The translations under genes were made by a program, and so were the position numbers. DNA of 64,000 nt, taken from positions 1-64,000 of the forward strand of contig CAJJCS010000002.1 in the NCBI GenBank assembly GCA_905182755.1. Reading direction: 5' to 3'. The DNA is from Aequorivita sp. HC6-5. Its GTDB lineage: Bacteria > Bacteroidota > Bacteroidia > Flavobacteriales > Flavobacteriaceae. Under the pieces are notes generated by a model, which did no database searches, was not told the DNA's origin, and worked only from the letters and a program-made list of their open reading frames with translations. Positions 1-64,000 of the stretch are shown piece by piece (within the stretch, counting starts at the first letter, position 1; each line of letters starts with the position of its first letter).

Positions 1-3000
1 CAAGATCCATCTGCATTTGTCCAAACAGAAATTAATCCTGTTGTTGACGTAACCGATACTCCAGTATGATCACCGTCTGTGTTATATAAAACGTTACCAG
101 AAGTGTCTAATGAATCGAATATTATTAAATCATCATAACCACTTTCTGTTGATCCACTATTTACAGTAACTGTAACTAAATCTCCTAAAGATTCAAGTTC
201 TGTATGTTTAACCAAACCGCCTGCATAGCAGAAAGAAACACTATCACCACAACCAGGAAGCGTTGTAAAAGTAACAGAGATCCAGTCACTTGTTTCACTG
301 TTATCCCCAGAACAATCTGCTCTTAGGTATACATCGTAGTTGTTTCCTGAAGTTAAACCAGATAAAGTATAAGGATTTGTTGTGATATCTTCTGTAGTTG
401 GAGTACCTGTAGCACTTCCACCGGCAGTTACATCTACAAGCTCTATATCCCAAATAGTTTCTGCATCCCATGTTGCAGTAGCAGTAGTTTGTGTAATAGC
501 AGACATTGTTGCTGAAGGATTTTCACAAGCTGGTGGAGCTGCACAAGTGAACGTCATTGATATTTCTGTAATACCAGCACTAGAACCACAATCAACACTA
601 CCATCTGCATTAACCCACGCAGAAATAAGTCCTGTTGTTGAAGTAACTGACACACCAGTATGGTCACCGGATGCATTGTACAAAACAGTTCCACTTGCGT
701 CTAATGAATCGTATATGATAAGAAAATCCCAACCACTCTCTGTTGATCCACTATTTACAGTGGCTGTAATATAATCACCTGATGATTCAAGTTCTGCTTG
801 TTTAACGGTCGCCCCGCTACTATAACAGAATGATACTGTATCACCACATCCAGGAAGTGTTGTAAAAGTATGTGGTGTTCCTTGCAAGTTACTTTCTATT
901 GTTCCAAGGCCTTGGGCACAAACGGCAGTTACATAAAAATCATATGTACTAGCTGACGAAAGACCTGTAGCTGTCGCAGTTGTTGAACCACTAATATTTT
1001 CTGTATAAACTGGTGTTGCTGTAGCTGGATCTGCACCAGATACGTAAACATACACTACGTGGCTAGTAGCACTTCCTGTTTCATTCCAAGAAAGGTCTGC
1101 TGAAACAACTTGTAATATTTGAAGAGGCCAGGGTGTCTGGAACTAAACAAGAAGGTGTTTCTGTAACACTTACTGTGTAGTCTTCTACCTCACCATAAGC
1201 CATATCGCCACAAGGATTGCCATCACTGTTTTGTTGTACTTTTATTCTTAGTACATAGTCACCAATAGTTTGGCCATCTGGAATAGTTACAGTAAAAGTT
1301 CCACTTCCATAATTAACGTCATCTGCTATATATACTATTTCAGAAGAACCAGTAGTGTTGTCAAAGGCTAAATCATTATTCCAATCTACCCAAGCATACA
1401 TTTTTCCTCCATATGTACCATCATTAATAAAAGCCATGTCAAAGCTTTGGGTGGCATAACCAGAAACTGATTGTGTTCTAAAATCTCCGTAACCACCTGT
1501 GCTAAAACCAGAAGCAGTGTTAGAAATATTTGTAGCACCACCTGTAGTTGTAACATCATTTATATAGATAATTGTATTGTCTGATGATGGAGCGCAGTGT
1601 CCTGTTCTAAATGTGTAAGAAACAAAATCAGCAGTACCAGAGAATCCACACGATGTTTGGATATATACGTCATAAAAAGTATAAGGTGTCAAACCTGTCA
1701 AAGATGCTGTAGTAGATCCATTTATTGTTTCTGATTGCAAAGGGGGTCTCGGTTGTTTGGTCTGCACCTGAAGCATACACTTTCCATGACAGTTTCAGTT
1801 CCTCCTGCTGTCCAAGAAAGATCAGCAGAATTTGCAGTAATATTAGATGATGGTTAGATACGTCTGTACAAGCTGGTGTTACAGCTACACTTACAGTATA
1901 GTCTTCAAATTCTCCAAAAGCAATAGCTGAACAAGGATCTGGGGCAGCGGTTGTAGAATTGTTTAAAACAGCTCTTAACCTGTAATCACCGGCTGCTTGA
2001 CCTGCAGGAATAGCAACCGTTATAGTTCCTGAAAGTGCGCTAGCAATTGTCCCTACAAACTCTGTAGATCCAGAAGTATTATCGAAAGATTGGTCATTAT
2101 TCCAATCTACCCAAAAATGAAAACTCCCTCCATATTGAGGTGAACTAACAGCTACATCAAAACTTTGTGTACCATATAGACCAGAAATAGATTGTGCTGT
2201 AAAATCTCCATAACCACCTGTGCTATATCCAGATGCAGTATTTGATATGTCTGTAACTCCACCCGTAGTTGTAAAACTATCCATATAAACAACTGTACTG
2301 CCTGTAGAAACTTGACAATAACCAGTATAAATTAATGTAGCGTTAGTAAAATCAGATACCCCTGATAATCCACAATCGGCTTGAACATATGCATCGTATG
2401 CAGTCGCTGCAGTAAGACCAGTTACTGAAGCTGTTGTTACACCTGATACAGATGTTGTAAATACAGGTGTTGCAGTTGAAGTATCAGCTCCACTTTCATA
2501 TACTTCTACGTTGTAGTCTGTTGCTGTTCCTGCTTCTGTCCAAGAAATTTCTGCGGTTGTTTCAGTAAAACTATCTACTATTAAATCCGTTGGAACAACA
2601 CAAGCTGGTGGAGCTGCACAAGTGAACGTCATTGATATTTCTGTAATACCAGCACTAGAACCACAATCAACACTACCATCTGCATTAACCCACGCAGAAA
2701 TAAGTCCTGTTGTTGAAGTAACTGACACACCAGTATGGTCACCGGATGCATTGTACAAAACAGTTCCACTTGCGTCTAATGAATCGTATATGATAAGAAA
2801 ATCCCAACCACTCTCTGTTGATCCACTATTTACAGTGGCTGTAATATAATCACCTGATGATTCAAGTTCTGCTTGTTTAACGGTCGCCCCGCTACTATAA
2901 CAGAATGATACTGTATCACCACATCCAGGAAGTGTTGTAAAAGAAACTGGTCCATTCCAAGGTCCAACATCACCATTACAGTTACCCTGAACGTAAACAT

Positions 3001-5812
3001 CATAAGAAGTTCCTGATGTCAAACCTGATAATGAAGCAGTTCCTCCAGTCTCTGATGAGGTGGTTCCTGTGCCTTGTGTAAATCCAGTTACACCATATTC
3101 AACATTGTAGCTAGTTGCTGTCGTTTCAGTCCAACTTAATTCTGCAGTTGATGCTGTAAAACTATCAACAGCAAAGCCAGTAATAGCATCACACGATGGT
3201 GGTGCTGCACATGAGGATGTTAAAGAATATCCAGCATATTGGCCAGACCCGTCAGAAGTAAATCTAATTGTTAAACCATCTCCAGAAGATGCAGTGTAAG
3301 ATACATCTGCAGTAACCGCAGCAGTTAGTTGAGTTGCATTAATATCTGCACCATCATAGACGCTTAAGAAATCCCAATTAGCTTCAATTTGAACATAATC
3401 AATATCAATAGTAACAATGTCTCCTGGTGTATCAGGTGTATATGTAATTGTATAGTCTTCATTGGCAGAATAATTGCCATTTGGTCCTCCTGTATCATAA
3501 TCAGTGTCACCGCAACCTACGTATGGTGCCACAAGTGTTGTGAAAGTAACTGCAGATGCATAATCTGTAGTACAATCTGAACTAATTAAAAAATCATACC
3601 CTGTATTAGCAGTTAATCCTGTAACAGAAACTGTAAATCCAGTTTCTCCAGATCCAGAGGCTACAACCCCAGTACCTTGTGCGCTACCAGTTGGAACAAC
3701 TTCCCAATCATAAGATACAGCACCATTGGCTGAACTCCATGTTGCAGTGGCAGTAGTTTGTGTAATAGCAGACATTGCTGTAGAAGGGTTTGAGCACAAT
3801 GGCGTTTCAACAAAAGAAACATCATCAATAGCAATATCATCAACATAACCAGTTGTTGTTTCAGTAAAAGTAAACCTAACTTGAGCATTGCCTGTAAAAG
3901 TAAGGCCGTCTAAAGAGACATCTTTTTGCTCCCATGCATTATTTAATGTGTTGGTGTCAAAAGACCTAACTGTATTCCATGCTGCACCGTCATAAACTTC
4001 AACAGTTAGCAATGAATTTGAACCACCTTCATTATCACTAAGCTCATAAAAAGTTAGCAATGGTGTAGTTAATGAACTTATATCTACAGAAGGTGATGTT
4101 AATATTGCATTTGCTTCAGATCCAGAGGAGTCAACCCATGCAAAATAACTTCCTGAAGAAGAGCTTCCATTAATTGTACCATTGCTCCCAATATGGTTAC
4201 CTGCTCCTGAAGTAGAAAACCTCCAATTTTCTGCACCACTTAGAGTCCAGCAATCTGGAGTTGATCCTGAGTTATCCATTCCTTCAGAAAAAGGTAAAGA
4301 ATATGTTCCACAAAGTGTTGTGAATGAAACTGCAGATGCGTAATCTGTAGTACAATCTGAACTAATTAAAAAATCATATCGCTGAATTAGCAGTTAATCC
4401 AGTAATAGATGCTGTTAAACCAGTTTCTGCAGATCCAGAGGCTACAACTCCAACGCCTTGAGCGTTACCTGTTGGAACAACTTCCCAATCATAAGATACT
4501 GCTCCATTGGCTGCATCCCATGTGGCTGTAGCTCCTGTTGCTGTAATAGCTGACATTGCTGCTGAAGGCGTCTTCGCATGCCGGTGGTGCTGCACACGTG
4601 AGGATGTCATATTGAATATCCTGCGTATTGGACCACCGCCACCGTCAGAAGCAACTCCAATTGTTAATCCATCTCCATTTGACCAGATGCAGTGTAAGAT
4701 AACCCCTGCTGTGGACCTCCGCACTTAGTTGCGTCGCTGTCACATCTCCTGCATCCAGAATCATAAAAGATTCCCTGAATCTATCCGCAAGTAGCTTCAA
4801 CTTCAACATCATCACATATCAATAGTACTCAATGATCTCCTGCGTGTATCAGGTAACAGTATATGTAATCACCTGTATAGTCTCTCATCGGCAGAATACT
4901 TCAGCCATTTGGTCCTCACTGTACCATAATCAGTATCGTCCGCAAGCCGTAACTGTATGCTCCACATCCAGGATTCGTTGTGAACGTAACTGCAGATGCG
5001 TATTCTGTAGTACAATCTGAACTAATTAAAAAATCATACCCTGTTATGAGCCGTTAGTCCTGTAATAGAAGCTGTTAAGTCCAGTTTCTCCAGATCCTGA
5101 GGCTACAACTCCAGTACGCCTTGAGCGTTGCCTGTTGGAACAACTTCCCAATCATAAGATGCTGCTCCATTGGCTGCATGCCCATGTTGCGGTAGCTCCT
5201 GTTGCTGTAATAGCAGACATTGTTGCAGAAGCGTCTGCACATGTTGGAGTGAGAGAGACTGCCACATCATCAAGTGTGACACCACGACCCCAGTTACCAG
5301 TACCTTGAAAGGCAATATAGTAATCGCCAGATATATTTGGAAGTGTAATGGTTCTTTGAGTCCAAGAATATACCGCAGATGGGTAAGTAACTAGCTCCAC
5401 CCAAGCACCACTGGCAGCAGACTGTTTTGTAATATCTTGTGAGCATCATCTTGGTCTCCACCCCAGTCCACTTGTCACCGATGATCAGTACTATAGGTCA
5501 TAAGTAGGCTCCAGCAGATAAATCTAGTGTTGGACCGTCACCAACCGAGTCTGAATATTGGCCACTATACATTGTTGGCTACATAACTCGCGTTCCTGGA
5601 GCGTAAATCCAGATATCTTGATTAATTAACCCGGAACCACTTCCGTTAGCGTTTCCGGCTGCCGTTGACCAATCAACGGCTGCAGAGACATATTCTTGTG
5701 TCCAATTTGTTGGAGGAAAAACTCCACTCTCGAAACCTTCAGTCAACTGAGCATTAGCATGCCACGATGACAATGTAAAGATACATAATAGTGTAAGTAA
5801 TAATTTTTTCAT
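1..5812 (-). CDS. Large modular secreted surface protein (anchor-J/MAM-like, FN3, CUB-like, GEVED); frameshifted, partial
   Basis: The start is ATG at 5812, followed by a clear signal peptide (residues 1-22, ending HANAQ). Next comes a choice-of-anchor-J type start (LTEGFES, FPPTNW). Going downstream the product alternates fibronectin-III-like units (YDWEVVPTG, GLTANTGYDF), a MAM-like unit at about 3790-4270 (ending DDIAIDDVSF), several CUB-like Cys units (GWDFLIIYDS; about 3180-3500, 2599-2943, 524-868 and again at the left edge) and two GEVED units (GEFEDYTVSV near 1900, GEVEDYTVSV near 1170). It runs past base 1, so the C-terminus, where a type IX sorting domain would be expected, is missing. 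Frame breaks occur near 1120, 1745, 1855 and 4280, and very densely from 4280 to 5580. This architecture is typical of exported flavobacterial adhesins or very large surface proteins. Ligand and role are unknown. Confidence 0.75.
524..868. repeat. 345-bp direct repeat, copy 1 (CUB-like unit)
   Basis: This segment looks base-for-base the same as 2599-2943, an offset of 2075 bases. It encodes one CUB-like unit on the minus strand, and sequence identity stops abruptly at both ends. Identity this high inside a coding repeat suggests recent duplication or gene conversion. Confidence 0.85.
2599..2943. repeat. 345-bp direct repeat, copy 2 (CUB-like unit)
   Basis: This is the second copy of the segment at 524-868. 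The flanking fibronectin-like units are different, so only the CUB-like unit was copied. Confidence 0.85.
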
Positions 5813-6391
5813 AATAATAAAAATAAGTTAATTTTTAAGTAGGTCCAAGTTTAGTTTTTGGATATAATTAACATGCAATCTAGATAAAAAAATAGGGTTT
5901 CGTTTTATAATTCGTTAAACAACAAAAAACTACGATAAAAGTATAAATTAATTACATTTACTAAGGTATAATCAAATAATATAGTCTAGTAAAGTATATT
6001 ATTTACAATAAAATACTCTGAATGTATTGATTCCTTTTTTAAAACAGCTATACTACATTTTCATTAATTTTTTCTTAAAGCGATGACTTTTAAAAAGAGT
6101 TATGTGCCGGAACTTAAATTAAATATCTCGTCCAAATTGTTTGGTTTTTTTGGAAAATAAATTTTTATACTAAACAAAAAAAGCCGAAACTTTCGTTTCG
6201 GCTTTTTTTGTACACTATATTGACCTTTTTTCGAACCAAAATATCGACATATTCAAAGAGTTGGCTACTCAAGATTCGTAATAAAATATCGATCGAAAAC
6301 TAAAAAATAGACCTAGAAAGGATTACTTTGTAATCATGAAAAGCTCCGCTTTGAAAACAATAAAAAGCAAAAAATATTCATGTCTCAAAGC
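5813..6391. other. Gene-free spacer between two minus-strand genes
   Basis: This AT-rich spacer of about 580 bases holds one strong hairpin terminator (6176-6211) and presumably the promoter of the adhesin gene that starts at 5812. I see no convincing TANNTTTG box; the nearest match on the minus strand, at 5846-5853, has one mismatch. No gene was recognised. Confidence 0.5.
6176..6211. terminator. Bidirectional intrinsic terminator
   Basis: A 9-bp stem, AGCCGAAAC / GTTTCGGCT, has a 4-base loop and is flanked by an A-run and a T-run. It lies about 180 bases past the stop of the minus-strand gene at 6392, so it probably ends that transcript. Confidence 0.85.
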
Positions 6392-7928
6392 TTATTTAAG
6401 TATTAAAATTTTGTTGTTTACAAACTTTTCTCCTCTGTTATTTCCAGCACTAATCATTACAATATAATTTCCTTTCTGTAATGAATTTAGATTAAGATTC
6501 GCTTGTTGCATGCCTTGCTCTTGCTCAATAACTTGCGTCCATACTAATCGCCCTAACATGTCATAAACCTCTGCTAATACTCCATCGATTAACCCTGGCA
6601 AATAATACATGACAGTTATATCTCCAGTAGATGGATTAGGAAATAGACTAAATTTAATTTGTTCAAAATTTTCTAAAGAAAGAGCATCTTCTACATTAAC
6701 TGTTCTTATTAGTTCTACTGCTGCATTACCGCTAGCATCTGATACATTATAAGTTACGGTGTAAACTCCTACAATAGCTGTATCTACTGGATTGTGTAAC
6801 AATACTAGAGGTAATATCTCCATCATAGGTATCTGTAGCGGTTGCGCCTGCATCTGTGTAGGTATCTCCCACCTCAAGGGTTACTGGATCATCTCCCAGC
6901 AAAGTAATCACAGGAAGGGTTGTATCTACTACATTAACTGTTCTTATTACTTCTACTGCTGCATTACCGCTAGCATCTGATACATTATAAGCTACTGTAT
7001 AAGTACCTACAACAGCTGTATCTACTGTAGATTGTGTAACAATACTAGAGGTAATATCTCCATCATAAGTATCTGTAGCGGTTGCGCCTGCATCTGTGTA
7101 GGTGTCTCCCACCTCAATGGTTACTGGATTATCTCCCAGCAAAGTAATCACAGGAAGGGTTGTATCTACAACATTGACTGTTCTTATTAGTTCTGCTGCT
7201 GCATTACCGCTAGCATCTGATACATTATAAGTAATTATATACGTTCCAACAGCATTGGTGTCTACAAGATTCACGGTCACTATACTACTAGTGATGTCTC
7301 CATCATAATTATCACTTGCAGTTGCACCAGCATCCGTATATACACTCCCTACCTCAACAGTTACACTATCATCACCTAATAAAGTGATTACAGGAGCAGT
7401 AGTGTCAACTATTGATGAAGTTAGAACTAAAGAAACATCATCAACTTTAATAGATGAGTTTACCGTTTTAAGACGAATTCTTGCCGTCACATTACCTGCT
7501 GCCGGAATATTATGTGTTCTTACAACTTGTTCCCAAGCACCTGTGGCTACTATGGTATAGTCTCCTTCAACAGGAAGTACGTTTCCAGAACCTGTAACAA
7601 AAAACCAAGGTGTAACAACCTGACCCGCTGTCCCTTTCACATAAAATGTAAATGTATAGTTGTCCATATCAACCGCAAATGCGGCAGCCGATTGCAAACG
7701 ATTGTTATTATTATCACAAGCATTTATTTGCCAACAACCACTACCATCAGCAGTATTAGTTTCAGATGAGTCGTATGCTCCTAATTCTGCTCCAGTGCAA
7801 CCACCAACTGCGTCACCTCTCCAATCATCCCCTGAGGTAAACGTTGGATTTAATAATAGATTCGTTTGAGCAAACAAACCAGTACTCAATAAAAATGCAC
7901 AAATAAGTAATGTGTAATTTTTTTTCAT
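6392..7928 (-). CDS. Secreted CBM-like protein with Ig-like repeats and T9SS sorting domain (one frameshift)
   Basis: The protein starts MKKNYTLLICAFLLSTGLFA, a signal peptide. Residues about 21-175 form a carbohydrate-binding-like jelly-roll unit (LLLNPTFTSGDDW ... IKVDDVSLVL). Then come four copies, each about 80 residues, of a bacterial surface Ig-like unit (PVITLLGD, YTDAGATA, YDGDITSSI, YNVSDASGNA). The C-terminus is a type IX sorting domain (FSLFPNPSTGDI ... GNYIVMISAG). The frame breaks near 6793, where TGTAGATTG of the sister repeats has become TGGATTG, a 2-base loss; reading through the break restores one gene of about 512 codons. The first 174 residues are almost identical to the protein at 16770. 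It is divergent from the GH10 gene and has its own HTCS-type promoter. The inferred job is binding polysaccharide at the cell surface. Confidence 0.85.
6710..7420 (-). repeat. 240-bp tandem coding repeats (Ig-like units)
   Basis: The phrase GTTGCGCCTG recurs at 6841 and 7081, and a variant occurs at 7321, giving a period of exactly 240 bases (80 codons). The two units nearest the gene end are almost identical; the one nearest the CBM is more diverged. This pattern suggests expansion by unequal crossing-over. Confidence 0.85.
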
Positions 7929-7953
7929 AATATTATTTTAGATTAACTAGCCT

Positions 7954-8014
7954 CAAAAATACCTGTAATGTAGATTCCTTGAAAGGTGATATGTTTTTTT
8001 AGTAGGGAGTAATG
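7954..8014 (-). promoter_or_regulatory. HTCS-type operator plus -7 box for the 7928 gene
   Basis: On the minus strand the half-site CATTACTCC (8014-8006) is followed by CATATCACC (7993-7985), 21 bases start to start. After a 23-base gap comes the -7 box TATTTTTG (7961-7954), 26 bases before the start codon. The same layout stands before the genes at 8124, 13587 and 16770. Binding by the HTCS at 23573 is inferred. Confidence 0.75.
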
Positions 8015-8037
8015 GTTTTACTTATTATTCTAAAAGT

Positions 8038-8098
8038 CATTTCACCTTATAAAAAAACCATAACGCCCTTTTCTTGCTTGCAATATGCTCTAATTTTG
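8038..8098 (+). promoter_or_regulatory. HTCS-type operator plus -7 box for the GH10-GH3-sulfatase operon
   Basis: The half-sites CATTTCACC (8038-8046) and CATAACGCC (8059-8067) lie 21 bases apart. The -7 box TAATTTTG (8091-8098) follows 23 bases after the second half-site. It is arranged back to back with the operator of the 7928 gene. Confidence 0.75.
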
Positions 8099-8123
8099 GA
8101 AAAAACAAAGTAAATATAATATT

Positions 8124-9182
8124 ATGAAAAAAATTTTACTAATTCATTTATTACTAATTTTTCCAATCATTTTATTTGCCCAAAGTAAAGAGATCACAGG
8201 AACTGTAGTTGTTGGTGCTACTCTGAATCATAATGAGCTAAACACTATAAAAGAAGAACTGTTTTTAAAAGATTTTAAGTACCTAACACCAGCCAATTCT
8301 GCAAAACAGACTAAAATTCATCCCACACCCAAAGTATGGAATTGGCAGCAAATTGATGACTTTATAAGTCTAGCTCAAAAACACGATTTACAAGTTCGCT
8401 TGCATGGTCCTATATCACCTCAAGCATCAAAATGGGCGAAAGAAGATTACAGAACTCCAAAAGAATTGGATCAAATCATGACTGAATTTGCAACCGCTTT
8501 TGCAATGAGATTTAATAATGAGCCAACTATAAAATGGATGGATGTTGTAAACGAAACCATACTTGCTAACGGAAAGTGGTTTGGCCCTAAGAAAGGAACT
8601 GATAAATGGGAAAACCCGTGGTTAAAAATGGGGTTAGATGAAAATGGTTATCCGCTTTATATTTTAAAAGCTTTTGAAATTGCAACAAAACATGCTACCA
8701 ATATTAAGCTGGTATATAATCAAAATGCAGGAATGCAAACCGAAATGTGGGAAAAGCTAAAAGAAACCATATTGTATATAAGGTCTAAAGGCTACCGTGT
8801 AGACGGTATTGGATGGCAAGCACATATAGGTCTTAGTCCAACAACAAAAGCATTAAAGGAGAATACGGACCTAGAATTAAAAAAATTATCAAAATTAATA
8901 GATTGGGCACACCAAAACGATTTAGAGTTTCATGTTACCGAACTCGACTATTTTATTGATGATTTAACTCAATTAAAAAAAGGTCTTAAAAATCAAGCAA
9001 CATTTTATCAAAAATTAGTTAAGCTTTTACAAGAGAAAACAAAATCAGGTGTTGTAACACTTAATCTTTGGGATATCGGTGAGCGCACTAAAAAAGGAAA
9101 AAAAGGTGCTTTTCAATCCATTTACGATTCAAAATTTCAGCCAACACCAAGTTATACTATCATTAAAAATATAAATAAATAA
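8124..9182 (+). CDS. Secreted GH10 family glycoside hydrolase (endo-xylanase-like)
   Basis: The product has 352 residues with a signal peptide (1-19, ending LFAQ) and a single GH10 TIM barrel. The general acid/base sits in WMDVVNET (Glu144) and the nucleophile in FHVTELDY (Glu273). Other family marks are RLHGP near residue 92 and the strand VDGIGWQAH near 226. GH10 enzymes cut internal beta-1,4-xylosidic bonds (some cut beta-1,3) with retention. There is no extra binding module and no sorting domain, so it probably acts in the periplasm. It is the first gene of an operon: GH3 begins one base after its stop codon, and the sulfatase follows. The four-promoter HTCS site lies directly upstream. 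The exact substrate is not fixed by the sequence. Confidence 0.88.
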   Translation: MKKILLIHLLLIFPIILFAQSKEITGTVVVGATLNHNELNTIKEELFLKDFKYLTPANSAKQTKIHPTPKVWNWQQIDDFISLAQKHDLQVRLHGPISPQASKWAKEDYRTPKELDQIMTEFATAFAMRFNNEPTIKWMDVVNETILANGKWFGPKKGTDKWENPWLKMGLDENGYPLYILKAFEIATKHATNIKLVYNQNAGMQTEMWEKLKETILYIRSKGYRVDGIGWQAHIGLSPTTKALKENTDLELKKLSKLIDWAHQNDLEFHVTELDYFIDDLTQLKKGLKNQATFYQKLVKLLQEKTKSGVVTLNLWDIGERTKKGKKGAFQSIYDSKFQPTPSYTIIKNINK

Positions 9183-9183
9183 T

Positions 9184-11536
9184 ATGTTTAAAAGAGTAAT
9201 TAAAAAAGTATTTTTTTTCAGTTTCATAGTAACGATGTATAGTTCTTATGCACAAAATTCAAGCCGGCTTAAGGAAACTCAAAGTCCTTTGTATTTAAAT
9301 CCATCACAACCTACTGAAAAAAGAGTAGCCGATTTAATGAGTAGGATGACTTTAGAAGATAAGGTATATCAAATGAACCAATTTGTTGGGTTGGATCATA
9401 TGAAAAAAGGAAACCCTAATGATGATAAAGAAAATAATGATGCACAGGGTTTTTATAAAACACTTTCTGTTAATGATGTCACTGCAATGTGTGAAGAGGG
9501 AAAAATAGGTTCTTTTTTACATGTTTTAACCGCTAAAGAAGCAAATTACTTGCAAGAATTGGCCTTAAAATCACCATTAAAAATACCGGTATTAATAGGG
9601 ATTGATGCCATACATGGAAATGCTTTGGTATCTGGCACAACAGTATATCCATCACCAATTGGATTAGCATCCACATGGAATGATGATTTCTTATATTCCA
9701 TAGGTAAACAAACTGCCAAAGAGATGAGAGCTACGGGAAGCCACTGGACTTTTACACCAAATATAGATATATTAAGAGATCCGCGCTGGGGTAGAGTTGG
9801 AGAAACATTAGGAGAAGATCCTTTTATGGTTGGTAATATGGGAGCTGCGATGATTACGTGGATTTCAGCAAGGAGATTTTACGGGAACTCAAAAAGTAAT
9901 TGCCTGTGTAAAACATCTTATTGGTGGTGGCGAATCAATCAATGGACTCAATGCAGCTCCTGCAGACATCTCTCTTAGGACGCTAAGAGAAATCCATCTC
10001 CCACCTTACAAAAAAGCCATTGATGCAGGGGTCTATTCGATTATGGCTGCACATAATGAGATAAACGGTATTCCATCTCATATGAGTAAATGGCTCATGA
10101 CAGATCTTTTAAGAAATCAATGGGGCTTCAAAGGATTTTATGTAAGTGATTGGTTAGATATCGAACGTATTAATACGTTGCATACTACTGCAAAGGATAT
10201 GAAAGAAGCTTCTTATTTATCTGTTGCTGCTGGTATGGACATGCATATGCATGGTCCATTTTTTACAGATGCGATTATTGAATCTGTAAAAGAAGGTACA
10301 CTTTCAATAAATCGTGTAAATGAGGCTTGCCATAAAATTTTAACAGCGAAGTTTAACTTAGGGTTATTTGAAAATCGATTTGTAGATTTAGAGAAAAAAG
10401 AGGAATTACTTTTTACAGAAGAACACAAAACAACTGCCTTAGAGTCTGCAAGAAAAGGAATCGTATTGCTTAAAAATAATGGGATATTACCTTTACAAAA
10501 AACCACTTCAAAAAAGAAAATATTTGTAACAGGACCCAATGCAAATAACCAATCTATTTTAGGAGATTGGCATGCTGCCCAACCTGATGAAAACGTAATT
10601 ACTATTTATGAAGGAATTAAAACTTTAGGAGAAACCAAAGGCTATGCTGTAACCTTTTTTGATTCAGGAGAAAACATTAGAAAAATACAAAGTTCTAAAA
10701 TTCAGGAAGCTGCAGAAAAAGCCAAAAATGCAGACTATGCAATTGTTGTTGTAGGAGATAATTCTATGCGCTACAAATGGAAAGATAAAACGGCTGGTGA
10801 AAATATGGGGCGTGCCAACTTAGATTTGTTTGGCAAACAATTAGAATTAGTTCAGGCTATTGAAAAAACAGGAACACCCGTAATCATTGTTTTGGTAAAC
10901 GGAAAGCCAATTTCTGAACCTTGGCTTCAAAAAAATATTCCTGCTATTTTAGAATCTTGGGAACCTGGAAATTTAGGAGGGCAAGCAGTGGCTGAAATTT
11001 TATTTGGCGAGGTAAATCCAAGTGGTAAATTACCTTTAACTGTGGCAAGAAGTGTTGGGCAGTTAAGAATGATATACAATCACAAACCCTCTGCTTATTT
11101 TCATAAATATGCCGATGAGAAAAACACGCCTTTATATCCTTTTGGATTTGGTTTAAGTTATACTAAATATAGTTATAGCACACCAAAACTATCAAGTACG
11201 ACATTCAAAGAGAACGAAGTTGTAACCGTTACTGTTGAAGTCACCAATAGTGGAAAAATTGATGGAGAGGAAATTGTTCAATTGTATATCCGAGATAAAG
11301 TTAGTAGTGCCACAAGACCCGTAAAAGAACTAAAAGGCTATCAACGTGTGGCCTTAAAAGCAGGCGAAACAAAAACAGTAAGTTTCACTATAGATGCTGA
11401 AATTTTAGCGTTTTATGACATCAATATGACCTATTGTGTAGAGCCTGGAGAGTTTATTATAATGACAGGTTCTTCTTCAAACGATAGAGATTTAAAATTA
11501 ACTATTTTAGAGGTCACTAATAGAATTGAATTATAA
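9184..11536 (+). CDS. GH3 family beta-glycosidase (one frameshift)
   Basis: This is a full-length GH3 of about 784 residues: signal peptide (ending YSSYAQ), N-terminal TIM barrel (GIDAIHGNA; NIDILRDPRWGR; nucleophile Asp in VSDWLDIER), the alpha/beta sandwich (GIVLLKNNGILPL; VVVGDNS) and the C-terminal FN3-like domain (GEEIVQLYIRD). The frame is broken once near 9859, where GATTACGTGGATTT should read GATTACTGGATTT. Removing the extra G joins the two halves, and CVKHLIGGGE then reads normally. GH3 exo-enzymes release single sugars, such as glucose or xylose, from oligosaccharide ends. It lies one base after the GH10 gene, which fits stepwise trimming of GH10 products in the periplasm. Confidence 0.88.
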
Positions 11537-11537
11537 A

Positions 11538-11651
11538 ATGAAACATTCTAAAATTGTTGTCATAACATGTCTCTTAGCTTTTTTAAGTTGTAAAACAACT
11601 AAGGAAAACAAGGCGTTGACAACTGCTAAAAAAAAACAAAATGAAAAATAA
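11538..11651 (+). CDS. Tiny putative lipoprotein (37 aa) overlapping the sulfatase start
   Basis: ATG at 11538 follows one base after the GH3 stop codon. It opens MKHSKIVVITCLLAFLSC, with a lipobox (AFLSC), then a short Lys/Thr-rich tail, and ends at 11651, eleven bases inside the sulfatase gene. It could be a real small lipoprotein, or the leftover N-terminus of another sulfatase lipoprotein whose body was lost by recombination. The sulfatase itself starts with a similar lipoprotein signal. Confidence 0.45.
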   Translation: MKHSKIVVITCLLAFLSCKTTKENKALTTAKKKQNEK

Positions 11652-13293
11652 TTTTATTAAAAGTTTTTGCCTGCTAACTCTTTTTTTCGGGGTTTTAAAT
11701 TCTTGTAATACAGCAAAGTCATCTACAACTGTTTCACAAAAAGAAGCACCAACAGTGAAGCCAAATATTATTTACATCATGGCAGATGATTTAACCACCC
11801 AGGCGATAAGTGCTTATGGCGGAATTTATAAAGATATTGCCCCAACACCCAATATTGATAAAGTAGCAAAAGAAGGGATGTTGTTTCAAGATGTTTTAGT
11901 TACCAATTCTATTTGTGGCCCAAGTAGAGCGGCGATATTAACAGGTAATTATAGCAACTTAAATGGCTACTATAAAAACGAAAGTGGCGGAAAGTTTAAC
12001 TCAGAGCAGTGGACATTTCCACAAGAATTTCAAAAACAAGGCTATAAAACCGGCTTATTTGGTAAATGGCATTTAGGGACAGAACCTGTTGGATTTGATA
12101 GTTTTAAATACCATAATTCTGCAGGGCAACAAGGCCATTACTGGAACCCTCTTTTTAATGAGAACGGAATCGATGTAAAAGAGAAAGGCTATGCCACTAA
12201 TTTAAGTACAGATTTCGCATTGTCTTGGCTCGATTCTACAAAAACTTCCAAGGAACCATTTTTAATGATTCTACAGTACAAGGCGCCCCACAGACCATGG
12301 GAACCAGACACAAAGTATGAAACATTATGGGATGACATAGAAATGCCTTATCCAGTAACATTTAATGATACCTACCAAGGGCGTGAATTGACAGCTGGAG
12401 ATACGGAGATGACGATGGAGTATTTTAGTCGTAGAGATATGAAATTAGAGCGTCCAAAGGATTTAAAGAAGGGGAGAGAAAGTATCAAATGGGATTTCTA
12501 TGGTGCTAAACCAGGTGAGATCGTTCAACCAGATGGTATGAGTAATGAAGAGGGAAAAAAATGGAGATATCAAAACTATATCAAAGATTATTTAGCCTGT
12601 GTTAAATCTGTTGACGATAATGTTGGACGTGTTTTAGACTATTTAAAAGAAAATAATCTTGAAGAAAACACCATTATTGTAGTAACGTCAGACCAAGGTT
12701 TTTATTTAGGTGATCACGGTTTTTTCGATAAACGATTTATTTATGAAGAATCTTTAAGAATGCCTTTTATGGTTAAATATCCTGGTAAAATAAAGGCAGG
12801 AAGTGTTAATGAAGATATTATTACAAATATAGATTTTGCGCCAACTTTATTAGAATTAGCTGGTATTTCAACAACTCAGAAAATGCAAGGCGCTAGTTTT
12901 GTTCCTGTTTTAGAGGGGAATACACCAAAAGATTGGCAAGACGGAATGTATTACCATTATTACGAGTTCCCGTTTTGGCATCATGTACAACCACATTATG
13001 GTATAAGAACGCAAAAATATACGCTAGCTCATTTTTATTACAATATTGATGTTTGGGAATTATATGATTTAGAAAAAGATCCACATCAAGTGAATAATAT
13101 TTATAATAACCCCAATTATGCTGATGTTGTAACTGAATTAAAGGTGAAGTTAAAAAACTTAATGATCAAATTTGAGGATAATAAAAGCTTGGTAGATTTT
13201 AGAAAAATAACCGACACAGATTTTGGTAGAATTGTAGATAATATTAATGATGAAGAATCTGTGCAACAGATTTTAACCAAGAAAAAAAATTAG
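11641..13293 (+). CDS. Sulfatase, family S1 (formylglycine-dependent), lipoprotein
   Basis: The product has 550 residues. The N-terminus is a lipoprotein signal (GVLNSC, Cys22), so anchoring in a membrane is likely. The metal-binding start PNIIYIMADDL is followed by the sulfatase signature SICGPSRAAILTG, whose Cys in C-x-P-x-R is the residue oxidised to formylglycine. GKWHLG and VTSDQGFYLGDHG are further family marks. It hydrolyses sulfate esters on a glycan or an oligosaccharide. The Cys-type site requires a maturase encoded elsewhere; none is seen in this window. It is the last gene of the GH10-GH3 operon, which points to a sulfated substrate. The S1 subfamily cannot be assigned by eye. Confidence 0.9.
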   Translation: MKNNFIKSFCLLTLFFGVLNSCNTAKSSTTVSQKEAPTVKPNIIYIMADDLTTQAISAYGGIYKDIAPTPNIDKVAKEGMLFQDVLVTNSICGPSRAAILTGNYSNLNGYYKNESGGKFNSEQWTFPQEFQKQGYKTGLFGKWHLGTEPVGFDSFKYHNSAGQQGHYWNPLFNENGIDVKEKGYATNLSTDFALSWLDSTKTSKEPFLMILQYKAPHRPWEPDTKYETLWDDIEMPYPVTFNDTYQGRELTAGDTEMTMEYFSRRDMKLERPKDLKKGRESIKWDFYGAKPGEIVQPDGMSNEEGKKWRYQNYIKDYLACVKSVDDNVGRVLDYLKENNLEENTIIVVTSDQGFYLGDHGFFDKRFIYEESLRMPFMVKYPGKIKAGSVNEDIITNIDFAPTLLELAGISTTQKMQGASFVPVLEGNTPKDWQDGMYYHYYEFPFWHHVQPHYGIRTQKYTLAHFYYNIDVWELYDLEKDPHQVNNIYNNPNYADVVTELKVKLKNLMIKFEDNKSLVDFRKITDTDFGRIVDNINDEESVQQILTKKKN

Positions 13294-13320
13294 AGTACAT
13301 AATCCTTATAAACTAAAATC

Positions 13321-13491
13321 ATTCCTATTGGAGAGGGGAACCTTGAAAAGGGAATGATTAACCTTTTAGTGAAGTTAGGGTATAAATGACCTTTTGGCAT
13401 TTTAGGGCATCTAAAGAGTGAAGACCTAACGCTCACTTTAAAAAAGAACCTAAAAGGTTTCCAAGCACTTTTTGTAGTTGAAAAAAAGTAA
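13321..13491 (+). pseudogene. C-terminal remnant of a sugar isomerase/epimerase-like TIM-barrel gene
   Basis: Reading from 13321 gives IPIGEGNLEKGMINLL and then PFGILGHLKSEDLTLTLKKN up to a stop at 13489-13491. This matches the usual end of xylose-isomerase-like sugar phosphate isomerases/epimerases (IGEG ... GYKGP.GILGH ... VLKRNLEGL). An in-frame TGA at 13387-13389 interrupts it, and there is no start codon or N-terminal part. A second remnant of the same family lies at 16345-16670. Both sit directly in front of an HTCS-type operator. Confidence 0.65.
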
Positions 13492-13494
13492 AAC

Positions 13495-13555
13495 CATTAC
13501 CCCCTATTAAAAAAACATTTCACCCCTAATTAGCGCAGATATAAAATTAATATTG
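13495..13555 (+). promoter_or_regulatory. HTCS-type operator plus -7 box for the 13587 gene
   Basis: The half-sites CATTACCCC (13495-13503) and CATTTCACC (13516-13524) lie 21 bases apart. After 23 bases comes TAATATTG (13548-13555), a -7 box with one mismatch to TANNTTTG. It begins 4 bases after the stop of the isomerase remnant. Confidence 0.7.
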
Positions 13556-13586
13556 ATAAACCAATTAATCAAATATTTAAACGATT

Positions 13587-16217
13587 ATGAAAAATATTAT
13601 TTTACTTTTTTTAATGCTCTTGTCTTTACAGACCTTTGGGCAAGACGTGGTTTACAACTTTAATACAACTACAGAGGGTTTTACCTCGGAGGCTATGGCT
13701 GGATTAACTGCTACTGATGGAGTTCTTGTAAATGCTACTTGGTCTGGTAGTTTTCAGTTTGTTAGAACCCCTGCAGGATTAGCGAAAACAGAAGCTAATT
13801 ACAAGAAAATTAGAGTTGTAGTAGAAAACTCTACAGACATAACAGTATTTCAAGTATTAAATTTTGATTCAGGTTCTACTTCTGCTGGAATAGCAGATAA
13901 AACAGATGTTACTATTGCAGCTGTCGCTCTTAATTCTGGGTTTACAACTTACGACATTGATTTTCCTGCGAACTCTTCAAATAGTGGTACTATTGATAGA
14001 CTTGGTTTTAGAGCTTTAGGGTAACCCAGATGGAAATATTGAAATTGCACAAATTGTACTGATTGAAACTGGAAATTGGGTTACTAACAACAATTTTGAA
14101 ACCTCTACAGACTGGACAGCTTCGGGTGCAGATGTTACTGCTGGTTTTACAGCTACAGATCCACAAGAAGGAACTCAATCTGGCACCTTAACTTTTACAG
14201 CAGATCAAGTTGGAAATAAATTTTTACAAAGTGCTACTACAGATTTTGGAGAAACTGTTAGTCCTACAGACATAAATACTACACTTTGGGTAAAATCATC
14301 TACACCAGGTGCTCTAGTCTCATTAGTATACAGTTTGAAAAATGCTACAGGTGCATATCTAGGTCAAATATCTACAGGTTCTCATACTATTTCTTCTGCT
14401 GATACTTGGGAGTTAGCATCTTTTAATAAATCAAATCTTACAAATACATTTAACCAAGTTTTATTAAAAATTAAAGTAGTAGGTGGTCTAGATGGTACTG
14501 TTATATCTTTTGATGATGTGCAACCCAGTGCAATTTTAGTGGCTACTGACAATAGTTGGACAGGTGGAAAAGATACAGAATGGACAGACATAGCTAACTG
14601 GACAAACGGAGTTGCTCCAACAGCAACAAAAGATTCAAACGTACAAGTAAGTGCTAACAACCCTGTTATTAGCGCAACAACTGTTGCAGCTGTAAAAAAA
14701 TTAGATGTAGGTGCTAGTGCTGCTTTAACAATTGCTAGTGGTGGGTCTTTAACAGTTTCTGGAGACTTTACCAATGATGGCACAGTTAGCTTAAACTCTA
14801 CTGCAGATGATTTCTCTTCTTTAATTGTAGAAGGAACAGCCACTGGAGATATTACATACAACAGATATGTTAATGCATATAACGACGGCCTTGGTGGTGG
14901 TTGGGATTTTGTAGGAGCCCCTGCCGATATGACCATTGAAGATTTTATAACGGCAAATGGAGCCAACATACAAGTACTTGGTGATGATTATGCATTTGCC
15001 CAGTATGATAATGCAACTGGACAGTATGCTAGATACGCAACAGACTTACAAACAGGAAGCTTTACACCTGCACAAGGGTATGCAATGGCAATGTCACCAG
15101 AGGATCTGCCTCCACCTCCATCAGGTGGTACAGCTGGAACTACAGTAGCCTTTACTGGTGCTATGGAAACTACATCTCAAAGCATCAATATTGTTAACAA
15201 CCATGCAAACGGCGCCGGAGGTAGAAGATGGAATTTGGTATCAAACCCTTTCCCTTCTTTCATCAATGGAAATGCTGCTGCAGGAGCTACCAACTTCCTA
15301 GACACAAATATTACTGTAATGGACGATACCTTCACAGGTGTTTATGGCTGGAATGGGTCTGATTATGACATTTATAACCTGCTTGATGGTTCTTTTTCAA
15401 TAGCTCCTGGTCAAGGATTCTGGGTAGCTGCATTGAGCACATCAGATGCCGCATCTTGATTTTACAGCAGCTATGCGTACCACTACAGGAACTGGAGATT
15501 TTATTTCAAGGACCTCAGACTACTTACTTACAATGTAGCATTAAAGCTTTACCATGGTGAGAGAGAACAGGCAAAGACTAATTTATATTTTAGAGATGGA
15601 CTTTCTCTAGGTCTTGATCCTGGATATGACGCAGGAGCCTATAACCAATCAACAAAATTAAGCACAAGATTGCCACAGGGAAGCCAAGAAACAGCTTTTG
15701 CTAAAAACGCTATGGGTATGGATGCTATGCAAAACACCAGAGTGCCACTAGAGATACGTCAAAATGAAGGACAGGCCTTTACTATTAGTATTGCAGATAT
15801 GGATCTTCCAGAAGATATCTACGTATATCTAGAAGATACCTTAAACGGCACCCTTACCTCTTTAAAAGATGGAGACTTTGAGCTAACAGCTCAAAGTAAT
15901 CTTAGCGGTGTAGATAGATTCTTTATTGTCTTTAAAGTCAATCAGCGTGCTATCTAGTGGAGACACCCTTGGTATAAACGCCTTAAATGTATACAAAGCA
16001 AATACAGACAGCTTTGTTACCATAGCTGGTATCACTCCAGATCTAGGACAGCTAGATGTTACCCTTTATAACATACTAGGAGACAGTGCGTGAAAAAGCG
16101 TTAAACCCAGCAACTGCAACCCAGACTATCTCTACAGAAGGCTTGGCAAGTGGCTTGTATATCATACAATTAAAATCAGGGAGCCAAGTATTCACTAAAA
16201 AAATAGTGGTACTCTAG
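13587..16217 (+). CDS. Secreted CBM-like surface protein with long C-terminal T9SS module (frameshifted)
   Basis: Signal peptide 1-18 (ending FGQ). Residues about 19-150 look like a beta-sandwich binding domain (YNFNTTTEGF ... IDRLGFRALG). A CBM4/9-like domain follows (NNNFETSTDW ... ISFDDVQPS). The C-terminal 480 or so residues are a beta-rich module (SLTVSGDFTNDGTV, YNRYVNAYNDG, GRRWNLVSNPFPS, DPGYDAGAYNQS) closing with a type IX sorting domain (GLASGLYIIQLKSG). Frame breaks lie near 14022, 15450, 15505, 15938 and 16080; correcting them by comparison with 19978-21427 gives one continuous protein. The C-terminal 1.45 kb is almost identical to the end of the GH5 gene at 17980. No catalytic domain was recognised. 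The likely role is binding glycan at the cell surface, under its own HTCS-type promoter. Confidence 0.75.
14751..16200 (+). repeat. 1.45-kb near-identical cassette, copy 1
   Basis: From AACAGTTTCTGGAGA at 14751 to the end of the sorting domain, this segment matches 19978-21427 with very few substitutions, mostly indels. It carries the same C-terminal module fused to two unrelated upstream domains. Confidence 0.85.
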
Positions 16218-16233
16218 TATCTGCGAAACACTA

Positions 16234-16310
16234 AACAAGCAGCATTTAAAACATGCTGCCTGTTTAAGATAAAAAAAGGCGAAACATATATATATGTTTT
16301 GCCTTTTTGT
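16234..16310 (+). terminator. Two hairpins ending the 13587 transcript
   Basis: An imperfect hairpin (AGCAGCAT / ATGCTGC, about 16238-16260) is followed by a longer one (AAAAGGCGAAACATAT / ATATGTTTTGCCTTTT, 16273-16307) with flanking A- and T-runs. They lie 20-95 bases past the stop codon at 16217. Confidence 0.8.
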
Positions 16311-16344
16311 TTATGTTTGGGACTCAAATTAATTAAAAATATGA

Positions 16345-16670
16345 TTTTTTCCTATGATACAGTTGAGAATCCCTTTAGAACTGAAAATCTCATTCCGTGG
16401 TCTATCGTTGCTTTTGATAAATTAGAACGCTCCCCGTCACAACGGGTAGCTATGATTAAAAAGCTTGGTTTTAGGCAATATGCTTTTGGAGCTAGAAAAA
16501 GCATGTTGAAACCATGGTATCTTAGCTAAATACAGCGAGAATCGAAGGCGTCAAAATTAGTGCTGTTAGGCTATAAGGGGCCTTTTGGTGTTTTAGGGCA
16601 CGTTAAGAATGAAGACGTAGCACTCACTTAAAACAGCATCTAAAGGCTTGAATCACTTTTAGTGATAATA
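16345..16670 (+). pseudogene. Remnant of a sugar isomerase/epimerase-like gene with internal deletion
   Basis: The first part reads NPFRTENLIPWSIVAFDKLE and RSPSQRVAMIKKLGFRQYAF, the usual start of xylose-isomerase-like TIM-barrel proteins (IPW.IV.FD ... R..ML..LGF). After about 30 codons of broken sequence, the end of the same family appears: LGYKGPFGVLGHVKNEDVAL (about 16561-16632). The roughly 200 residues in between are missing, so this is a decayed gene with an internal deletion. It parallels the C-terminal remnant at 13321. Confidence 0.65.
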
Positions 16671-16682
16671 ATCCAAAAAAAC

Positions 16683-16743
16683 CATTTCTCCTTTACAAGT
16701 AACCATATCACCCTATATTAAAAAAGCATTATGAGTAAATTTA
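16683..16743 (+). promoter_or_regulatory. HTCS-type operator plus -7 box for the 16770 operon
   Basis: The half-sites CATTTCTCC (16683-16691) and CATATCACC (16704-16712) lie 21 bases apart. After 23 bases comes TAAATTTA (16736-16743), which differs from TANNTTTG only in the last base. The start codon follows 26 bases later. Confidence 0.7.
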
Positions 16744-16769
16744 AATAAATAACTATAAAACTTAATATT

Positions 16770-17285
16770 ATGAAAAAAAATTACACATTATTGGCATGTT
16801 CATTCCTAATGAGCATAGGTTTGTTTGGTCAGACCAATCTGCTATTAAATCCAACGTTTACCTCAGGGGATGATTGGAGAGGTGACGCAGTTGGTGGTTG
16901 CACTGGAGCAGAATTAGGGGCATACGACTCATCAGAAACTAATACCGCTGATGGTAGTGGTTGTTGGCAAATAAATGCTTGTGATAATAATAACAATCGT
17001 TTGCAATCGGCTGCTGCATTTGCGGTTGAAATGGATAATTATACATTTACATTTTATGTAAAAGGGACAGCAGGTCAGGTTGTTACACCTTGGTTTTTTG
17101 TTACAGATTCTGGAAACGTACTTCCTGTTGAAGGAGACTATACCATAGTAGCCACAGATGTTTGGGAAGAAGTTGTAAGAACACATGATATTCCAGCAGC
17201 AGCTAATGTGACGGCACGAATTCGTCTTAAAACGGTAGATTCATCTATTAAAGTTGATGATGTTTCTTTAGTTCTAACGTCATCA
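16770..17285 (+). repeat. 0.5-kb CBM cassette shared with 7410-7928 (inverted copy)
   Basis: The DNA from the start codon to the end of the CBM-like domain is almost identical to the reverse complement of 7410-7928. After that point the two genes have unrelated C-terminal parts. Confidence 0.85.
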
Positions 17286-17537
17286 CTTGGCATAGACGAT
17301 TTTTCAAGTATTGAAAAAATGAATTTATTCCCGAATCCAGTTTCAGATATTTTATCAATAAAGTCACTTTCGGGAATTAAGAAACTTGCAGTGTTTAATT
17401 TGTTAGGACAAAAAGTGATGGTTAAAGAAAACACAAATAGTCTGAATGTAAATAAATTAAAACCAGGAGCATATATCTTAAAAATCGTTGACGAGAATGA
17501 TTCTGTTTCAACGAAAAAATTCATAAAATCCAATTAA
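16770..17537 (+). CDS. Secreted CBM-like protein with T9SS sorting domain
   Basis: The product has 255 residues: signal peptide (MKKNYTLLACSFLMSIGLFG), one carbohydrate-binding-like domain (LLLNPTFTSGDDW ... IKVDDVSLVL, residues about 21-172), then directly a type IX sorting domain (MNLFPNPVSDILSI ... GAYILKIVDEND). Its first 170 residues are nearly the same as those of the protein at 6392-7928, but the Ig-like repeats are absent. It is the first gene after an HTCS-type promoter; the small gene at 17566 and the GH5 genes follow on the same strand. The inferred role is a short surface glycan-binding protein. Confidence 0.85.
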   Translation: MKKNYTLLACSFLMSIGLFGQTNLLLNPTFTSGDDWRGDAVGGCTGAELGAYDSSETNTADGSGCWQINACDNNNNRLQSAAAFAVEMDNYTFTFYVKGTAGQVVTPWFFVTDSGNVLPVEGDYTIVATDVWEEVVRTHDIPAAANVTARIRLKTVDSSIKVDDVSLVLTSSLGIDDFSSIEKMNLFPNPVSDILSIKSLSGIKKLAVFNLLGQKVMVKENTNSLNVNKLKPGAYILKIVDENDSVSTKKFIKSN

Positions 17538-17565
17538 CGTTTTTAAACCTTTAATACCAATAGAA

Positions 17566-17910
17566 ATGAAAAAAATAATTTTACTGATTGTATTATGTGG
17601 TTTTTTGTCCACAGCTAATGCACAAAGACAGTCCTACCAAGAAAAAAAGGCAACTACAAATGCACAACATATTGCCGAGGCCATGGATTTAAATGAGAGT
17701 GAACAAACTTTGCTGTATGCTATTTTGTTGGGCAAATATGAAGAAACTTCAAAACAAATAAAAGGCAACGATTTATCAAAAGAAGAAAAGAAAATAATTT
17801 ACAATAAGTCATATAAAGACACAAATGATAAATTGTCCGCACTATTTTCTAAAGAAGAAATTAAAGCGGTTAATGCACTATTAAAAAAACAGAATCAAAA
17901 GAAGAAATAA
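17566..17910 (+). CDS. Small secreted helical protein of unknown function
   Basis: The product has 114 residues with a signal peptide (ending STANAQ). The mature part is charged and predicted helical, rich in Lys, Glu and Gln (EKKATTNAQHIAEAMDLNES, LSKEEKKIIYNKSYKD). I recognise no family; the size and composition resemble small periplasmic helical proteins. It starts 28 bases after the CBM-like gene and is followed by a hairpin and then the GH5 gene, so it is probably cotranscribed with the carbohydrate genes. Confidence 0.7.
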   Translation: MKKIILLIVLCGFLSTANAQRQSYQEKKATTNAQHIAEAMDLNESEQTLLYAILLGKYEETSKQIKGNDLSKEEKKIIYNKSYKDTNDKLSALFSKEEIKAVNALLKKQNQKKK

Positions 17911-17936
17911 AATTATAAATTCAGTACGTATTAAAT

Positions 17937-17962
17937 AAAGCCAATGCATTTGCATTGGCTTT
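17937..17962 (+). terminator. Perfect 12-bp hairpin between the small gene and GH5
   Basis: AAAGCCAATGCA pairs with TGCATTGGCTTT, with a minimal loop and no long T-run after it. It could be a weak terminator, an attenuator, or an mRNA-stabilising stem that sets expression of the downstream GH5 gene. Confidence 0.55.
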
Positions 17963-17969
17963 ATTCAAA

Positions 17970-19731
17970 AAATGATTTTATGTTGAAAAATAAAGTATTA
18001 TTACTGTTAGTAGTTTATCTGGCACCTTTTGTCTTATTTGCTCAAACAGCTCCATATGATATGGTCTCTCAAATGGGAAGAGGTATAAACCTTGGAAACG
18101 TTCTTAGTGCTCCTATAGAAGGAAACTGGGCCCCTGCTGCTGAGGAACAATATTTTATCGATGTTGCTGCCGCTGGTTTTACCAATGTTAGAATTCCAAT
18201 TGACTTTTTTGGGACTCGAACTACAGGCGATACTTCTGGTTATTCAAGTACTGCTGGAACTGCAGGAAATTATACCGGAACATCAGCAGATTATGTTGTT
18301 AGCTCAGTATACCTTGATAGAGTTCAACAGGTAGTTAATTGGTCTCTAAATCAAGGTCTTGTAACCATAATTGATCTTCATGGCTCAACTTTAAATTCTG
18401 AGTTTATCTACACATTTGATTCTGGAGAATCAGAATATACACACCCAAGTTCAGCAAAAAGAGCTGCCGATAATGATAAATTTAGAGCTATTTGGACTCA
18501 GATAGCAGATCGGTTTAAAAACCATCCTGATAATTTATTATTTGAGGTTATTAACGAGCCCTATTTTCATATGAGCAAGACAGATATGGATACACTCAAT
18601 ACTGATATTTTAGCTATTATAAGAGCTTCTGGAGGAAGTAACGGAACTAGAAATGTGATTATCACAGGAGGAACAGTGACTTCACATGAAGCGCCTTTGC
18701 AAATTGAACCTTCAATTATTTCTGGGGATAGTTATTTAATAGCAACCTTTCATTATTACCAACCTTTTAATTTTACAAGTTCTAGTGCAGACTCTAGGGA
18801 TAATGAATCTTGGGGTACAGTTCAAGATAAAGAACTATTAACAACAAGATTTAATGAGGTTTATCAGTGGGCTTTAACAAACCAAATACCTGTTTTTTTA
18901 GGAGAATTTAGTGCAGATAATACTGGTGGATATAATTACAGTACAGGAGATTTAAATACCATTTCAGATAATACTACTGGATTTGCTGATGGAGGTCCAG
19001 ATAATGCCTCAAGAGTAGAGTATCATAGATTTATTGTAGAACAAGCCATAAATAAAGGGTTTTCGTTTGCAGCTTGGGATTCTGGGCCAAAGTCTAACAA
19101 AACAATTCATAAGAGGACAGACAGTCCTACAACTTTAAATTATAATATTAATGACTTTTCAGTGACAAGTTATAATCCTAAAGTTACAACTATTAGTACA
19201 GTTGTAGATAACTCTACTTGGGTGGAAGATGTAAAGGATGCTTTACTAGATACAAGTGCAAACTGTAATAATTTTATCCAACTTATTATAAATCCAAATT
19301 TTGAGTGTGGTTTTAATAGTAATTGGGACATTTTTGTAGCAGGAGCATCATCAGCATCTGCAACATTCTCTGACGGAACCACAGATTCAAGATCAGGCAA
19401 TGTAAGTGGGAAAATTGATGTAACCGCATCAGCTAATTATAACAGTGTACTTTTAAAAAATCAAGAATACACAAACGATTTGACAGGAAAAACGCTGACC
19501 GTTAAAGCTTATGTAAAAGCATCTACTGTAGCCCAAAGCTTCAAATTTAGAATTAAGGCTGTTGTAGATGGCTCCAATGTTTTCTGGGTATCGCCTTCAA
19601 TAAATTTATCAACAGACTACCCTACATCACCGTTTGAATTTGAATATGTAGTGGCTGCAAATACCACATCCATTGAGGTACAGACAATGTTGGGTAATGA
19701 GGTCGGTATTTATTACTTTGATGATTTCGAA
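17970..19731 (+). repeat. 1.76-kb near-identical GH5-CBM repeat, copy A
   Basis: It matches 21426-23183 almost base for base (a few substitutions and one indel), starting about ten bases before the start codon and ending at the last strand of the CBM-like domain. Identity this high across two adjacent genes means a recent tandem duplication or ongoing gene conversion. Confidence 0.9.
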
Positions 19732-21442
19732 GTTTCTGGAAACTCTTGTTCTAGTACAACTATTTGGGATGGTGCCGCTTGGAGCAATGGTACTCCAGAT
19801 GCAAATTCTTACGCTATAATGAGTGGCACATACAGTACTGGAACTAATGGTGATATTACTGCTTGTGTAATGCAAGTTGATGCAGATGTTAGTATAGACA
19901 GTACTACAGACACTTCTGTTGGTGAAATTTTAGTTACTACAGGAAATACGCTAACCATAGACAAGACATCTTCCTTAACAGTTTCTGGAGATTTTACCAA
20001 CAATGGCACAGTTAGCTTAAACTCTACTGCAGATGATTTCTCTTCTTTAATTGTAGAAGGAACAGCCACTGGAGATATTACATACAACAGATATGTTAAT
20101 GCATATAACGACGGCCTTGGTGGTGGTTGGGATTTTGTAGGAGCCCCTGCCGATATGACCATTGAAGATTTTATAACGGCAAATGGAGCCAACATACAAG
20201 TACTTGGTGATGATTATGCATTTGCCCAGTATGATAATGCAACTGGACAGTATGCTAGATACGCAACAGACTTACAAACAGGAAGCTTTACACCTGCACA
20301 AGGGTATGCAATGGCAATGTCACCAGAGGATCTGCCTCCACCTCCATCAGGTGGTACAGCTGGAACTACAGTAGCCTTTACTGGTGCTATGGAAACTACA
20401 TCTCAAAGCATCAATATTGTTAACAACCATGCAAACGGCGCCGGAGGTAGAAGATGGAATTTGGTATCAAACCCTTTCCCTTCTTTCATCAATGGAAATG
20501 CTGCTGCAGGAGCTACCAACTTCCTAGACACAAATATTACTGTAATGGACGATACCTTCACAGGTGTTTATGGCTGGAATGGGTCTGATTATGACATTTA
20601 TAACCTGCTTGATGGTTCTTTTTCAATAGCTCCTGGTCAAGGATTCTGGGTAGCTGCATTGAGCACATCAGATGCCGATCTTGATTTTACAGCAGCTATG
20701 CGTACCACTACAGGAACTGGAGATTTTATTCAAGGACCACAACTACTTACTTACAATGTAGCATTAAAGCTTTACCATGGTGAGAGAGAACAGGCAAAGA
20801 CTAATTTATATTTTAGAGATGGACTTTCTCTAGGTCTTGATCCTGGATATGACGCAGGAGCCTATAACCAATCAACAAAATTAAGCACAAGATTGCCACA
20901 GGGAAGCCAAGAAACAGCTTTTGCTAAAAACGCTATGGGTATGGATGCTATGCAAAACACCAGAGTGCCACTAGAGATACGTCAAAATGAAGGACAGGCA
21001 TTCACTATTAGTATTGCAGATATGGATCTTCCAGAAGATATCTACGTATATCTAGAAGATACCTTAAACGGTACCCTTACCTCTTTAAAAGATGGAGACT
21101 TTGAGCTAACAGCTCAAAGTAATCTTAGCGGTGTAGACAGATTCTTTATTGTCTTTAAAGACAATAGCGTACTATCTAGTGGAGACACCCTTGGTATAAA
21201 CGCACTAAATGTATACAAAGCAAATACAGACAGCTTTGTTACCATAGCCGGCATTAACTCCAGAGTTAGGGCAGTTAAACGCTACCATATTTAATATACT
21301 AGGAATGACAGTGCGTGAAAAAGCGTTAAACCCAGCAACTGCAACCCAGACTATCTCTACCCAAGGCCTAGTAAGTGGCTTGTATATCATACAATTAAAA
21401 TCAGGGAACCAAGTATTTATTAAAAAAATGATCTTATGTTGA
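17980..21442 (+). CDS. Secreted GH5 glycoside hydrolase with CBM-like domain and long T9SS module (copy A)
   Basis: The start at 17980 (MLKNKVLLLL) is preferred over an upstream in-frame ATG at 17944 because it begins a proper signal peptide and matches copy B. The GH5 domain covers residues about 22-430: RGINLGNVL at the start, acid/base in VINEP (Glu193), HYY near 259, nucleophile in FLGEF (Glu309). A CBM4/9-like domain follows (NPNFECGFNSNW ... YYFDDFEVS), then the same 480-residue beta-rich module as in the 13587 gene with a terminal sorting domain (GLVSGLYIIQLKSG). The frame breaks near 21255-21285, and the real stop lies at 21440-21442. GH5 enzymes hydrolyse beta-linked glycans such as glucans, mannans or xylans; the subfamily is uncertain. 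Position 311, next to the nucleophile motif, is Ser here and Gly in copy B. Confidence 0.85.
19978..21427 (+). repeat. 1.45-kb near-identical cassette, copy 2
   Basis: This is the second copy of 14751-16200, here fused downstream of a GH5-CBM unit instead of a CBM-only unit. Confidence 0.85.
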
Positions 21443-23183
21443 AAAATAAAGTTTTATTACTGTTAGTAGTTTATCTGGCACCTTTTGTCTTATTTGCTCA
21501 AACAGCTCCATATGATATGGTCTCTCAAATGGGAAGAGGTATAAACCTTGGAAACGTTCTTAGTGCTCCTATAGAAGGAAACTGGGCCCCTGCTGCTGAG
21601 GAACAATATTTTATCGATGTTGCTGCCGCTGGTTTTACCAATGTTAGAATTCCAATTGACTTTTTTGGGACTCGAACTACAGGCGATACTTCTGGTTATT
21701 CAAGTACTGCTGGAACTGCAGGAAATTATACCGGAACATCAGCAGATTATGTTGTTAGCTCAGTATACCTTGATAGAGTTCAACAGGTAGTTAATTGGTC
21801 TCTAAATCAAGGTCTTGTAACCATAATTGATCTTCACGGATCAACTTTAAATTCTGAGTTTATCTTCACATTTGATGCTGGAGAATCAGAATATACACAC
21901 CCAACTTCAGCAAAAAGAGCTGCCGATAATGATAAATTTAGAGCTATTTGGGCTCAGTAGCAGATCGGTTTAAAAACCATTCTGATAATTTATTATTTGA
22001 AGTTATTAACGAGCCCTATTTTCATATGAGCAAGACAGATATGGATACACTCAATACTGATATTTTAGCTATTATAAGAGCTTCTGGAGGAAGTAATGGA
22101 ACTAGAAATGTGATTATCACAGGAGGAACAGAAACTTCACATGAAGCGCCTTTGCAAATTGAACCTTCAATTATTTCTGGGGATAGTTATTTAATAGCAA
22201 CCTTTCATTATTACCAACCTTTTAATTTTACAAGTTCTAGTGCAGACTCTAGGGATAATGAATCTTGGGGTACAGCTCAAGATAAAGGACTATTAACAAC
22301 AAGATTTAATGAGGTTTATCAGTGGGCTTTAACAAACCAAATACCTGTTTTTTTAGGAGAATTTGGTGCAGATAATACTGGTGGATACAATTACAGTACA
22401 GGAGATTTAAATACCATTTCAGATAATACTACTGGATTTGCTGATGGAGGTCCAGATAATGCCTCAAGAGTAGAGTATCATAGATTTATTGTAGAACAAG
22501 CCATAAATAAAGGGTTTTCGTTTGCAGCTTGGGATTCTGGGCCAAAGTCTAACAAAACAATTCATAAGAGGACGGACAGTCCTACAACTTTAAATTATAA
22601 TATTAATGACTTTTCAGTGACAAGTTATAATCCTAAAGTTACAACTATTAGTACAGTTGTAGATAACTCTACTTGGGTGGAAGATGTAAAGGATGCTTTA
22701 CTAGATACAAGTGCAAACTGTAATAATTTTATCCAACTTATTATAAATCCAAATTTTGAGTGTGGTTTTAATAGTAATTGGGACATTTTTGTAGCAGGAT
22801 CATCATCAGCATCTGCAACATTCTCTGACGGAACCACAGATTCAAGATCAGGCAATGTAAGTGGGAAAATTGATGTAACCGCATCAGCTAATTATAACAG
22901 TGTACTTTTAAAAAATCAAGAATACACAAACGATTTGACAGGAAAAACGCTGACCGTTAAAGCTTATGTAAAAGCATCTACTGTAGCCCAAAGCTTCAAA
23001 TTTAGAATTAAGGCTGTTGTAGATGGCTCCAATGTTTTCTGGGTATCGCCTTCAATAAATTTATCAACAGACTACCCTACATCACCGTTTGAATTTGAAT
23101 ATGTAGTGGCTGCAAATACCACATCCATTGAGGTACAGACAATGTTGGGTAATGAGGTTGGTATTTATTACTTTGATGATTTA
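21426..23183 (+). repeat. 1.76-kb near-identical GH5-CBM repeat, copy B
   Basis: This is the second copy of 17970-19731. After 23183 the two copies diverge completely, which marks the joint where C-terminal parts were exchanged. Confidence 0.9.
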
Positions 23184-23486
23184 GAATTTTCTATTGATAA
23201 CACATTATCTTCGGATATTATTGATTTAAATAATGAAGTTGTATTATTTCCTAATCCAAGCCAGGATTTTGTAAACATAAAGTTAGTATCTCTAAACAAA
23301 AAGATAAAACGCGTCAGGATAATTGATGTTAATGGAAGAGTTATTACAGAACATAATCCTAAGCATACCAATAGTTTAAAATTAAATACTAATACTTTGG
23401 AAAATGGGATCTATTTAATACAAATTACAACAAGTGATAACAAGGTTTTAAGGTATAAACGGATTGTTGTAGCTAGGTTATATTAG
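21436..23486 (+). CDS. Secreted GH5 glycoside hydrolase with CBM-like and short T9SS domain (copy B, one frameshift)
   Basis: The start ATG at 21436 overlaps the stop of copy A by seven bases (ATGTTGA). Signal peptide, GH5 domain and CBM-like domain are nearly identical to copy A (VINEP acid/base; nucleophile in FLGEFGAD). The C-terminus differs: after the CBM there is a short standard sorting domain (VVLFPNPSQDFVNIKL ... GIYLIQITTSDNK) instead of the 480-residue module. The frame breaks near 21955, where GGCTCAGTAGC lacks one A compared with GGACTCAGATAGC of copy A; this is probably a sequencing error. It is likely cotranscribed with copy A. The two may share a substrate while being placed on the surface by different C-terminal parts. 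Confidence 0.85.
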
Positions 23487-23528
23487 GGGTGTTTTTATAA
23501 ATAAACAATAACATATACGCTATTTACT

Positions 23529-23536
23529 TATCTTTG
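23529..23536 (+). promoter_or_regulatory. Candidate -7 box for the HTCS gene
   Basis: TATCTTTG fits TANNTTTG, 36 bases before the start codon. No CATWWCNCC pair is present, so the regulator gene does not look autoregulated through that site. A -33 element is not obvious. Confidence 0.45.
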
Positions 23537-23572
23537 ATTAAGTTACAGTCGTATACAAATTGAGAGCCCATC

Positions 23573-26500
23573 ATGTCTAATTTATTTAAAATTTTTTTTT
23601 TAATATTCAGTTTATATAGTTGTGATTCTTTGCACGCACAATTGCAATTAAACAAAATATCGGGTATTCAAGGACTTTCACAAAATACTGTAAAAAGTAT
23701 TATTCAAGATAGTAATGGTTTTATTTGGGTAGGAACTTACAATGGCATTAATAAATATGATGGCTATTCGATGGTTCATTATAAATTTTTAAATGACGTT
23801 AATAGTCTTAGTAGTAATATTATTATCAGTCTTTTTGAGGATAAAGATGGATATATATGGGCAGGAACTACAAATGCGGGATTAAACAGAATTGACCCAA
23901 GAACTGGTAAGATAGAGGTGTATTTTGATGACCCAAACGCCCCTGATTACGCAAGTGAAATAGACCATATTTATCAATCTCCATCTGGAGTTTTTTTTAT
24001 TAACACCTCTAAAGGCATTAAATTTTTTAATGTAGCCTTTGATGGTAGCTTATTATTTGAAGAAGTAATGAATGTGGCAAACAACTTTAGTTTGCGTATT
24101 AAAACTATTATTCCTGCAGTAAATGGGAAGCATTGGTTTTTTACTCCTGAAAGAAAAATAAAACTGCATCAAGTAGCAGTAAACGAAATCGAAAATGTGC
24201 CAGATATTAAAATTCAAAGTACAGATATTAAGGCATTTGAATTTGGCTCGAGTTATCCTGTAAATTTTATTGAATACCCAAAGAACACTATTTGGGTGAT
24301 AAGTAATAGACTACAACTTCTTAAAATTCAATTAAACAATCAACTTCAGGTTATTGATCGGGAGCTGATTAGCCTTTCGGATAATAGTTCAGGGTTTTCA
24401 GAACAAAATTTCAAGAAAATAGCCATTGCTATTGATAAAGAACAGCACATTTGGGTTGCTGGCAATGGGACATTGTTAAGCTATGATACTAAGACAGGAG
24501 AAAAACGTAATTTAAATTCGGTAAATAGAAAAGAGATTGCGATTCAACAGGCGCAACAATTAATGATTGATAACACCAATATTCTGTGGTTAGGAACTTT
24601 AAATCACGGTTTGTACAAAATGGATTTAGAAAATAATTCATTTTTAAACTCTAACGAATTTTCAAATACTTCTGAAAAGCAATTCCCCTTTTTTTATGAG
24701 TATCCTATCCTTACAATGTGCGAAAATTCTAAAGGTGATATTTGGTTAGGGAGTCAAGGCAAAGGCGGTTTAGCACTCTTAAAAGGAAAAGAAATTGAAC
24801 GGTATTTGTTAAATATGTCCAATAAAGTTTTGGACTATAATTATCTTACAAAAACCAACAAACAATTTGATGATGAAGATTTTTTTGAAATTAAAAGATT
24901 GATGAATGATCGCCAAGACAATATTTGGGTAGGCTCAAAAACAGGGTTAAGTAAAATAAGCTTTAAAAACAATTCAGAAATATTTGAAATTCAGAAATTT
25001 AATACTTTTAAAGATAAACAGGGTGAACTTATTAAAAGTCCGGTCTTTGCTATTGAAGAAGATAGAATGGGAAATATTTGGGTTGGGTATTGGAAGAAAG
25101 GCATTGCGAAACTTACTTTTGATAAACAAAGCGAAACGTACACGTCTGTTAATTATCAAAACCAATCAAACGATACTAATAGCTTATCCAACAATTTCGT
25201 TCGAGATATACTTGAAGATTCTAATGGCGATATTTGGGTTGGAACTAGTAGCGGTTTAAATAAGCTAAAACAAGATGCTACCGGAAATATTACTTTTACG
25301 AGTTATCTAAATGACCCTGAAAACAAAAACAGTTTAAGTAATAATTATGTTTTGGATGCTTTTCAATCAAGTGATGGTAATTTATATGTAGGTACATTTG
25401 GTGGAGGATTGAATCAAATTGATATTTCAAATAACACATTAAATTTTAAACATTATACAACAAAAGAAGGACTTCCAAGTGATATTGTTTATCAAATAAA
25501 AGAAGACAAACAAGGTAATATATGGATGTTACACGTTAGGGAGATTTCTAAATTGAACCCTACAACTGGAGAAATTACCTATTTCGAAAACCAAGATGGA
25601 ATTAATGTTAGCGAGTTTAAGGATAATGCCATGTTGTTTACGACTTCTGGGATGATGCTTTGTGGCGGGGTAAATGGAATTACTTTTTTTCAACCTGATA
25701 AGCTTTCTGTAAATAAAATAAAGCCACAACTAATTATTTCAGAATTTAAGCTTTTTAATGAAATTGTTCAACCCTTAGAGGAAAGAAACGGAAAGGTGAT
25801 TTTAAAAAAGAGTATTAATGAAACAAAAAAGATTGAATTGCCTTATAATCTTAACTCGATTGAATTTGTTTTTTCAAGCTTGCATTTTTCCAATCCTGAA
25901 AAAAATAAATACAAGTACATATTGGAAGGATTTGATGAAAAGTGGCAATATTCTGTAGGAAATGAGCGACGGTTTGCATCCTACACGAATGTACCTCCAG
26001 GAAATTATATATTTAAAGTGTATGGCTCTAATAGTGTTGGTATCTGGACAGATGAACCAAAAGAGATATCGGTTGTAATAAACAAACCTTGGTACTTAAC
26101 AATGCTAGCTATTTGTGTTTTCTTATTGTTAACGTTTACCGTTATATATAGTTTTGTCAAAATTGGTTTAAATCAGATACGTTTAAAGAGCAAAATGGAT
26201 ATCGAAAGTGCTATCCACGAAAATTCTGAAGAAATGAATCAGATGAAGCTTCAGTTCTTTACCAATATATCACATGAATTAAGAACCCCTTTAACTTTAA
26301 TTGTTGGTCCCTTGAGTCAAATCATGAATGGTCAGGTCAATACCAAAGATGTTCCGAAGTTAAATTCAATTATGTATAAAAATTCCAATAGACTGCTCAA
26401 GCTAATTAATCAGCTTTTAGATTTTAGAAAAGCAGAATCTGGAAATTTAAATTTAATTGTTCAAAATGATGAGCTTGTATCCTTTGTAGGGGAAGTGTTT

Positions 26501-27841
26501 GCAGTATTTGAAGATATTGCATTAGAAAAAGATATTAAGTTTTTGTTTTTATCTCCAAAAAATGAACTGGATGCTTGGTTTGATAATGATAAAATTGAAA
26601 AAATATTGTATAATTTATTGTCTAACGCCTTTAAATTTACACCTAATGGAAAGGGTATTACCCTAAGTCTTGAAAAAGAAACTATAAACAATGAAGACTA
26701 TGCCATTATTAAAGTAATTGATTTTGGAATAGGAATACCTAAAGAGGAATTAGTGAGCATATTTGATAGGTTCTATCAAACCAGAAAAGAAAATAATGCT
26801 ATTAATGAAGGCTCAGGTTTGGGGTTGGCATATATAAAGCATTTAGTAGAAGTACATAAAGGCGAAATTAATATTCAAAGCGAGTTTCATAAAGGAACGA
26901 CATGTACCGTTACTATCCCTATCTCTAAAAGAGCTTACTCTGATAATTCGATTATAGAATTACAACCTCAAAAATATGATTTCAAATACACTAAAATTGG
27001 GGTTGATGTTATTAAGGAAAATCAATTAATATCGAAAAAACCTATTAAAAGTGTTAAAGAACATTCTAAGGAAACACCACTGCTGTTAATCGTTGAAGAT
27101 AATAGAGAATTGCAAGACTATTTGGTGACATTTTTTAGTTATGATTATAGAATATTAACCGCAAATAATGGTAAAGAAGGTTTAGAGCAGGCAATTAAAA
27201 ACATACCCAGCATTATTATAAGCGATTTAATGATGCCCGAAATGAATGGGATTGAAATGTGTAAAAAATTAAAAACTGATATTGCCACAAGTCACATCCC
27301 AATACTTATTTTAACTGCAAAAGCTGGATTGGAAAACGAAAAAGAGGGGTTAGAAACTGGAGCTGATGAGTTTATCTTGAAACCTTTTAATATTGAAGTT
27401 TTAAAATTAAGATTAGATAATATTTTACGTACCAAGCAGCAATGGATTCAAAAGTTTAGAACGAACTCGAATTCTAAGTCATGGAAAGAATTGTCCAATA
27501 AATTGGATCAAAAATTTATAGAAAAATCAATTAACATCATTAAAAAGAATCTTGATAATACAGAATTTTCTGTAGAAAAGTTCGCTTTAGAAATAGGAAT
27601 GAGTAGATCTGCACTATTCTTAAAATTGAAATCAATAACAGGGCAATCCACATCTGAATTTATAAGAACAATTCGCCTTAATAAGGCTGCAAAGCTTATT
27701 GAATCTGGAAAATATTCCATAACCGAAGTAATCTATATGGTAGGGTTTTCTGATCCTAAATATTTTAGAACCTGCTTTAAAAAACACTTTGATTGCACAC
27801 CAAGTAGCTATTTTTCTAATTTCAAGACCGTTGCGTCGTAA
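23573..27841 (+). CDS. Hybrid two-component system regulator (HTCS): propeller sensor, kinase, receiver, AraC DNA-binding domain
   Basis: The product has 1422 residues. Order: signal peptide; periplasmic two-component-regulator beta-propellers from about residue 25 to 720, with repeated (D)GxIWVGT motifs; a Y_Y_Y domain; one membrane helix at about 840-865 (WYLTMLAICVFLLLTFTVIY); HisKA with the phospho-acceptor His near 900 (NISHELRTPLT); HATPase (NLLSNAFKFT, DFGIGIP, GSGLGLAY); receiver with phospho-acceptor Asp near 1216 (IIISDLMMPEMNG) and Lys in FILKPF; C-terminal AraC-type HTH at about 1310-1420 (ISDKTG-type second helix: ITEVIYMVGFSDPKYF). HTCS proteins bind oligosaccharides in the periplasm and switch on neighbouring glycan-use genes. 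It sits at the end of the locus and is the obvious candidate to bind the repeated operators at 7954, 8038, 13495 and 16683. Confidence 0.95.
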   Translation: MSNLFKIFFLIFSLYSCDSLHAQLQLNKISGIQGLSQNTVKSIIQDSNGFIWVGTYNGINKYDGYSMVHYKFLNDVNSLSSNIIISLFEDKDGYIWAGTTNAGLNRIDPRTGKIEVYFDDPNAPDYASEIDHIYQSPSGVFFINTSKGIKFFNVAFDGSLLFEEVMNVANNFSLRIKTIIPAVNGKHWFFTPERKIKLHQVAVNEIENVPDIKIQSTDIKAFEFGSSYPVNFIEYPKNTIWVISNRLQLLKIQLNNQLQVIDRELISLSDNSSGFSEQNFKKIAIAIDKEQHIWVAGNGTLLSYDTKTGEKRNLNSVNRKEIAIQQAQQLMIDNTNILWLGTLNHGLYKMDLENNSFLNSNEFSNTSEKQFPFFYEYPILTMCENSKGDIWLGSQGKGGLALLKGKEIERYLLNMSNKVLDYNYLTKTNKQFDDEDFFEIKRLMNDRQDNIWVGSKTGLSKISFKNNSEIFEIQKFNTFKDKQGELIKSPVFAIEEDRMGNIWVGYWKKGIAKLTFDKQSETYTSVNYQNQSNDTNSLSNNFVRDILEDSNGDIWVGTSSGLNKLKQDATGNITFTSYLNDPENKNSLSNNYVLDAFQSSDGNLYVGTFGGGLNQIDISNNTLNFKHYTTKEGLPSDIVYQIKEDKQGNIWMLHVREISKLNPTTGEITYFENQDGINVSEFKDNAMLFTTSGMMLCGGVNGITFFQPDKLSVNKIKPQLIISEFKLFNEIVQPLEERNGKVILKKSINETKKIELPYNLNSIEFVFSSLHFSNPEKNKYKYILEGFDEKWQYSVGNERRFASYTNVPPGNYIFKVYGSNSVGIWTDEPKEISVVINKPWYLTMLAICVFLLLTFTVIYSFVKIGLNQIRLKSKMDIESAIHENSEEMNQMKLQFFTNISHELRTPLTLIVGPLSQIMNGQVNTKDVPKLNSIMYKNSNRLLKLINQLLDFRKAESGNLNLIVQNDELVSFVGEVFAVFEDIALEKDIKFLFLSPKNELDAWFDNDKIEKILYNLLSNAFKFTPNGKGITLSLEKETINNEDYAIIKVIDFGIGIPKEELVSIFDRFYQTRKENNAINEGSGLGLAYIKHLVEVHKGEINIQSEFHKGTTCTVTIPISKRAYSDNSIIELQPQKYDFKYTKIGVDVIKENQLISKKPIKSVKEHSKETPLLLIVEDNRELQDYLVTFFSYDYRILTANNGKEGLEQAIKNIPSIIISDLMMPEMNGIEMCKKLKTDIATSHIPILILTAKAGLENEKEGLETGADEFILKPFNIEVLKLRLDNILRTKQQWIQKFRTNSNSKSWKELSNKLDQKFIEKSINIIKKNLDNTEFSVEKFALEIGMSRSALFLKLKSITGQSTSEFIRTIRLNKAAKLIESGKYSITEVIYMVGFSDPKYFRTCFKKHFDCTPSSYFSNFKTVAS

Positions 27842-27861
27842 ACGCCATCATTAAATTCACC

Positions 27862-27891
27862 TATTACCCCCATACCAATAACCATTACCCC
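27862..27891 (+). promoter_or_regulatory. Orphan HTCS-type operator pair
   Basis: TATTACCCC (27862-27870; first base differs from the consensus) and CATTACCCC (27883-27891) are 21 bases apart, as in the four promoters of the locus. It lies 20 bases after the HTCS stop codon. No -7 box stands 23 bases downstream; a broken coding remnant begins there instead. Confidence 0.5.
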
Positions 27892-27897
27892 CTTATA

Positions 27898-28118
27898 ACT
27901 ATACAGATTGGTATTTACCTTCAAAAGATGAACTAGACATGATGTATGTAAATTTACACTTGCAAGGGCTTGGCGGTTTTGCTAATAGTTCCTACTGGAG
28001 TTCTACGGAGCTCGATGGCAATGACGCGTGGGCTCAGTTTTTCAACTTTGGTTATCAGAGCTACAACATAAGTGCTCCACAAGCAGTGTGCGTGCTGTTC
28101 GGGCTTTTTAATTATTTA
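27898..28118 (+). pseudogene. C-terminal fragment of a DUF1566/FISUMP-like domain gene
   Basis: Without any start, the frame reads YTDWYLPSKDELDMMYVNL, then GGFANSSYWSSTELD, typical of the DUF1566 / Fibrobacter-succinogenes-paralogous domain found in secreted Bacteroidota proteins. The end shows a frameshift: the family-typical SVRAVRAF and a stop at 28116-28118 are in another frame. Only the last 70 or so residues of the domain remain, joined directly to an orphan HTCS-type operator. Confidence 0.6.
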
Positions 28119-28206
28119 TCAATTTAGCGAAGCGGTCTCACGAGCACCTTTCAAGAAAATAAGTAAGGGTGCGTAATTTAATAAGTGCCGCGTAAGCGGC
28201 CGAGTA

Positions 28207-28254
28207 AAAAAAAATATCCCCAAGAATAACAATTTATTCTTGGGGATAATTTGT
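28207..28254 (-). terminator. Terminator hairpin of the tRNA-Leu type (dispersed copy 1)
   Basis: ATCCCCAAGAATAA pairs with TTATTCTTGGGGAT; on the minus strand it is followed by a run of T. It ends minus-strand transcription from the wza-wzc side. The hairpin is nearly identical to those at 38950, 39413 and 42676. Confidence 0.8.
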
Positions 28255-28279
28255 ACCGTGCCTAGTTCAAGCACCGAGC

Positions 28280-28339
28280 TTATTTTTTGAGTATTGACCA
28301 AACCCAATATGCAAAGTTTTTAATTCCTTTGATTGTCAT
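28280..28339 (-). CDS. Possible 19-aa cationic peptide downstream of wzc
   Basis: The frame ATG 28339 to TAA 28280 encodes a 19-residue, Lys-rich, aromatic and amphipathic peptide (MTIKGIKNFAYWVWSILKK). It lies between the 37-codon frame at 28351 and the terminator, so it would be transcribed with wza-wzc. It could equally be chance or the stub of a lost gene. Confidence 0.25.
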   Translation of the reverse strand: MTIKGIKNFAYWVWSILKK

Positions 28340-28350
28340 AATTCTATCTT

Positions 28351-28464
28351 TTAAAAGTATGATTTACAATTTCCTGCATTGCTAGCAATTTTTAAAATAG
28401 GTTGGTCTTTATTAGTTGTGTCTTGTAAGGTTTTTAAAGCAGCTGTTTTAATGTTATTGATCAT
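28351..28464 (-). CDS. Possible 37-aa peptide downstream of wzc
   Basis: The frame ATG 28464 to TAA 28351 starts 49 bases past the wzc stop. The peptide is polar and helical at first (INNIKTAALKTLQDTTNKD) and ends with a single Cys (NAGNCKSYF). I recognise no family. It may be a genuine small gene at the end of the exopolysaccharide operon or the leftover of a longer one. Confidence 0.3.
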   Translation of the reverse strand: MINNIKTAALKTLQDTTNKDQPILKIASNAGNCKSYF

Positions 28465-28513
28465 CTAGGCAGCCATATTGGGCTTTGATTGCTATTAAGC
28501 CTTCCAGCGGGCT

Positions 28514-30818
28514 TTATCTTGCTCCATATCCATACCCGTATCCATACCCGTATCCATATGCGTAGCCATATTTGTCAATAAACTTATCGGGTTTTGTGTC
28601 ATCGGTAATTACATACCCTATATTTTTTTTATTGTATTTTTCTTTATAGTCCAAAACGTAGTTTACTAACTTTTTAGATGAAAAGTTTTTTCTAAAAACA
28701 TGAACAACATAGTCTGATTTTTCTAACAACTCTAAAGACTCAACCATAAAAAGGATTGGTGCACTATCAAAAATAATATAGTCGTATTTTTCTTTGAGAA
28801 ATGAAATAAAATCATCAAATCTTTTAGTTTTAAAAACACTAGTTTTCGTGTTTGTTTTTGTTCCTGCAAACAGAGTATCGAGGTGTTTGTTACTTATTTT
28901 ATATTCTTCAAAAAGTGCTTCGAATTTAGTAGTAGTGTCATCTATAATGTTTGTTAGCCCTTTACAATTTTTGGTGTTTTGATCAAATAATTTTGATAAA
29001 TCAGGATTTCCTAAATCTGTGCCTATCAAGACAACTTTTTTACCCTTACTGGCTAAAAATGTTGCAAGATTAAAGGCAGTAAAAGTTTTCCCTTCATTTT
29101 TAATACATGAAGTAATCATAATAGACATCCCTTTGGAGGATTTTGGAATTACCATATTTATATTATGATAAATTCTCTTAAAAAGCTCGTATTGTACTGC
29201 TTTGCTGTCTTTCGACTCTTTTTTCCCCGAAAATTTTACAATACCCAGAAAATTAATATTGGCAAGCTCTTGTTTTAGATATTCTGTGTCAATCTTAAAG
29301 CTTCTGAGAAAACATAAACCAACACAAAACCCAAGTGGGAGAACTAATCCAGCAAACAAAAAAGCTGCAAATATTTTTGGTTTATCGGTTTTTGATGTTA
29401 AAATATAATCAACTTCATTTATTACCTTAATGTTTGATTCTACAGAAGACACACTAATTAACGCCTCTTCTATTTTTTGAGACAGGTATGCATATAAATT
29501 ATTTAAAAGCAACAGGTCTTTCTCTAGGTTGCCCAGTTCAGATTCTCTCAGGGGGTATTATACCAACCAGGCTATTGTTTTTTTGTTTGAACTCATCATA
29601 TCTATTTAATTTCATTTTTAATTTGTTGATATAGATATTTAAACTATTTAAAATATTTGATCTTAGATCAATAAGCTGGTTTTGAGACTGTATAAGCAGC
29701 GGGTTTTTTGCCGTGGACTCAACAAGCAGGGTGTTTTTTCCTAAAATAATCGTGTTAAACTGTAACACCATGTTATTTATATTTTCATTTTCAATACCAA
29801 TATCTGTAGGTAAAAGCTCGAAAGAGATTTGCTTTTCTACCTCATCTATTAATTTGAGAGATAGTTCTGTCTGTAATGAATTAGTAAACATTTTTTGTTC
29901 AATTTCATTTAAATTCTCCAGCACTAAATTTGTTTGATTCTCTGGCATGTATACGCCATTTTCGATTTTGTAATCAGAAATAACAGCATTGAGTGAGTCA
30001 ATTTTTTCTCGTAGGGTGAAAATTCTAGATTCAATAAAATTTATGGATGCATGATATACATTTTTCTTGTCACGAATATTATTTTCTATAATTTCATCCA
30101 CAATGCCATTTAAAATCATTGAGTTTAAATACTTGTTTGCCCCAGTATAGGAGATATCATAGGTATTTGATGTTTTAGCCACATTGACAGCATAACTTGC
30201 TTTTATTGCATTAACGGTCTCTCTCTTTTTATATTGATTAATGATATAAGAGTCTTGACCTACATAGTTTGAAAATTTTGTTTTGTAGGTAAATAACGAA
30301 CTTTCAAATTCACTTTCATTTCTTGAAAATGAAAATATGTTGTCATTAACCTCTACAGTTACGCTCTGATTGTTAAAACTAACCATACAGCTGTTGTGAA
30401 TATTTTCATTTTTAAAATAAAATTCAAAGGGTACTGACTCTTTGGTTAGTAGCGTATTAGCTTTGAGTTTGTTTATTTTAAAATACCTGTAATTAAGGCC
30501 TAATTTTTCTACTACATTATTTAATATTAATGTTGATTTAAAAACGGAAACATGGTCTTCACTGCCAAGCTCGTTACTGCTATAAAGAAAATCATATTGA
30601 TTATTATTAATAAACGATGAAGGGTCTGACTGGTCTTTACTTATTAGTAAGGTTGTGTTTGTTTGAAATTTTTCTTGGTGGTAATAATTGTATACAATAC
30701 CAATAGCTGAGAATACCAATACAGATGAAATAATGAGCCATCTTTTTGATAAAAGAGTAAATACTATTTTTAAAAGATCCAATTGATCTTCACCGCCTTG
30801 TTCATTGGTATATTCCAT
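28514..30818 (-). CDS. wzc: Wzc-type polysaccharide chain-length / tyrosine autokinase (one frameshift)
   Basis: The N-terminal half (from 30818) begins with a Wzz-type domain and a first membrane helix (KRWLIISSVLVFSAIGIVYN), then a long periplasmic coiled-coil region. The second half has the other membrane helix (FAAFLFAGLVLPLGFCVGLC) and a cytoplasmic BY-kinase domain: Walker A CIKNEGKTFTAFN, Walker A' region VVLIGTDLGNP, Walker B YIIFDSAPI, and a C-terminal tail with seven YG-type Tyr residues, the expected autophosphorylation cluster. The frame breaks near 29550, where a GA pair seems lost; correcting it gives about 768 residues. The role is polymerisation and export control of an exopolysaccharide or capsule at the inner membrane. 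Its start overlaps the wza stop by one base (TAATG), so the two are coupled. The Walker motifs are less standard than usual. Confidence 0.85.
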
Positions 30819-31565
30819 TACCTTACAATTAACAAGATTGTTGTAGCCAGTAAAGCCAGTGAGCTAATATTTCTTAAAATCCCAAAATCAAATGCCAAGG
30901 ATGCTGTGTCAGGCCTTACATAAACCTCATCGTTTTGTTTTAGGAAGTAGTAGGGTGAGGTTATAAACTCATAGGATGTTAAGTCTATATATTTAGTTTC
31001 AATTTCTGTATTGGTGTTGCGTATTATTAAAACTTTACTTGGATTTGCTTTATTTGTAAATCCTCCAGCCCTGGTAATTAATTCTGTAAGTGAAATATTT
31101 TGATTTATTACGTTAAATACCCCAGGGCTATTTACCTCTCCTTGTATTGAAACTTCAAAATTTAAAATTTTTATTCTAACATTTGGATTTAGCACGTATT
31201 CCTCTAATTTAGTTTTTATAAGCTCTGCAAATTTAAAACAGGTTAACCCAGATGCCTTTTAAACTTCCAATAATTGGAAATTCTATATGTCCTGTTCTAT
31301 CAACAAGATACCCTTCCCATTTTCTTGCCTCTGTATTACGTACTGTTCCAAATTTGGCCATTGAAGTTTGTTCGAAAATTGCAGTACTCTCACTATTTAG
31401 AGATGAAATATTAATATCCAGCAAATCACCGTTAGCTATTATAGCTTCTGGGTTTTCTATTTTTAAATTTTCAGGAATCTTTTTAAATAGCAGCTTGTTG
31501 CTAGAACAACTCACAAATAAAACGGATAAAAAAAGTAGCCTTAAATTGTTTTTACACTGTAACAC
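30818..31565 (-). CDS. wza: Wza-type polysaccharide export outer-membrane lipoprotein (one frameshift)
   Basis: Lipoprotein signal (LFVSCSS). Residues about 40-110 are the Poly_export domain (NGDLLDINISSLN ... GYLVDRTGHIEFPIIGSLK) and the second half is an SLBB domain (FEVSIQGEVNSPGVFNV ... LTELITRAGGF), with a C-terminal membrane-like helix (ISSLALLATTILLIV). The frame breaks near 31245, between GSLK and SGLTCFKFAELI. The corrected length, about 248 residues, is normal for the Bacteroidota form. It forms the outer-membrane exit for the polymer handled by the adjacent Wzc. No glycosyltransferases, flippase or polymerase are next to the pair, so it is an orphan export pair here. Confidence 0.85.
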
Positions 31566-31754
31566 GAAAAGTATTTTTCAATTAGTATAAGACAATAGTA
31601 CAATTAATTAAATGTGTAGATAAATGTTCTTTTTTTAATAAAACATCTTTTTTTTAAAATAAACATCTATAATTCCCAACTAAGAAACTGGTATTCAAAA
31701 TTGTTTATATAAAGGGCTTATACTTGATAAAAGATGTTTTACTTGTATGTATTA

Positions 31755-33356
31755 TTACTTCAAAAATTTATACTTATTCTTGAGCAGGTATGTTTCAGAA
31801 TACCCAGTTTTATCTGATATTTCTGAAAGTATCTTCCCTTTCAAAAGCATTTTTTTGGTTAACTCTAATCTTTCTTGTTTTATGTATTTAGCAGGTTTAA
31901 AGTCTTTGTGTATACTGTTAATATCGTTGTAGTCTAGGTTAAATTCTGCCTCCAACATTTTTAAAGTTACACGGCTCAGGTTTTTGTTAATGAATCGCTT
32001 AATGTTGGATATCAACTGCTCGTCTGAAATATTTTTCTTGCTTACTTTTTTTACAACTACAAACACAATGATTATAAGTAGTAGCGCCCCCAGATATAAA
32101 TATGGCTCTTGACTGCTAATTTTAAAATCTTTAAATATTAAATTCTTTTCAAAATCAACTAGATTATCTATGGTGTATACTCCGTGAATACTCCCAAAGC
32201 GTATTGTGCTATTTTTCTTATAAACTGCTTGTTTGTTAAATTCATCAACTATATAATTATCTATGATCTGTTTTTTTGTTTTTTCGAAGATACTTATGCC
32301 GTTATTCCCAGATAAAAACACCAAATTGTCATAATCTGAAATAGTATGAGCTGTATTTTTAATGGGTAGTTTATCTAGTAGTTGAAGCCCGTCTTTTGTT
32401 CTTTTAAAAGTAAGTAATACTTCATTTTTAGAAATAGCGTAAAAATCATTGCCATTTGTATCACTCTCTACAATATCATTAATCTCATGAGCAATATCAC
32501 TATCTATAACATCCGTCTTAAAGTTATTTACATTTAATGAAATATAGCTTTTATTGTCTATAAAGTGAAACTCCCCTCGGTCTTTAATTCTTTCATTTAT
32601 TTTGTTTCTTATGGGTATTATCTCCTTTTGAGCGGGATATATTAATTTAAAAGTATTTGAGGCATACCCGTATTTGTATATACCCTTATCAGAAATAGCC
32701 AAATAATTACCGTTCCCAATAGCATATATGTTTGACATCCTTCCATACTGCCCTTTTGTTCTTATTGAATTGTCGTTATTATATAATTTAGTTTCTATGC
32801 TGTCTTTGTAGGTCAATAACCCATTATAACATATAAATGTGATGCTATCAAACTCTTTAATTTGCCCATCTGTGTAGGTGATTGTCTTTAATTTATTTCC
32901 ATTAATGTACACCCCGCTGTAGGTGCCAACGGCATTGTCACTAATTGACCGTACACTTCCAAAAGGTGTAAAGGAGTAGGTGAGGCTGTTATAGATTAAT
33001 AACTTCCCTCTTGCAATGAGATAAAGGTCATTGTCCAGATACGCAAAATCGGTGGTTGTATTGGTTACGAACTCTGGTTGTGTTATTGGAGACTTTACAA
33101 ACTTAACTTTATAGTTATTATTTTTTTGAAAAATGGAATTAATTGGCCCTACTATAGAGGCGTCATGGAGTGTTATATCATCTCCAGAAGCAGTGACTTT
33201 ATAGATCCCTTTGTTGCTACTAACGTACAGGTCACTCTCATAAGACACAAAATTGTAGAAAATTTTGTCATCATAAATTTTTTTGATCGTAAAGCCGTTT
33301 GAGAACCCATTATTAACTAAAACAATGAGACTTACAATAAATTTAAAGTAAAGCAT
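31755..33356 (-). CDS. Membrane-anchored one-component regulator: periplasmic propeller-like sensor, TM helix, AraC-type HTH
   Basis: The product has 533 residues: signal peptide or N-terminal helix (1-20), then about 390 residues of beta-propeller-like repeats (DLYVSSNKGIYKV, DFAYLDNDLYLIARGKLLIY, LAISDKGIYKYG, VFLSGNNGISIFEK), one membrane helix at about 418-437 (YLGALLLIIIVFVVV) and a cytoplasmic AraC/XylS-type double HTH at about 445-533 (LKMLEAEFNLDYNDINSI, ILSEISDKTGYSETYL). There is no kinase and no receiver, so a signal sensed outside would act directly through the membrane. It stands between the wza-wzc pair and the five-gene surface-protein operon, all on the minus strand, and probably controls one or both. 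Confidence 0.75.
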   Translation of the reverse strand: MLYFKFIVSLIVLVNNGFSNGFTIKKIYDDKIFYNFVSYESDLYVSSNKGIYKVTASGDDITLHDASIVGPINSIFQKNNNYKVKFVKSPITQPEFVTNTTTDFAYLDNDLYLIARGKLLIYNSLTYSFTPFGSVRSISDNAVGTYSGVYINGNKLKTITYTDGQIKEFDSITFICYNGLLTYKDSIETKLYNNDNSIRTKGQYGRMSNIYAIGNGNYLAISDKGIYKYGYASNTFKLIYPAQKEIIPIRNKINERIKDRGEFHFIDNKSYISLNVNNFKTDVIDSDIAHEINDIVESDTNGNDFYAISKNEVLLTFKRTKDGLQLLDKLPIKNTAHTISDYDNLVFLSGNNGISIFEKTKKQIIDNYIVDEFNKQAVYKKNSTIRFGSIHGVYTIDNLVDFEKNLIFKDFKISSQEPYLYLGALLLIIIVFVVVKKVSKKNISDEQLISNIKRFINKNLSRVTLKMLEAEFNLDYNDINSIHKDFKPAKYIKQERLELTKKMLLKGKILSEISDKTGYSETYLLKNKYKFLK

Positions 33357-33558
33357 GTTTGTGTTTTAAGATACAATTATATACTTTATTTTTTGTTGTG
33401 ACAAAAATTATATTTTTTATAAAATATCTTTTTTAAATATATTTCATCCTTTTAACCATCTGTATATATAGTTTAAAAGCGTTTTATTATAATAGTGAAT
33501 ACTAATTTTATTTAAAGCACGTTTTCTAGACTTTTGTTACATGGTAGTAGAATTAGTA
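33357..33558. other. Gene-free spacer upstream of the propeller/AraC regulator
   Basis: About 200 very AT-rich bases between the nucleotidyltransferase end and the regulator start. I see no clear hairpin, and no -7 box better than a one-mismatch CAAAAATT on the plus strand. Confidence 0.4.
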
Positions 33559-34474
33559 CTAAGATTTATTCTTAAATATTAATTTAGAATAAATGGTTAA
33601 AAACCGTAAGATTTTATCATGATATAAACTCCAAAAAGAGGATGGTATCTCCAGTTCAAATATTTTAAATTTAGCTATGGTTATAAAAAAATGTTTTTTA
33701 AATATGTCTTTTTTAATGTTATTGATTGTTAGACTTTTTTTGCAATCGAGCTTATAAATATCATAGATACTTCGATGACTATGATTTGAAGTAATAAATC
33801 GCTTGATCATCTATTTGCACCCATATATACAATGATCAAACAAAAAAGATTGATTTGGCGTTTTAATTGCTTTTAATTTTCTTTAAAAGCATCTATCAAC
33901 CTTTTTGAATTAAACACCTCTATCTGGCATAATAATTCTAAGTGAGGCTCTATAGCATTTTTTTATTTTTATTAACTCTATCATTCGAAGATGTTTAGTC
34001 TTAAAAACTAAATGAACTATAAGTTTCTTGACTACAATACTTATTTTTTTCTAATACCTTTTTAATTTTTTCTTCATCCTTGCCCTGAATGATAAAATCG
34101 ATGTCTCCAATCATTCGCTCTCCAATATCTTCAAATACATTACTAAGTAAAAGCGCGGTTCCTTTTAAAAATATATGCTTGATGTTATTTTCAACCAAAA
34201 GCTCAGACAGCTCTTTTGCCTCATCTAGTAAAATCTCATTTCTAGCTTTATTTATAGCATAGATACTTTTAATATATGCTATAAAATCTTCAGGGAATAA
34301 GTACGATGATTTCTTTTTTTGGATATTAAAAAAAAGTGCTGGCAGCATTAAATGGCCACTGGTTAGTGTTATTAATTTTTCAAAATTGATGTTGTTTATA
34401 TCAACACCATTCAAGATTTCACTCTCATGGCGGTACAGAATATTTACTAAAAATTTTTCTTCGAGAGCAATCAT
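33559..34474 (-). CDS. Nucleotidyltransferase-fold protein (PF14907-like), multiply frameshifted
   Basis: The N-terminal 157 residues (from ATG 34474) carry the nucleotidyltransferase core: HIFLKGTALL (helix-turn Gly) and GDIDFII (metal-binding D-x-D). Further segments in other frames fit the same family: AIEPHLELL near 33930, and from 33810 FITSNHSHRSIYDIYKLDCK to the end. At least four indels separate them, so this is either a decayed gene or poor sequence. Such nucleotidyltransferases occur in capsule and peptide-modification clusters; the target is unknown. It starts 22 bases after the small Pro/Gly-tailed peptide gene and is the last gene of the operon. Confidence 0.6.
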
Positions 34475-34496
34475 TTAAAAAACGACTATTTTTTAA

Positions 34497-34722
34497 TTAT
34501 CCTCCCCAACCTGGAGGTGTTGGTGGGGTTGCTCCACCTGGATCATCAGTTCAGGAGTCCTGCGCCTGGATCTGCAGACTGCGCTTGCGCTTTTTTTGGG
34601 TTTAGTATCACAAAAGTACCCATGACTGTAAAGGCGGCATACTTACCCATTTTTTGCAATGCTTCCTTTCTGGTAATGCCATATGGAGCCTTTTCTGTTA
34701 GATCTTTACTATCTTTTTTCAT
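34497..34722 (-). CDS. Small Pro/Gly-tailed peptide (about 73 aa), possibly a precursor; one or two indels
   Basis: From ATG 34722 the frame reads MKKDSKDLTEKAPYGITRKE, then ALQKMGKYAAFTVMGTFVIL and NPKKAQAQS. This is a charged leader, a hydrophobic stretch and an AQAQ cleavage-like site. It then enters a Pro/Gly/Asp tail. With small indels near 34555 corrected, the tail ends DDPGGATPPTPPGWGG and stops at 34497. The start codon lies four bases after the stop of the T9SS-module gene; the nucleotidyltransferase follows 22 bases later. I know similar small proteins next to surface-protein genes in flavobacteria but no function. The charged leader with TRKEALQKMGKYAA before the hydrophobic part is not a classical Sec signal. 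Confidence 0.55.
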
Positions 34723-34726
34723 ACTA

Positions 34727-36281
34727 TTACTTTATGATAATTTTTTTAGTTAACAGGGTATTCCCAGATTTTAATGTAATGATATAAATACCAATGGAGA
34801 TCCCCTCTGTGGATACTCTCTGAGTGTTTGTCTGATCATCAAGGGTTGCAGATACTACTTGTTTACCAAGAACATCATATAATTTTAAATGAGTAAGGCT
34901 CCCCTGGTTTGCCAAACCTTCTATTGTAATAAAGTTATGGTCATTTAACTTGTAAGCGTTTAAATGACTGGTGCTCATATTCTCTTGGGTAGATAAAACA
35001 CTTTGCGTGAAGTGTATAAAAAATCTACCTACTCCACCTAAGGCAATTTCTGGTGTTAACACAAAGTCCTCGAGGTTTAAAAGAGTCATGGTACCATTTT
35101 GGTTATCTTCTAGATAAACTTGTATACCGCCAAATAATGTCAAAAGTATCTACGGTAATTCTAAAGGTTTCTCCGGCTTCTCTATTTATTTCAAGAGGAA
35201 TTACTACATCATTTATACTCTCTATTTCCATTGCATTAACTGCTAGTCCTACTCCCTGATCTTCCGCGACTAATCTTGATAGTAAAGCGGCGCTTTGATT
35301 ATAATGACCAGCATCATAGCCTGGGTCTAGACCAAGATTGAGCCCATTTTTAAAATAAAATTTTGTGTCTTCTATTTCTGTTGCTCCCTCATAAAGTTTA
35401 AGAACAAGCTCAAAATAGGTGATAGGGTTACCAGCAATAAAATCATCGCCGCCTTCTGTGGTTCTCATAGCTGTTGTAAAGGAAATATCCTCAAAGCTAG
35501 TGTTATCAGAAGCTACCATAAATGCTTGTCCTGGCGCAATACGCCGCGCAGCACTCGTATTATTATAAACGGTATACCCTGAGCCAATTCCATCTGCATC
35601 ATAACCATAGAGCCCTAAAAAGTTAGCATCAATAACGCCGCTATTTACATCCATAAAGTTGGTAGCTCCTGCAGCAGTATTACCGTTAATGTATGAAGGG
35701 AAAGGATTAGCTACTAAATTCCATCTTGTACCTGCCCCTGAATTTGCAGCATCATTATTAATAATTGCCTGTGTTTTATTTGTAGCAGCTGGACTTCCTG
35801 TAAAAGATAGAATCCCAGTTCCATTAGCAATAGTGGCCATTTGAAAGCCTTTTCCAAGAGGAAAGTTTCCTGCGCCACCAATAGTGGATGTAGTGTAGTT
35901 TGTCCAAGTGTTGTCTGCATTATTATAGTATCCTATAGCCTTTGTAGCACCATTAGTGGCTAAGGTTGAAACATTAGCAGAAGCAAAAGCACTAATTGAT
36001 AGCCCATCTACAGGCGATCCAATTAAATCCCACTCATTAGTACCTACAGAATTAACATACCTATTATAGGATATATTTCCAGTAACAGTCCCGCCAATAA
36101 TAATGGATGAAAACTCATTAGAGTCTGAGTTTAATGTAAAGGTTCCAGCGTTTGAGAAATTTCCACTCATGGTCACAGCTCCTGTTTTTTCGATCGTAAA
36201 ACTTTTGCCTGAAGCAACTGTGATGTTTTGAGCTTTTGTCAAAAAGGAAACAAAACATAGTAATAGTGTTAACTTTTTCAT
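34727..36281 (-). CDS. Stand-alone secreted beta-rich module with T9SS sorting domain (one frameshift)
   Basis: Signal peptide (ending LTKAQ), then at once the same kind of module found at the C-terminus of the genes at 13587 and 17980, here as the whole protein: TVASGKSFTIEKTGAV, SYNRYVNSVGTNEWDLIGSP, GTRWNLVANPFPSYINGN, GLDPGYDAGHYNQS, IQVYLEDNQNGTMTLL, and a closing sorting domain (GISIGIYIITLKSGNTLLTK). The frame breaks near 35130, and the corrected length is about 517 residues. It lies six bases from the stop of the YadA/S74 gene and four bases before the peptide gene, so it is cotranscribed with both. No enzymatic motif is visible; a structural or scaffold role at the surface is inferred. 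Confidence 0.75.
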
Positions 36282-36287
36282 GATATT

Positions 36288-37166
36288 TTAGTTATCAGAA
36301 ATTAATTTTTCTACTAATTTTTCTAATCTTGAAATCTTATCGTCTTGTTCTTTAAGTCGCATTAATAAGCACGGGTACAAGCCCTTGATAGTTTACCGCC
36401 AACATGTCTTTATCATCTGTTGTAACTAGTTCTGGAAATACTTTTTGAATATCTTGAGCCAATACGCCAATTTTTTGTTTACCGTTCTTTTTCATTGTGT
36501 AACGTCTTTCCATCAATTAGCAGTAGTTTGGCAAGAGTAGACCCTAGACGATACAATATTTGCTTTAAGTCTCGCGTCAGATGATACTACGATATCACCA
36601 CCTACTGTTAGGTCATTACTTACTGTAGTATCTCCGTTAGCCATTACTTTAAAAGCATCTGATCTATTACTAAAAGTTCCATTTCCAATTACAAAAGCAG
36701 TATTTGCAGGATTTGCCTGAGTTGCACTACCAGTAACCGTATTGCCACTTAAATTGTAATAACCAATTACTAATGAGGAGTAATCATTTGCATATGAACC
36801 ATATCCCATTGCTGTAGAAGATTCTCCATTTGCTTCTGAGAATTGTCCCATTGCTGTAGAATAATCTCCATTTGCTTCTGACCAATATCCCATTGCTAAA
36901 GATGTATATCCGTTTGCCTTGCTACGATTCCCCATTGCAATAGTATTATTTCCATTTGCCTCTGATTTATACCCCATTGCTGTAGACCAATCTCCAATGG
37001 CTTTTGTGTCTCTCCCCGTTGCAAGTGTACCGTCACCACTTGCTGTTGTATAATATCCAATTGCTGAAGCACTTGTTGACCCGGTATTATTTGTCTGTAC
37101 ATATTGTACTTGTGCATTGATACTACATGCAATAGTTACTGCTAAAAGTGTAAGTATTTTTTTCAT
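36288..37166 (-). CDS. Secreted YadA-head-repeat protein with C-terminal S74-type chaperone domain (B; frameshifted)
   Basis: Signal peptide (MKKILTLLAVTIACSINAQ), then 14-residue YadA/Hep-Hag head repeats of the form (A.G).ST AMG..S.ANG across residues about 30-145, then a stalk-like part (GDTTVSNDLTVGGDIVV). The end is an intramolecular chaperone domain like those of phage tail fibres (SSDARLKANI with the Ser-Asp of S74 autocleavage; then, after a break near 36530, KIGVLAQDIQKVFPELV and LVPVLINAL) with a short coiled-coil tail to the stop at 36288. S74 domains trimerise the upstream fibre and then cut themselves off. This is the second of two such genes in tandem. Confidence 0.75.
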
Positions 37167-37197
37167 AGTAAATTATGATATTATTCTTGTTTGGTAA

Positions 37198-38646
37198 TTA
37201 ATTCTTTAACATTTCTTTTAATTCGTCTATTTCTGATTGTTGTTCTTTAAGTGCATTAATAAGCACGGGTACAAGCCCTTGATAGTTTACCGCCAACATG
37301 TCTTTATCATCAGTTGTAACTAGTTCTGGAAATACTTTTTGTATGTCTTGAGCCAATACGCCTATTTTTTGTTTGCCGTCTTTTTTCATTGTGTAACTCT
37401 TTCCATCAATTAGCAGTAGTTTGGCAAGAGTAGACCTAGAGATACAATATTTGCTTTGAGTCTTGCATCTGATGATACCACAATATCGCCACTTACTGTT
37501 AGATCATTACCAACAGTAGTATTGCCATTAACCATTACTTTAAAAGCATCAGATTTTGCATTAGAAAAAGTGCCATTACCAATTACAAAGGCAGTATTTG
37601 CATAGTTAGCTTCCGTTGCGCTATTGGTAACCGTTGAGCCGCTTAAATTGTATTGTCCAATTACTAAAGAACCAAAATCACTTGCTATTGTACCTAACCC
37701 CATTACTGTAGAGGCAGATCCACTTGCTGTTGTCACATATCCCAACGCAGTGGAGTAGGGTCCACTTGCTAATGTCTCACGCCCCATTGAAGAAGATGAT
37801 TCCCCACTTGCTGTTGTCAGATATCCTGTTGCTGTAGAAGAATTTCCACTAGCTGTTGTCTGCCATCCCATTGCAGTTGCATTTAATTCAGTTGCAGATG
37901 TAGAACGTCCCATTGCTGTAGATGCTTCTCCACTTGCTGTTGTCAGATATCCTGTTGCTTTAGAGTAGGGTCCACTTGCTAATGTCTCACGCCCCATTGA
38001 TGAAGATGATTCCCCACTTGCTGTTGTCAGATATCCTGTTGCTGTAGAAGAATTTCCACTAGCTGTTGTCTGCCATCCCATTGCAGTTGCATTTAATTCA
38101 GTTGCAGATGTAGAACGTCCCATTGCTGTAGATGCTTCTCCACTTGCTGTTGTCAGATATCCTGTTGCTTTAGAGTAGGGTCCACTTGCTAATGTCTCAC
38201 GCCCCATTGAAGAAGATGATTCCCCACTTGCTGTTGTCAGATATCCTGTTGCTGTAGAAGAATTTCCACTAGCTGTTGTCTGCCATCCCATAGCTGTTGA
38301 GTATAATGCATTTGCTAATGTCTGACGCCCCATTGCTATAGAGCTACCTCCATCAGCATTTGTTAGGAATCCAATTGCTGTAGAGTAGTTTCCAATTGCT
38401 TCTGTCTCACGTCCCATTGCTGTAGATGTTTCCCCACTTGCTGTTGTTAGATGCCCCATAGCTGTAGAGTAGTGTCCACTTGCTAATGTCTCACGCCCCA
38501 TTGCTGTAGAAGCAACTCCACTTGCTGTTGTTTGTAGTCCAATCGCAGAAGCAGTGGCTCCGCTATTATGTTGTCCTAGTAGTTGCTATTTGAGCGCTAA
38601 CTGTAAAACTGATAGTTAGTGCTATAAGTATATATAGTTTATTCAT
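37198..38646 (-). CDS. Secreted YadA-head-repeat protein with C-terminal S74-type chaperone domain (A; frameshifted)
   Basis: ATG at 38646 begins a signal peptide (MNKLYILIALTISFTVSAQ). About 25 head repeats of 14 residues follow (STAMGRETLASG, STATGYLTTASG), then NGNTTVGNDLTVSGDIVV, SSDARLKANI and the S74 chaperone (KIGVLAQDIQKVFPELV, LVPVLINALKEQ, coiled-coil end EIDELKEMLKN). Frame breaks lie near 38575 and 37430. It is longer than its neighbour B because of a 210-base internal duplication. It is probably the first gene of the five-gene operon: a TATTTTTG box lies at 38674-38667, and gaps to the following genes are 31, 6, 4 and 22 bases. The predicted product is a trimeric surface fibre. 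Confidence 0.75.
37750..38292 (-). repeat. 210-bp tandem coding repeats (YadA head)
   Basis: The phrase ending AGAAGATGAT recurs with its last base at 37800, 38010 and 38220, giving an exact 210-base period (five 14-residue repeats). The copies differ by only a few bases. Copy number could vary between cells and change fibre length. Confidence 0.85.
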
Positions 38647-38666
38647 TGGTATTTATTTTTGTTAAA

Positions 38667-38674
38667 CAAAAATA
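38667..38674 (-). promoter_or_regulatory. Candidate -7 box of the five-gene surface operon
   Basis: The minus strand reads TATTTTTG, a perfect TANNTTTG, 20 bases before ATG 38646. No clear -33 TTTG is seen at the usual distance. Confidence 0.4.
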
Positions 38675-38949
38675 TTTTTAACGTTTTTCAGTGTAATGAT
38701 AGCCCTTATTTACTGTATTGATAAAAGTTAATATTTTAATATATTATCCTTAATTTTTATTTTTTGTCACTAAAACATTTTTTATAAATGGTTTCTTAAA
38801 AACGGGTGTTAGGCTAATAGCCCTATATCACAACAGAAAAATAAAATGTAGTTCTTGTGGAGATAATAGTTTAATTGTTCTGTGGGTTTTATTTCCGGAG
38901 AATTTATAGAGAAATTTGGGGTATCCACAACAGCACAAATAAGACTAGA

Positions 38950-39013
38950 TTTAAAAAAATTATCCCCAAGAATAACATGTTATTGTTGGGGATAATTTCT
39001 GCTCAAGATGGGA
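38950..39013 (-). terminator. tRNA-Leu-type terminator with 12-base tRNA 3'-end stub (dispersed copy 2)
   Basis: The hairpin ATTATCCCCAAGAATAA / TTATTGTTGGGGATAAT at 38959-38997 is followed by CTCAAGATGGGA (39002-39013). Those twelve bases are identical to 42730-42741 at the 3' end of the intact tRNA-Leu. On the minus strand the order is tRNA end then terminator, as at the real tRNA. Confidence 0.65.
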
Positions 39014-39390
39014 TTAACGCCCTTGGGTTGTTTTTGCTCAAAGCGTCGCTTTGAAAATCAAAAACCCACAAAAACAAAAAAGCATGCTTTTGATTTATTT
39101 TGTACACAACATACTCCAATTATCGAACTTTTTCTTGAAAGACCTTGAAAAGCTAAGAGAGTTTAGAGAAACATATTATACTAAGTTTATTTAAAAACAC
39201 CATTAGATTTAAACTCAATTCCTTCAAAATAACAATATTCAAAAGTTGAAGGGCCCGAATAGTTGGGGTCATGATGTCAATCTGTCAACATCCAAAAAAG
39301 CACCTATTTTATTTGGAAATTTTTCTTCAATTAAATCATCGTTTAGAATTGTTATTTGCCCAATCTTATATATAAAAATAGTTTTTCATT

Positions 39391-39455
39391 TTAATATTTG
39401 AATGCCAAGTTAAAAAAATTATCCCCAAAAACAATAAATTATTCTTGGGGATATT
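39391..39455 (-). terminator. tRNA-Leu-type terminator (dispersed copy 3)
   Basis: The hairpin ATCCCCAAAAACAATAA / TTATTCTTGGGGAT is accompanied by AATATTTGAATGCCAAGT, which also precedes the hairpin at the tRNA locus (42661-42678). The similarity therefore extends beyond the hairpin and reflects common descent of the whole segment. Confidence 0.65.
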
Positions 39456-39569
39456 GTACCCCCACTCCAAGTATCGAACTTTTTCTTGCAAGATTTGGAT
39501 AGGTTAAGAGATTTCACAGCCCGCTTAAAAGCGATATAAAAAGCGCCTTATTAAATTTCACTCTTGTAG

Positions 39570-39599
39570 TTGTATTTAAAAAGCAATGTTCTATTTTTG
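39570..39599 (+). promoter_or_regulatory. Promoter of the 39634 gene
   Basis: TTG at 39570-39572 is followed after 19 bases by TATTTTTG (39592-39599), a good flavobacterial -33/-7 pair. The start codon is 35 bases downstream. Confidence 0.6.
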
Positions 39600-39633
39600 A
39601 GACAGCTTTAATTAATTATTTATTCACAGACCA

Positions 39634-40447
39634 ATGAAACAATTATTCACACTTTTAGCAGCGGTATTACTAACTGCAACAACCTATGCTCAAATAGGTA
39701 TTAATAATGAAAACCCAGATGCCTCTGCGGCTTTAGATATTACTTCTACTACGGGGGGGTTACTTGTACCAAGAATGACCAATGCACAGCGTGATGCGAT
39801 TAGCTCTCCAGCAACAGGATTAATGGTATACCAAACAGATGGTGACAGAGGTTTTTACTAATTACAATGGTGGTAGTTGGGCAAAAATAAATCAATCAAC
39901 AGATGAACGCGTAAAAATTCCTATTTATACTCAGTCTCAAGCCGATGCGTTAACTCCACAACTAGGGGATATTGTATATAATTATTCCTCTCAAACAATT
40001 AATTTTTATGCCAATACCTCAGGTTCAGCTACTACAACCAGTAGGCTTCAATCAGATAATGGTTATTACTCATGTAGATATTGTGGTGACACTTATGACT
40101 ATCGTTATAATGGAACTACCACTGAAGATATATGGATAATGGATTTGGGAGTTAATTCATATGATATGTCTGGTAATGAATTTACTTGGATAATCTATAA
40201 AGATGATGACTTAGATATAAATAATGGTCTGGGTGATGTAGTTTCATATGGCGAATTAATTCCTAGTGGATCTAAAATACACATTGGAGTAAAAGGAGGT
40301 ACAAATAACCAATGGAAGTACTTATACGATTCATCAAATAAACCTTCCTTGAGTTTTATTAATCTTGAAGATAATTCTGCATATCACAATATTGTCATAT
40401 CATTGAAAACTGCAAGTTTAGGTTGGAAAACCATAATAACTTTTTAG
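39634..40447 (+). CDS. Secreted protein with tail-fibre-like N-terminal segment (one frameshift)
   Basis: Signal peptide (ending TTYAQ), then a sequence common at the start of secreted fibre-like Bacteroidota proteins: IGINNENPDASAALDITST, TGGLLVPRMTNAQRD and GLMVYQTDG. The C-terminal half, about 190 residues, is unknown and includes a CRYCGD pair of Cys and many Tyr, Asp and Asn. The frame breaks near 39858 (GTTTTTACTAATTAC); correcting it gives about 270 residues. There is no type IX sorting domain and no S74 domain. The function is unknown. Confidence 0.65.
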
Positions 40448-40528
40448 AATAGTATTAAATACCAATAGGCATTGTTAAGGTTAACAATAGCCTCTCAGGT
40501 AGTGGAGCTGGCTGAATTAAAAAAAACC

Positions 40529-42077
40529 AATGAAAAATATATTTACACTTTTAACAACAGTATCAGTTACTTGCAGGCACTTTTGCCCAAGGAAACTTAA
40601 CTGTTAATTCTGGCGGTTCTCTTACTGTAAGCGAAACTAGTTATTTAACTGCAGCTGGAAACCTAACCAACACAGGGACTGTTACCCCAGATAATTTTTC
40701 TTCTCTTATTGTAGATGGGACAGCAACTGGAGACATTGTTTACAACAGATTTGTAAATGTGTATGACGACCTTGATGGTGGTGGTTGGGATTTAGTAGGG
40801 GCACCTGCTGGGATGACCATTGAAGATTTTATAACGGCAAACGGAGCCAACATACAAGTACTTGGTGATAATTACGCCTTTGCCCAGTTTAACAATGCTT
40901 CTGGACAGTGGGAAAGATATGCTACAGACAACACAGACACAGGAAGTTTTACACCTGGACAAGGGTATGCAATGGCAACTAACGCTGGAGATGGTGCTAC
41001 CGTAGCCTTTACTGGTGATATAAAAACTACAACCCAAAATATTGATATTATAAATAATAATGATGCTAATGAAGGAGTTGGTAGAAGATGGAATTTGGTG
41101 TCAAACCCTTTCCCGTCATACATTAATGGTAATACTGCTGCAGGAGCTGCCAACTTTATGGATGTAAATAGTGCTGTTATTGACGATAGTTTTTTAGGGC
41201 TCTATGGTTGGAACGGCTCTGATTACGATACTTACAACAATACTTCTGGCGCTTTTTCTATAGCTCCTGGACAAGGATTTTGGGTAGCCGCAGTAGCACT
41301 TCAGATACTGCGCTTAATTTTACAGCTGCTATGCGTACCACCACAGGAACTGGAGATTTTGTTTTAGGCCCTCAGCCTCTAATTTATAGATTAGCATTAA
41401 AACTATTATAATGGAGATAGAACAAGGCAAAGAACTAATTTCTACTTTAAAAATGGTCTTTCCTTAGATCTTGACCCAGGGTATGATGCAGGAGCCTATA
41501 ACCAGTCAACAAAATTAAGTACAAGACTCCCCGAAGGGAGTCAAGAATTTGCATTTGCTATAAACGCTATGGGTATAGATGCCTTGCAAAATGCTAGAGT
41601 ACCTCTAGAGATAAAGCAAAATGCAGGACAGGCCTTTAGGGTAAGTATTGCAGATATGGAGTTGCCAGAAGATATCTATGTGTATCTAGAGGATACCTTA
41701 AACGGCACTTTTACCTCTTTAAAAGACCAGGACTTTGAGCTAGTAGCGCAAAGTGATCTTAGCGGGGCAGAAAGGTTCTTTATTGTTTTTAAAGACAACA
41801 GCGTACTCTCTAGTGGGGATACTTTAGGGATAAGCGCACTCAATGTATACAAGGTAAACAAAGACAATTTTGTTACTATAGCGGGCATAAGCCCAGATTT
41901 AGGGCAAATAGATGTTACCCTTTACAACATTCTTGGTATGACCGTACGAGAAAAAGCATTAAACCCAGCAACTGACCAACCCAGAGGGTATCTACAGATG
42001 GCCTAGCAAGCGGTTTATATGTTGTGCAGCTAAGGTCAGCAAATCAAGTATTCAATAAAAAAATAATTATAAAATAA
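40529..42077 (+). CDS. Stand-alone secreted beta-rich module with T9SS sorting domain (frameshifted)
   Basis: ATG 40529 starts MKNIFTLLTTVSVT once an extra T near 40571 is removed; the signal peptide ends FAQ. The rest is the same module as at 14751, 19978 and 34727: TVNSGGSLTVSETSY, GGGWDLVGAPAGMTIEDF, GRRWNLVSNPFPSYINGN, DPGYDAGAYNQS, VYLEDTLNGTFTSLKDQDFE, with a sorting domain at the end (GLASGLYVVQLRSANQ). Breaks also lie near 41300, 41408 and 41975. It is clearly diverged from the two near-identical copies but closer to them than to the copy at 34727. No enzymatic motif is seen. Confidence 0.75.
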
Positions 42078-42096
42078 TTATAAATTTAATTAACCA

Positions 42097-42150
42097 ATGA
42101 AAAACATATTTACAATTTTAGCATTAACTATCGTATTTTTGACCCTCAAA
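42097..42150 (+). pseudogene. Stub of a further secreted-protein gene
   Basis: ATG 42097 opens MKNIFTILALTIVF, the same leader as the previous gene, preceded by the same TTAACCAATG context. It then runs into unrelated sequence and the end of the convergent TPR gene. This looks like the first fourteen or so codons of a gene cut off by recombination. Confidence 0.45.
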
Positions 42151-42654
42151 TTAATTACATTTTTCAGTAACCAATTTTGAAGCATCTTGATAACCAAGTT
42201 TTACTGCTTTTTTCCAATCATTACAGGCTCCAACCAAATCTCCTATTTGCTCTTTTGAATCGCCTCTACTTTTAAATGCTATATCAAATTCAGAGTTTAG
42301 TTTAATAGCATTTGAATAATCACCAACTGCACCGTAATAATCTTCAAGATTGAATTTACACAACCCCTTGTAATAACAAATCCAATCCCATTCATCATCA
42401 GGTAATTCACTTAAGTCTTTAAGTGCTCCAGAAAAATCTCCAAGTTGTACTTTTGAATGTCCTCTACCCCATATCGCCATTTCATATTCTGATGAGCTTG
42501 GTTTAGTTTGAAGTGCTTTAGTATAGTTATTAATAGCAACGTAGTAATCTCCATTTTCCTTTGCAGTTCTTCCCATATCAATATATTCTTCAGCAGTTTG
42601 CCCAAAAGAAACAAAAGAAACAAGTAAAGCGAGTGTGAATAGTAGATTTTTCAT
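42151..42654 (-). CDS. Secreted TPR-repeat protein
   Basis: The product has 167 residues: signal peptide (ending VSFGQ) and three to four tetratricopeptide repeats (GDYYVAINNYTKALQTKP, LEDYYGAVGDYSNAIKLN, GDLVGACNDWKKAVKLG). TPRs mediate protein contacts; the partner is unknown. It is transcribed on its own from the minus strand, between the accessory region and the tRNA-Leu. The end DASKLVTEKCN is typical of small flavobacterial TPR proteins. Confidence 0.8.
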   Translation of the reverse strand: MKNLLFTLALLVSFVSFGQTAEEYIDMGRTAKENGDYYVAINNYTKALQTKPSSSEYEMAIWGRGHSKVQLGDFSGALKDLSELPDDEWDWICYYKGLCKFNLEDYYGAVGDYSNAIKLNSEFDIAFKSRGDSKEQIGDLVGACNDWKKAVKLGYQDASKLVTEKCN

Positions 42655-42675
42655 TGGTTAAATATTTGAATGCCA

Positions 42676-42727
42676 AGTAAAAAAAATATATCCCCAAGAA
42701 TAATAATTTATTCTTGGGGATAATTTG
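42676..42727 (-). terminator. Terminator of the tRNA-Leu gene (copy 4, in place)
   Basis: TTATCCCCAAGAATAA pairs with TTATTATTCTTGGGGATA on the minus strand and is followed by TTTTTTT. It begins directly after the tRNA 3' end. Confidence 0.85.
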
Positions 42728-42809
42728 TACTCAAGATGGGAATCGAACCCACACTCCCGAAAGAACTGGATTTTGAATCCAGCGCGTCTACCAATTCCGC
42801 CACTTGAGC
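42728..42809 (-). tRNA. tRNA-Leu (anticodon CAA)
   Basis: The reverse complement folds as a class II tRNA: acceptor GCTCAAG / CTTGAGT, D-arm with GGTAGACGC, anticodon stem CTGGA / TCCAG around TTCAAAA (anticodon CAA, reads UUG), long variable arm TTCTTTCGGGAGT, T-arm GTGGGTTCGATTCCCAT, discriminator A. CCA is not encoded. It has 82 bases. Confidence 0.95.
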
Positions 42810-42886
42810 ATTTACAGGCTGCAAAAATAAAACAATTTTATAATGCCTTGCGTGTATTGTATTAATTATTTCAGAAAAAATAACAC

Positions 42887-42894
42887 TATTTTTG
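42887..42894 (+). promoter_or_regulatory. Candidate -7 box for the dCMP deaminase gene
   Basis: TATTTTTG is a perfect TANNTTTG, 45 bases before the preferred ATG at 42940. The -33 element is unclear. Confidence 0.4.
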
Positions 42895-42939
42895 TTACCC
42901 GGGTTGGATACCCTACATTTAACCTCTCACAAGTTACCC

Positions 42940-43374
42940 ATGAAGCAAGACAAACAAACCACCTATGATATTGCCTATTTAAAAATGGCCAGAGAGTGGA
43001 GCAAACTATCCTATTGCAAGCGCAAGCAAGTAGGGGCTCTTATCGTGAAAGACAAGATGATTATCAGTGACGGCTACAACGGTACCCCAACAGGTTTTGA
43101 GAATGTTTGTGAGGATGACCACGGAGACACCAATTGGTATGTACTCCACGCAGAGGCAAACGCTATATTAAAAGTAGCAGGCTCTACCCAATCTTGCAAA
43201 GATGCCACACTATATATTACCATGTCTCCCTGTAAAGAGTGTAGCAAACTCATACACCAATCTGGCATCAAAAGAGTTGTCTACCACCTAGGCTATAAAG
43301 ATGCCAGCGGATTGAAATTTTTAGAAAAAGCAGGCGTTAGTATTACACACATCCCAAGTTTAGAAAACCAGTAG
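42940..43374 (+). CDS. comEB: dCMP deaminase family protein
   Basis: The start at 42940 (MKQDKQTTYDIAYLKMA) is preferred; the frame is open further upstream, but that part has no family resemblance. The product has 144 residues with the cytidine/deoxycytidylate deaminase zinc site: HAEANA (His ligand and catalytic Glu) and PCKECSK (two Cys ligands), plus GYNGTPTGF near residue 45. It converts dCMP to dUMP, feeding thymidylate synthesis. It is followed after four bases by the S41 peptidase gene, so the two are cotranscribed. With nrdAB and dgt nearby, this side of the window is rich in dNTP-pool genes. Confidence 0.85.
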   Translation: MKQDKQTTYDIAYLKMAREWSKLSYCKRKQVGALIVKDKMIISDGYNGTPTGFENVCEDDHGDTNWYVLHAEANAILKVAGSTQSCKDATLYITMSPCKECSKLIHQSGIKRVVYHLGYKDASGLKFLEKAGVSITHIPSLENQ

Positions 43375-43378
43375 CACT

Positions 43379-44977
43379 ATGCCTGTCCAGAAAAAATACA
43401 TTCCTTTACTTCTAGGAGTTGCCGTTGCCTTCGGGATTTTTCTTGGCGCAAAGCTAAATTTTACTACCGTAAGTGACACGCTGTTTTCTTCCAATTCAAA
43501 AAAAGAAAAGCTCAACAGGCTTATAGACTTTATAGATTTTGAGTATGTAGATAAGGTAAATACAGACAGCATTGTAGATATTACCGTAAACAGCATCCTT
43601 GAAAATCTGGATCCACACTCTGTGTATATCCCCTCAAAAAGCTATGAAGATGCTGCAAGTGATATGCGCGGAAATTTTATTGGCATTGGCATTAGTTTTT
43701 ACCAACACCAAGATAGCATTGCCGTGATACGCACCATAGAAGGCGGTCCTGCCCAAAAGGCTGGCATCCAAGCTGGAGACAGAATACTATACGCAGATAC
43801 CATCCCCTTGTTTGGCAAGGGTCTAAACAGGTATGATGTTGTCTCACAACTTAAAGGAGCCCGCAACAGTAAAGTCTCCCTTAAAATAAAAAGGAAAAAC
43901 CAAGACAGCCTTTTATCCATAACAGTAACCCGGCAAAAAATACCGCTAGTTAGTCTTGATGCAGCCTACCTTCTTACCGGCGCCATAGGGTACATAAAAC
44001 TAAACCGTTTTGCAGAGCCAACCTACAGTGAGTTTAAAAAAGCCCTTACAGCTCTCATTGATAAAGGCGCCACAAAATTAGTGCTAGATTTAAGAGATAA
44101 CCCAGGGGGGTACATATCATCTGCCCAGGCTATTGTAGATGAGTTTTTACAGGACAACACCCTGATACTTATCACCAAAAACAAAAATGGCAAACAAGAA
44201 AAAACCTATGCAACAAATAAAGGCAGCTTTAAAACCGGCAGCCTATATGTGTTAATTAACGAGAACTCTGCCTCTGCCAGCGAAATTGTGGCAGGCGCCT
44301 TGCAAGACAACGACAAAGGAGTTATTATTGGCCGCCGCTCTTTTGGTAAAGGACTTGTACAGCGCGAGATGGCCCTTGGAGATGGTAGCGCCGTGCGTCT
44401 TACCATTGCTAGATATTACACCCCAACGGGTAGATCTATCCAAAAACCCTACGATAAGGGCAATGACGCCTATTACAGTGAGTATGAGTCTAGGTATGTA
44501 AACGGGGAGCTGCAAAGTCTAGACAGTATCGTAGTTAATGATTCTTTGCGTTTTGTTACTCCAAAAGGAAAGGTAGTATACGGCGGAGGTGGGATTATCC
44601 CAGATGTGTTTGTGGGTAAAGATACCACTCAAGAAAATCAGGCCATTAGTTATATCTCAAATAATGGCTTTATGAGTTATTTTGCCTTTGAGTACCTAGA
44701 CACCCACCGCCAAGATTTTAAAGAACAAACCCAGAAAGATTTTATTGATAATTACACGGTTTCTAAGGCTACATTGCAGGCTTTTTTAAGCTATGCAAAC
44801 ATCACACAGCTCGATACTTTTAAAGGCTACACCCCCCGCCTTAAACTAGTTATTAAAGCAACCCTGGCCAGGCAGTTATACGGCACACAGGCCTTTGAGA
44901 TGATTTTAAACCAGCAAGACCCTATGATTAAAAAAGTGTTGGAACTACAACAAAGGCCTGCTGTTACAAATCAGTAA
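43379..44977 (+). CDS. S41 family C-terminal processing peptidase (CtpA-like)
   Basis: The product has 532 residues. An N-terminal membrane anchor (YIPLLLGVAVAFGIFLGA), a helical domain, a PDZ domain at about residues 90-180 (GIGISFYQHQDSIAVI ... GPAQKAGIQAGDRIL) and the S41 core follow. The catalytic Ser is in ENSASASEIVAGALQD and the general-base Lys in RRSFGKGLVQ. The C-terminal extension of about 150 residues is usual in flavobacterial homologues. It cuts periplasmic proteins from the C-terminus after recognition by PDZ. It is coupled to the dCMP deaminase gene upstream, as in related genomes. Confidence 0.9.
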   Translation: MPVQKKYIPLLLGVAVAFGIFLGAKLNFTTVSDTLFSSNSKKEKLNRLIDFIDFEYVDKVNTDSIVDITVNSILENLDPHSVYIPSKSYEDAASDMRGNFIGIGISFYQHQDSIAVIRTIEGGPAQKAGIQAGDRILYADTIPLFGKGLNRYDVVSQLKGARNSKVSLKIKRKNQDSLLSITVTRQKIPLVSLDAAYLLTGAIGYIKLNRFAEPTYSEFKKALTALIDKGATKLVLDLRDNPGGYISSAQAIVDEFLQDNTLILITKNKNGKQEKTYATNKGSFKTGSLYVLINENSASASEIVAGALQDNDKGVIIGRRSFGKGLVQREMALGDGSAVRLTIARYYTPTGRSIQKPYDKGNDAYYSEYESRYVNGELQSLDSIVVNDSLRFVTPKGKVVYGGGGIIPDVFVGKDTTQENQAISYISNNGFMSYFAFEYLDTHRQDFKEQTQKDFIDNYTVSKATLQAFLSYANITQLDTFKGYTPRLKLVIKATLARQLYGTQAFEMILNQQDPMIKKVLELQQRPAVTNQ

Positions 44978-44979
44978 AA

Positions 44980-45183
44980 CTAGTTTTGCTGTCTTACTTT
45001 TTCTGAAATTTTCTTAGACACCAATAAAATACTTAGCATCACACCAACGCAGGCTGCTGCTAAAGTGCAAATAGCTGCTGTGGTACTATCTTTTTCAAAG
45101 GGTGCAGAGAAATCTATGTTTGTGATGTTAAAGACCAACATAAAAATAGAAATAGCCAGTAATATATAAATGAAAATTTTCAT
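44980..45183 (-). CDS. Small two-helix membrane protein
   Basis: The product has 67 residues with two hydrophobic segments (MKIFIYILLAISIFMLVFNI and ICTLAAACVGVMLSILLV) and a basic C-terminal tail (KKISEKVRQQN). No family was recognised. It is convergent with the S41 gene, with only two bases between the stop codons, and lies downstream of the MarC gene on the same strand. Confidence 0.65.
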   Translation of the reverse strand: MKIFIYILLAISIFMLVFNITNIDFSAPFEKDSTTAAICTLAAACVGVMLSILLVSKKISEKVRQQN

Positions 45184-45219
45184 GAAATCTGCGGGTATTA
45201 TGTTGCTACAAAAATAGGC

Positions 45220-45801
45220 TTAATTGAATAATTCTTGAATATTTGAGGTAAATAGTTTTACTGCAATGGCAAGTAAAATTACACCAAATACTTTCTCAAT
45301 AATCTTAATTCCGTTTTTACCCAGAAAGCCTTGAAGTTTATTGGAGGTTTTCAGGACAACAAAAACCACCACCACATTTACCAAAATGGCAATAATGATA
45401 TTCTCTAAGGCGTATTCTGCGCGCAAAGATAATAAGGTTGTTAAACTTCCAGGACCAGCCACAATAGGGAAGGCTATTGGAAACACCGTTGCCATCTCTA
45501 GGTTAGACTCATCTTGTTTAAATAAAGTAACGCCCAAGACCATCTCTAGGGCAATAAAAAATAAGATGAGCGATCCTGCAACCGCAAACTCATTTACATT
45601 AATACCAATAAGGTTTAGAATTTCTTCTCCAATAAACAAGAAAATAATAAGTACAAAGGCCGCAATAATAGAGGCTCTTCCGCTTTTAATGGTACCGTTT
45701 TTTTCCCGCAAAGAAATAATGATAGGTATACTACCAACAATGTCTATAACGGCAAACAATACCATTGTTGCCGTGGCAATTTCTTTAAAATTAAAACTCA
45801 T
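45220..45801 (-). CDS. MarC/YchE-type integral membrane protein
   Basis: The product has 193 residues with six hydrophobic helices and the MarC signature (FAVIDIVGSIPII near residue 16; FPIAFPIVAGPGSLTTLLSL near 107). The MarC family (UPF0056) was once linked to drug resistance, but its transport function is unproven; some members are called neutral amino-acid transporters. It probably shares a transcript with the small membrane protein downstream. Confidence 0.85.
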   Translation of the reverse strand: MSFNFKEIATATMVLFAVIDIVGSIPIIISLREKNGTIKSGRASIIAAFVLIIFLFIGEEILNLIGINVNEFAVAGSLILFFIALEMVLGVTLFKQDESNLEMATVFPIAFPIVAGPGSLTTLLSLRAEYALENIIIAILVNVVVVFVVLKTSNKLQGFLGKNGIKIIEKVFGVILLAIAVKLFTSNIQELFN

Positions 45802-45886
45802 AACACCTATCTTTAGGGTGCAAAATTAGGAATTTAAAAACTAGCGCATGGTTTTTTGCAGCATTATGTCACCCTGGGGCTTAATT

Positions 45887-45919
45887 TTTGACAAGCCCCT
45901 ATTAAAACATGTATATTTG
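45887..45919 (+). promoter_or_regulatory. Promoter of the DUF3109 gene
   Basis: TTTG (45887-45890) and TATATTTG (45912-45919) are separated by 21 bases, a textbook flavobacterial promoter. The start codon at 45925 comes only five bases after the -7 box, so the message is probably leaderless or nearly so. Confidence 0.6.
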
Positions 45920-45924
45920 CGGGC

Positions 45925-46491
45925 ATGTTTCAACTAGGAAAAACCATCGTATCTGAGGATATCATAGAAAAAGACTTTGTCTGTAATTTAGGAGCCTGTA
46001 AGGGTGAGTGTTGCATCTCTGGCGCTGCAGGAGCTCCCGTAACCAAGGATGAAGTAGAGATATTAAAAGACATCTACCCAAAGGTAAAACCATTTTTACG
46101 CCCAGAGGGTATTGCTGCCATAGATAAGCAAGGCACACACGTGCTTAGCACTACAAACGAGCTGGAAACCCCTTTGGTAAACCAAAAAGAATGTGCCTAT
46201 GTTACTTTTTCTGAAAATGGCACTGCAGGGTGCGGCATAGAAGATGCCTATAATGCAGGAGTTATAGACTTTAAAAAGCCTATTTCATGTCATTTATATC
46301 CTGTTAGAGTCCAGGATTACAGTGAGTTTTCTGCGGTAAATTATCACAAATGGCCTATTTGTGATGATGCCTGTACCCTAGGAAATGAGCTTAAAGTGCC
46401 CGTGTATAAATTTGTAAAAGAAGCCCTTGTTAGAAAATTTGGCATCCATTGGTACCAAGAACTAGAAAAGGTAGCCGGCTCAATATCTTAG
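45925..46491 (+). CDS. DUF3109 family Cys-rich protein
   Basis: The product has 188 residues with the DUF3109/YkgJ-like Cys pattern: FVCNLGACKGECC near residue 19, CAYVTF, GCGIEDAY, SCHLYPVRV, WPICDDAC. The Cys spacing suggests a bound iron-sulfur cluster or zinc. It is a conserved soluble cytoplasmic protein of unknown biochemical role, common in Bacteroidota. The full length is present. Confidence 0.85.
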   Translation: MFQLGKTIVSEDIIEKDFVCNLGACKGECCISGAAGAPVTKDEVEILKDIYPKVKPFLRPEGIAAIDKQGTHVLSTTNELETPLVNQKECAYVTFSENGTAGCGIEDAYNAGVIDFKKPISCHLYPVRVQDYSEFSAVNYHKWPICDDACTLGNELKVPVYKFVKEALVRKFGIHWYQELEKVAGSIS

Positions 46492-46949
46492 TACATTTTT
46501 TACTATAGTTTAAAAAAAACAGTCAAAAACCAACAAGCCAACCTTCAAATTTGTTTTACTACAAAATGGTGTCGTTTTTAAAATCATTTTTTATAAATCT
46601 GCTTTTTTTTAAGTAAATTATGTTAAAGTTTTTTCTAAAATATGTTGAAAAAACATCTTGTTAAAACAAGGGTAAAAGTGCCCTTAAACTACCGCTGTAT
46701 CAACTCTGGTTGGGCTTTTCAACTACATTTTTTTGAATTGTTAACAATCCAGAGGTGGGCTATTAAACCACTGTTTATCAGTATTTTGTAAAATAAATTA
46801 ACAAAACCATAGTAACAACTCAATTTTTTCGTTGTTGAAAACTTTGTTGAAAACCCTCTGTGTTTTATTCTTTTTAAACCTCATATATTTATCATATTTG
46901 TTAGTCCCCAGTAAACACACATTTTTAGTAATTTATTTAAGAAGATATA
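46492..46949. other. Spacer upstream of nrdB
   Basis: About 460 AT-rich bases. CATATTTG at 46893-46900 is a one-mismatch -7 box about 50 bases before the nrdB start. Repeated short phrases (TTGTTGAAAA near 46831 and 46850; ATGTTGAAAA at 46641) could be regulatory. I see no NrdR-type box and no gene. Confidence 0.4.
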
Positions 46950-47934
46950 ATGAACACGTCAGAGCCAATTTTAGAGAAAAACGAAGGAAGATTTGTAATT
47001 TTCCCTATCCAACATCATGATATTTGGGAATGGTATAAAAAATCAGAGGCAAGTTTCTGGACTGCAGAAGAAATTGACCTTCACCAAGATTTGACAGATT
47101 GGACTTCAAAATTAAATGAAGATGAGCGTTATTTCATTAAGCATATCTTAGCATTTTTTGCTGCCAGTGATGGGATTGTAAATGAAAACTTAGCTGAAAA
47201 CTTTGTAAACGAAGTGCAATACAGTGAGGCAAAATTCTTTTATGGTTTCCAAATCATGATGGAAAACATCCATCAGTGAAACCTATTCACTATTAATCGA
47301 TACCTACGTAAAAGACGATGTAGAAAAAGATCAGCTTATTCAACGCCATTGAAAATTTCCCTGCCATCAAGAAAAAGGCAGATTGGGCCTTAAAATGGAT
47401 CGACTCTCCAAGTTTTGCAGAACGTTTAATTGCTTTTGCAGCTGTAGAAGGAATTTTCTTTCAGGGCGCTTTTTGTTCAATCTTTTGGTTGAAAAAACGT
47501 GGTATCATGCCAGGACTTACCTTCTCTAACGAGCTTATCTCTAGAGATGAAGGAGTACACTGTGATTTTGCAGTACACCTGCACAACCACCACCTAGTAA
47601 ACAAAGTGCCCAAAAGATCGTATTCGCAGCATTATTGTAGATGCTTTAAATATAGAACGTGAATTCATTACAGAGTCTCTGCCAGCAAGTTTAATTGGTA
47701 TGAATTCTAATTTAATGACCCAGTACCTTAGAGTTTGTTACAGACAGACTTTTAGTAGAATTAGCATGTGAGAAAGAATTTAACACCAAAAATCCTTTTG
47801 ATTTTATGGATATGATTTCTTTGCAAGGAAAAACAAATTTCTTTGAAAAAAGAGTAGCAGAGTATCAAAAAGCAGGTGTTGCCAACTCAACAGACAAAGA
47901 AGCCAATAAAATTAGCTTCGACGCAGACTTTTAA
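46950..47934 (+). CDS. nrdB: Ribonucleotide reductase class Ia, beta subunit (frameshifted)
   Basis: From ATG 46950 ([20 protein letters not shown]) the product matches NrdB: metal ligands in the stretches [16 protein letters not shown] and [12 protein letters not shown], then [15 protein letters not shown], to the end ISFDADF at 47934. Single extra bases break the frame near 47269, 47347, 47612 and 47735; removing them gives about 326 residues, the normal length. It carries the diiron-tyrosyl radical needed by NrdA to make deoxyribonucleotides. It lies upstream of nrdA with a 126-base gap. Since the cell needs this enzyme, the breaks are almost surely sequence errors. Confidence 0.88.
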
Positions 47935-48060
47935 GCCAAACATACTTTAGAAATATAATACCTAAGTGTTTGATAGTGTGTGTTTTGCAAAACATACGCC
48001 TGAAATCACTTTACCAAAATAGTAGCAAAATCAAAAAATAACCTCGAATACCCACAAGAT

Positions 48061-50583
48061 ATGAATGTACTAAAAAGAGACGGCCGCAAAGAGCCCATCA
48101 TGTTTGATAAAATTACAGCACGCGTAAAAAAGCTGTGTTATGGCCTTAATGAACTTGGTTGATCCCTGTTCGTATCTCAATGCGTGTAATTGAGGGTTTG
48201 TATGATGGTGTAACTACCAGTGAGTTAGATAATTTGGCAGCAGAGGTTGCTGCAACCATGACAACATCACATCCAGACTATGCAAAGCTAGCTGCTAGAA
48301 TTTCTGTTTCTAACTTACATAAAAATACAAAAAAGACATTCAGTGAGGTGATGGATGATTTGTACACCTATGTAAATCCCCGTACCGGGAAAGACGCTCC
48401 TTTACTTAGTGATGAGGTTCACAAAGTAATTATGGATAATAAAGAAGAACTAGATTCTACAATTATTTATAACCGTGATTTTGGCTATGACTATTTTGGG
48501 TTTAAAACCCTAGAGCGTTCGTACCTTTTAAAATTAAACGGACAGATAGCAGAGCGCCCTCAGCATATGTTATGCGTGTTTCTATTGGGATTCACTTAAA
48601 CGATTTAGAAGCTGCTAAAGAACTTATGAGCTTATGAGTAAGCGTTTTTTACCCACGCAACTCCAACGTTATTTAATGCTGGTACACCAAAACCGCAAAT
48701 GTCTTCTTGTTTTTTATTGACCATGCAAGATGATAGCATTGACGGTATTTACGATACGCTTAAAGCAAACTGCAAAAATTTCTCAATCTGCAGGTGGTAT
48801 TGGTTTATCTATACACAATGTACGTGCTACAGGATCATACATATCGGGTACAAACGGTACCTCTAATGGTATTGTGCCAATGTTACGTGTATATAATGAT
48901 ACGGCACGTTATGTAGATCAAGGTGGCGGAAAACGCAAAGGTAGTTTTGCTATTTACGTAGAGCCATGGCATGCAGATATTTTTGCTTTTTTGGATCTTA
49001 AGAAAAATACAGGATCAGAAGAACAACGAGCGCGTGATTTATTTTATGCCATGTGGATTCCAGATTTATTCATGAAACGTGTAGAAGAAGATGCAGAGTG
49101 GACTCTCATGTGTCCTAACGAGTGTCCAAACCTTTTTAAAGTTCATAGTGATGAGTTTGATGCCTTATACCTGGGCTATGAAGCTGCAGGAAAAGGAAGA
49201 AAAACAATCAAAGCGCGTGCACTTTGGGAGAAAATAATGGAATCTCAAATTGAAACAGGAACACCTTACATGCTCTATAAAGATGCAGCAAACCGTAAGA
49301 GTCAACCAGAAAAATCTAGGAACCATTCGTTCTTCAAACCTATGTACAGAAATCATGGAGTACACCTCTCCAGATGAGGTTGCTGTTTGTAACTTAGCCT
49401 CTATTGCTTTGCCAATGTTTGTAACTGATGGCGCCTTTGATCACGACGAGTTATTTCGTGTAACCAAACAAGTTACCAAAAACCTAAACCGCGTTATAGA
49501 TCGAAATTACTATCCTGTAAAAGAAGCAGAAAACAGTAATTTCCGTCACAGACCTGTAGGTCTTGGTAGTTCAAGGATTAGCAGATGCCTTTATTATGCT
49601 GCGCTTACCTTTTACCTGTGATGAGGCTAAAAAGTTAAACCAAGAAATTTTTGAAACATTATACTTTGCTGCTCTTACCGCTTCTATGGAAGAAGCACAG
49701 GCAGATGGTGCTGTATGAGAGCTATGCAGGGTCTCCTATTAGTCGAAGGGAAGTTTCAGCACAACCTGTGGGGCATAGAAGACAATGAATTAAGTGGCCG
49801 TTGGGATTGGGCTCAACTCCGTACCCAAATTGCAGAACATGGTGTACGAAACTCATTATTAGTGGCACCTATGCCAACAGCATCAACCTCACAAATTTTA
49901 GGAAACAACGAATGCCTTTGAGCCTTACACTCATAATATCTACACCGACGCGTGTTTAGTCGGAGAATTTATAGTTGTAAACAAACACTTACTAGAAGAC
50001 TTAGTAGATCTAGGACTTTGGAACGACAACTTGAAAGAACAAATTATGCGTAATAATGGTTCTGTACAACATGTAGATATTCCTCAAGACTTGAAAGACT
50101 TGTATAAAACAGTATGGGAGCTTTCTATGAAAGACATTATTGATATGTCAAGACACAGAGGGTACTTTATTGATCAAGTCTCAATCTTTAAACTTATTTA
50201 TGGAAAATGCCAGTTATGCAAAATTAACATCCATGCATTTCTATGCCTGGAAAAGCGGTCTTAAAACAGGAATGTATTATTTGCGTACCAAGAGTGCGGT
50301 AGATGCTATTAAATTTACCTTAAGCAAAGAAGACAAGAAAGAGCAGCCAAAACCTGTAACAGAGCTTTCTACAACTGCTATAGATGCAGATGGCGCATTA
50401 GCAACAGCGCCCCTGCCGGCGCCTACGCCTACGCCAGCTCCAGCGCCAAGCCCAGCTCCAAAAGCTCAGTTAGGAAACACCGCTACAGAGCAAAAGCCAA
50501 TGACGGCCCAGGAGTTTAAGGACATGATGAATAAATCTCAAAATGGCGGTCCAGATGATGACTGTTTAATGTGCGGATCGTAG
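48061..50583 (+). CDS. nrdA: Ribonucleotide reductase class Ia, alpha subunit (frameshifted)
   Basis: ATG 48061 starts [20 protein letters not shown], the ATP-cone region. Active-site parts are all present in some frame: [86 protein letters not shown]. The C-terminus has a Pro/Ala-rich linker ([16 protein letters not shown]) and the redox pair DDCLMCGS. At least nine indels break the frame (near 48157, 48167, 48572, 48620, 48650, 48765, 49315, 49566, 49712, 49745, 49915, 50185), most of them extra single bases. One is an 8-base tandem duplication, CTTATGAG twice. It reduces ribonucleoside diphosphates with NrdB. Confidence 0.88.
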
Positions 50584-50602
50584 TTTTACGCTACTTCTAA
50601 GC

Positions 50603-50639
50603 AAAAAAAAAGGGAAGCCACGTATGGCTTCCCTTTTTT
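50603..50639. terminator. Bidirectional terminator between nrdA and the DUF6503-like gene
   Basis: A 10-bp stem AGGGAAGCCA / TGGCTTCCCT with loop CGTA, flanked by nine A and six T. Confidence 0.9.
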
Positions 50640-50652
50640 ATTTTAGGGTGTT

Positions 50653-51351
50653 TTAATTTAATATATCTGTACCTAAATAGCCGTCATCTTTGTTATAGTA
50701 CCATGCTCTTTCTTTAGGAAATTTAATGCCATTAATGGTTTTAATATCCTTTAATAGGATATACTCACCTGTGTTTTTTCCATCTCCCCCTGGCTCTGCC
50801 TTAAAGAACTGATATATCTCCATGGCATAGGTAGTTGGGTCAAAATAAAATTGCCAAACATCACTTCCTACCTCCTTATCATAGGTTACCCTTAGCATTA
50901 AATACTCCTTGCCTTTAAAATTTTGAGTAACTACAGTTTTTGAAATAATAGTTCCAGGATCTTTGAGTTTCATGGGTAGCCCATACAAATAGGTGTAATA
51001 GTTTTTATACAACTGGGCAGTCTCACAAGGGGTTCTTTTACTGTATGTAGGGATTTCTTTTATAGAAGTTTCACAGGCCTGCTTATCTAGGGTATAGGTG
51101 GTGACAAGGGTATCTCTTTTGGCCGTTATACTGAAATATTCTTGGGGTAAATTAATCTGAATGTTACTATCTCTTGTCTGGCCCTCTGGCATTACCATAG
51201 AAATAGCTAAGGTGCCATTAAAGGTAGGCCATTCTCCAGAAGGATCATGATACGCAATGGCCCTGTCTAGTAGCTCTTCACCGCTGATGTCTTTACAGCT
51301 CACCGAGCAAAACAGAAAACTCAGGCAAATAATAACACCGTATAATTTCAT
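50653..51351 (-). CDS. Lipoprotein of the DUF6503-like type
   Basis: The product has 232 residues with a lipoprotein signal (FLFCSVSC, Cys19). The mature part reads AIAYHDPSGEWPTFNGTLAI near residue 32 and later VWQFYFDPTTYAMEIYQFF and YILLKDIKTINGIKFPKERA. It resembles LolA-like or outer-membrane-lipoprotein-sorting beta folds that Bacteroidota carry as conserved lipoproteins. No function is known. It is transcribed on its own, convergent with nrdA. Confidence 0.7.
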   Translation of the reverse strand: MKLYGVIICLSFLFCSVSCKDISGEELLDRAIAYHDPSGEWPTFNGTLAISMVMPEGQTRDSNIQINLPQEYFSITAKRDTLVTTYTLDKQACETSIKEIPTYSKRTPCETAQLYKNYYTYLYGLPMKLKDPGTIISKTVVTQNFKGKEYLMLRVTYDKEVGSDVWQFYFDPTTYAMEIYQFFKAEPGGDGKNTGEYILLKDIKTINGIKFPKERAWYYNKDDGYLGTDILN

Positions 51352-51401
51352 ACGATAGCTTTTAGAGAGGCAAGGTAGTAAAACCTACATTAGTTTAAGT
51401 A

Positions 51402-52532
51402 TTAAATAAACGCTAGTACATACCCAAGGATAGCTCCAATAATAAGCACCCACATCACAGACACTTTTTTAAACCCAAAAATAAGTACCACACTTACCAC
51501 AGCAATTAAAGCTGCTTGCCAATCTACAAGGGTTTGTTTGCTCATAGTGATAAGCACGGCAAGCATAATGGCAACCGCCGCTACGTTTATACTGTCAAGG
51601 AAATAGCCCAACACCTTAGATTTTCTCATTTTTGGTATCAGTGGGTTTAACAGCCAAACAAACAAAAAAGAGGGCATAAAAATACCGGCAGTTGCAGCAA
51701 TAGCACCCCAAAAACCACCTAGTTGGTAGCCAATAAAAGTGGCTGTTGATAATACAGGACCTGGTGTAAATTGCCCAATACCAATGGCCTCTATGAGCTG
51801 GGTTTGAGATAGTAAGGCGGTAGTTACAAGCTCTGTGTCTAGGTAAGCAAAAAGCACATATCCACTACCGTATAATATACTACCCACTTTCAAGAATTTT
51901 AAAAAGATACCCATCGCGCTTAATTTGGCACCTATTTCTGAGACTATAAAAACCATAAATAGCGGGGCTATGGCAAGAGTGGTAGACTGCATTTTAGATT
52001 TTATCAAGAAATAACACATACCTAGTAAACCCCCAGCAAAAAGTACTAGTACCTGGTCAAGACCCAATAAGCTAGCCGCCAAAAAGAGCGTCCCTAGTAG
52101 GGCAAGCTCCCAATTTTTAACGGCTTTTTTGCCCAGTTTTATAACAGCAGAAGCAATAATGCCTATAACAGCGGGTTGTATCCCTTTTATAAAAGGCTGT
52201 ACCTGGGGCAATGCGCCATACAAGACATATAAATACCCTAGAATTGCTGTTATAAAAACTGCTGGAAAAATAAAGCTAATACCAGCGATAAACAATCCTT
52301 TTTTACCTGCCCGCTGGAAGCCGCAGTGCATGGTCATCTCTGTTGAGTTGGGTCCAGGTATTAGGTTTGTGGCTCCTATAAGATCCAGGTAGTGTTCCCG
52401 TGTCATCCAGGCTCGTTTGGTGACAACCTCGTGCTCCATCATGGCAATATGAGCTGCTGGACCTCCAAAGGCAAACAGGCCGAGTTTAAAAAAAACGGCA
52501 GCAACTTGTTTTAATTTTTGAGTTTCAGACAT
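51402..52532 (-). CDS. chrA: Chromate efflux transporter (CHR family, long form)
   Basis: The product has 376 residues with two homologous membrane halves. Each half starts with the family motif: FFKLGLFAFGGPAAHIAMME with ATNLIPGPNSTEMTMHCGF in the first, LIEAIGIGQFTPGPVLSTAT in the second. Ten or so hydrophobic helices are visible. CHR proteins export chromate, probably by exchange or proton coupling, though many family members have not been tested. It lies alone between the lipoprotein gene and the phosphate-uptake pair. Confidence 0.88.
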   Translation of the reverse strand: MSETQKLKQVAAVFFKLGLFAFGGPAAHIAMMEHEVVTKRAWMTREHYLDLIGATNLIPGPNSTEMTMHCGFQRAGKKGLFIAGISFIFPAVFITAILGYLYVLYGALPQVQPFIKGIQPAVIGIIASAVIKLGKKAVKNWELALLGTLFLAASLLGLDQVLVLFAGGLLGMCYFLIKSKMQSTTLAIAPLFMVFIVSEIGAKLSAMGIFLKFLKVGSILYGSGYVLFAYLDTELVTTALLSQTQLIEAIGIGQFTPGPVLSTATFIGYQLGGFWGAIAATAGIFMPSFLFVWLLNPLIPKMRKSKVLGYFLDSINVAAVAIMLAVLITMSKQTLVDWQAALIAVVSVVLIFGFKKVSVMWVLIIGAILGYVLAFI

Positions 52533-52550
52533 ATCTAACTACTGCTTTAA

Positions 52551-52595
52551 AAATAATAAAAAACCCCACAATTCAAAAGAATATGCGGGGTCTTT
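52551..52595 (-). terminator. Terminator of the phosphate-uptake operon
   Basis: The hairpin ACCCCACAATTC / GAATATGCGGGGT has a run of T on the minus strand. It lies 23 bases past the corrected stop of the Pit gene at 52618. Confidence 0.75.
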
Positions 52596-52617
52596 AAAAC
52601 GTTAATAAAAGAGATAC

Positions 52618-54865
52618 CTACTCTTTTTTATAACTCGTATAATACTCATCCATTAGGTTCATAATACTTGTTACCAAGTCTTTTGTCTCTAGCAGGATGT
52701 TAAAGTATAAAGAAGTGTTTTTTGGACTTTCTTCTTCAGTTCTTGTTCTATCAATCTGGTTGTAATTTTGTCAGAAATAAGTGATATAAGTTCCTGTTTT
52801 CTAGAAAGCACATAACTAATTCTTTCAAACTTACGGCTGTTAAACACCTCTTCAATCTCAACGAGCAACCCATCCAAAGAATCATCAATTTCTTGAAGGT
52901 CTTTAATTTGGTTGAATTTTAATTTTTTGTGATTGTTGTTAATGTGCTTGTAACTCTTCTTAGATATAAAGTCTAAAGACTGTGTCATATCTGTAAGGTA
53001 AGCCAATATGGTAATGTAAAAACTACTACCACGAACACTTGTTTCATCAAGTTTTTAATTAAATAGAAAATGTTATCTCTTAGATCTTCTACTTCTTGAT
53101 CTAGTTTTTCTACTCCCTTTTTACTTTTCTTGAGGGCTTTAACATCTTCTTTGGCCAATCCTTTCAAGACATCTGAGTAGATTTTATTTGTTCTAGAAAC
53201 AACACTTGAGATATTGTCTGCACTCTCTGAAATGATTCCTTGAACCGTGCTACTCTCAGATTTTTTTAATGTTTTTGGGTCTACAGTTGTATTGGTTTTT
53301 TTCTTGTGAGACAAGTAGTTTCTTACAAGTAATAACACAGTAATTAGCAGTAATATAGGAATCATAACCGTTTTATTCCAACTAATTAAATACACCACAG
53401 TACCTGCAGCAACTAAGGCTCCAAATGCAGTGAAGAACCATCCTCCAATAACATTTAACACTCCAGCCACACGGTATACAGCACTTTCTCTACCCCAAGC
53501 TCTATCGGCAAGTGAGGTACCCATGGCAACCATAAAGGTTACATAGGTGGTAGATAGCGGCAATTTCATAGACGTTGCAATAGATATTAGTACTCCTGCT
53601 ACCATTAGATTTACCGAAGCCCTAATCATGTCAAAGGCAGGCGCATCAATACTCTGGTCTTTGGTAAGAAGCTTAGTGTCTGGCTTGGTGAAACTTGCAT
53701 TTATTTTTTCTTGCGTTGCTTTTGGAAGCAAACCACCAATGCTATTAGATAGCCATGAACTCCCTCTTACAATACCTCTAGAGAGCATATTTGGCTGAAA
53801 CTTTTCATGAGTATCATTTTGGCGAGACAAGCTTAGTTCTGTCTCTGCAACGGTTTTAGCTTTTTTGGAAAACCAAAGTGTTGCCACCATAATACCTCCA
53901 GCTATAAATAACAAGAAAGGTTCTGCAGGCATTTTTTTATCTAACACCTCCATGGTAAACTCTGTTGCAGGAATTCCAGATACAGACCAAGCCTCGTATG
54001 AGTGAAATGCCGCCATAGGAACTCCAATGAAGTTTACCAAGTCATTACCTGCAAAGGCCATAGCAATTGCAAAAGTTCCAATTAGGATGATAAATTTGTA
54101 AACACTCACCTTAAAAACATTGGTGATTAGTGCAGAAATTCCAGTCCAAATAACAAAACTAATACTTACAATTATGGGTGTGTTGGTGAATACAAATTCT
54201 TTAAAATCTCCAGGTATGAAACTAGTTCCTTTTAACCCTTTAATAAAGATGAAATAGGTAATTGCTGTTGCTGCAATACCTCCAAATAAGGCTCCTACCC
54301 AAGATGCTTTGTCTTTAAATTTAAATGACAACAACAAGCGGGAAACATATTGTACTAGTGCACCAATAGAAAATGCCACCACAACAGAGAGGAGTATCCC
54401 CAGTATGATCTCTGTGGCCTTGGCTGTATTGATGTAACTTCCAAGGTCTGAAATACTTTGTGTATTAGATTGGGCTATTTTTATTAAAGAGATAACAACC
54501 GCAGCTCCTAATAATTCAAACACAATAGAAACCGTTGTAGAGGTTGGCAGCCCTAGGGTGTTAAAGAAATCTAGCAGCAGGATATCTGTAATCATTACTG
54601 CCATGAAAATAATCATAATCTCATCAAAATAGAATTCTCCAGGAACAAAAATCCCCTTACGAGCTACTTCCATCATTCCACTAGATGACATGGCGCCAAA
54701 GGCAATTCCTAAACTGGCAACAATCATAATAGTTTTAAACGAAATAGCCTTTGAACCAATGGCTGAGTTTAGAAAGTTTACCGCATCGTTACTAACACCA
54801 ACTACCAAATCGGCAATTGCCAGAACAGCTAGTGCCACGACCATTAAAAAATAAATATTATCCAT
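52618..54865 (-). CDS. Inorganic phosphate transporter, Pit family, with C-terminal PhoU-like tail (two frameshifts)
   Basis: The membrane part shows the PiT signatures: ADLVVGVSNDAVNFLNSAIG near residue 20 and LPLSTTYVTFMVAMGTSLAD near 430, with about ten helices. From residue 500 on follows a cytoplasmic helical, PhoU-like tail, the usual long Bacteroidota form of about 750 residues. The frame breaks near 53043 (one C lost in CATCAAG; correct reading NLDETSVRGSSF) and near 52715; the corrected end reads EYYTSYKKE with a stop at 52618. It takes up phosphate with a cation. The phosphate-type porin gene directly upstream (68-base gap) makes a plausible two-gene uptake operon. Confidence 0.88.
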
Positions 54866-54933
54866 AACTTATAGTGTATTATTATAATGCAAATGTCTCC
54901 AATTTGCAGGACTCATTTGTTACCAAATTGTTA

Positions 54934-56136
54934 TTAAAAATGTAAATCGAAACCTGTTCTTACCATGATGTTATCTTGGTCACCATTTTTGGTGCTGTAG
55001 CTAACATCTGCTTGTACTTTTAATTTATGTCCTACCACATATTTAGAAACTCCAAGAGTGTATTGGTCTTGAGGATCTCTAGAGGTAATGTCTTCAAACT
55101 CTAAGGTAGTGTATCTTCCTGTTATCTCTACATTGTTTTTTAATAAATAGCTTAGTTGCATGTTCATGGCGTTTCCAACCCTTACAATATCTCCAGTTTC
55201 TGTGCCATCTGTATTTATGGCAACAGCAGCATCTGCATCACGCATTGCATATTCACCCATAAAAGCAAACCCTTTGTATTTAAACATGGCATCTGCAAAA
55301 AATGTAGTAATGTCTGTTTGGTATAAAGAGCCGTCGTTTAAAAACATATAGCTACCCATGTTACTTCTTGTTTTTACAGCATCTTTATTGTAATCATAGG
55401 TAAGCCCTACCATAAGTTTAGGTGCTTTTTCACGCTTTAAATCTCCCTGAGAATAATCTCCCTTTGATGCAAATTTCCCAAAAGGTAAAAACTCTAAACG
55501 CCCTGTGTATTGCAAGCCGCCTTCATTTCCTTCGGTTATGTTTCTACCTTCACCTTGAGAAACAGCAATTTTCTCACGAATCATAAAGTCTCCAAAGAGT
55601 GTTGCGTGGTGTCTTAGTTGTAGCCCCACATCCCGGTCAATATTAAAATTACTATTAAGTAACGATCGGTTTATAAGCTGCAAGTTTGCAGAAGATACAA
55701 CACGCTCTACGTTTCCTGGCAGCTTTGTTTGTCCTGCCCAAAGTTCAAAATTTTGGAAGAAATTCCACATTACAACGGCATCTAGTATGATGCGTGGTGT
55801 GTTGCGATTAAATTCGCTAGCTCCAGAAACATCTCTGTTAGAAAGGCCAAGCTCAACCTTGTATTTAAATTTTGGGCTGTAGGCAAACCCACTAAACTTT
55901 AAACGGGCTCTTCTGAGTGAAAAGTTTTGAGCTGCATCACCGTAGCTCTCTCCATCATAATCCCACTGAGAGTTAAATCTAGCCTGGATACGGGGTGCAA
56001 ATTTTACACTGTAAGAACTGTCTTTGGCAACAAAGTTAATAAGCCCTTTACCAAATTTTGTATCGGTTATGGTTTGAGCATTTGAGATAGTGTATGCAAA
56101 ACATACAACCACAATAAGTAGGTTACGTAATTTCAT
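54934..56136 (-). CDS. Outer-membrane porin, OprO/OprP (phosphate-selective) type
   Basis: The product has 400 residues with a signal peptide (ending TISNAQ) and beta-barrel sequence throughout. Family marks: VKFAPRIQARFNSQWDYD, NFSLRRARLKFSGF, FELWAGQTKLPGNVERV, INRSLLNSNFNIDRDVGLQL, and a terminal Phe (FDLHF) typical of barrel proteins. OprP-type porins take anionic phosphate across the outer membrane. The gene is just upstream of the Pit transporter on the same strand, which supports phosphate as substrate. Confidence 0.88.
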   Translation of the reverse strand: MKLRNLLIVVVCFAYTISNAQTITDTKFGKGLINFVAKDSSYSVKFAPRIQARFNSQWDYDGESYGDAAQNFSLRRARLKFSGFAYSPKFKYKVELGLSNRDVSGASEFNRNTPRIILDAVVMWNFFQNFELWAGQTKLPGNVERVVSSANLQLINRSLLNSNFNIDRDVGLQLRHHATLFGDFMIREKIAVSQGEGRNITEGNEGGLQYTGRLEFLPFGKFASKGDYSQGDLKREKAPKLMVGLTYDYNKDAVKTRSNMGSYMFLNDGSLYQTDITTFFADAMFKYKGFAFMGEYAMRDADAAVAINTDGTETGDIVRVGNAMNMQLSYLLKNNVEITGRYTTLEFEDITSRDPQDQYTLGVSKYVVGHKLKVQADVSYSTKNGDQDNIMVRTGFDLHF

Positions 56137-56318
56137 TTTGAAAATCTATTTTAGTTTTTGTTGAAAGCAAAAGTCTAAAATAAATACCAACTCTATGTTA
56201 ACAGAAGTTTAAGTTTATGTATTGAGTGGGTTATTATAATGTTAAGAACTCTACACTATGGTAATTGGTTTTGGTTTTGTAAAATGAGTATATTGCTATC
56301 ACCAAAATTTAGTGAGTT

Positions 56319-57662
56319 ATGATGCAATGGGAACAACTACTATCCCTTAAAAAACAAGGGGTAACAAACAAAAGACTACGTATAGAAGAAGACCCAACTC
56401 GTCTGGGTTTTGAGGTAGACTATGACCGTATTATTTTCTCGCAAGCCTTTAGGAGCCTGCAAGATAAAACCCAGGTAATACCCCTGTCACAAACCTCTTT
56501 TGTGCACACTAGATTAACCCATAGCCTTGAGGTTTCTGTGGTAGGTAGGTCTTTAGGACGCACCGTAGGTAAGGCAATACTTGAAAAACACCCGCAATTA
56601 GAGTCTATACACGGCTATCATTTTAATGATTTTGGTGCTATTGTGGCGGCTGCCTCTTTGGCCCATGATATAGGAAACCCTCCTTTTGGTCATAGCGGTG
56701 AGAAGGCCATTGGAGATTATTTCTCCAACGGAAGAGGAAAGCGCTTTAAAGCCTTGCTTAGCGATAAAGAGTACCAAGACCTTGTAGATTTTGAGGGCAA
56801 TGCCAATGGTTTTAAAATACTAACCCAGTCCAAAAACGGATTAGACGGCGGTTTGCGTCTTACTTACGCTACCCTGGGCGCCTTTATGAAGTACCCTAAA
56901 GAATCCTTACCTAAAAAACCGACCGCTCACATTGCAGACAAAAAGTTTGGGGTATTTCAGTCAGAGGTTTCTTTCTTTGAGCAGGTCGCTCAAGAGATAG
57001 GTCTTACCAAACGTGGAGAAAAAGAAGATCTAAGTTACAACCGTCACCCCCTGGCATATTTGGTAGAAGCGGCAGATGATATTTGTTACACAATTATAGA
57101 TTTTGAAGACGGTATCAATCTAGGACTTATAGAAGAAGAGTTTGCCCTAGAATATCTTATTGCACTGGTTAAGCATACCATAGACACAACAAAGTACCAC
57201 AAATTAAGTGACAGTAAAGATAGGTTAACCTACCTAAGGTCTATGGCCATTGGGGTTCTTATACAAGAGGCTGCACAACTATTTTTGGCAAATGAAGAGG
57301 CTATTTTGGCAGGAACCTTCACAGGATCTCTCTTAGACAACAGTAAATATAAGGCACAAATAAATGACATTATTAAAATTTCGGTAACCAATGTGTATCA
57401 AAGCCAAGAGGTTATTGAAAAAGAAATAGCCGGCTATAAAATACTATCTGAGCTGCTAGACACCTTTACCACTGCCGTAGAAAACTATCACACCAGTGGA
57501 GAGTTGCGCCACTATGATGCGCTTATTTTGACCCACTTTGACGCCTCTATTAAACAGCCGCAATCTGTCTATCAATATGTAATGGCATGTTGTAGTTTGG
57601 TTTCAAGATTAACAGATGGTAATGCATTGCAAATATTTCAAAAAATAAACGGAAAAATATAA
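56319..57662 (+). CDS. dgt: Deoxyguanosinetriphosphate triphosphohydrolase (dGTPase)
   Basis: The product has 447 residues with the HD-domain metal site: THSLEVS (His), LAHDIGNPPFGHSGE (His-Asp) and a later Asp in EAADDICYTIIDFEDG. The opening DPTRLGFEVDYDRIIFSQAF and RSLQDKTQV is typical of the family. It splits dGTP into deoxyguanosine and triphosphate and so controls dNTP pools. Two ATG codons lie side by side at 56319 and 56322; either may be used. No frame break is present. Confidence 0.9.
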   Translation: MMQWEQLLSLKKQGVTNKRLRIEEDPTRLGFEVDYDRIIFSQAFRSLQDKTQVIPLSQTSFVHTRLTHSLEVSVVGRSLGRTVGKAILEKHPQLESIHGYHFNDFGAIVAAASLAHDIGNPPFGHSGEKAIGDYFSNGRGKRFKALLSDKEYQDLVDFEGNANGFKILTQSKNGLDGGLRLTYATLGAFMKYPKESLPKKPTAHIADKKFGVFQSEVSFFEQVAQEIGLTKRGEKEDLSYNRHPLAYLVEAADDICYTIIDFEDGINLGLIEEEFALEYLIALVKHTIDTTKYHKLSDSKDRLTYLRSMAIGVLIQEAAQLFLANEEAILAGTFTGSLLDNSKYKAQINDIIKISVTNVYQSQEVIEKEIAGYKILSELLDTFTTAVENYHTSGELRHYDALILTHFDASIKQPQSVYQYVMACCSLVSRLTDGNALQIFQKINGKI

Positions 57663-57726
57663 GGAGTTTTTTTCTGTTAATTCTGTTAAAAATGTTAATT
57701 CCTCTTTTTTGTTCGAGTTGTGTGCG

Positions 57727-57734
57727 TAGCTTTG
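57727..57734 (+). promoter_or_regulatory. Candidate -7 box of the M36 peptidase gene
   Basis: TAGCTTTG fits TANNTTTG, 23 bases before ATG 57758. TTTG at 57708-57711 is 15 bases upstream, somewhat short for a -33 element. Confidence 0.45.
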
Positions 57735-57757
57735 AAAAAAAAAATTAGCATCCTATT

Positions 57758-60361
57758 ATGAAAAAGTACGCATTCTTATTTTTGTTATGTACCATTGGGT
57801 TTAGTAATGCTCAAGACAATCAAGCCATCCTAGAAAACCATTTCAACACCAATAGAGCCCAATTGGGTCTCTCTCAAGAAGATGTTAGTGATTTTAAGGT
57901 AGAATCTTCAACATACTCTAAGAGTATGAGAATAGATAATGTGTACGTCTCTCAGCGTATATCTGGCATTGAAGTATTTAACTCAACTTCGGTTTTTGGA
58001 ATTAAAAATGGTGTTGTAGTTTCTTCAAAAATGGGTTTTATACCAAACACAGCACAGAAAATTAATACCACAACTCCAGTAATTTCTGCTCAAAACGCAA
58101 TTGTTAAAGCAGCTACAGCTATTGGAATAAGCGCTCCAACAGCACTAGAGATTCTAGAGACCACAGCGCCCAATAGTTTTGTTTTTAATACCGGATCAAT
58201 CTCTTTAAATAACATACCTGTTTCACTGGTATTTCAACCAATGCAGGACGGCACACTTAATCTTGCCTGGGATATCAGTATCTATTTGCTAGACGCTTCT
58301 CATTATTACTCTATGAGAATAGACGCCATTACAGGCGCTTTACTCTCCAGTAATGACTGGGTAACTAGTTGTGATTTTGGTAAGCCAACTCACAATCATC
58401 TTCCAAATACCAATACCGCAGCAGCTTTTTACATAAACCAGAAAACACAGTTTCTTTCAATGCACAAGACGGGGTAAGTTACAGAGTATTTCCTGTACCC
58501 TTTGAAAGCCCTAACCACGGTGAGTGATGCGTTAGTACTTGACCCTGCAAACCAAGATGCTTCTCCTTTTGGATGGCATGATACCAATGGCGCTCCAGGA
58601 CCAGAATATACTATTACAAGAGGTAATAATGTAATTGCCAGAGATGACATAGATAACAACAACTCTGGAGGCGTTTCTCCAGATGGAGGCGCTTCATTGA
58701 CCTTTGATTTTCCTTTTAATTTCAATGCAGATCCTGCAGAAATGTTACCAGCAGCAACCACCAATTTATTTTATTGGAACAACATCATGCATGATGTGTA
58801 TTACCAATATGGTTTTGATGAAGCTAGTGGTAATTTTCAAGATAACAACTACGGAAATGGCGGCACCAGCGGAGACTTTGTAGATGCTCAAGCTCAAGAT
58901 GGAGGTGGTACTAACAATGCAAATTTTTCTTCACCACCAGATGGTAATAATCCAAGAATGCAGATGTATTTATGGAATGCACCAGCGGGTAATGCATTAA
59001 CTATTGACGGTTCTCTTGCAGGTGATTACCTTGGTGTTGCTGCCAATTTTGGAGCTCCACTTCCAGAAGACACTCCTATTGTAGGACAATTGGCTTTAAC
59101 CCTTGATGATGACCAAGGAGCCTCTGAAGACCCTTATGATGCTTGTGATGACCTATTAAATGGGGCAGATATAAACGGGAGTATTGCCGTAATAAGAAGA
59201 GGAGAGTGTCAATTTGGATTTAAGATATTGGCTGCCCAAAACCAGGGAGCTATTGCTGTTATTATCATTAACAATGTGCCAGGAGCACCAATAACTATGG
59301 CTCCAGGAGAAGTAGGAGACCAAGTTACTATAACAGCTATTATGATTTCACAGGCAGACGGAGATGCTATCATTGCAGCATTACTTGCTGGAGAGCAGAT
59401 TGAAGGTTCTTTATTAAATAATACCGCCTACCAGCTAGATGGTGATGTAGATAATGGAATTATAGCTCATGAATACGGTCATGGAATTTCCACTAGGCTT
59501 ACCGGTGGGAGATTTAATTCAGGCTGTTTGCAAAACGATGAGCAAATGGGCGAGGGCTGGAGTGATTGGTTTGGCCTTATGCTAACACAACAGCCGGGAG
59601 ATCAACCACAGGATATTCGTGGTATTGGTACTTATGCAACCGGCCAAGCTACAGACGGTGGTGGTATTAGAGAGGCTCCTTACAGTACAGATTTTTCCAT
59701 CAATAATTACACCTACCAAGATACAGATGGGAATGTTTCTGTTCCTCATGGTGTTGGTTTTGTTTGGGCAACCATGTTATGGGAAATGACCTGGGATTTA
59801 ATAAACCAATATGGTTTTGATCCAGATTTATACAATGGTACAGGAGGAAATAACATTGCTATGCAATTGGTATTAGACGGTCTTAAACTACAGCCTTGTA
59901 ATCCAGGTTTTGAATCTGGTAGAGATGCTATACTAGAGGCAGATATGCTGGCAAACGGTGGTGCAAATCAATGTTTAATCTGGGAGGCATTTGCTCGCAG
60001 AGGATTAGGATTGTCTGCGTCTCAAGGTAGCGCTAATAGCCTAAATGATCAAACAGAGGCCTTTGATGTTCCACAAACACCAAATTGTCTTTTAGCCTCT
60101 ACAGATAGAGCCCTTCTAGATAGTGGTATTATTTTATACCCAAACCCTGCAAACCAAACTGTAAATATTAGTGTTACGCAGGCATCTGGAAATGCAAACG
60201 TATCTATTTTTGATATAAACGGTAGATTGATAATCACTAAAGAAATTTCACTTGACACCACAACTAGTTTGGATGTAAGTCAAGTCACATCTGGAGTATA
60301 TCTAGTTCAAGTTACAGCACAGGAAGGTTTTATAAAAACAACCAAACTCATTATACAGTAA
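57758..60361 (+). CDS. Secreted M36 (fungalysin-type) metallopeptidase with PA domain and T9SS sorting domain (frameshifted)
   Basis: Signal peptide (ending FSNAQ), an FTP-type propeptide (residues about 20-230), then the M36 domain: NLFYWNNIMHDVYYQYGF and zinc site IAHEYGHGIS with the third ligand in EGWSDWFGLML. A PA domain is inserted before the zinc site (NGSIAVIRRGECQFGFKILA). The C-terminus is a sorting domain (LYPNPANQTVNIS ... GVYLVQVTAQEG). Breaks near 58440 and 58500 separate the propeptide from the catalytic part; the corrected length is about 867 residues. It is an extracellular protein-degrading enzyme, probably nutritional. It is transcribed alone. Confidence 0.88.
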
Positions 60362-60370
60362 GCTAGTACT

Positions 60371-60418
60371 CACATAAAAAAAGAGGCCCTTGATAAAAAG
60401 GCCTCTTTTTTTATGTGC
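60371..60418. terminator. Strong bidirectional terminator between M36 gene and dxs
   Basis: An 18-bp stem CACATAAAAAAAGAGGCC / GGCCTCTTTTTTTATGTG. It serves both convergent genes and includes the dxs stop codon. Confidence 0.9.
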
Positions 60419-62195
60419 AATAGGTAAGTAACCTTTGTTTTATTTTTTCTGGGGATATACCCTGTAAATCTTGTAACTGGCTTACCCTTGCATGTTCTGG
60501 AAATTCGTCCTTAACACCAAGTAGCTCCACTTTATTAGTGTATTTGGTAGAAGCTTTATACTCTAAAACAGCGCTTCCAAACCCGCCACTTACAACGCCA
60601 TCTTCTAGGGTTATTATAGTTGTGTAGTGTTCGAAAATTTCAGTAAGTAGTTTTACATCCAGCGGTTTTACAAAACACATATCATATATCCCCACTTGAT
60701 TTTTTTGCGCCTCTAAGTCAAGCAAACCTAGCGCCTCTTGTGCGTTTTGCACCATACTGCCAATGCACAAAAGAGCAATGGTAGTACCTTTTTTTAGTTC
60801 TTCTGCCTTGCCAATAGTTGTTTTTTTAAAGGGCTGTTTCCAGTCTAATATATTGCCGCGCCCTCTTGGGTACCTTATGGCAATTGGCAAATCTAGACCT
60901 AGTTGTGCGGTGTATAAAATGTTACGAAGTGCAATAGCATTACTGGGTGCAGCAATGATAATATTTGGAATACACCTTAAAAACGCCATGTCAAAAATAC
61001 CATGATGGGTTGCACCATCCTCTCCAACGATGCCAGCTCGGTCTAAGCAAAATATCACAGGAAGTTTTTGTAGGCATACATCATGTATTACCTGGTCATA
61101 GGCTCGTTGTAAAAACGTTGAATAGATATTACAAAACACATGTAAGCCTTGGCTGGCTAGCCCTGCAGATAAGGTCACGGCATGCTGTTCTGCAATGCCA
61201 ACATCAAAAGCGCGCTCAGGAAAGGCTTCCATCATATATTTAAGAGAGCTTCCCGTTGGCATGGCAGGAGTAATACCTATAATGTCATTATTTTCTTTGG
61301 CTAGCTCCACAAGTGTGTGTCCAAAAACATCTTGAAATTTTGGAGCCAGTCCTACTGTACTGCCTTTTACTCGATCTCCAGTTGCTGGGTTAAACTTTCC
61401 CGGGGCATGGTAGGTTACTTGGTCTTCTTCTGCTTGTTTAAGCCCTTTTCCTTTTTTTGTGATAACATGCAGTATTTTTGGGCCCTTTTTTTGCAGAAGC
61501 TTTTCAAAAACAGTTATTAATTCAGCAATATTATGTCCATCTATAGCCCCTGTGTAATCAAAATTTAATGCTTCAAATATATTATCTGTATCTGGGGCAC
61601 CGTCTAGAGTTACTTTAGTAAAATATTGTTTTAAAGCACCCACGCTAGGGTCTATACCAATAGCATTATCATTTAAAATAACTAGGATGTTTGTATCTGT
61701 AACTCCCGCATGGTTGAGGGCTTCAAAAGCCATTCCGCTGGCTATAGACGCATCTCCCACCACAGCTATGTGCTGTCTGGTTTTGTTGTTTTTTAAACGG
61801 GCAGCAATGGCCATCCCCAGACTAGCAGATATAGCGGTGCTACTGTGTCCTGTTCCAAAACAGTCATACAGGCTTTCTTCTATCTTTGGAAACCCGCTAA
61901 TGCCATTTAGGGTTCTGTTGGTATGAAAAACTTCTTTTCTTCCAGTGAGTATTTTATGGCCATAGGCTTGATGGCCTACATCCCATACCAATTTATCATC
62001 TGGTGTATTAAAACAGTAGTGCAGCGCAATAGTTAGCTCCACAACTCCTAGTGAGGCTCCTAGGTGTCCTTCTTTTACAGCTACAACACCAATAATAAAA
62101 TCTCTTAGCTCTTGGGCCAATTGCGGTAATTGATCTTTAGAAAGTAATCTAAGATCTTTGGGAAATGATATGGTCTCTAATAGGTTTTGTGACAC
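60411..62195 (-). CDS. dxs: 1-deoxy-D-xylulose-5-phosphate synthase
   Basis: The product has 594 residues starting with GTG at 62195 (MSQNLLETISFPKDLRLLSK). Thiamine diphosphate site: GHSSTAISASLGMAIA and VVGDASIASGMAFEALNHAG with NDN metal ligands in VILNDNAIGID. Second half: IGITPAMPTGSSL, DVGIAEQHAVTLSAGLA (catalytic Glu), and FCLDRAGIVGEDGATHHGIF. It makes DXP from pyruvate and glyceraldehyde 3-phosphate, the first step of the MEP isoprenoid pathway. The frame is intact. Confidence 0.95.
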   Translation of the reverse strand: MSQNLLETISFPKDLRLLSKDQLPQLAQELRDFIIGVVAVKEGHLGASLGVVELTIALHYCFNTPDDKLVWDVGHQAYGHKILTGRKEVFHTNRTLNGISGFPKIEESLYDCFGTGHSSTAISASLGMAIAARLKNNKTRQHIAVVGDASIASGMAFEALNHAGVTDTNILVILNDNAIGIDPSVGALKQYFTKVTLDGAPDTDNIFEALNFDYTGAIDGHNIAELITVFEKLLQKKGPKILHVITKKGKGLKQAEEDQVTYHAPGKFNPATGDRVKGSTVGLAPKFQDVFGHTLVELAKENNDIIGITPAMPTGSSLKYMMEAFPERAFDVGIAEQHAVTLSAGLASQGLHVFCNIYSTFLQRAYDQVIHDVCLQKLPVIFCLDRAGIVGEDGATHHGIFDMAFLRCIPNIIIAAPSNAIALRNILYTAQLGLDLPIAIRYPRGRGNILDWKQPFKKTTIGKAEELKKGTTIALLCIGSMVQNAQEALGLLDLEAQKNQVGIYDMCFVKPLDVKLLTEIFEHYTTIITLEDGVVSGGFGSAVLEYKASTKYTNKVELLGVKDEFPEHARVSQLQDLQGISPEKIKQRLLTYCT

Positions 62196-62325
62196 AACAC
62201 AAAGATACTAGAATTAATACATCGTGCGTGGTTAGTTTTTGTGGTGTATGTAAAATAATGTGTAGCATTATTTTTTTAGTGTATTAACTCAATAACCATT
62301 ATTTTTAGGGCTAATAAAACCTATT

Positions 62326-62775
62326 TTGATAACTCCTCACGACGATATTTATTTTATGAAACGCGCCTTGCAAGAAGCGCAAACGGCCTATGATAAATCA
62401 GAAATACCTATTGGCGCTGTTATTGTTGCAGATAATCAAATCATAGCAAGGGCACATAATCTTACCCAAACCCTTAATGATGTTACAGCACATGCAGAAA
62501 TGCAAGCCATTACAGCGGCCGCTAATTTTTTGGGCGGGAAGTATTTACATAAATGTACGCTATATGTAACCATAGAGCCCTGCCAAATGTGTGCAGGAGC
62601 TTTATTTTGGAGTCAAATACCTACCATAGTATATGGCGCCTCTGATTCCCAAAGAGGATGTATTGCAATGAAAACTACTTTGCATCCTAAAACAAAGATA
62701 AGTGGTGGGGTTCTTGCCAAAGAGGCGGCTGGCTTACTGCAGCAGTTTTTTATTGAGAAAAGAAACCTTAACTAA
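62326..62775 (+). CDS. tadA: tRNA-specific adenosine deaminase
   Basis: The product has 149 residues if the TTG at 62326 is used (MITPHDDIYFMKRALQEAQ); related proteins share this DD.YFMK.AL opening, so TTG is preferred to the ATG at 62356. Zinc and catalytic site: THAEMQAI and PCQMCAGALFWSQI. It converts A34 to inosine in tRNA-Arg(ACG). It is divergent from dxs, with a 130-base gap. Confidence 0.88.
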   Translation: MITPHDDIYFMKRALQEAQTAYDKSEIPIGAVIVADNQIIARAHNLTQTLNDVTAHAEMQAITAAANFLGGKYLHKCTLYVTIEPCQMCAGALFWSQIPTIVYGASDSQRGCIAMKTTLHPKTKISGGVLAKEAAGLLQQFFIEKRNLN

Positions 62776-62784
62776 AATAGTAAA

Positions 62785-62823
62785 ACAAACAAACCCCACT
62801 TTTGTAAAGCGGGGTTTGTTTTG
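62785..62823. terminator. Bidirectional terminator between tadA and csp
   Basis: The stem AACAAACCCC(AC) / (GC)GGGGTTTGTT has A- and T-rich flanks. The two convergent genes share it. Confidence 0.8.
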
Positions 62824-62835
62824 CTAAAAAAAGAA

Positions 62836-63027
62836 TTATATAGCTGTTACTTGAGCCGCTACTGTTCCTTTTCTTCCTTCTTCTTCAACATATGTTACTT
62901 TATCACCTTCGTTAAGAGATGGCCCGTTAACTCCTGTGACGTGTACAAAAATTTCTTGTCCAGTTTCATCATTTGTAATAAAACCAAACCCTTTAGATTC
63001 GTTAAAAAATTTTACTGTTCCTTCCAT
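62836..63027 (-). CDS. Cold-shock domain protein (CspA family)
   Basis: The product has 63 residues, a complete CSD: MEGTVKFFNESKGFGFITND with RNP1 KGFGFI, and RNP2 IFVHV. It is a nucleic-acid-binding RNA chaperone, transcribed alone from the minus strand. CAAATGTA on the plus strand at 63058-63065 gives TACATTTG on the minus strand, a fitting -7 box 31 bases before the start. Confidence 0.93.
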   Translation of the reverse strand: MEGTVKFFNESKGFGFITNDETGQEIFVHVTGVNGPSLNEGDKVTYVEEEGRKGTVAAQVTAI

Positions 63028-63109
63028 TTTCTAGTTATAATACATTAATAATATAGCAAATGTATGGAAAAATAAATATCAAATGTAGTCTGTAAACGGT
63101 TTTTTGATA

Positions 63110-63355
63110 TTATAACTTATTGTTATTGGTGTATTTACGCATTTTCAAGATGTTTTCTTGATTGAGCATATACTGCTTTACGTCCTTACCTTTCCAACGG
63201 TAATATACAAAAGTTGGCATCCAGATAAAGAACAAGGTAGTAACGCCCAAACCTATGCATAGTTGTGATCTAGCAAGATCTTCTTCACCAATATAAAAGC
63301 CATAGCTTACCAAAATAACTGCTGCAATAAAGAAAATGTATAATAGTATACGCAT
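63110..63355 (-). CDS. Small two-helix membrane protein downstream of aspS
   Basis: The product has 81 residues with two hydrophobic segments (ILLYIFFIAAVILVSYGFYI; LCIGLGVTTLFFIWMPTFVY) and a basic tail. It is an unnamed flavobacterial membrane protein. It starts six bases after the aspS stop, so it is cotranscribed with it. Function unknown. Confidence 0.7.
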   Translation of the reverse strand: MRILLYIFFIAAVILVSYGFYIGEEDLARSQLCIGLGVTTLFFIWMPTFVYYRWKGKDVKQYMLNQENILKMRKYTNNNKL

Positions 63356-63361
63356 GTATTT

Positions 63362-64000
63362 TTATTCTTGAATGTCTAGTTTTAGGTGTAGCTCTGTAAG
63401 CTGAGTGTCATCCAGGGGGGCAGGGGCATCAATCATTACATCACGACCGCTATTGTTTTTTGGGAAGGCTATATAATCTCGAATGGTTTCTTGCCCTCCA
63501 AGAATTGCAACTAGCCTGTCTAGACCAAAAGCAATACCTCCATGAGGTGGCGCACCATACTCAAAGGCATCCATCAAAAATCCAAACTGTGCTTTGGCCT
63601 CTTGCTCACTAAAGCCTAAATGTTTTAACATAGTGGCTTGGGTTTGCTTGTCATGAATACGGATAGAACCTCCACCAATTTCATTTCCGTTTAATACTAA
63701 GTCATAGGCATTTGCCTTCACCTCTCCAGGGCTTGTTTCTAGAAGCTCCATCTGTCCAGGTTTTGGTGATGTAAAGGGATGGTGCATGGCATGATAGTTT
63801 CCTGTTTCTTCATCTAGTTCTAACAGCGGAAAATCAACAACCCACAAGGGTGCAAACTCATCCGGCTTTCTAAGGCCTAATCTTTCTGCCAGTTCCATAC
63901 GTAGTGCACTTAATTGCGCACGTACTTTGTTGGTTTGACCAGAGAGCACACAAATTAAATCTCCAGGTTTTGCTCCAGTAGTTTCTGCCCATTTGGCCAA
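63362..64000 (-). CDS. aspS: Aspartyl-tRNA synthetase, C-terminal part (cut by window edge)
   Basis: The 212 residues present carry the end of the bacterial-type GAD insertion region ([20 protein letters not shown]), class II motif features ([27 protein letters not shown]) and motif 3 ([15 protein letters not shown]). The N-terminal two thirds lie beyond base 64000. It charges tRNA-Asp. Confidence 0.95.

Follow-up and report, generated by a model that had tools for sequence, protein, structure and literature searches.

A 21-bp tandem-repeat promoter design in a glycan locus of Aequorivita sp. HC6-5, predicted to be the operator of the local HTCS

Operators of the glycan locus

Four promoters of a glycan locus for sulfated sugars in the marine bacterium Aequorivita sp. 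HC6-5 carry direct repeats of a single design, and these four sites are very probably the operators of the locus's own hybrid two-component system (HTCS, 23573-27841), two AraC-type domains of which are predicted to lie next to the -35 region. The locus is part of the window, which here means the whole stretch of 64,000 nucleotides that was analysed. As a sequence-only reading had described, all eight half-sites at the four promoters match CATWWCNCC exactly, the repeat distance is 21 bp in 4/4 pairs and a TANNTTTG-like -7 box stands 23 bp from the operator at each of the four (Table 1). Two of these boxes show 0 mismatches to TANNTTTG (TATTTTTG and TAATTTTG) and the other two show 1 mismatch each (TAATATTG and TAAATTTA), also in agreement with that reading. 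With up to 2 mismatches allowed, the two-half-site pattern was found 5 times in the window, against a mean of 0.44 and a largest value of 3 in 100 shuffles. The promoter region of operator 3 has similar regions in relatives L065 and L066. No -7 box is present at 23 bp from the relict operator 5; its homologue in relative L067 (2 mismatches) precedes a gene for an MFS sugar transporter and has TACATTTG at 23 bp, and the site persists at most in degenerate forms in L065, L066 and L068.

Table 1. Predicted operators, -7 boxes and genes of the glycan locus (window positions)
Feature	Position	Strand	Remarks
Secreted Ig-like surface protein	6747..7928	-	predicted target of operator 1
-7 box TATTTTTG	7954..7961	-	23 bp after operator 1
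Operator 1	7985..8014	-	CATTACTCC-N12-CATATCACC; 5' of surface protein gene 6747-7928(-)
Operator 2	8038..8067	+	CATTTCACC-N12-CATAACGCC; 5' of GH10/GH3/sulfatase genes
-7 box TAATTTTG	8091..8098	+	23 bp after operator 2
GH10	8124..9182	+	first gene 3' of operator 2
GH3	9184..11536	+	two open frames, 9184-9978 and 10043-11536
Sulfatase	11641..13293	+	
Operator 3	13495..13524	+	CATTACCCC-N12-CATTTCACC; 5' of gene 13587
-7 box TAATATTG	13548..13555	+	1 mismatch; with operator 3
Secreted protein fragment	13587..14024	+	no Pfam match; predicted target of operator 3
Operator 4	16683..16712	+	CATTTCTCC-N12-CATATCACC; 5' of gene 16770
-7 box TAAATTTA	16736..16743	+	1 mismatch; with operator 4
Secreted protein with T9SS tail	16770..17537	+	predicted target of operator 4
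Inverted repeat, perfect, 12 bp	17937..17962	+	terminator-like; just 5' of first GH5 start (17980)
GH5, first copy	17944..21294	+	fused to repeated C-terminal segment
GH5, second copy	21436..23486	+	two frames
HTCS, 1422 aa	23573..27841	+	Reg_prop repeats, Y_Y_Y, HisKA, HATPase, receiver, AraC-type HTH; predicted operator binder
Relict operator 5	27862..27891	+	1 mismatch; directly 3' of HTCS gene

The regulator belongs to the HTCS class, as a sensor propeller (Reg_prop, Y_Y_Y), HisKA, HATPase, a receiver and an AraC-type HTH are joined in one protein. The N-terminal part of the protein encoded behind operator 4 is almost the same as that of the surface protein behind operator 1, and over 1778 bp the two GH5 copies share 98.65% identity. 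The promoters had been said to cover every enzyme gene of the locus; such cover is not evident for the GH5 pair, as both genes follow the inverted repeat at 17937-17962 and have no operator of their own. This repeat was read directly from the sequence and is absent from the terminator scan list. An Rfam search of positions 6000-29000 gave no match, and a scan for sigma-70 type promoters was uninformative (63 sites vs 67.7 in shuffles). The window locus appears to be without SusC/SusD genes of its own.

Conservation among orthologous HTCS loci

A matrix built from the window half-sites alone was used to search upstream regions for a 21-bp pair, with the 3.4-kb fragment L077 excluded from all counts. 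The pair was found in 22 of 138 upstream regions at 16 HTCS orthologue loci. At the 12 loci whose HTCS is 51-63% identical, 18/110 regions carried it (mean 0.31 and maximum 2 in 100 shuffles). Controls gave 5/1116 regions when pooled: 1/355 at other HTCS loci (L082-L140), 2/390 at 60 other Flavobacteriaceae HTCS loci and 2/371 at 40 arbitrary loci. The pair is thus conserved at orthologous HTCS loci and rare at other HTCS loci, and this distribution, which follows the regulator's clade, supports the proposal that the sites are the operator of the local HTCS. A scan of the genus, in which pattern and HTCS occur in the same one of 11 genomes, agrees with this, as does the precedent in the consulted passages of PMC3878776. 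At threshold 12, the upstream regions of three of the 16 orthologue loci (L068, L071 and L076) contained no pair; in L071 a site with 1 mismatch lies 427 bp ahead of an ORF. Six further loci were meant as fresh material, but L278 and L279 turned out to be the same as L074 and L080 and were removed. Two of the remaining four have the pair, in each case followed at 23 bp by a box with 0 mismatches, and L277 and L280 have none.

Counting those of the window and of contig C4 (see below), 25 sites are known. The genes behind them fall into 9 protein clusters, which include SusC, sulfatases, an MFS transporter and GntR regulators; 6 of the 25 represent a single orthologous promoter, located ahead of a GntR gene.

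As a family-wide scanner the bare pattern was rejected: it matches 118 of 397 genomes, by eye mostly through one recurring, coding-looking form, CATAACNCCNGTNTGNCCNACCATATCNCC, which is taken to be a conserved coding stretch. Three other family matches were inspected (L060, L061 and L062). Those in G336 and G316 (L060, L061) were discarded as HTCS promoters, the annotation giving a C25 peptidase behind them. At both loci three phased half-sites precede the C25-peptidase gene and no HTCS was seen among the few genes scanned there, which implies that boxes of this kind can also have another use; in L060 a gene with an FGE-sulfatase domain is divergent from the peptidase gene.

Spacing, register and proposed binding mode

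At a lag of 21, direct orientation pointing at the gene was found in 20 regions and the reversed arrangement in 1. Neither inverted arrangement exceeded 2 regions, whatever the lag. The spacing had been said never to vary, which is true of the four window sites. In relatives, with spacing left free between 15 and 30, 21 was best in 17 of 21 regions, 22 in one (L073) and 23 in three, namely L079 and L081, which represent one promoter, and the region before L075:3260; with the 23-bp pair, the box stands at 21 bp. By eye, many of the spacings other than 21 in the pair scans are frame shadows of the same sites, but the four best pairs at 22 or 23 are genuine. The -7 box lies exactly 23 bp away in 16 of 20 orthologue sites, with every other offset occurring at most once, and 21 of the 25 sites have it there with no more than 1 mismatch. 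Within the first bases after the operator, TTTG occurs in 1/25 sites and TTG in 4/25. The layout is thus that of AraC/XylS-type promoters, with the proximal half-site ending at about -36 and a poor -35 region element.

A letter-blind search for direct repeats 5' of -7 boxes ranked lag 21 highest both in 60 other Flavobacteriaceae HTCS loci (25/302) and in 49 distant HTCS loci (26/252). The same lag came out on top in 40 control loci (13/282), however; the search caught just 5 of 103 regions in the orthologue loci themselves, and it did not resolve a box distance. For these reasons no 23-bp register is claimed for HTCSs generally; the claim is confined to the window clade and, with 4 sites as its basis, the C4 clade.

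In the consulted passages of PMC9723704, the -7 box occupies -12 to -5 and TAnnTTTG is the sigma-A type box. With the box so placed, the half-sites would cover about -65 to -57 and about -44 to -36. The HTCS would sense a glycan fragment in the periplasm and its receiver would be phosphorylated, and two AraC-type domains would then bind head to tail on one DNA face at half-sites 21 bp apart, as sequence and precedent suggest. From the position of the second half-site, the promoter-proximal domain would abut the -35 region, where the TTTG element is mostly missing. The HTCS would replace this element and recruit the housekeeping polymerase, as AraC/XylS-type activators do. An intrinsic DNA-curvature or alternative sigma element acting without a specific activator would fit the A-tract conserved between the half-sites, but merits next to no credence, given that CATNNNNCC is kept on both half-sites with A/T-rich sequence between them, that the downstream box is of the sigma-A type in the same passages of PMC9723704, and that different HTCS clades have different half-sites.

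A predicted second target locus on contig C4

The assembly of this genome (1.89 Mb, 77.5% complete) contains 5 exact matches to the two-half-site pattern (reversed control, 0) and likewise 5 to the full design of 61 bases when up to 3 mismatches are allowed (control, 0). Of the latter five, four are in the window and the fifth, G000:C4:266578-266638(-), heads a gene run of sulfatase-GH3-SusC/SusD. The whole-genome scan which the sequence-only reading had called for thus returned few matches, with a single one beyond the window, and that one before glycan genes. The larger piece of the C4 SusC scores 780 bits with L069 and 755 bits with L075, vs 315 for the best in the other HTCS clade; the SusD values are 435 and 419 vs 103. 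Both proteins are closest to those beside the window-type HTCS orthologues L069 and L075. The C4 sulfatase, GH3, SusC and SusD run is predicted to be a second target, controlled in trans, because the genome's other HTCS goes with a box of another kind (GACC-type). Trans control as read from these comparisons is not clean, in that the first two genes behind the operator match other-clade loci too: the gene directly 3' of it has its best match in L159, an other-clade HTCS locus (237 bits; L066, 119), and the next, the sulfatase, is strong in both clades (897 for L066, 771-798 for three other-clade loci). Minus-strand genes of L066 that resemble C4 genes have no such operator in their upstream regions. 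The regulon prediction made earlier is kept for the four window promoters; the C4 genes must be added to it, and the site at 27862 is a relict. As now proposed, the regulon would consist of these four promoters and, in trans, the C4 run.

It is improbable, though the likeliest of the alternatives, that another regulator (the C4 HTCS or a stand-alone AraC-type protein) binds the sites and that the window HTCS is a mere neighbour. Two further AraC-type DNA-binding domains are found elsewhere in the genome at E values up to 1e-5 (C4:268455, 41% identical, and C4:45570, 28%), the C4 locus has a window-type operator next to the C4 HTCS, and the match of the first gene behind this operator to a C4-type-clade locus points the same way. 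C4-type HTCS orthologue loci, however, use the half-site GACCWWWW in 21-bp repeats (4/5 loci), and only 1 of 42 upstream regions at such loci, the C4 promoter itself, has a window-type pair. That pair accompanies window-type HTCS orthologues across genera, a co-occurrence argument that leaves out C4:45570. The clades also differ in the last helix-turn-helix (FRTCFKKHF vs FSTLFKKTF), a stretch which we take to be the recognition helix.

Less probable still is that the design was mostly inherited through recent duplication of one promoter and owes little to selection. Positions 16651-17285 are 87.6% identical to 8041-7413, a duplicated segment that covers the operator and gene start of sites 1 and 4, and over 118 bp the C4 promoter shares 93% identity with 7931-8048. 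By their sequence, sites 1, 4 and C4 share ancestry, and the four window sites are not four independent events. Against duplication as the main cause, sites 2 and 3 stand before different genes, orthologue loci show the pair again, at its 23-bp distance and with varying spacer letters, before genes of several unrelated clusters, and two sites stripped of promoter context (27862 and C4:266662) have drifted. Operators of the local HTCS remain the preferred reading of the four window sites.

Comparison with known systems

It has been described for Bacteroides thetaiotaomicron, in the passages of Ravcheev et al. 2013 (PMC3878776) used here, that HTCS motifs are direct repeats of two conserved sites at an average distance of 21 bp, or two helical turns, that a dimer on one face is proposed, that the sites lie before PUL operons, and that related HTCSs have similar motifs, some regulons taking in distant operons. 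The sites reported here likewise consist of two direct half-sites about 21 bp apart 5' of glycan genes. They differ in belonging to Flavobacteriaceae and in their half-site, CATWWCNCC, in a comparison made apart from the logos of that paper. The 23 bp measured to the -7 box goes unmentioned in those passages, the supplements being outside the comparison. SusR-type operators are also direct repeats before glycan operons; according to the same passages, however, the spacing of SusR sites is 67 or 77 bp, and SusR has a DNA-binding domain said to resemble no other known one. The sites here do not belong with them, the distance being 21 bp and the locus regulator an HTCS.

For MtlR, an AraC/XylS regulator of Pseudomonas, the consulted part of PMC4514859 gives two blocks at PmtlE (-72 to -58 and -50 to -36, 22 bp apart), proposed binding as a dimer and a poly-A tract right after the first repeat. 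The likeness extends to two direct-repeat blocks about two turns apart, a proximal end at -36 and a poly-A tract within the site. Here, in contrast, the DNA-binding domain belongs to an HTCS, the repeat has a period of 21 bp and the -7 box is flavobacterial.

HTCS direct repeats with a mean spacing of 21 bp are thus already known in Bacteroides from those passages of PMC3878776; the additions are a half-site for Flavobacteriaceae, the register between it and the -7 box, and the predicted second target locus. Within the open-access literature as consulted, a scope that leaves aside subscription papers and preprints, no paper on Flavobacteriaceae HTCS operators or their -7 box distance was recognised.

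We regard it as an evenly balanced proposition that Flavobacteriaceae HTCS promoters share one frame, of tandem half-sites about 21 bp apart at a constant -7 distance, in which only the letters of the half-site change with the HTCS clade. Two HTCSs of this genome would then share the frame with different letters, SusC/SusD beside one HTCS would be wired to the other, and the loci on the two contigs would form one split glycan system. In marine Flavobacteriaceae, gene neighbourhood is usually the only guide for guessing the targets of HTCS-controlled glycan loci. An operator that can be read in a near-fixed frame would allow the target promoters of an HTCS to be listed, other contigs included, and would allow regulators to be paired with transport genes where a locus is without its own SusC/SusD.

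Predicted operator design in the window and in the genome

The sequence-only reading had described four promoters with one shared design, in which two CATWWCNCC half-sites are spaced by 21 bp and a TANNTTTG-like box follows after another 23 bp; every letter of it was confirmed. With up to two mismatches, the two-half-site pattern occurs five times in the window against 0.44 expected, the fifth match lying at 27862, immediately 3' of the gene for the hybrid two-component system (HTCS). The proposed scan of the organism's own genome (1.89 Mb, 77.5% complete) with the full 61-base design, allowing up to three mismatches, gave five matches and none for the reversed control; the fifth lies on another contig, C4 (266578-266638, minus strand). 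A duplicated segment (8041-7413 against 16651-17285, 87.6% identical) contains operators 1 and 4, and the promoter on C4 shares 93% identity with window positions 7931-8048. The window by itself therefore amounts to two or three independent lines rather than four, and relatives were examined for this reason.

Relict operator 27862 is followed by a coding fragment (27893-28120), by eye presumably of a FISUMP-type protein, and homology to relatives stops at about 27899. In L067, a locus of a relative with a window-type HTCS, the homologous site precedes an MFS sugar transporter gene, so the relict operator's promoter seems to have been cut by a rearrangement. By eye, similar stretches of about 100 bases (13355-13480 and 16560-16665), with matches in L067, immediately precede operators 3 and 4.

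Features of the window locus and of the C4 locus (L028)
Feature	Position	Strand
Ig-like surface protein	6747-7928	-
Operator 1	7985-8014	-
Operator 2	8038-8067	+
GH10	8124 (start)	+
GH3, two open frames	9184/10043, within 9184-11536	+
Sulfatase	11641 (start)	+
Operator 3	13495-13524	+
Secreted fragment	13587 (start)	+
Operator 4	16683-16712	+
T9SS-tail protein	16770 (start)	+
GH5, two copies	17944 and 21436/21948	+
HTCS, full set of expected domains	23573-27841	+
Relict operator	27862-27891	+
C4 SusC, two open frames	L028:8387-11549	
C4 GH3, two open frames	L028:12950-15310	

Conservation at orthologous HTCS loci

One scan of species genomes gave 76 loci, 17 of which (L065-L081) carry an HTCS 51-92% identical to that of the window; 16 were usable. 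A scoring matrix built solely from the window's eight half-sites detected the 21-bp pair in 22 of the 138 upstream regions at these 16 loci, and in 18 of 110 at the 12 loci whose HTCS is 51-63% identical (shuffles: mean 0.31, maximum 2). The same pair turned up in 1 of 355 control regions taken from loci of other HTCSs, in 2 of 390 from a further 60 HTCS loci of Flavobacteriaceae and in 2 of 371 from 40 arbitrary loci. The matrix found no pair in the upstream regions of three of the 16 loci (L068, L071 and L076), and inverted half-site arrangements were near background at the orthologue loci.

At a score of at least 14, the pair is present in 20 regions across 13 loci; in 16 of these the -7 box (up to one mismatch) starts at precisely 23 bp, and each other offset accounts for at most one. 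The claim that the spacing never varies held for the four window promoters but not for the relatives where, given a free choice of 15-30 bp, 21 was taken in 17 of 21 regions, 22 in one and 23 in three. The box follows at 21 bp in the three 23-bp regions, so that its distance from the upstream half-site is unchanged; these exceptions leave the reading as predicted operators as it was. The 25 sites, window and C4 counted, precede nine protein clusters. An A-tract at the spacer end is conserved: in a hand-picked set of 20 sites, mostly one per promoter, each of unit positions 15-20 is A in 15 to 20 of them. Four loci were met later: two carry the pair, each followed at 23 bp by a perfect box, and in the remaining two it was not found.

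Promoter architecture

With the flavobacterial TAnnTTTG box at -12 to -5 (PMC9723704), the half-sites would span roughly -65 to -57 and -44 to -36. The AraC/XylS regulator MtlR has its two blocks at PmtlE between -72 and -58 and between -50 and -36, upstream of the -35, with a poly-A tract behind the first repeat (PMC4514859); the proximal half-site here likewise ends at about -36, which suggests the same arrangement, in which the promoter-proximal DNA-binding domain would adjoin the -35 region. Directly 3' of the operator, 1 of 25 sites has TTTG and 4 of 25 have TTG. In Bacteroidota, the -33 element reads TTTG or TTG and lies about 19 bp upstream of the -7 box. The solved structure 12aw, a 279-residue chain named hybrid two-component system protein, has a DNA-binding domain resembling that of the window HTCS and could serve as the base for a binding model.

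Link to the HTCS clade

Within the genus, the exact pattern occurs in one of 11 genomes, the same one that encodes an HTCS of the window clade. The other HTCS of this genome, on C4, belongs to a different clade (31% identical); of 198 further genomes of the family, 4 encode an orthologue (E up to 1e-220). Four of five loci (those of its orthologues and C4 itself) carry a GACCWWWW direct repeat at 21 bp, at a constant distance from a downstream -7-like box with one or two mismatches. The window-type pair occurs in 1 of 42 upstream regions of these loci, the C4 promoter alone. A letter-blind test of the geometry as a general HTCS rule did not cleanly separate HTCS loci from controls, and the design rule is therefore kept to the two clades.

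In two family genomes (L060:10127-10177 and L061:9975-10025), a C25-peptidase gene, which we take to be porU-like, is preceded by three half-sites phased at 21 bp (CATTTTGAC or CATTTCGAC, then CATTTCACC and CATTACACC). At L060 this gene is divergent from one with an FGE-sulfatase domain, presumably gldJ-like; no HTCS was found among the few genes scanned at either locus.

Gene content and a putative split regulon

Neither SusC nor SusD was found among the 27 scanned of 51 window ORFs of at least 120 aa, and no other ORF is long enough for SusC. The GH5 copies (17960-19737 and 21416-23192) share 98.65% identity across 1778 bp and read as a recent tandem duplication; the second is in two frames. 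A 1.4-kb segment that encodes part of secreted proteins (14740-16210, 19972-21429 and 40688-42065) has ten near full-length copies in the genome at 75-100% identity; those in the window stand behind differing N-terminal parts, as if the segment had been swapped among secreted proteins by recombination. A protein of YadA head repeats (37410-38501) and adjoining stretches with internal repeats (36.3-38.5 kb) form a repetitive surface protein region.

The C4 locus encodes SusC, SusD, sulfatases, GH3 and its own HTCS. Its GH3 DNA is 84.7% identical to that of the window; the two-frame genes (both GH3 and C4 SusC) may reflect assembly error or decay. The nearest counterparts of the SusC pieces and of SusD adjoin the window-type HTCS orthologues of L069 and L075, two loci with a CATWWCNCC-type operator at SusC: the larger SusC piece gives 52.7 and 50.6% identity (780 and 755 bits, against 315 for the best of the other clade) and SusD 435 and 419 bits against 103. 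The best matches of the GH3 piece and of three further sulfatases are likewise on the window-type side; the sulfatase behind the GACC-type operator sides with the C4-type clade. The gene directly behind the C4 CATWWCNCC-type operator is best matched in L159, of the C4-type clade (237 bits; 119 in L066, of the window type), and the next, a sulfatase, matches both sides (897 bits in L066, 771-798 in three C4-type-clade loci). A divergent partner of this operator (L028:18663-18692; C4:266662, plus strand) is decayed, with second half-site AATTTCTCC and no -7 box seen by eye 23 bp after it; its window counterpart, operator 2, is intact.

C4 looks like a mosaic whose SusCD part derives from the window-HTCS side and, judged by operator type, would respond to the window HTCS; the genes behind its CATWWCNCC-type operator, assumed from strand and order to form one transcript, would then be controlled in trans. 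Ravcheev et al. 2013 predicted Bacteroides HTCS motifs as direct repeats at an average distance of 21 bp (PMC3878776), as found here in Flavobacteriaceae; the additions are the register to the -7 box and the predicted split regulon. The mixed C4 matches bear on the latter, and we still give an even chance to a split glycan system, in which two HTCSs use one promoter frame with different half-site letters and the SusC and SusD of C4 would be wired to the window HTCS.
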